DNA of 22,716 nucleotides, taken from a virus. Position numbers and translations under genes: made by a program. Position 1 is the stretch's first letter. Each line of letters begins with the position of its first letter. This document shows, one piece after another, positions 1 to 22,716 of the stretch. The stretch is from the IMG/VR virus record IMGVR_UViG_3300044615_000162, positions 1 to 22,716 of that record; one strand, 5' to 3'. The notes beneath the pieces were generated by a model. It searched no databases. It was given only the letters and a program-made list of their open reading frames with translations, and was not told where the DNA came from.

Positions 1-69
1 GGGGAAGGCAGAGGCGGTCCCGTTGCCAACGAACGGGCCGGCGATTCTCGTCGTGCTGCTGATGGTCAT
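1..69 (-). CDS. Tail fibre protein, N-terminal fragment (runs off window)
   Basis: Only the first 23 codons are present; the gene continues beyond position 1. The peptide begins MTISSTTRIAGPFVGNG and continues TASAFP. This matches the opening of many podovirus tail-fibre and tail-spike proteins, where an N-terminal virion-binding domain starts with a short 'STTR.AGPF.GNG....FPF' stretch. The ATG at 67-69 is preceded by an AAGAGG-type ribosome binding site about 10 bases upstream. An overlapping ATG eight bases upstream is out of frame and closes at once. Its place directly after the giant internal protein corresponds to T7 gene 17 after gene 16, which supports a fibre or spike that attaches to the tail and binds the host surface. 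The receptor-binding part is not in the window, so specificity cannot be judged. Confidence 0.8.
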   Translation of the reverse strand, partial: MTISSTTRIAGPFVGNGTASAFP

Positions 70-100
70 GGATGCATCGCCTCTTGGTTCAGCCTATGAA

Positions 101-123
101 TCACGGGTACGGTTACGGGTACT
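101..123 (-). repeat. AGTACCCGTAA repeat, copy C, with a degenerate second unit
   Basis: The minus strand reads AGTACCCGTAA at 123-113, followed 12 bases further by a 9/11 match, CGTACCCGTGA (111-101). It overlaps the stop codon of the giant protein gene (122-124) and lies between that gene and the tail-fibre start at 69. It is one of three same-orientation copies in the window. The function is unknown; a promoter or other regulatory element is one possibility. Confidence 0.5.
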
Positions 124-3100
124 AACGCTGCACTCCGGTGAACGGCGCGACCACCGCGCCGACGCCCTCGACCTCGCCCTCGACCACCGCCTCGATCCCG
201 TCGATGGTGCGGTTGATCTGCGCCGCCGGCAGCCCGGTGAACGCGCCGAGCGTGTTGACCGCCGCACGGCGGAAGGCGCGGTCGAACTCAAGTTGCCCAG
301 CCTGAGCGGATAGGGTGTACACGTCTCCAATTGCCGCCAAGCCAGCGGGGCCACCGTAACCCATCCGCACGCCCTCCGCGCCCGTCAGGAGCTGCGCTGC
401 ACCGCCAAACTCGCGGGCGATCACCATCGTGCCCATCATGTACGACAGCTCCTCGGCGGCGAGCTTGCGTGCCAGTGCCTCGGGATCGAATTCCTCGTCA
501 TCCGTGTTCGGCTGAAGCAGGCTCTTGAGCGCATAGCCAAATACGACCGGGACCACGAAAAGCATCGCGTAGTCGGCGGCCAGCTTGCCCTTGCTGCGTG
601 CCGTCATCGTCTGCACGGCGGCCATGTTGTAGACCGTGTTCATGTACGAATAGAACACCGTGAACAGCTTCGTATATGGGCCTCCGCGCTCGACGGCCGA
701 AAGGTCAGAAACGAGGCCACTGCCCTGAGCATCACGCACAGACTGATCGGCGATGGATACGGCAACAGCATCGTACTTTCCGGCATCAAGCGCCTTTTGG
801 TACGCGCCGAGCCAGGTCGGGATGTCCACCGACCGCTGCATGTTCATCATCAGGAAATAGGTGCCAGCGAACACCCGCCGCGAAATCTCTGTCTGTCCGC
901 GTACACGGTTCTTGATCTCGTTGATCTCGCGGAACTGCGTTCGGCCGCGCTCGGCCATGAACTGGCTCTTGTCGGCCACCATCTTCGCCGAGTCGAACGG
1001 GCTGGTCACGAACTGCGTGATGCCCTGCCCGATGTACTTCGCTCCAACTCGCACGATGCTCTGATTGAAGCCGAGGATCTGGAGTGCCGCGCTGTTGATG
1101 TTGAAACCAAGGCGCGATGCACTGATGCCTTGCCTGATCCATGAAACAGCCGCCTCTCCCGCGACCTGCTGCCCGCGGCCCCCGGTCGCGTTGTCCTTCG
1201 TCCAGTCGCGCAGGTTCTTCAGGAACTCAGGACCGCGAGTCTCGCGCACGGCGTTGGCGAACTTGACGTCGCGCAGCAGGCGGTTCGTTGAGATGAGCCA
1301 TTCGTGCCACGCCAGGTCGTGGATCACGTCGTTCACCCCGCTGAATGCGGCGTCGAGCGTGTACAGGATCGGCCTGTCCACGACTTCCTTGGCGCGTGCC
1401 TTGACGAACGACCGCCGCGTGGTGGCTGCCGTATACGCGCCCTGGAGGTCGCGCTTGGCCTCCTCCGCGGCGTCCACGGTCGCCACGCGGTCGGATGCCA
1501 CGGGGTCGTACTTGATCGGGTAGTAGCCGCCCTGGAGGCTGACCTCCTTGCCGTCCGACGTGCGGACGGTGAACGGGACGGGCGTGACCCACTCCGGCTC
1601 CTTGCCGTAGAGCCTGCGCTCCTTGGCGGCGATCTCCGGGCGGTAACTATCGACGAAATCCCACATCTGCTGCACGGCCTGCCACTCGGCCTCGGTCAGG
1701 CTCTCGAGCACGGGCTGGACCTGCTCGAGCGTCCATCCCTCGCCGTCGAGCAGGCGCTGGCGGTTGCCGTCGTTTCCCATATTTGAGGCGATGGCGACTC
1801 GGGCCTCCCGGTTCAGGCTGCGCCCGATGGACGGGAAGTACATCCCCTTGCCACCCATTCCGCCGAGCGCAAACACGGGCTTCAGGATCTCGCCAAACTT
1901 CAACGATGATTCAGCACGCCGTCGCGTCTCAAAGTCAGCCGCTTCATTCGCCGTGCGGATGATGGCGTTCCAAAGCGGGCCGTCTTCCTTGCCGCCGTCG
2001 AGGACGCGAACGATGGACGCCGCCTTCAGGTGCTGGGCGGCGAACCCGCGCAGGAACGCGGCGGCGCGGCCGATCCCGGTCAGGGGCGTGCGCGGATCAA
2101 GGCTCAGGCCGCGGACCTTGCCGGAGGCACGGATGCGCGTGACCGCGTTGTCGCGCACTTCCTCAAACGCGGCACGCTCCTCGGCCAGACGCATATTCCG
2201 CTCGTTTTTGCCAACGTGCTCAATTTGCTTCACCGCGTCCACCAGGTCGCGGAACTCGCTGACCTTCATCTCGCGGTAGTTGACGCGGCGGGCTTCGTTG
2301 GCGATCTCCGGGGCGATGTCAGGCACCAGCCCGGCGGCCTCCTGCTCGGCCAGCCAGTCGGTCAGCGCCTTGCGCTCGTCCAGGCGCTTCAGGCTGACGG
2401 CGGCCACCTCGAAGCGGTCGAGGAGCCCGGCGACCTGGTCAGCCGCCTGCGCCCCCATGCGCTTGACGTTCTCGTCCCTGAGCACCCGCCGCAGGTACTT
2501 GACCTGCTTGTCCACCTCGGCCTTGACCCGGAGCGCCTCGGCGGCGAGCTGGTTCTGGTAGAGCTGGGCGCGCTTTGCCCGTATGCGGGCCTGCTCCGGG
2601 TCGGCCCCGTAGCGCGCCTTGATCTCCTCCGTGCGCTCCTGAGCCATCCTGGCGGCCTCCACGCTGGCCGTGGTGGCCTCGGCCACGGCGGTCGCCTCGT
2701 CGGCCCCCGCCGCGATCCGCTCGTTGTAGATCCGGGTATAGGCGGCGCGACCAACGGCCACGGCGTCCACGGGCGACCCGATGCGGGAGGCGTCCCGGGC
2801 GGCACGGGCCTCGGCGGCCACGAAGTCGCTCGGGCGCACGTCCCGGACCCGCTTGCCGGCGATCAGGTCGCGGGCGACCTGCTTGGCCGCGTCGACCATC
2901 ACCCGGGCAGGCTCGGTCGCCTTGGACAGGTAGCGCAGCTCGACGGCCACGAACCGCGCCCTGGCCTCGTTGTGGAGCGCCGCCTGCACCTCAACCTCGA
3001 TGGCCTCCGGGCTCGTCATGTCCCCGAACCGCCTGAGCATCTCGGCGTCCGTCCGCTCGGCCACGATCTCCTTCATGGGCCGCGCCGCGATCAGGGCGCG

Positions 3101-6100
3101 GATCATCTCGTCGCCGCTCGAGTAGCCGAACGTCTCGGCCACCAAATCCGGGTCGAGCCCATCCACGCCCATCATGCCGTTCTTGCCCGTCCCGAGCTTG
3201 GCGATGTCCGGGGCGATCACCGCCGGCATCGGCATCCCGGTCGCACGCACGGCCTTGAGCGAGGCGGCGGTCGGGACCGTCTCGTAGAGCTTCTTGACGC
3301 GCTTGGTGTCTAGGCGGTGCGGGCCATCGATGGCAACCTCAGCCCCATCGGCATCGATGAACTTCCCGGTGCGGAGGTAGGTCATCGCACGGTAGACGGG
3401 CTCGACCTTGACCTCGGCGGCGATCTCGACGGCGACTTCCTTGCGCCTGGCGTCGTGCTTCTTCTGCACCTCGCGCAGGACGCGGCTGCGTGCGTTCCCG
3501 AGCCACTGCATCTGCCGCATGCTGGCGACGTTCATGTCGATGACCGACGCCTCGATGGCCTCCTGCTGCATCTGCTGGTACGCGGCCCACTCTGCGTCCG
3601 ACATGCCGCTCTCGGCCTGCGTCTGGAACATCGGCTTCATCTCGTTGATGGCCGCCTGCCGTGCGATCTGCTCGTCCGTGGCGAGCATCCGGTCCATCAC
3701 CTGGCGCACCTCCCCGGTCAGGATCGGCAGGTCTTCCCCGAACTCCCGGCGGTAAATCGCGTTCAGGTCATCGCGGATCGAACGGTAGACGCGCTTGAGC
3801 CACGCGCTGAACCGCTCGAACAACCCCTGCATCTCGGCGCTCGGTGCCTTGCCCTCGAACAGGTAGACCTCGAACGAGTAGGCGAACTGCTCGTGCGCCT
3901 TGCGCTTCTGGTCGAGCGTCATGCCGTTCCACGTGGCGAGGCGCGCCTGCGGCGTGTCGCCGGCGATGCCTGCCCAGCGGAGCACTTCGTCCAGGTCGTT
4001 GACGATGCGCGCCGGGGCATCCGGCATCTGCGCGACCTGCTCGTAGAACGTGAGGAATGCGTGCGCCGACTCGTGCAGGAACGTCGAAAGGTCGGCGGTC
4101 TTGTTGAGGATCGTGGTCAGCCGGCGCGGGTCGAAGCCGCCGCGGGCGGGGCCTACTGCGGCCTGCTCGTATCGTCCTGCTTCTTCGAGGTACTGGGCAA
4201 CGAGGCGCGTGGCTTCGCGGCGGTAAGCATCAACACGCCGTCGCCCAGGAGCGCCTTGAGCTCGCCGCCCTTCATCTGCCGCACGGGCGGCTTCGTCTGG
4301 GATCCGGGTTTCATCGAGTGACCTCCATCCAGTGTCGTGCGTGATTTCAACAACGCGGCCATCGCCAGCAAGGGCATCCGAGATTGTACGCGCAAGTACA
4401 GCGCCATCGACCCCGGGGTTGAGACTAATAATCATCGAGTCTTCAACCGTGGCGTGCCCCTGAATGCCAAGCGGGAACAACTTGGTTTCGTACAGGTTTC
4501 CAATGTCTTCGACGGTCGTTCCGGGTTGGAGGCGCAGCACGACAATGTCGGCGGCCTCGGATCCCTGGAACTCGCTGGCCGACAGCGTGAACACCGCCTG
4601 CTGCGACAGCGCTTGGCCGACTGCTTGGGCGACTTGGCGCACCAGCGGGCCAGGCGGCATCTTCAGTGCGAAACCAACGTTGGTGCTCCCCTCCCAGCCG
4701 CCGACCTGCATGACCATGTCTGCCGCAATTCCGAACTCCTGCGTGATGTTCGGGATGATGTCTTCGGCAACGCGGACGCTGATCTCTTGCCGGAGCTGCG
4801 GAGTCAAGGACTCCCAACGACTGACGAGTTCCGTGTTTGCCGGATCTGGCGCCACCTCAAACATGACGGACGCGGCCGTTGGCTGCGCGACGAATCGCTT
4901 TGCCTGGGCATCCGCCGCAGTGCGTGATACGCCCTCATATCCGGCTCCAGGCTGCATGTCGGTCGGAAGCGCCACCCATGACGGCATTGTGATCCCGCCG
5001 GCACGCTGCATGACGTCTGCACGCGCCTCGTCTATTCCGATCTCGCCGTCGACATACCGCTTCCATGTCGCGGCTACCGGGGCTTTCAGGCCGCCCTTCA
5101 TCGCAGCTTCGAACATCCCGCGAATCGCCTCCCAGGTGATCGACTGCATCTCACGCGGCTCAATCCCACGAGCCTCGGCGGCGCGGCGATATGCCTCATA
5201 GAAGACCGCATATCCGCCACCGAGCCCGAACATCGCGTTTCCGACACCACCGCCCAGGCCGTGCGCCACGAGTTTGTCTGTGCCGGCAAGCGGCATCAGA
5301 TAGGCGGCGGCGATTGCGTGCGTGTCAATCGTCGCGAACCGTGGGTCCGCTGGGTTGAACAGGTTGTTGTAGAAATTCCTGACTTTGTGCTCTGCGCCGA
5401 TCAGGAAGTGCACGTTCTCGGCGCGGCCATCGACATACGCTGCAATCGCCTTGGCGACCTCGTTGTAACTGCCGTACCTGATGCTTGCCGGGATTCCTGC
5501 ATCGGTCAACATCGGCGACCCAACGCCACCCTCCGGGCTGATCACCGGGTACGTTCGGTCGTTCTTCGTCTGGTCGAACCAGCGCACCATGATCGCCGCG
5601 AGGAAGAAGTCACGGTCTTCGAGAAGCTTTGACAGCGTGCGATCACCAATCGCATCGATGTTTCTCTGAGCCTCGACAACCTTCGCGGACGCAGCATCCA
5701 GCAGGGCGGCGATCTCATCTCGCTCCTTCTGCCATTCTTCGGCGGCCTTCTTGCCACGCTTGGGCTTGGCGGCATCGTGCTTGTCAAGCTGGCCCTGCTT
5801 CTTCGTGACGTCCTTGCGAAGCGAAGACAGATAGGCGTCCCGCATCTCCGCATCCATCGCTGCGGAACTCTGGGTCGCGACGATGTCGATGATCCTGATG
5901 CCAAGTCCGACGTTCTCGTACCAGTTCTTCTGCGGGGACAAGACCGCAAATACTGTCGCCGCCTGCATCGGAGACATGCCGTGTCTCTCGGACAGCCAAT
6001 CAACGAGCCTCCTTCCGCCGACGTACCACATCCTGGCGCGGTCGCGGATTGCCGGATCCATCGCGTCGTGAAGCCACAGAAGATTGCTCTTCATGTGCTC

Positions 6101-9100
6101 GATGATCTGCTCAAGCTGCTGCTGCTCGGTTGCGCTTTCGTCGATTCGCACCGGAGCGTTCAACTCCTTGAACTTCGCAAGGTTCTTCGCAACGAACTTC
6201 TCGTCACGCAGGAACGCCGGGAAGTCTGCGAGCAACACATCGTTGAGCGCATCCTCGATTGGCTTCACCGCGGTCGGAACCCGCGTGGACATTGCGGCCT
6301 GCTCAAACAGCTTCGGGCTGGTGATGTCGAATCGGCGCGACAGCGGCACGACGTTGCCGGCATCGTCGCGGGTGACGGGGTCGGCGAGTTTGATCTTGTT
6401 CTCATTGAGGACAACAGTTGAAACAAATGTGCCCTCTACTGCATCTTTATCTTCGTCAAGCAGTTTGACGATGTCATACCCATCTACTGCGGCAGATTCC
6501 TGAATGTCTTTCCATCTTCGGCCACTCCATGTTCCTTCCCAGTCATACAGCCGTCCGCTCAATACGGCATCCTCTGGTGATACAGATTCACCAGTAGACC
6601 GATCAACGAAATCCCATTCTCCATCTTCCGCCCATTTGCGAATCCACGCTATTGCTTCGGGTGTTGGCTGAGTCAAATCAAGCGTTCGTCCACCAACATA
6701 GAAACGTCTTGCGCCACCTTCCTTGTTCGCATACTTGTCGGCAACGTCTTGATTTGTGGTCGTAAAGATTCCCGGTTCACGTCGTGCGCCACGTCGATAT
6801 TCCGTGATTTGCGCTGCGTTCCGATCTCCTCTCCACACAATTTCTGTAAGTCCACTTGCTCTCGCCGCCTCGTCCACCATCCGCTGCGCGGTCGCCATGT
6901 CGCCGCGCTCGACCGCCGCAAGATAATCGGCGTCGAGCGTGGCGGCCTGCTCAAGCGGCGATGATGGAGCAACGGGGATTCCTGCCAGATTCAGGACCGC
7001 GGATTCCTTGATGGCCTCGTACAGGTTCTGGCCGCGCTTCGGCGTGATCTTGAACAGCGGGATGTTTCCTGCCGCAAGGTTTGGATCATCCTTTGATCTG
7101 AACCGCAGCGTCCCATACGGAAACACGTATGCCTCGCCGCCGACAAGTTCGCCGGCCCACGTCCACCGACCTTCTTCCATTGCAGCAATGGAATCAACCA
7201 TCCCACTCCGAAGCCCTTCGCGCATGATGCTTTCGGAACGTTCGGCAGCCCCGGGACGAACGTCCTGATGAATCGCCAGCAGGTTCTTCACCGCATCGAA
7301 ATCCTCGCGACTCCATGTCTTCGGGTCGCGTGTCAGGATGTCAATGTCTCGCTGCATTGCGGCGTTGCTTGTCGTTGCTGGGATGCCGAGTTGACTTGCG
7401 CGAGTCTGCAATTGCGAACGAGCAGACTGCTCAAGCGGCGCTGCCGGCGCAGCCATGCCCTCGCCCTCGACGCGGACGGGGAAACGCTCGTACACCTGCT
7501 TCGGGGTCAGCCCCATCGACGCCGCCTGCGTCACGTAGAAGTCGCGCATGAACTGCGCGCTCGAGCGCGCCGCACGCTCGTCCATCTGCCCGGTCGCCTG
7601 GATCTGCGACGCCAGCGTGTCCTCGATCTCACGCGCCTCCTGCACGAAGGTGCCGCTCGCTGACTCCTTCTCGGTCAGGATGCGCTCGGCGTCCTTCACG
7701 ATCTCCTGCCGCCGCGCCTGGAACTCCTGCGCCTCGGTCAGGCTCATCGCGTCCGGGTCGAGCCGCATGTGCGGCAGCAGCGCGTTCCCGAGGTCCGTGT
7801 TCGCCAGCCGCGCCCCGAACCGCGCCGTCTGGATCGTCACGTCCCCGCCCGTGGCGACCGCCTCGTCCACCTGCGCCTTGATCCCGGGCAGCACCTCCTC
7901 GAGCTGCGCCGCCGTCAGGCCGCTCTGCGCGAACAGCTCTTGTGCCGTGCGCCCGTCCACGTAGATCGTCTCGGCGGGGCCGTCCTTTGCCTGCGCCTCG
8001 AGGAACCGCTCGTATGCCTCCGGGCTGCGCTTGGCGAGCCTGCTGTCCTTGCCGGCCGTGGCAAGCTTCTCAAAGAACACCTGCTGCCGCTCGGTGTTGG
8101 CCGCACGGCTCAGGTCTACGTACAGGTTCGCGCCCGGTCCGATGCCGCCCAGGATGGCCGACCCCATCGCGCCCTGCACGAAGGCGTCCACCACGCGCTC
8201 GGTGGCCTGCCGCAGGCCAGTCTCGCTGTCGATCCCGGACGCCGCCTTGGCGATCTCCTCGCCGGCGATGATGACCACCTCTTGGAGCGCCTCCTCGCTG
8301 GCCTCGGTCCCGACCTGGAGGATGTAGCCCTTCCCGGCCGCTGCGAGCGCAGCGCGGGTCGTGGGCTGCGCCACGGCCTTGGACACCGCCTCGGCCATGA
8401 AGCGCTTGGCAAGCGCCTGGAACGGCTTGGCGGCGATCTTCATGCCGACCACCTCGATCACGCCGTTCAGGAACCCGCCCGCCACGGACACCGGGATGGC
8501 AACGTCATCCTCGACGCCTTCCTCGCGCAGGTCGAGGTACAAGTTCCCGGCCTCCATCTGCCCGGTCGTGGCGACCACGCCTGCGGTCGCGCCGAGCGCG
8601 CCGCCGGCAATCGTGCCGAGGACGGGCATCGCGCTGCCGACCGCCGCGCCGCCGACCGTGAACGTGCCGATCCCTCGGATCTGTGCAAGGTTCTGTGCGA
8701 TGACCTCGGTGGTCGCGCCCAGGAACCCGACGTCCACCAGCTCGCGCATCCGGTCGCGGATCTTGGTCGCACGCTCAAAGTCCTCGGGCTGCGCCAGACC
8801 AGCCATTGCCCTGCCGCCGATCTCGCCGCGCTCGGCAACGAGCTGGCCACGCTCGAATCCGCGCCGCATTCCCGGGGTCATCCCGGTCACGTAGAACTGC
8901 ACGTAGTCCAGCATGAACGGCCGGATCGTCCCCAGCACGTCGATGTCATCGTGAGCCGTCTCCGCGAACTCCTTGTTGGCGAGGAAATTCGCCATGACCG
9001 GGTCGGTGCGGAGGAAGTCCTTTGAGCGCAGGTCGGATAGGTACGCCTGCTGCTCGGCCCGCTGCATGTCGGCACGGGCCACCTCGGCCGGGATGCCGAC

Positions 9101-9358
9101 CTTCCTGCCGACCTTGATGGCGCGTGCGGCCTCGTCCGGGTTGACGGCGCGTGCGCCGAGCACGGCGGCGTCGAGCGACTCCGTGTCCTTCTCCGCGATC
9201 TGCGCAGCCACCGGGTCGACGTCAGGCATTGCCATCGTCGGCTGCGAGGTCGGGATGGCCGCACGTGACGCGATCTCGGACGCAATCGGGTCTAGATCGT
9301 CCTGGACCTGCGAGGGCGAGAATCGTGCCATGCGCTCGTTGATGTCCGGCTCGATCAC
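122..9358 (-). CDS. Giant polyvalent internal/ejection protein (3078 aa) in the T7 gp16 position
   Basis: The start is GTG, overlapping the previous stop by four bases (GTGA), with AAGGG about 10 bases upstream; translation is probably coupled. By position this is the largest internal virion protein, which in T7-like phages is ejected into the host. Modules seen, in order: unclassified N-terminus with a Gly/Ala-rich membrane-like stretch (about 230-268); a domain at 645-804; an ADP-ribosyltransferase-like domain (805-1020, WRG at 842-844, GIFTTT at 863-868); an HhH-GPD-glycosylase-like domain (about 1092-1422); a VAPDP module (about 1497-1695); an HExxH metallopeptidase domain (HESAH at 1762-1766, possible third ligand E1830); then a long helical region ending in a hydrophobic segment near 2928-2947. 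EQ(A/S)A linkers follow the pattern of domain borders (Q644, Q804, Q1020, Q1732). No transglycosylase or RNA polymerase motif was recognised. The polyvalent-protein assignment is strong; individual activities are inferred from motifs. Confidence 0.85.
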   Translation of the reverse strand: MIEPDINERMARFSPSQVQDDLDPIASEIASRAAIPTSQPTMAMPDVDPVAAQIAEKDTESLDAAVLGARAVNPDEAARAIKVGRKVGIPAEVARADMQRAEQQAYLSDLRSKDFLRTDPVMANFLANKEFAETAHDDIDVLGTIRPFMLDYVQFYVTGMTPGMRRGFERGQLVAERGEIGGRAMAGLAQPEDFERATKIRDRMRELVDVGFLGATTEVIAQNLAQIRGIGTFTVGGAAVGSAMPVLGTIAGGALGATAGVVATTGQMEAGNLYLDLREEGVEDDVAIPVSVAGGFLNGVIEVVGMKIAAKPFQALAKRFMAEAVSKAVAQPTTRAALAAAGKGYILQVGTEASEEALQEVVIIAGEEIAKAASGIDSETGLRQATERVVDAFVQGAMGSAILGGIGPGANLYVDLSRAANTERQQVFFEKLATAGKDSRLAKRSPEAYERFLEAQAKDGPAETIYVDGRTAQELFAQSGLTAAQLEEVLPGIKAQVDEAVATGGDVTIQTARFGARLANTDLGNALLPHMRLDPDAMSLTEAQEFQARRQEIVKDAERILTEKESASGTFVQEAREIEDTLASQIQATGQMDERAARSSAQFMRDFYVTQAASMGLTPKQVYERFPVRVEGEGMAAPAAPLEQSARSQLQTRASQLGIPATTSNAAMQRDIDILTRDPKTWSREDFDAVKNLLAIHQDVRPGAAERSESIMREGLRSGMVDSIAAMEEGRWTWAGELVGGEAYVFPYGTLRFRSKDDPNLAAGNIPLFKITPKRGQNLYEAIKESAVLNLAGIPVAPSSPLEQAATLDADYLAAVERGDMATAQRMVDEAARASGLTEIVWRGDRNAAQITEYRRGARREPGIFTTTNQDVADKYANKEGGARRFYVGGRTLDLTQPTPEAIAWIRKWAEDGEWDFVDRSTGESVSPEDAVLSGRLYDWEGTWSGRRWKDIQESAAVDGYDIVKLLDEDKDAVEGTFVSTVVLNENKIKLADPVTRDDAGNVVPLSRRFDITSPKLFEQAAMSTRVPTAVKPIEDALNDVLLADFPAFLRDEKFVAKNLAKFKELNAPVRIDESATEQQQLEQIIEHMKSNLLWLHDAMDPAIRDRARMWYVGGRRLVDWLSERHGMSPMQAATVFAVLSPQKNWYENVGLGIRIIDIVATQSSAAMDAEMRDAYLSSLRKDVTKKQGQLDKHDAAKPKRGKKAAEEWQKERDEIAALLDAASAKVVEAQRNIDAIGDRTLSKLLEDRDFFLAAIMVRWFDQTKNDRTYPVISPEGGVGSPMLTDAGIPASIRYGSYNEVAKAIAAYVDGRAENVHFLIGAEHKVRNFYNNLFNPADPRFATIDTHAIAAAYLMPLAGTDKLVAHGLGGGVGNAMFGLGGGYAVFYEAYRRAAEARGIEPREMQSITWEAIRGMFEAAMKGGLKAPVAATWKRYVDGEIGIDEARADVMQRAGGITMPSWVALPTDMQPGAGYEGVSRTAADAQAKRFVAQPTAASVMFEVAPDPANTELVSRWESLTPQLRQEISVRVAEDIIPNITQEFGIAADMVMQVGGWEGSTNVGFALKMPPGPLVRQVAQAVGQALSQQAVFTLSASEFQGSEAADIVVLRLQPGTTVEDIGNLYETKLFPLGIQGHATVEDSMIISLNPGVDGAVLARTISDALAGDGRVVEITHDTGWRSLDETRIPDEAARAADEGRRAQGAPGRRRVDAYRREATRLVAQYLEEAGRYEQAAVGPARGGFDPRRLTTILNKTADLSTFLHESAHAFLTFYEQVAQMPDAPARIVNDLDEVLRWAGIAGDTPQARLATWNGMTLDQKRKAHEQFAYSFEVYLFEGKAPSAEMQGLFERFSAWLKRVYRSIRDDLNAIYRREFGEDLPILTGEVRQVMDRMLATDEQIARQAAINEMKPMFQTQAESGMSDAEWAAYQQMQQEAIEASVIDMNVASMRQMQWLGNARSRVLREVQKKHDARRKEVAVEIAAEVKVEPVYRAMTYLRTGKFIDADGAEVAIDGPHRLDTKRVKKLYETVPTAASLKAVRATGMPMPAVIAPDIAKLGTGKNGMMGVDGLDPDLVAETFGYSSGDEMIRALIAARPMKEIVAERTDAEMLRRFGDMTSPEAIEVEVQAALHNEARARFVAVELRYLSKATEPARVMVDAAKQVARDLIAGKRVRDVRPSDFVAAEARAARDASRIGSPVDAVAVGRAAYTRIYNERIAAGADEATAVAEATTASVEAARMAQERTEEIKARYGADPEQARIRAKRAQLYQNQLAAEALRVKAEVDKQVKYLRRVLRDENVKRMGAQAADQVAGLLDRFEVAAVSLKRLDERKALTDWLAEQEAAGLVPDIAPEIANEARRVNYREMKVSEFRDLVDAVKQIEHVGKNERNMRLAEERAAFEEVRDNAVTRIRASGKVRGLSLDPRTPLTGIGRAAAFLRGFAAQHLKAASIVRVLDGGKEDGPLWNAIIRTANEAADFETRRRAESSLKFGEILKPVFALGGMGGKGMYFPSIGRSLNREARVAIASNMGNDGNRQRLLDGEGWTLEQVQPVLESLTEAEWQAVQQMWDFVDSYRPEIAAKERRLYGKEPEWVTPVPFTVRTSDGKEVSLQGGYYPIKYDPVASDRVATVDAAEEAKRDLQGAYTAATTRRSFVKARAKEVVDRPILYTLDAAFSGVNDVIHDLAWHEWLISTNRLLRDVKFANAVRETRGPEFLKNLRDWTKDNATGGRGQQVAGEAAVSWIRQGISASRLGFNINSAALQILGFNQSIVRVGAKYIGQGITQFVTSPFDSAKMVADKSQFMAERGRTQFREINEIKNRVRGQTEISRRVFAGTYFLMMNMQRSVDIPTWLGAYQKALDAGKYDAVAVSIADQSVRDAQGSGLVSDLSAVERGGPYTKLFTVFYSYMNTVYNMAAVQTMTARSKGKLAADYAMLFVVPVVFGYALKSLLQPNTDDEEFDPEALARKLAAEELSYMMGTMVIAREFGGAAQLLTGAEGVRMGYGGPAGLAAIGDVYTLSAQAGQLEFDRAFRRAAVNTLGAFTGLPAAQINRTIDGIEAVVEGEVEGVGAVVAPFTGVQR
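3659..4162 (-). other. Domain: HExxH zinc metallopeptidase (zincin) of the polyvalent protein
   Basis: Residues about 1733-1900. The motif FLHESAHAFL places the zinc-binding histidines at H1762 and H1766 and the catalytic glutamate at E1763. A second block, FEVYLFEGKAPS, gives a candidate third ligand, E1830. The combination of 'LSTFLHESAH' with a downstream 'EGKAPS' block recurs in large phage polyvalent proteins. It could process the parent protein or cleave host targets after ejection; neither is shown by the sequence. Confidence 0.75.
4274..4870 (-). other. Domain: recurrent phage polyvalent-protein module (VAPDP module)
   Basis: Residues about 1497-1695, starting FEVAPDP (V1502 to P1506). 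A later block reads GGWEGSTNVGFAL, and the region ends with several beta-strand-like stretches. I recognise this pattern from other giant phage proteins but know no function. It sits between the glycosylase-like domain and the metallopeptidase domain. Confidence 0.4.
5093..6085 (-). other. Domain: HhH-GPD DNA-glycosylase-like module with a coiled-coil insertion
   Basis: Residues about 1092-1422. Three motifs appear in the order of endonuclease III/MutY enzymes: LSPQKNW (1140-1146, compare LSAQATD); GAEHKVRNFYNN with K1325 (compare the helix-hairpin-helix GVGRKTANVVLN and its catalytic Lys); and IDTHA with D1345 (compare VDTHI and its catalytic Asp). The Lys-Asp spacing is 20 residues, against 18 in E. 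coli endonuclease III. About 100 extra, strongly charged residues between the first two motifs look like a coiled-coil insertion. No iron-sulfur cysteine cluster follows. Activity is inferred only. Confidence 0.5.
6299..6946 (-). other. Domain: ADP-ribosyltransferase-like (ART) module of the polyvalent protein
   Basis: Residues 805-1020, bounded by two EQAA linkers. It opens with DADYLAAVERGDMATAQRMV, a lead-in common to phage ART-type polyvalent domains. Next come a first-strand motif WRG (R843), the block GIFTTTNQDVADKYA (863 onward) and a closing strand STVVLNENKIKL. The order fits an ART fold, but I cannot assign the catalytic triad with certainty. G+C over 6421-6780 is about 49% by hand count (176/360), far below neighbouring segments. 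Confidence 0.6.
6947..7426 (-). other. Domain: unassigned module between two EQ(A/S)A linkers
   Basis: Residues 645-804 of the giant protein. The segment includes IMREGLRSG followed by beta-strand-like GEAYVFPYGTLRFRS. This loosely resembles the entry of ART/2'-phosphotransferase-like folds ('I..EGL'), but the match is weak. Its boundaries are set by linkers at Q644 and Q804, which share 14 identical bases. Confidence 0.3.
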
Positions 9359-11127
9359 TTCGGCTTGCCCTTCCGGGTCCAGTATTCAAGGATCTGCGCC
9401 TCTGTCGGGGACGCGATGCCGGCGCGGACGAGCTGTTGCTCAGCCATGCGGTACTGAGCGATGGGCACTTCCTGCCCGCCGATGTCGTAGTACGCCTTCC
9501 CGAGCTCCTCCTGCGTCATCATGGCGACGGGGACTCGGCGGTCGCTCCAGAACCTGACGGCCACGTATGCCTCGTCGGTGATGGCCTTGCGGATGATGTT
9601 GCGCTTTTCGTCCGGGCTGATCTTTCCGCCGCGCTCGCGCTGCGCGACCTCGATTATCTGCTTGACGTTGTTTCTGAAGATGAGGCTCGCCTGCTTGTCC
9701 TTCGTGCCTTCCTTCGGGCTGACGTACCTGTCCATGCCCATGTCTACGAGCAGGCGGTTGATGTCATCCGCATCGACCTGTGCCTCGATGATCTTCTCGG
9801 GCTGGTTCATCTCCGACAGCAGCCTGACGTAGGTGCCTGGCGTCATCTTCGTGCGGTTGCGCTCGAGCCACTCGCGGGTGAGCATGGCCGGGTTGCGCGC
9901 CAGCTCCTCCTGCACGCCGATCTCGTCAGACTCGCGCTGCTGCGCGTAGAACGACTGTCGGTCCTTCGGGCTCAGTGCGGCCATCTGGCTCTCAAGCGCC
10001 GGCGGCAGGTTGAACATGGAGTTGCCCGGCACCGCCATGTGGTTCTCGTAGGCGTCGATCAGGGCGCGGTATTCCTGCGTCCTGAGCGCCTCGTCCTGCG
10101 CGTACTGCGTCCTGAGCTGCGACTGCACCGCCTTGCGGACGTCATCGTCCTTGATTGACTCGGCGCGCTCGAGCGCATCGCGCAGCGTGGCCGGCGGTTC
10201 GGCGCCCTCGGTCGCTTCCTGCCCATAGGTCTTAGGGTCGCTCTTGGCGTACAGCGTGCCCGTTTCCTTGATGCTTGCCGTGAGTTCGCCGATGACGGCG
10301 CGCTGCTGGTTGGTCATCACGCTCTCGCGCAGCGCCTGCGCCGCCCTGGCGTCGAGCATCTCCTTGGTGTCCGGGTCGGACAGGAACTCGTCGGCTGCGG
10401 CGTACTCGCCGTTGACGAGCATGGAATCCACGATGCCCTTCGCCATCCGGTCGTGGACCTTCTGCTCGAGCTGTTTCATCTGCGCCGAGTCCGGCGCGTA
10501 GCCCATGAGCTCGCCGGCCTTGCGGGCCTCGTCGACGGCCGTGTCTGCGTAGGCGGCGTACCGGAGCATCCCGACCGGGCGCCCGGCGGCGTCTTTCTCG
10601 TTGCGGCTTGCCCAGGCGAAGATGGCGTTGTCGGCGTTCACCTCGCTGCGTGCGATGGCCTCGTTCGTGTTCCAGACGCGCACCTGGCCGTTGCGGTGCT
10701 GCTGCATCCGGCTCTGAAACATCCCCATGTTCCGGGCGAGGATCGGGGCGAACATGGCCCGCTGCGTGTCGTTCTTCAGGGTGTCCATCGCGGACGCGCC
10801 GGCCTGCGACAACTCGCCCATCGCAGCCTCGAAGTCGCGCTCGGACTGCTGCCCGACCGTGCCGAGGAAGCGGTCGGCCACGCGCTGCATGGCCGTCGTG
10901 CCCATCACGTCGGCCTGCTTGGTCGTGGCATCGTCGATACCGTCCTGGATCGCGGAACCCAGCCGGAAGGCGGCGTTGCCAGCCCCGGTCATCGCCTGCC
11001 CAAAGCGGGCGAGCTGCGGCCCGGCGAGGTTCTCGGCGGCCTGCACGCCCGGCGCCTGGAACTGGCCGATGTCGCCCGGCGCCTGCGGCGCGACCTGCGG
11101 GACGAACGTGGTCGGTACGGTGGGCAT
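9355..11127 (-). CDS. Internal virion protein, T7 gp15-like (590 aa)
   Basis: A long hydrophilic, mostly alpha-helical protein with few glycines after the first 40 residues. It is rich in Glu, Arg, Gln and Ala, with no signal peptide and no clear membrane segment. The first 35 residues are Pro/Gln-rich and flexible. The ATG at 11127 lies three bases past the previous stop, with an AGAGGA site eight bases upstream. The stop overlaps the GTG of the giant protein. In T7, gp15 forms part of the internal core and of the ejected conduit. Here the role is assigned mainly from gene order (11-12-14-15-16-17) and composition, since sequence similarity to T7 gp15 itself is not evident by eye. Alternative: another internal head protein of unknown function. 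Confidence 0.65.
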   Translation of the reverse strand: MPTVPTTFVPQVAPQAPGDIGQFQAPGVQAAENLAGPQLARFGQAMTGAGNAAFRLGSAIQDGIDDATTKQADVMGTTAMQRVADRFLGTVGQQSERDFEAAMGELSQAGASAMDTLKNDTQRAMFAPILARNMGMFQSRMQQHRNGQVRVWNTNEAIARSEVNADNAIFAWASRNEKDAAGRPVGMLRYAAYADTAVDEARKAGELMGYAPDSAQMKQLEQKVHDRMAKGIVDSMLVNGEYAAADEFLSDPDTKEMLDARAAQALRESVMTNQQRAVIGELTASIKETGTLYAKSDPKTYGQEATEGAEPPATLRDALERAESIKDDDVRKAVQSQLRTQYAQDEALRTQEYRALIDAYENHMAVPGNSMFNLPPALESQMAALSPKDRQSFYAQQRESDEIGVQEELARNPAMLTREWLERNRTKMTPGTYVRLLSEMNQPEKIIEAQVDADDINRLLVDMGMDRYVSPKEGTKDKQASLIFRNNVKQIIEVAQRERGGKISPDEKRNIIRKAITDEAYVAVRFWSDRRVPVAMMTQEELGKAYYDIGGQEVPIAQYRMAEQQLVRAGIASPTEAQILEYWTRKGKPK

Positions 11128-11130
11128 TGG

Positions 11131-11847
11131 TCAGATCCTCTGCGTTCCCACGCCGGAGAGCAATTCCTCGATGCGTCGGTTCCTGGCCCACGTGGACCCG
11201 ATCTCGGTGGCGCTGCCGAGGAGGCTGGTGCCGAGGGCCATGCCGGGGTAGATCGTTCCTGCGGTCGCCTCGAGGTTCCGGGCCGAGATCCCGGCCATCG
11301 TGGCCTGCGCGCCGAGGTTCGTGGCGGCGAGGCGGGCGGCCTCCTGCTCGCGCACGGTGGCGGCGCTGATGCTCAGGCGGTCGATCTCGGCCATCAGGTC
11401 CATGCTGCCGATGATCTCGCGTGCAGAGCCTGCGCCGAGGACAGCCCCGCGTGCGGCCAGTGACGCCCGTGCGCCGGCCCGGGCCTGCCCGGCGCGCATT
11501 CCCATGATCCCGGCCCGCATGGCGCCCTCGCGGCCGACCTGCGCGGCGGTGAACTCAGCGCCCTGCCGGTTGATGCGGGCCATCTCGCCAGCAAACCGCT
11601 GGTTCTGCGCCTGCATCTTGAGGGCGTTCTTCTGGCTCTCGGCGGCGTAGTACGACCCGATGGCGCTCGACGCGGCCCCGAAGATCGAGACAATCGGCCC
11701 GGCGACGGTCATGCCCTCGGCGAAGGCCGGGGCGAAGCCCTGCATGAAGGTGCCGCCCGCCGGCGCGGCGCTGGTCAGCATGGTGCCGACCTCCCGCGTC
11801 TGGTACGGCATGTTGAGCATCCACTGCTGGGCCGGGGTCAGATTCAT
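11131..11847 (-). CDS. Internal virion protein, T7 gp14-like (238 aa)
   Basis: An Ala/Met/Gly-rich protein with a hydrophobic stretch near residues 45-70 (AGPIVSIFGAASSAIGSYY) followed by long Ala/Gln/Arg-rich helices. This is the usual look of gp14-type internal proteins, which in T7 insert in the outer membrane at the start of DNA ejection. T7 gp14 is about 196 residues, so this one is slightly longer. The start ATG lies one base after the nozzle gene stop; the ribosome binding site GGAGG is inside the last codons of that gene, so the two are translationally coupled. Position between nozzle and gp15-like genes agrees with the assignment. The identification rests on composition and synteny, not on a catalytic motif. 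Confidence 0.7.
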   Translation of the reverse strand: MNLTPAQQWMLNMPYQTREVGTMLTSAAPAGGTFMQGFAPAFAEGMTVAGPIVSIFGAASSAIGSYYAAESQKNALKMQAQNQRFAGEMARINRQGAEFTAAQVGREGAMRAGIMGMRAGQARAGARASLAARGAVLGAGSAREIIGSMDLMAEIDRLSISAATVREQEAARLAATNLGAQATMAGISARNLEATAGTIYPGMALGTSLLGSATEIGSTWARNRRIEELLSGVGTQRI

Positions 11848-11848
11848 G

Positions 11849-14800
11849 TCATCCTCCGATGGCGACCTCGAGCGTCAGCCCGACGATGGTCAGGGGCAGC
11901 GGGTCAGACTGCCGCACGAAGATCCGCCCGGCCTGCTGCCAGGACGGCGTCAGCTTCACGCCGATCTCGTCCGTCTTCAGGGCCGGCGGGCTGCCGTATG
12001 GCTCGGTCGTGCGCTGCTTGGCCTCCACGAGGTTGTCAAGGCTTGGGCCGATGAAGATGCCGCTTGAGCGGTACACGCGCAGGAACGCCTCGTTGATGTT
12101 CTTGGCGCGGCCCTGCCCGAATGCCTCCATCTGGAGCGTCATCGGCAGCGTCTCGAGGTCGCTGTCGTAGGGCAGGCCGACATGCACCACGGTCGATGCG
12201 CGCTGGAGAGCGACCGTCCCGGCCGTCACGACCTTCTGCGGCATCACGGCACCGTCCGCGAGGATGCTCACGGTCTTGCCCTCGAGGTGCCCGAGGCCCG
12301 AGATGGAGTCGCGTGCGAACGACCACCGCGTGGTCGCCACGCCGCGCAGGGCGGGCGCGATCACCTTGTCCACCTTGGCGGTCGCCACCGTGGTGCTCGA
12401 CGTGCCGAGGATCGTCAGGCGGTACTGCGTGCCGTCCGTGGCCGTGATGACGATGGCGTCGTTCACGTCCGTGGTCGCCGGGAACTGGAAGATCGCGGCG
12501 CTCGCCGTCACGGTCAGGACGTCGGCCGGACCCCAGGTCGAGCCGCCCGTCACCGTCACCGTGGTCGAGCCCGTGTTCGTGCCGTCGTAGCTCAGGCCGC
12601 TGTCCACGAAGAAGCAGTCCTCGATGTCGCCGACCAGCCGGCTCGCCATGCGCTCGACGTACCGCTTGGTCACGCCGCCAATGGTGCGCTTGACCACCAC
12701 GTACAGGCGGTCCTCGACGCCCTCGGCGACCGCCGTGCAGGACTCGAACGACCCGTCCGTGTCATGGCGGTGCCATGCGCCGATCTGCTGCTCGGGGATG
12801 TAGGTGAGGCCCAGCAGCCTGCCCGTGCTCGAGATGAACCACAGGAGCGGCTGCGGAGCCTTGCTGTAGCACATGTCCGAGATGTCGAAGTTGTCGAACA
12901 GGTGCGTGGCGCGCAGGCTCAGGTCGCCCGTCACGAATCCGCTGGCCTGCCACGAGTAGCCGAGCTCGCGCACGTGGCCGTCGCGGGCCGAGCAGTAGAC
13001 CACCGTGTTGTTGACGATGGACGGCTGGACGTTGTTGGCCCCGACGTATGCCTGCGGGCGCACGGAGATCGTGGTCGGGGTGATGACGTCGCTGTTGACC
13101 GGGGAGATTCGCCACTCTGCGGCGCTCGTCAGCGCGAGGAGCTGCGTGAGCGGCACCAAGTGGCGGATGGTGTTCGCCTCGCGGGCGGCCACGGTGAAGG
13201 AGATGCGGTCGGTGTCCTGCACCGGGATGTGGTAGGACATGTCGCTCTCGGTGCCCGTGCGGGTCATCCAGAGCGTCTGGGGCGCGAGCGTGGTCCCGGC
13301 GAAGACGCGGCGCTGCTCGAAGTAGCTGACCGCGCCGGGGAACTGGACCGCCGACAGGACCGCCGCACCGAACGTGGCGCTCGACCCGCCTGCCGCCGAG
13401 GTGACGGTGATGGTCGGGCTGGTGTAGTTGCGCCCGCCGTTCACGACCCGGATGGCGGTAATGACGCCGCCCTGGACGATGGGCTCGAGCACGGCCCCGG
13501 TCCCCGTGGTGTCGGTGACGCCGATGGTGACGCTGCCATAGACCAGCGGCGTGAGCGTCGGCAGGAGCCGTGCGCCGCTGCCGACCACAATTGGGGCGGG
13601 GAAGGCGCTGGTATCCGCACCGCCTACCGAGAAGGTCGGGTCGCTGTACAGGCTTCCGCCGGCCGTGACGGCCACCGCCGTGATGACGCCCGCCGACTCG
13701 GTCACGGTGAACGTGGCGCCGCTCCCGGTCGGGTCGGCCACGGTCACCGATTCGCCGCTGTCGTAGTCCGTGCCGCCGGCGATGACCGCCACCGTCTGAA
13801 ACGAACCGCCGCTCACCACCGTCGATCCGTAGCCCGAGCCGCCGTTTGTGACCGGGACCGAAAGGATCGCGCCCGGGACGAACGTCGTGTCCGCGATGGG
13901 CGGCGTGATCCCGAGGTTCGGGGCGATGTTGTTGTCCGTGAACGACAGCGACTGCGTCTGCCCGATGTACCCGTACAGGCCGCTCTGGCGCTTGTAGACG
14001 TTGTAGAGCGCCGCGCCAGCAGACGCCGCCCACGTGACCGTGTTGCTCGATCCTGGCGCGTTCAGGTTGTTCGTGACGCTCACCGCCGCGCTCGGTGCGC
14101 TCTCGTCGATCCCGTTGTCAGCGAAGGCCGTCACCACGTAGTACGAGTCCGAGTCGATGGTCTTCGCGCCGAACTGCACGAATCCGCCGCCCGACCACGC
14201 CGTGAACGAGGTCGTGTTCACCGGGACGCCGCTGTCGTATGCGCGCAGCGACAGCGTGTTCACGGCGGGCGTCGAGTTCACGGTGTAGAACCCGCGCACC
14301 TGGGTCATCGTGCCGCCGTCCACGTAGACCGGGTCATCGACCGCGAGGCCGTGGTTGCCGATGGTCGTGATGACGCCCGGGTTCGCCTGCGTGAATGCCG
14401 TGATGTTGAGCGCCTGCCCACGGTTGGCAGTCACCGCGACCGATGTCGGGGTGCTGACGGTCGGCACGAACGAGATCGTGGACAGCACCCACGTGGTCGC
14501 ACCCAGCCGGCGCAGCTCGCGGGGCGCGTAGTTGGGGTGGACGAGCGTCAGCACGTCCGCCGACTGCACGTAGTGGATGTCGAACAGGTCGGCCTCGGCG
14601 TAGGGATTCGGGATCTCGTAGATCCCCGCCGGGAGCGCGTACCAGTACGTGGCGTTCGGCGGTGCGTTGCCCGTGGTCGCCGCGATGCAGTAGTAGTTCA
14701 CGCCGCCCGAGGAGACGAGCGCGCCGACCGCATAGGCCGTGGCCCCGTTGTAGGCGGCAGGCGTGCCGGGGCCGAGCGTGGCGCCCTGCGTGTGGAAGCG

Positions 14801-15064
14801 GAAGTAGCCCGCGCCGAGCTCGAGCACCATCGTCTGCGTGGTGCTGAACGTGAACGGCAGCAGCCTGGTCTTCTTGGACGAGTCCTTGACCTCGCGCACG
14901 AACTGCGTGCCGGGGCGGTTCTCGACGGCGCCCTGCGGCAAGGCGATGAAGTTCCGCATCGTGGCCGCGCCCGTCTGGAAGCGGACGTCATCGATGCGCC
15001 CGAACATCTCCGGGCTGATCTCGCCTCCTCCGAATGAGCGGTGGTAGACGCGGGTCTGTGCCAT
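11849..15064 (-). CDS. Tail tubular protein B-like nozzle (1071 aa), with inserted beta-rich domains
   Basis: The N-terminus (SFGGGEISPEMFGR, then MRNFIALPQGAVENRPGT) is the standard opening of T7 gp12-like tail tubular proteins, and the C-terminal half is similar in style. T7 gp12 is about 794 residues, so this is enlarged. Visible extra modules: a chitin-binding/CBM-like segment (about 102-142, YAVGALVSSGGVNYYC followed by TYWY); a beta module near 235-295 with 'HGL..DDPVYV'; an Fn3-like segment near 310-370; and Gly-rich repeats (about 395-570) with recurring 'GG..Y' and 'TVT' units. It would form the tail nozzle below the adaptor. The ATG follows the adaptor stop by three bases; only a weak GGA site precedes it, so coupling to the upstream gene is likely. 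Confidence 0.87.
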   Translation of the reverse strand: MAQTRVYHRSFGGGEISPEMFGRIDDVRFQTGAATMRNFIALPQGAVENRPGTQFVREVKDSSKKTRLLPFTFSTTQTMVLELGAGYFRFHTQGATLGPGTPAAYNGATAYAVGALVSSGGVNYYCIAATTGNAPPNATYWYALPAGIYEIPNPYAEADLFDIHYVQSADVLTLVHPNYAPRELRRLGATTWVLSTISFVPTVSTPTSVAVTANRGQALNITAFTQANPGVITTIGNHGLAVDDPVYVDGGTMTQVRGFYTVNSTPAVNTLSLRAYDSGVPVNTTSFTAWSGGGFVQFGAKTIDSDSYYVVTAFADNGIDESAPSAAVSVTNNLNAPGSSNTVTWAASAGAALYNVYKRQSGLYGYIGQTQSLSFTDNNIAPNLGITPPIADTTFVPGAILSVPVTNGGSGYGSTVVSGGSFQTVAVIAGGTDYDSGESVTVADPTGSGATFTVTESAGVITAVAVTAGGSLYSDPTFSVGGADTSAFPAPIVVGSGARLLPTLTPLVYGSVTIGVTDTTGTGAVLEPIVQGGVITAIRVVNGGRNYTSPTITVTSAAGGSSATFGAAVLSAVQFPGAVSYFEQRRVFAGTTLAPQTLWMTRTGTESDMSYHIPVQDTDRISFTVAAREANTIRHLVPLTQLLALTSAAEWRISPVNSDVITPTTISVRPQAYVGANNVQPSIVNNTVVYCSARDGHVRELGYSWQASGFVTGDLSLRATHLFDNFDISDMCYSKAPQPLLWFISSTGRLLGLTYIPEQQIGAWHRHDTDGSFESCTAVAEGVEDRLYVVVKRTIGGVTKRYVERMASRLVGDIEDCFFVDSGLSYDGTNTGSTTVTVTGGSTWGPADVLTVTASAAIFQFPATTDVNDAIVITATDGTQYRLTILGTSSTTVATAKVDKVIAPALRGVATTRWSFARDSISGLGHLEGKTVSILADGAVMPQKVVTAGTVALQRASTVVHVGLPYDSDLETLPMTLQMEAFGQGRAKNINEAFLRVYRSSGIFIGPSLDNLVEAKQRTTEPYGSPPALKTDEIGVKLTPSWQQAGRIFVRQSDPLPLTIVGLTLEVAIGG

Positions 15065-15067
15065 CGG

Positions 15068-15748
15068 TCAGCGTCCAGAGATCCAGGGCGTGATGTGCTC
15101 GGGCTTCACGTCGCGCTGGCTGGCGTCTGACGCCTTCGCCTGCTGGATGTATCCAAGCGCCATCTGCATGCACTTGCGGCCCTCTGCGGCGCCCTCGGCG
15201 CCCTTCACGACCGGGCCTGCGAGCATCGACGCGAGGTGCCACGCGAGCGCGTTGGAGAACAGCGGGTCGAACTTGGTCGGGTCGGTGACGAGCGCCTGGT
15301 AGCGCAGGAGCGCGTTCTCCTGGTTGGTGTAGATCACCTTGTTCCCGGCCGTGTCCGTCTCGATCTGGTACTCCTGCGGGACGTAGGTTCCGCCGGCGAC
15401 GAACGGGGTGTTGATCCAGCCCCATCCGTAGCGGTCGGCCGGGTAGGCGCGCACCGCGTAATCGTTCTCTGCCTGCGGGGGCAGCACCGCCACGGCGGTC
15501 ATCATGTCGCCCGGGCAGGCGTATGCGTACTTCCACATCGTGTATGGCATCGTCACCTGCGCGAGGCTGACGCGCCGCGAGGCGAAGTTCCATGCGTGCA
15601 TCTGGAGCAGCGTGTCGCGTGCGATGGGGTAGAACCGCTGGCAGTGCTCTGCCTGCGCGGAGCCCTCCGGCGGGTCGATACTGGCGACTGTGGCATCGTC
15701 CCCCAGGTATGCGAGCGCGAGGTTGCAGATGTCTACGACGGATGGCAT
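15068..15748 (-). CDS. Tail tubular protein A-like adaptor (226 aa)
   Basis: The sequence opens VVDICNLALAYLGDDATVASIDPPEGS and continues with 'FYPIARDTLLQMHAWNFA.RR'. This is the hallmark of T7 gp11-like tail tubular A and related head-completion adaptors. Length is near the family norm (T7 gp11 is 196 residues). The protein should form the ring that joins the portal to the nozzle. The ATG at 15748 has an AAGGGAG site six bases upstream. It is the first gene after the GC hairpin and the first of the tail module, and runs almost directly into the nozzle gene. Confidence 0.88.
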   Translation of the reverse strand: MPSVVDICNLALAYLGDDATVASIDPPEGSAQAEHCQRFYPIARDTLLQMHAWNFASRRVSLAQVTMPYTMWKYAYACPGDMMTAVAVLPPQAENDYAVRAYPADRYGWGWINTPFVAGGTYVPQEYQIETDTAGNKVIYTNQENALLRYQALVTDPTKFDPLFSNALAWHLASMLAGPVVKGAEGAAEGRKCMQMALGYIQQAKASDASQRDVKPEHITPWISGR

Positions 15749-15767
15749 TCTCGCTCCCTTCGTGACA

Positions 15768-15798
15768 GGAGGGGGGCCGGCGTGGACGGCCCCCCTCC
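15768..15798 (-). terminator. Strong GC hairpin between head and tail modules (candidate terminator)
   Basis: A perfect 11-bp inverted repeat, GGAGGGGGGCC against GGCCCCCCTCC, closes a loop of about nine bases (one more G-C pair is possible). It lies in the 74-base gap between the 65-residue gene and the adaptor gene. No U-run follows on the transcribed (minus) strand, so it is not a classical intrinsic terminator. It could be a partial terminator, a processing site or an RNA-stabilising stem. In T7 a terminator sits at the same place, after the capsid gene. Confidence 0.55.
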
Positions 15799-15822
15799 CT
15801 TGTTCGCGAACTCAGGCACGCA

Positions 15823-16020
15823 TCAGTTCGGCGTGGCTTCGGCCTTGGGCTTCCGTCCGGGGCGCAGCTTGCGCTCCGGCTCGGCTGCGTCGAGGACGGG
15901 GCCGCCGTCCATGAACTCGATCACGTCGGGGAGAGCAGGGCCGGAGTAGCGGAACTCCTCGCCCGCCTTCCGAAGCCCGTTGTCCACGAAGCAGTCGACC
16001 AATGCCTTGACCATCGCCAT
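15823..16020 (-). CDS. Small virion-module protein, Bbp15-position (65 aa)
   Basis: A 65-residue protein whose ATG has an AGGAG site seven bases upstream and lies 12 bases past the cement gene stop. The first part (VKALVDCFVDNGLRKAGEEF) resembles short phage proteins found just after capsid genes, where 'g.lr..GeeF' is a common motif. The C-terminus is basic and proline-containing (RKLRPGRKPK), loosely like an AT-hook, so contact with DNA is possible but unproven. It is the last gene before the hairpin. The function is unknown; the good ribosome binding site and tight spacing argue that it is real. Confidence 0.7.
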   Translation of the reverse strand: MAMVKALVDCFVDNGLRKAGEEFRYSGPALPDVIEFMDGGPVLDAAEPERKLRPGRKPKAEATPN

Positions 16021-16032
16021 GTGATGCTCCTA

Positions 16033-16491
16033 TCAGGCGACCGTGAAGCCGCTGGCGTAGAACTTCTGGCCGTCCTGGATGTCCATGACGATCTGAGCCA
16101 GGATGCTTCCCGTGGTCGGTGCAGTGCCGTTGACGTCGTAGCGGGCGCCGAGGTAGCGCAGGCCGAGGCTTGCGATCTGCGGCGGGATGGCGACCACGTA
16201 CTGCTTCCCGGCGGTCAGGCCGGCGAGCAGGACGTTCGTCTCCGCGAGGACGGTGTGGGACGAGAGGTTCGCGTTCGCCGACGAAACCACCTCGAGGTCG
16301 AGGCTGGTGAGCGTGTTGAACGTGGTCACGACGGTGAACACCATGTAGAGCTGGCGGCCCTCGCCGATGTCGCGAGCGGTGCCGAGGTCGATGGTGTCGG
16401 TGCTGTAGGCGTCGGCCGTGATGGCCTGGCCCGAGATGGCCGAGCCGGGGGTGTTGGACCCGGACACGGTGAGAAGGACGTCAGTAATCAT
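16033..16491 (-). CDS. Capsid cement protein, Bbp16-like (152 aa)
   Basis: The protein begins MITDVLLTVSGSN and carries the blocks 'DLGTARDIGEGRQLYM' and 'LGLRYLGARYDVNG' near the end. These are typical of the Bbp16 family, named from Bordetella phage BPP-1, where it is a beta-rich cement protein that staples capsid subunits. Length and place directly after the capsid gene agree. The ATG has a strong GAAGGGAGA site about nine bases upstream. It should decorate and stabilise the capsid surface. Confidence 0.85.
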   Translation of the reverse strand: MITDVLLTVSGSNTPGSAISGQAITADAYSTDTIDLGTARDIGEGRQLYMVFTVVTTFNTLTSLDLEVVSSANANLSSHTVLAETNVLLAGLTAGKQYVVAIPPQIASLGLRYLGARYDVNGTAPTTGSILAQIVMDIQDGQKFYASGFTVA

Positions 16492-16521
16492 TGTGAGTGT
16501 CTCCCTTCAGGAGTGTGCGGG

Positions 16522-17559
16522 TCAGCTGACCTGTGCTTCGGTGTTGAGGATGGAATCGACGCGACGGCAGGGGACGCCGAGGAACGACAGCCAGCTGTAC
16601 GGCGTGCCGAACTGCGACAGGCCCTCGTTGACCTTCACGACCGCCTGGCTCTTGTCGAGCGCCATGATCGACAGGCCGCTGTGCACGGTCCGGTTCATGT
16701 AGAACGCGGCACGGCCCATCGCCATGTTCGGGATGCGGTACAGGCCACGCGCCATGAGGCGGATGAGGTTGCTGGCCGAGGTGGTCGCCTGGCCGTTCGA
16801 CTGCGCGAGCAGGTCGGTCGTGTTGATGTTGCAGATGCGCACGACGTAGCGCCAGTCCTTCACGACCAGGCCGTTCTTCCACTGGTAGCGCGTGGAGTAC
16901 GCCTGGAGCCGCGTGCCGTCCGAGTTGTAGACGGTCTGCTCGCCGAGGTCCTCGTGCATGAGGCCGGCCGTCGAGCCCTTGGGGAAGGGGCAGTAGACGG
17001 TGTTGTCGCCCCAGACCACCAGGTACACCGAGGTGTTCGCGGTGGCCGAGTACGAGCCGCCGCCGGCGAGGCCGTTGAGGATGTTGACGCTGTTGTTGGA
17101 ACCCGTCAGCGCCGAGTAGCGCGGGGCCAGCCCGAGGAACTGCTTCGGGTCGGTCGCCGGGTTGCCGTAGAACATCGTGCTCGCCATCGTCTGGTTCATC
17201 GCCTCGAGGAAGGCGGTGTCCTCAGACAGCCGGAACTGCGCGGTGTTGCCGTTCAGCATGGCGAGGTCCTTGTCGACCTCGCTGCGGGCCTCAAGGATGC
17301 CGCAGGCCTCGTCGACCTGGGCGGTCGTCGACTTGCTGTTCGGGATGCCCTGGTTGAGGGCGCGCCAGTAGACCTGGGGCAGGCCGGTGCGGATCACGAC
17401 GCGCTCGCCAGTCGGGAGGTTGCCCTCCTTGAAGACGCAGTCCTCGAGGATCTCGTTCGACTGCGACAGGAGTTCGGCGATGATGGGCACGTTGCCCTCG
17501 GGATCGGTGCGCTTGGCCCAGTCCGCGAGGGTCAGGTTGGAAGTGGAGAGAGTTGCCAT
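16522..17559 (-). CDS. Major capsid protein, BPP-1 Bbp17 / epsilon15 gp7 type (345 aa)
   Basis: The start (TLADWAKRTDPEGNVPIIAE) and the following 'ILEDCVFKEGNLPTGERVVIRTGLP' block are characteristic of the epsilon15 gp7 / BPP-1 Bbp17 capsid family, which has an HK97-like fold. Length is close to epsilon15 gp7 (335). The ATG at 17559 has an AAGGGAA site nine bases upstream and lies 21 bases after the scaffold stop, an ordinary spacing for a highly translated gene. Flanking scaffold-like and cement genes support the call. No cleavable N-terminal scaffold domain is present, so assembly must depend on the separate scaffold protein. Confidence 0.9.
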   Translation of the reverse strand: MATLSTSNLTLADWAKRTDPEGNVPIIAELLSQSNEILEDCVFKEGNLPTGERVVIRTGLPQVYWRALNQGIPNSKSTTAQVDEACGILEARSEVDKDLAMLNGNTAQFRLSEDTAFLEAMNQTMASTMFYGNPATDPKQFLGLAPRYSALTGSNNSVNILNGLAGGGSYSATANTSVYLVVWGDNTVYCPFPKGSTAGLMHEDLGEQTVYNSDGTRLQAYSTRYQWKNGLVVKDWRYVVRICNINTTDLLAQSNGQATTSASNLIRLMARGLYRIPNMAMGRAAFYMNRTVHSGLSIMALDKSQAVVKVNEGLSQFGTPYSWLSFLGVPCRRVDSILNTEAQVS

Positions 17560-17580
17560 TGCTGTGGTTCCCTTGTTGGG

Positions 17581-18270
17581 TTAGGTGTTTGAGTAAAGAG
17601 CCTCGGCGAGGTCGGCGAAGCTGCGCGGTCCGGCCTTGGCCTGCGTGGCCGCGCCCGTGACCATGCGGTCCTCGCTGATCGCCTTGCCGGCACGGAACAT
17701 GAACCGGATGAGCTCCGGGTGGTTTCCGAGTCCGGTTTCGTTCAGCAGCGTGCGGAGTTCGGTGGTGCCGAACGCATCGAGCGCCTTCTTTGCAACGCCC
17801 AGGTTCTCCGACAGCTTCTCGCCGCCGAACTCTCGGTCGGACTTGGAGCTGTCGGCCCAGCCGTTGCGGATGGCCTCGATCTGCGCCGTCTGACGTTCGA
17901 CCATCTTGGGGCCGACCGCGTCAAGGAGGCGCTGCGCGGCGTCCTGCGACAGGTTCAGTTCCTTCGCCACCTGCGAGTACGCGGTGATCACCTCGGCGTC
18001 GAACGCTCGACCCTCGGGCACCTTGAACTCGTAGGCTTCCGGCGCCTTGGGTGCCTCGGCCTGGGGGGCCTCGGTCGCCTGTGCGTCGGCCGGCGCGGGT
18101 TCCTTTCCGGCAGGGGCCGCGTCGGCGGCTTGCCGGTCCTGGGTCGCGGGAGCCTTCTGCGTGTTCCCGTAGAGCTTGTCGGCCGTCGCCGCCACGCTTT
18201 CCGGGGCCGTCGATGGGGAAGCGGCTTCAGTTGGGGTTGCGGCCGTTTCCGTCATCGTTGCTTGCGTCAT
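17581..18270 (-). CDS. Scaffold-like head assembly protein (229 aa)
   Basis: The first 85 residues are Ala/Pro/Glu-rich and probably disordered. The rest is helical and charged, with the blocks 'YEFKVPEG..FDAEVI', 'KELNLSQDAAQRLLD' and 'HPELIRFMFRAGK' that recur in phage scaffold-type proteins encoded just before the capsid gene. It should guide procapsid assembly and be removed later. The ATG (18270) lies inside the end of the Bbp19-like gene, a 44-base overlap, with AAGGAA eight bases upstream. No protease motif was seen. Confidence 0.8.
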   Translation of the reverse strand: MTQATMTETAATPTEAASPSTAPESVAATADKLYGNTQKAPATQDRQAADAAPAGKEPAPADAQATEAPQAEAPKAPEAYEFKVPEGRAFDAEVITAYSQVAKELNLSQDAAQRLLDAVGPKMVERQTAQIEAIRNGWADSSKSDREFGGEKLSENLGVAKKALDAFGTTELRTLLNETGLGNHPELIRFMFRAGKAISEDRMVTGAATQAKAGPRSFADLAEALYSNT

Positions 18271-18577
18271 CCTGGTGTTCCTTCATCATCACGTGGTACT
18301 GCTCGGGGCACGCGGCGTGGATGAGGCCGAGGAGCCTCAGTCCCGCGTTCCGGTTCCCTTCCGCGAAGGCCATCTGCATCGCATTGGCCGCGAAGGTGGT
18401 TCGGAACACGCCTGCGCTGTCGAGGAAGCGCCAGGCCATGCGCCTGCCGCGCTTCTGCGACATGAGCCACTTCATGTCGGCCTCCTCGTTCTGCCTGTCC
18501 AGGCGCTCCCTGAGCTCCTTGTCGGCTCGGTCGCGCTCCTGCCCGCGCAGGTCGAGGGGGTCGTAATTCGTGCTCAT
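18227..18577 (-). CDS. Bbp19-like protein (116 aa)
   Basis: The central part (GRRMAWRFLDSAGVFRTTF, then EGNRNAGLRLLGLIHAACPEQYHVMMKEH) matches the short helical Bbp19 family of BPP-1-like podoviruses, always found between portal and capsid genes. The function is not known; a head-assembly role is inferred from the neighbourhood. The first 40 residues are charged and helical, and the tail is Asp/Asn-rich. The ATG at 18577 lacks a clear Shine-Dalgarno sequence (nearest GGGA is about 13 bases away), unlike the surrounding genes. A copy of the AGTACCCGTAA repeat lies 27 bases upstream. Confidence 0.8.
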   Translation of the reverse strand: MSTNYDPLDLRGQERDRADKELRERLDRQNEEADMKWLMSQKRGRRMAWRFLDSAGVFRTTFAANAMQMAFAEGNRNAGLRLLGLIHAACPEQYHVMMKEHQDDASNDDGNGRNPN

Positions 18578-18604
18578 CGGCGAATGTAGTCCCGCGTTGG
18601 TTGC

Positions 18605-18615
18605 TTACGGGTACT
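18605..18615 (-). repeat. AGTACCCGTAA repeat, copy B
   Basis: Exact copy on the minus strand whose last three bases form the TAA stop of the beta-sandwich protein gene. It lies 27 bases before the Bbp19-like start, in a leader that has no obvious ribosome binding site. Confidence 0.5.
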
Positions 18616-19180
18616 GACCATAGACCTCGTTCACGGTGATGATCAAGGACGGCGTGGCCGGGCGGGTCGGCGTGGTCTGCGTCCCGGTGTAGGCCATCGA
18701 CACCCCGGTCCCGTTGACCGACCAGTAGATCTGCGCGTACTGGCCCTGGTCGAGGTCCACGAAGAAGTTCCACGCCGCGACGAGGAACGAATTGCCGCCG
18801 GCATGCTTCTTCGGGATGGTGACAAGCGTGTTGGAGTTGGCGAGCGCGGCGCCCTGCTTGGCGAGCCAGATGCTGATCTCGCGCTCGTCGTTGCCGGAGT
18901 TCGTGAACTGGGCGCTGAACGCGATGTTGTAGGTCGCCGTGCGGCCGGCGGTGATCTTCGTGTTGTCGACCATCACGACGCCGCGTGAGATGTCCACGCT
19001 GTCGCACTCCATCAGCGTCTCGGTGTTGGCGGATGCCGGCTGGTTCGAGACGTCGTAGAACGACCCGATGTACGGCGCCCTCGAGAAGTACGTCTCGCTG
19101 CCGTCAGGGTCCTTCACCCCGACGATGTCTCCCGATGCGTTGTCGTAGATCCACGGGAACCCCTGCTTCAGGAAGCCCAT
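18605..19180 (-). CDS. Beta-sandwich virion protein (191 aa), possible head decoration or fibre
   Basis: The N-terminus (GFPWIYDNASGDIVGVKDPDG) is a motif common in phage head-fibre-like proteins. The rest (PYIGSFYDVSNQ, YNIAFSAQFTNSG, EISIWLAKQGAAL, AAWNFFVDLDQGQYAQIYW) reads as an all-beta jelly roll of C1q/TNF style that I know from many phage structural modules. It has no catalytic motif, signal peptide or membrane segment. The ATG at 19180 has GGAGG eight bases upstream, inside the end of the portal gene. The same reading frame is open far upstream, but that part only shadows the portal gene. Function is inferred: an exposed decoration or accessory adhesion protein. Confidence 0.7.
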   Translation of the reverse strand: MGFLKQGFPWIYDNASGDIVGVKDPDGSETYFSRAPYIGSFYDVSNQPASANTETLMECDSVDISRGVVMVDNTKITAGRTATYNIAFSAQFTNSGNDEREISIWLAKQGAALANSNTLVTIPKKHAGGNSFLVAAWNFFVDLDQGQYAQIYWSVNGTGVSMAYTGTQTTPTRPATPSLIITVNEVYGQYP

Positions 19181-19182
19181 GT

Positions 19183-20901
19183 TCAGACCTCCAGTGCGCT
19201 CGGGGAGCCATACCCCGAGAACATGTTCGTGATGTCGGTGAGGGCGTTGTCGCCGCCTGTCGGCGACTGCGCCATGTTCTTGACCGTCTGCGACTGCTGC
19301 TGCATGACGGCCGCCTGCTCCTTCGCGGCCATCGCCTGCGCCCGCGCCTGGCGGATGAGCGCGACGTCCTTGTCCGCGATGATGAGGGCCGGGTCGATGC
19401 CGAGCATGTCGGCATACACGTCGGCCCACTCGTCCTGGTCGAACTTGTCGAGGATGTCGGGCTTCATCTGCGCGATGGCGCCGAGGTTCCCGACGAAGCG
19501 GTCGACGGCGTTCGTTCCGATGGCGCGCTGCGCCTGCGCCAGCATGGACACGAACTCGATGTTCAGGTCCATTCCCTGCAATTCCTGCGGCGCAGGCGGG
19601 ACGATCCCGGCCTGCACCATGCGGGTAAAGGTCGTGTCGACGAGCGGGGCGAGCAGCTCGTTGTGCAGGCGCTCGAGCACGGGGCCGAGCATGATGAGCT
19701 TCTCTTCGTGGCGCTCCGCGACCTCGGTTGCGGTCATCCGCGTGTTCGGGCCGGCGTTGGCGAGCATCAGGAACAGGTCCGCGTAGAACGCGCCCCGCAC
19801 GCGCTCGCGGCAGTCCATGATGTCGTTCAGGAGGTACTGGAGGTTGAGGTTCACCTCGAACGCGGTCTTGATCCCGTTGTTGGCCGCGCCGTCGTAGTAG
19901 GAGATCCCGCCCGGGAGCATCTCGATGTCGCGGTTCTTCATCGACGCAGGCACCTGGAGGGGCGGCTTCGTCTGGTAGTCGATGGCCTGCGCCTTGCGGA
20001 GCTGCTCGTGCTGGAGCTGCTTGACGTCGCCGAGCGCCTCCATGCCGGGGCTGTGGCCGTAGATGTCGCCGCCGACCACGGCCCAGCGGGGGACAACGGC
20101 CGGGAACTGCATGAACCCGCTCTCGCGCAGGAACTTGCCGTCCTCGCCGCCGACCTCGAAGTACCACGACCCGTAGGGCATGTTGCGCGAGTCGCGCTTG
20201 CCCATGTCGCGGTCTGCACGCGGCTCGATGGCGTGGATCACGGGCACCCACTGGTCGAGGCTGCCGTTCGAATACATGTTCCGCACGGTGACGGAGCAGT
20301 TCTCGAGGCCGAACTCCTTGACGATCTGCGACACCGTCATGTCGAACTCGCGGTAGAGCGTGCAGACTCGGCCCTTCGCGTCGGTCGAGATGCAGTACTC
20401 GCCGCAGGTGAGCGGGTAGTGGTGGATGACCTGCTCGTAGTCCGGGAGCACGATGGACGCGGCGGTGCCGAAGGTGCCGAGCTCCTCGTACATCATGTGC
20501 AGCGAGCGGTAGGTGTTCGATTTCTGGAACACGCGCTGCATGCGCTTGGTGACGTCATCGAGCCACAGCTTGACCGGGTCGAAGGAATTGAGCTCGGGGT
20601 CCGGGGTGGCGAGCCGGAACCACTGGCGGGCGGGGCTGGTGGCGCCAGACATCATGCCTGCGCCGAGCGTGCGGAGCGCCCGCGTCCCGGTGTTGTCGTA
20701 GATGTTGTTGTGCCGGCGCCAGCCCTTGTCGCGGTCCTGGCGGAAGTAGCGGCCGTTGCGCGGCAGGATGTAGGAGGTCAGTTCCTGCCAGTGGGCGTAC
20801 CAGGACGCACGCTCGCTCTTGAGCTGGCCCCAGCGGGTGAACAGCTTGTCCCGCGTGGGCGCGTCCTCGTAGCTCTGGCCGTCGCCGACGTACTGGCTCA
20901 C
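19183..20901 (-). CDS. Portal / head-to-tail connector protein (572 aa)
   Basis: A typical podovirus head-to-tail connecting protein. It starts with a charged helical segment (RWGQLKSERASWYAHWQELTSYI, with LPRNGRYF after it), then 'LGAGMMSGATSPARQWFRL', a 'GRVCTLYREF' region and 'VGGDIYGHSPGMEALGDVKQLQ', and ends in a Gln/Ala-rich tail. It should form the dodecameric ring at the head vertex, through which DNA is packaged and to which the adaptor binds. The start is GTG at 20901, chosen because GGAGG lies five bases upstream and the previous stop is immediately adjacent (TGAGTG). Length (572) is normal for the family. Confidence 0.92.
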   Translation of the reverse strand: MSQYVGDGQSYEDAPTRDKLFTRWGQLKSERASWYAHWQELTSYILPRNGRYFRQDRDKGWRRHNNIYDNTGTRALRTLGAGMMSGATSPARQWFRLATPDPELNSFDPVKLWLDDVTKRMQRVFQKSNTYRSLHMMYEELGTFGTAASIVLPDYEQVIHHYPLTCGEYCISTDAKGRVCTLYREFDMTVSQIVKEFGLENCSVTVRNMYSNGSLDQWVPVIHAIEPRADRDMGKRDSRNMPYGSWYFEVGGEDGKFLRESGFMQFPAVVPRWAVVGGDIYGHSPGMEALGDVKQLQHEQLRKAQAIDYQTKPPLQVPASMKNRDIEMLPGGISYYDGAANNGIKTAFEVNLNLQYLLNDIMDCRERVRGAFYADLFLMLANAGPNTRMTATEVAERHEEKLIMLGPVLERLHNELLAPLVDTTFTRMVQAGIVPPAPQELQGMDLNIEFVSMLAQAQRAIGTNAVDRFVGNLGAIAQMKPDILDKFDQDEWADVYADMLGIDPALIIADKDVALIRQARAQAMAAKEQAAVMQQQSQTVKNMAQSPTGGDNALTDITNMFSGYGSPSALEV

Positions 20902-21384
20902 TCAGCCTCCGAGGAGCGTCTGGCGCCCCAGCTGGAGGTCTTGCGGGTTGACGCCCATCGGCCCGGTGAGCATGGTCGTGGACGGGCCGCCCTCGGCGCC
21001 CGCCTGCTGCATGATGCCTGCGACGTCGGGCTGTGCGCGGGTGGCCGCTGCCATGGCCTGCTGCGACTGACGCTGCTGGCTGCGTGCCTGCGCTGCGGTG
21101 GCTTCCTGCGCGGTGCGCTGCTCCTTCATTGCCTGCGCCTGCGCCTTCTTGCCGCTCTCGCCCGCCGCGATGCCATAGCCCGTGCCTGCTGCGGCCGCTG
21201 CTGCGCCGGCGGCCGCGAGCCCGGTCGCGAGCGCCGATCCGCCTGCTGCCGCGCCTCCGATGCCTGCCGCAGCGCCGAGGCCGGCGCCGATGGCGCCGAG
21301 CGCGCTGCCGATGGCCGAGATGATGAACCGCCGCTCGTGGCGGGCGGTCAGGTCGCGGTGGCGTCGGAGCGAGTGTCCTTCCAT
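20902..21384 (-). CDS. Small Gly/Ala-rich hydrophobic virion-associated protein (160 aa)
   Basis: A Gly/Ala-rich hydrophobic stretch (about residues 21-75, long enough for one or two membrane passes or a glycine zipper) is followed by a Gln/Ala/Lys helix (KKAQAQAMKEQRTAQEATAA). The C-terminus, STTMLTGPMGVNPQDLQLG then QTLLGG, is a signature I know from small proteins encoded beside podovirus portals. The function is unknown; a minor virion or ejected membrane-active protein is plausible. The ATG at 21384 overlaps the GNAT stop by one base (TGATG) and has AAAGGA six bases upstream. A longer open frame exists, but its first 44 codons would only duplicate the acetyltransferase region. Confidence 0.7.
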   Translation of the reverse strand: MEGHSLRRHRDLTARHERRFIISAIGSALGAIGAGLGAAAGIGGAAAGGSALATGLAAAGAAAAAAGTGYGIAAGESGKKAQAQAMKEQRTAQEATAAQARSQQRQSQQAMAAATRAQPDVAGIMQQAGAEGGPSTTMLTGPMGVNPQDLQLGRQTLLGG

Positions 21385-21833
21385 CACAGTCCTTTCGTGA
21401 ACGTCCGTTCGGTGACCCTGTACCCCAGCCTCGTCAGGATGCGCTCCGCCGCGCTTTCCCCTTCGAGGACGATGTCCGACATGCAGATGGCTTTCGCGCC
21501 TTCTTCCTTGGCCCAACGCTCGAATTCTGCCAGCATCCGCACGCCTTCAACTCGTCCTCGGACATCTTCGTCCATCCACCACGACGTCTCGAGGGCGACG
21601 CGGGCGCCGGGGCTGAACCAGACGGGCTGGAGAATCGCTGCCAGGAAGCCGCGAGGAACGCCGTCAACTTCCGCCACCCACACACGACCATGCTCGAAGA
21701 CAGCGCCGATGGCGGCTCGCATGTCCTCGTGGCTTGGCGAAAGTGCTGCTGCATAGCGGGTGCCTGCGAAGAACCGTTGTCCCATCGCGGCGATCACGTC
21801 GAGATCGTCCGCAGTCGCGAGCCTTACGGGCAT
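21384..21833 (-). CDS. GNAT-family N-acetyltransferase (149 aa)
   Basis: The sequence shows the GNAT layout: a start (MPVRLATADDLDVIAAMGQ), a central 'VWVAEVDGVPRGFLAAILQ' strand pair, a motif-A region (DEDVRGRVEGVRMLAEFERWAKEEGA) and a C-terminal 'AERILTRLGYRVTERTFTKGL'. The acetyl-CoA loop RGRVEG is degenerate against the usual Q/RxxGxG/A. It should acetylate an amine on an unknown substrate, perhaps a host or virion protein. The ATG (21833) has GGGAGGA about eight bases upstream. It lies 16 bases after the terminase stop and runs directly into the hydrophobic protein gene. Acetyltransferases are occasional passengers in podovirus packaging regions. Confidence 0.8.
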   Translation of the reverse strand: MPVRLATADDLDVIAAMGQRFFAGTRYAAALSPSHEDMRAAIGAVFEHGRVWVAEVDGVPRGFLAAILQPVWFSPGARVALETSWWMDEDVRGRVEGVRMLAEFERWAKEEGAKAICMSDIVLEGESAAERILTRLGYRVTERTFTKGL

Positions 21834-21849
21834 GACTGTATTCCTCCCA

Positions 21850-22716
21850 TCATCGGTTACGGGTACTGATCTCTGCGTACGGGTCGTAGTCCTTGGGTTT
21901 CGGGTCGAGCCGCTCGCGCACCTCGCGAGGCAGCATCTTGGCGACCGGGTAGGCGAAGGTGAGCGCGAGCGCGTCCGCGATGTCCGGGCTGCCGCCGCCC
22001 TGAAGCCGCTTCTTGATCTCGTCCTTCGACTCGAGGACGCGCTTGCCGACCGCGTCGTACCAGTACATCGGGGTCGACAGTTCCTGCTTGAGGGTCGTGT
22101 CCTGCGGGATGCTGCCGCCGTTCTCGAGCCATTCCTTGACGGCCCACCACATCTCGGTGCGCTTGTTGACGAACAGGTTCGGGAACGTGGCCTTGCCGCC
22201 GAATGGCACCTCGGTGACCTCGTAGCCGAGCTGGCGCAGGCGGTCGATGACGCCCGAGCCGGCGCCTGCGTCAATGAACACGGCGTCCGGGTCGCGGTCC
22301 TCGATGATGCTGGCGACGATGGCCGCGAGGTTCATGTTGTCGATCCCCTGCCGGATGACCGGGTCTTCCATCCGCAGGCCCTGACGCAGGACGATCACGC
22401 TGCGGTCATCCCCGAACCGGGCCGGATCGACGCCGATCACCAGCGGGAACTCGAGGACGTCCCCATCCGGGTAGCGGCGGCTGGCGGCGGCGTCTGCCTC
22501 GGACAGGCTGATGAGCTGGTCATCGCCGGCGGCGCTGAAGTCGCAGAGGTACTCGCGTGCGAATGCCTGCTCGGGCATGTCGCGCTGGAGGCGCTCGACC
22601 TCCTCGGCGTCGAGGGCGTCCGTGTCGTGGACCGTGTACCTCGCCGCATACCAGTCGGGCAGGGAGCCTGCCCGGTAGAACAGCTCGCTGAACAGGTTGA
22701 TCCCGGCGGGGGTGCC
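21850..22716 (-). CDS. terL: Terminase large subunit, C-terminal part (5' end off window)
   Basis: The gene enters from beyond position 22716; 288 codons are visible, so no start can be given. The first methionine at 22578 is internal, since the frame is open and conserved upstream (GTPAGINLFSELFYRAGS, then YTVHDTDALDAEEVERLQRD). The visible part holds the end of the ATPase domain and the RuvC-like nuclease domain. Candidate metal-binding acidic residues are in IGVDPARFGDD (D97 of the fragment), FIDAGAGSG (D149) and SPDIADALAL (D245, D248). The enzyme packages DNA into the prohead and cuts the concatemer. The Walker motifs are outside the window. Confidence 0.93.
   Translation of the reverse strand, partial: GTPAGINLFSELFYRAGSLPDWYAARYTVHDTDALDAEEVERLQRDMPEQAFAREYLCDFSAAGDDQLISLSEADAAASRRYPDGDVLEFPLVIGVDPARFGDDRSVIVLRQGLRMEDPVIRQGIDNMNLAAIVASIIEDRDPDAVFIDAGAGSGVIDRLRQLGYEVTEVPFGGKATFPNLFVNKRTEMWWAVKEWLENGGSIPQDTTLKQELSTPMYWYDAVGKRVLESKDEIKKRLQGGGSPDIADALALTFAYPVAKMLPREVRERLDPKPKDYDPYAEISTRNR
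21857..21867 (-). repeat. AGTACCCGTAA repeat, copy A
   Basis: Exact copy on the minus strand inside the last codons of the terminase gene, four bases before its TGA and 23 bases before the acetyltransferase start. It has the same orientation as the copies at 18605 and 113. Confidence 0.5.

Follow-up and report, generated by a model that had tools for sequence, protein, structure and literature searches.

What does a podovirus carry in the slot of T7 gene 16 when the protein encoded there exceeds 3000 residues and combines several unrelated domains? The question is raised by the 22,716-nucleotide stretch of viral DNA analyzed here (IMG/VR record IMGVR_UViG_3300044615_000162, positions 1 to 22,716; hereafter the window). 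The giant of 3078 residues that an earlier note described from the letters alone is real: P0001 is a single unbroken ORF of 3078 codons at 122..9358 on the minus strand, as are all features given below, with a GTG start and a 4-base overlap with the stop of the gene upstream. The family phrog_9880, which contains Bbp10 of Bordetella phage BPP-1 and its relatives, matches P0001 (E = 0), and the protein shares 46.8% identity with BPP-1 bbp10 across residues 1736-3069. Matches to its C-terminal part occur in 42 of 50,697 records of phages and in 138 stretches of viral contigs. A homologous N-core and C-core are both present, and the gene is flanked by that of the slot-15 protein and by the fibre genes. 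Judged by homology, P0001 is a member of the Bbp10 family of BPP-1-like podoviruses and is not unique; it is the usual slot-16 protein of this podovirus group.

Comparison with relatives divides the giant into constant ends and an exchanged middle. The comparison covers complete ORFs of 1800 aa or more, with identical proteins merged (53 loci and the window); the N-core end is unmapped in L053 and the cargo end in L086 and L097, and both are mapped in 51. The relatives share an N-core (about residues 1-644; 7427..9358), which is 18-99% identical to that of the window (alignment A4, 33 sequences), and a metallopeptidase followed by a C-core (together about 1733-3078). The C-core itself (residues 1901-3078; 125..3658) is conserved, with a mean column identity of 56% and 40 invariant columns over its last 878 residues (alignment A5, 32 sequences). 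Between these parts lies the exchangeable cargo region (residues 645-1731; 4166..7426), often swapped as a whole block. At the DNA level, L011 is 95.5% identical to the window over 7.9 kb up to residue 644-645, has no match in the middle, and is again 92.8% identical from residue 1731 on. L012 is shared with the window up to residue 832 and resumes at 1731, and L014 and L015 differ across residues 557-1813 as one block. Fixed ends and a swapped middle in a slot-16 protein suggest a reusable device that brings changeable effectors into bacteria.

The N-core contains a large polyvalent protein associated domain 22 (LPD22; PF18834, E = 1.2e-13) at residues 67-145 (8924..9160) and, with limits set by eye, a glycine-rich hydrophobic stretch at about residues 228-312 (8423..8677). 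This is a candidate membrane-active segment, and the one hydropathy peak (residues 286-304) lies inside it. Behind the cargo is the metallopeptidase-like domain that had been noticed earlier, a zincin-like module at about residues 1733-1900 (3659..4162) whose HExxH motif (HESAH, 1762-1766, in the window) is kept in 54/54 proteins compared. E1830 is a candidate third ligand; the strict F..xFExY pattern for the distal Glu occurs in 35 of the 54 proteins, and the six misses listed carry the variants NFEIY, NFEVY or NAEIY. No Pfam metallopeptidase family matches this stretch of the window protein. Region 700-1000 of Bbp10 has served as a seed for a zincin family, according to the available part of PMC3650047.

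In the cargo of the window, an HMM built from the modules of 29 relatives places a divergent ADP-ribosyltransferase (ART)-like module at residues 835-993 (6380..6856). The ART-like domain of the earlier note is thereby recovered through a weak match (15.3 bits; i-E 1.1e-6 when only this protein is searched), and Pfam detects no ART in the giant. DUF7178 (PF23802, E = 3.1e-20) occupies residues 1302-1414 (5117..5455); its K1325 and D1345 are invariant (11/11) and are spaced by 20 residues versus 18 in EndoIII sequences, a resemblance of motif only. A glycosylase-like domain had also been proposed, and neither hhalign nor fold searches of DUF7178 confirm it. The hhalign comparison with eight EndoIII/MutY sequences gives no match (Neff 2), and Foldseek returns nothing at E <= 0.001 for an AlphaFold model of residues 1018-1700 or for another that covers the DUF7178 region. 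The VIA matches of the first model fall almost all on a module at about residues 1490-1680 (4319..4891); those of the second are mostly to a long helical segment (model residues 103-190), and the VIA matches listed include no HhH-GPD chain. The best match of the 1490-1680 module is the porter region of an RND efflux pump (6vkt_A; Z 10.8, rmsd 3.3, 159 aligned), and phage SAM lyase 6znb is matched as well (Z 8.4, rmsd 4.2, 111 aligned). DUF7178 is found in 0/274 genomes of one class, which is uninformative, because the controls also give 0/14. Across 49 cargos (48 loci and the window; L069 and L090, with cargos under 100 aa, were left out), Pfam identifies ART-PolyVal in 25, DUF7178 in 10, PBECR1 in four and PBECR5 in three, with PBECR3 (two), RadC (two), GGDEF (one) and others being rarer. 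Anti-defence families are found in 0/49 cargos (PADLOC, E 0.001).

With LPD22, a divergent ART, DUF7178 and an HExxH metallopeptidase, several unrelated domains in a late/virion gene context, the giant is polyvalent as Iyer et al. 2017 use the term. The earlier description of a polyvalent multidomain protein in the late structural block agrees with LPD22, DUF7178, the ART found by the relatives' model and the cargo of relatives. Iyer et al. describe LPD, ART, PBECR and zincin domains in late phage proteins, as here, and had already put forward both the polyvalent, injected idea and autoprocessing by the metallopeptidase (PMC5512222); the available part of that article names neither Bordetella nor BPP-1 and describes neither a cleavage motif nor an anatomy of fixed core and swapped cargo.

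Both cargo junctions carry a phi-x-Q motif, often in the form (F/L)-x-Q-(A/G). In the window, separator site 1, PLEQ|S (Q644; 7424..7438), marks the N-core/cargo junction and site 4, YEQ|A (Q1732; 4160..4174), the cargo/metallopeptidase junction; each is a DNA exchange breakpoint. Site 2, PLEQ|A (Q804; 6944..6958), precedes the ART-like module and site 3, LFEQ|A (Q1020; 6296..6310), follows it. The strict motif fits 18 places in the window giant in all. Before the metallopeptidase, a regular expression finds the motif in 52 of 54 proteins, with F or L at P3 in 42/52 and A or G at P1' in 38/52. When one protein per linker cluster is taken, 25/26 carry it versus 7.9 in shuffled controls (SD 2.2, maximum 16 of 2000). 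After the N-core it is present in 48/53 proteins and 19/20 clusters versus 10.8 (SD 2.1, maximum 17 of 2000); a cruder first test of this junction was not significant (40/53 proteins; 15/21 clusters versus 11.6, SD 2.1). Further sequences repeat the result before the metallopeptidase, with the motif in 19/21, including 5/5 phage genomes, versus 6.3 on shuffling (SD 2.1, maximum 14 of 2000), and in 14/16 once five loci with linker 8-mers in common with the first set are removed; L115, L122 and L127 have no metallopeptidase anchor and are not counted. In phage SR18, LLAQ precedes GEQG. Collapsed alignment ends between relatives lie no more than 3 aa from a strict motif in 32 of 90 cases versus 4.7 for random positions (SD 2.1, maximum 14 of 2000), the 90 breakpoints being mutually dependent and the metallopeptidase start being a conserved edge in any case.

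There are exceptions and weaker signals. L096 has no Q motif before the metallopeptidase, where it reads EVLN-A; its N-core is followed by EVLN-S, and it was scored as a match at that junction only because of a chance ATQ. L069 and L086 lack the motif behind the N-core, and L036, L038 and L047 have P-S-Q in its place. At the edges of Pfam domains within 16 cargos it occurs at 11/22 and 10/22, versus 4.0 (SD 1.8, maximum 12) and 4.4 (SD 1.9, maximum 11) in 500 shuffles, a modest signal within the shuffled range, and five strict sites fall inside domains. Behind the metallopeptidase the sequence is alignable, with F-Q-T in close relatives and A-Y-Q in many, and a broad pattern fits 36/54; given these words, a cut on the C-core side may also occur. 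A separator rule for all polyvalent proteins was considered and rejected. At ART edges of other phages (ten encoding large proteins, two encoding the ART as a separate protein; 18 stretches, within 45 residues) the strict motif is found at 1/18 upstream and 2/18 downstream versus 2.5 and 2.1 expected, and F116 and USP_25 show FSR-like words, again with no clear enrichment. The separator claim is limited to the Bbp10 family.

The reading we favor, and to which we give an even chance, is that the giant is a carrier that is ejected and processes itself, its metallopeptidase cutting the phi-x-Q sites and freeing exchangeable effectors. The conserved N-core and C-core would belong to the particle or ejection machinery, and the protein would be packaged in the virion and ejected from it. 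Between the cores would sit a cassette of host-directed enzyme domains, swapped as a block among close relatives, with phi-x-Q standing at the N-core/cargo border, the cargo/metallopeptidase border and some borders between cargo domains. The zincin-like metallopeptidase behind the last junction would most likely cut phi-x-Q, either in the particle or after ejection, itself perhaps staying fused to the C-core. Cutting would release the effectors, which in the window may be the ART-like enzyme, DUF7178 and others, to act in the cell.

A broader proposal is more tentative, and we rate it somewhat below even: the slot-16 protein may be a general self-processing platform for effector delivery, in which phi-x-Q|(A/G/S) separators are protease sites and exchange joints at once and the N-core end and the metallopeptidase form a matched pair. 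Since the separators would serve both purposes, a new effector could be inserted and set free with no additional adaptation. The type of the N-core end equals that of the metallopeptidase in 23/23 proteins classified at both ends, by allele patterns that were fixed after viewing the sequences and that 27 proteins do not fit; one protein pairs a type A metallopeptidase with an N-core end outside the patterns. This agreement could come from block transfer (compare L014 and L015). In the same proposal, VLN|(S/A) would replace the phi-x-Q separator in at least one lineage.

The motifs might instead be recombination joints only, short shared linkers kept by DNA homology and descent and never cleaved. 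We consider this unlikely. Exchange breakpoints do fall on phi-x-Q, and longer shared linkers turn up again beside different cargo within the close clade (blast segments 799-839 and 993-1030; DITSPKLFEQAA), as such joints would predict. Linker clusters that share no 5-mer nevertheless keep phi-x-Q in place (25/26 and 19/20), L090, which has hardly any cargo, retains ALPQ-G, and L096 shows the same altered word at both junctions. A lower probability still attaches to cleavage by another protease, from the host or in the form of phage P0007/bbp18, or to a docking motif for a partner. The window protein P0007, the scaffold-linked counterpart of bbp18, matches phrog_458 'protease', and the site lies next to the HExxH domain, whose action on it is presumed. 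The Pfam scan assigns no protease family to P0007, however, the major capsid and cement proteins of BPP-1 are reported to be apparently uncleaved in the virion (PMC3863775, available part), and the HExxH motif is universal in the set, its type agreeing with that of the N-core end (23/23).

Homology pairs window P0005, P0004, P0003, P0002 and the giant with BPP-1 bbp14, bbp13, bbp12, bbp11 and bbp10, and the gene order read earlier is thus borne out gene by gene: a gp11-like tail connector (15068..15748; phrog match), a gp12-like tail nozzle of 1071 aa (11849..15064; Pfam and PHROG matches), a slot-14 internal virion protein of 238 aa (11131..11847; phrog_418, E = 8.8e-6) and a slot-15 protein of 590 aa (9355..11127). 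Directly after the giant, the start of a fibre/spike-like gene (1..69) runs off the window; in L030, where more of the gene is present, it matches repeat and beta-helix families, and bbp9, next to bbp10 in BPP-1, is annotated 'putative tail fiber'. The annotation of Pseudomonas AF gives internal virion A, internal virion B, structural lysozyme and giant, each 'putative' or hypothetical. BPP-1 bbp11 differs from its window counterpart in holding a transglycosylase (SLT, E = 5.8e-15), which the same Pfam library does not find in the window slot-15 protein.

The giant sits where T7 has gene 16, after 14 and 15 and before the fibre. The equation with the T7 gp16 slot is one of gene position, phmmer giving no match between T7 gp14, gp15 or gp16 and window proteins, and 'replaces gp16' does not stand as worded, the giant being the group's own slot-16 protein with no detected relation to T7 gp16. 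An ordinary gp16-like core protein with decorations, its N-core and C-core being remote gp16 homologs, is improbable: the slot is shared and the protein is very large with hydrophobic stretches, but gp16 is not found by phmmer or by N-core and C-core profiles among PDB sequences, and the giant has no SLT in the Pfam scan, as the earlier note had judged. The giant has the slot and, likely, an ejection role in common with T7 gp16, from which it differs in the host-directed enzymes that it carries. N4 virion RNA polymerase is also a giant with a metallopeptidase domain, and is packaged (PMC5512222, available part), whereas the Pfam scan shows no RNA polymerase family in the window giant. Least probable of all is a protein made late in the infected cell, as an intracellular effector or for lysis, and left unpackaged: of four Caulobacter homologs, three bear the annotation 'lysis protein', two cyanophage homologs are labelled 'lysin', the available text on OANV1 calls its gp16 putatively lysis-related, and we found in the literature no virion detection, virion proteomics, cleavage, packaging or ejection data for the Bbp10 family, but in six annotated relatives the giant comes after the genes for the nozzle and for slots 14/15 (internal virion proteins being named as such in two only, BPP-1 and AF), and P1 DarB and DdrB, polyvalent proteins of another group, are found in virions (PMC9024508, available part).

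BPP-1 Bbp10 has the same slot, N-core, metallopeptidase and C-core as the window giant; its cargo is a single short PBECR1 nuclease in a stretch of 179 aa, whereas the window cargo spans about 1087 aa and comprises ART-like, DUF7178 and other modules. Polymorphic toxins and Rhs-type carriers combine, as is proposed here, a constant delivery part, an exchangeable effector and self-processing. They use a secretion system and carry their cargo at the C-terminus, whereas the giant would use a phage particle and carries its cargo internally. Self-processing delivery gives a vague class, polyvalent and perhaps injected, a testable form with predicted cut sites and a candidate protease, and natural pairs for testing exist among near-identical phages whose main difference is the cargo. 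If it is true, these phages possess a modular protein-delivery device whose effectors are swapped like cartridges, and the cargo list would be a catalogue of phage actions on the cell in the first minutes of infection.

The giant gene is an ORF of 3078 codons on the minus strand (positions 122-9358) of this 22.7 kb IMG/VR virus record. By homology to BPP-1, counterparts of bbp11, bbp12, bbp13 and bbp14 lie upstream of it in that order. Pfam places the head genes farther along the window (capsid GP7, E = 1.5e-124; Bbp16, E = 6.5e-21; connector Head-tail_con, E = 1.5e-186), and a fibre-like gene that starts at position 69 lies directly behind the giant. The order 11-12-14-15-X-17 read by the earlier note is correct as a layout, though its proteins are BPP-1-like rather than T7-like. 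The nozzle protein (11849..15064) has 1071 aa versus 681 in BPP-1 bbp13, and its residues ~400-560, which lack a counterpart in bbp13, match structural/baseplate families. Opposite assigned genes are two very long plus-strand ORFs, 12182..15037 and 18985..21756 (951 and 923 codons).

T7 gp14, gp15 and gp16 have no phmmer match among the window, BPP-1 and Carin-1 proteins tested, and searching PDB sequences with profiles of the conserved front (N-core) and rear (C-core) of the giant brings up no gp16 chain. The reported absence of a transglycosylase from the giant is borne out by a Pfam scan without a match. In BPP-1 that domain resides in the slot-15 protein bbp11 (720 residues; SLT, E = 5.8e-15), whereas none was found in the window's slot-15 protein (9355..11127, 590 residues). 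The proposed replacement of gp16 is a matter of position only; if at all, the giant stands in gp16's place by analogy.

With the C-terminal 878 residues as the tblastn query, 42 of 50,697 phage records match, and in 25 the match covers 80% or more of the query. Among the matching records are Bordetella BPP-1 (bbp10) and phages of Caulobacter, Xanthomonas, Pseudomonas, Vibrio, Cobetia and others. Relatives are encoded on 138 viral contig stretches, of which the best 80 were retained, and at 19 loci in bacterial genomes. These last genes (L110-L128; Cupriavidus, Methylobacillus, Caballeronia, Pseudothauera and others) are Bbp10-like and probably belong to prophages. The Carin-1 homolog, gp32, is annotated as hypothetical in its record. 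In the passages retrieved, a putative link to lysis is noted for a 2986-residue homolog from an Antarctic phage (PMC9239159), and the homologous metallopeptidase region of Bbp10 served as a seed in a 2013 zincin study (PMC3650047).

Blast comparisons show that the N-core (residues ~1-645) and the metallopeptidase with C-core (~1730-3078) are conserved in relatives, while the middle is often unalignable, even in L011 and L012, two loci with ends >90% identical to the window. Some relatives (e.g., L003, L004, L005 and L008) have most of the middle in common with the window. The segment corresponding to residues 625-1745 varies from 14 to 1211 residues in length (median 743) among the 51 proteins in which its two ends could be mapped. 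At the DNA level, L011 and the window are 95.5% identical for 7.9 kb, up to residue 645, and match again from 1731 (92.8%); L012 is collinear up to residue 832 and again from 1731. L014 and L015 diverge from residue 557 and match again from 1813, so the front half of the metallopeptidase has been exchanged there as well. Phages that are ~90-95% identical elsewhere differ in metallopeptidase type, HESAHAF or HELIH (L014, L015 and others versus the window), and this difference extends over residues 557-1813 of the giant.

Within 49 such cargo regions, Pfam detects ART-PolyVal (25), DUF7178 (10), PBECR1 (4), PBECR5 (3), PBECR3, RadC and DUF3990 (2 each), and LPD3, GGDEF, LPD23, DUF6782, GP88, PFIN and MuF_C (1 each); PADLOC yields no matches in them. 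The BPP-1 cargo is a single PBECR1 nuclease-type module. The window carries a module without an assigned family (645-803), an ART-like module (835-993; 15.3 bits, i-E 1.1e-6 with a model built from the modules of 29 relatives), a Pfam DUF7178 domain (1302-1414) and a module at ~1490-1680. The predicted model of the last resembles the porter region of RND pumps and a phage SAM lyase, a fold likeness that shows no function. In DUF7178, Lys1325 and Asp1345 are invariant and positioned like the EndoIII pair, hence the glycosylase reading, which neither profile nor fold comparison supports. Some proteins carry several ART modules: four in Dolichospermum phage Dfl-JY45 (L132/L144), and in L060 two stretches match. 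In close relatives, nearly identical linkers (e.g., window residues 797-844 and 993-1030) turn up at differing positions and in differing contexts of the cargo, as portable joints would.

The DNA exchange points of the giant fall on two similar words, PLEQ-S (residues 641-645) and YEQ-A (1730-1733), which fit the pattern phi-x-Q, with phi being L, I, V, M, F, Y, W or A. In 54 proteins, whose linkers before the metallopeptidase form 26 clusters without a common 5-mer, 52 have phi-x-Q within 16 residues of the metallopeptidase start; by cluster this is 25/26 versus 7.9 after shuffling (SD 2.2, max 16, 2000 shuffles). The two missed are L047, which has ILEQ-A with a misplaced anchor, and L096, with VLN-A. 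P3 is F or L in 42/52 and P1' is A or G in 38/52. Within 24 residues after the N-core, the motif is present in 48/53 proteins (L096 merely via a chance ATQ) and absent in L036, L038, L047, L069 and L086; by cluster, 19/20 versus 10.8 (SD 2.1, max 17, 2000 shuffles). A cruder test with an unaligned anchor gave 40/53, with clusters at 15/21 versus 11.6 (SD 2.1), which is not significant. Further sequences outside the first linker set have the motif in 19/21 cases versus 6.3 (SD 2.1, max 14, 2000 shuffles; three more loci without an anchor lie outside this count), in 14/16 after removal of five loci with linker 8-mers common to the first set, and in 5/5 phage genomes.

In 16 cargos, a strict site lies within 45 residues of 11/22 and 10/22 Pfam domain edges, with 4.0 (max 12) and 4.4 (max 11) expected from 500 shuffles; this enrichment is suggestive only. 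The sequence behind the metallopeptidase is still alignable, with F-Q-T in close relatives and A-Y-Q in many, and a broad pattern for this place fits 36/54. ART edges in proteins outside the Bbp10 family carry the motif no more often than expected, with 1 upstream and 2 downstream hits among 18 versus 2.5 and 2.1. In Pseudomonas phages F116 and USP_25 (L133, L141), FSR-like words flank the ART module without clear enrichment, possibly as another separator.

Judged from sequence, the best reading of the phi-x-Q junctions is that they are protease cleavage sites. Polyprotein protease sites have a hydrophobic residue two positions before a near-invariant Q and then a small residue, and the motif, set in otherwise unconserved linkers at module borders, resembles them. 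Cleavage is also favored by the domain that follows, a zincin whose HExxH is present in 54/54 proteins. The word has changed in the same way at the two junctions of L096, to EVLN-S and EVLN-A, which would be expected of sites read by one protease. Of the proteins that could be typed at the N-core end and at the metallopeptidase, 23/23 have matching types (A 6, B 11, C 2, D 2, E 2). The patterns behind these types were drawn up after viewing the sequences, and 27 proteins fall outside all of them; one further protein has a type A metallopeptidase and an unclassified N-core end. Such matching is compatible with physical interplay of the two ends and also with their co-transfer as a block. That phi-x-Q is a recombination joint only is a real alternative: strict sites lie within 3 residues of 32/90 alignment ends, which are not independent, versus 4.7 expected, and longer linkers reappear in differing cargo contexts. 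Cleavage site and recombination joint are compatible, and both readings can be true together. Autoprocessing by a zincin-type domain has already been proposed for polyvalent proteins, without sites given in the passages retrieved (PMC5512222).

The literature passages searched contain no report of the giant in virions. In excerpts from a BPP-1 cryo-EM study, the two main bands were identified, with masses consistent with no cleavage (PMC3863775). For other polyvalent proteins, P1 DarB and DdrB, packaging into virions is documented in the retrieved text of PMC9024508. Overall, the observation in the earlier note was largely right, and homology and context support its view of the giant as polyvalent and probably delivered. 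New here are the junction motif and the anatomy of exchange, and they provide a direct test.
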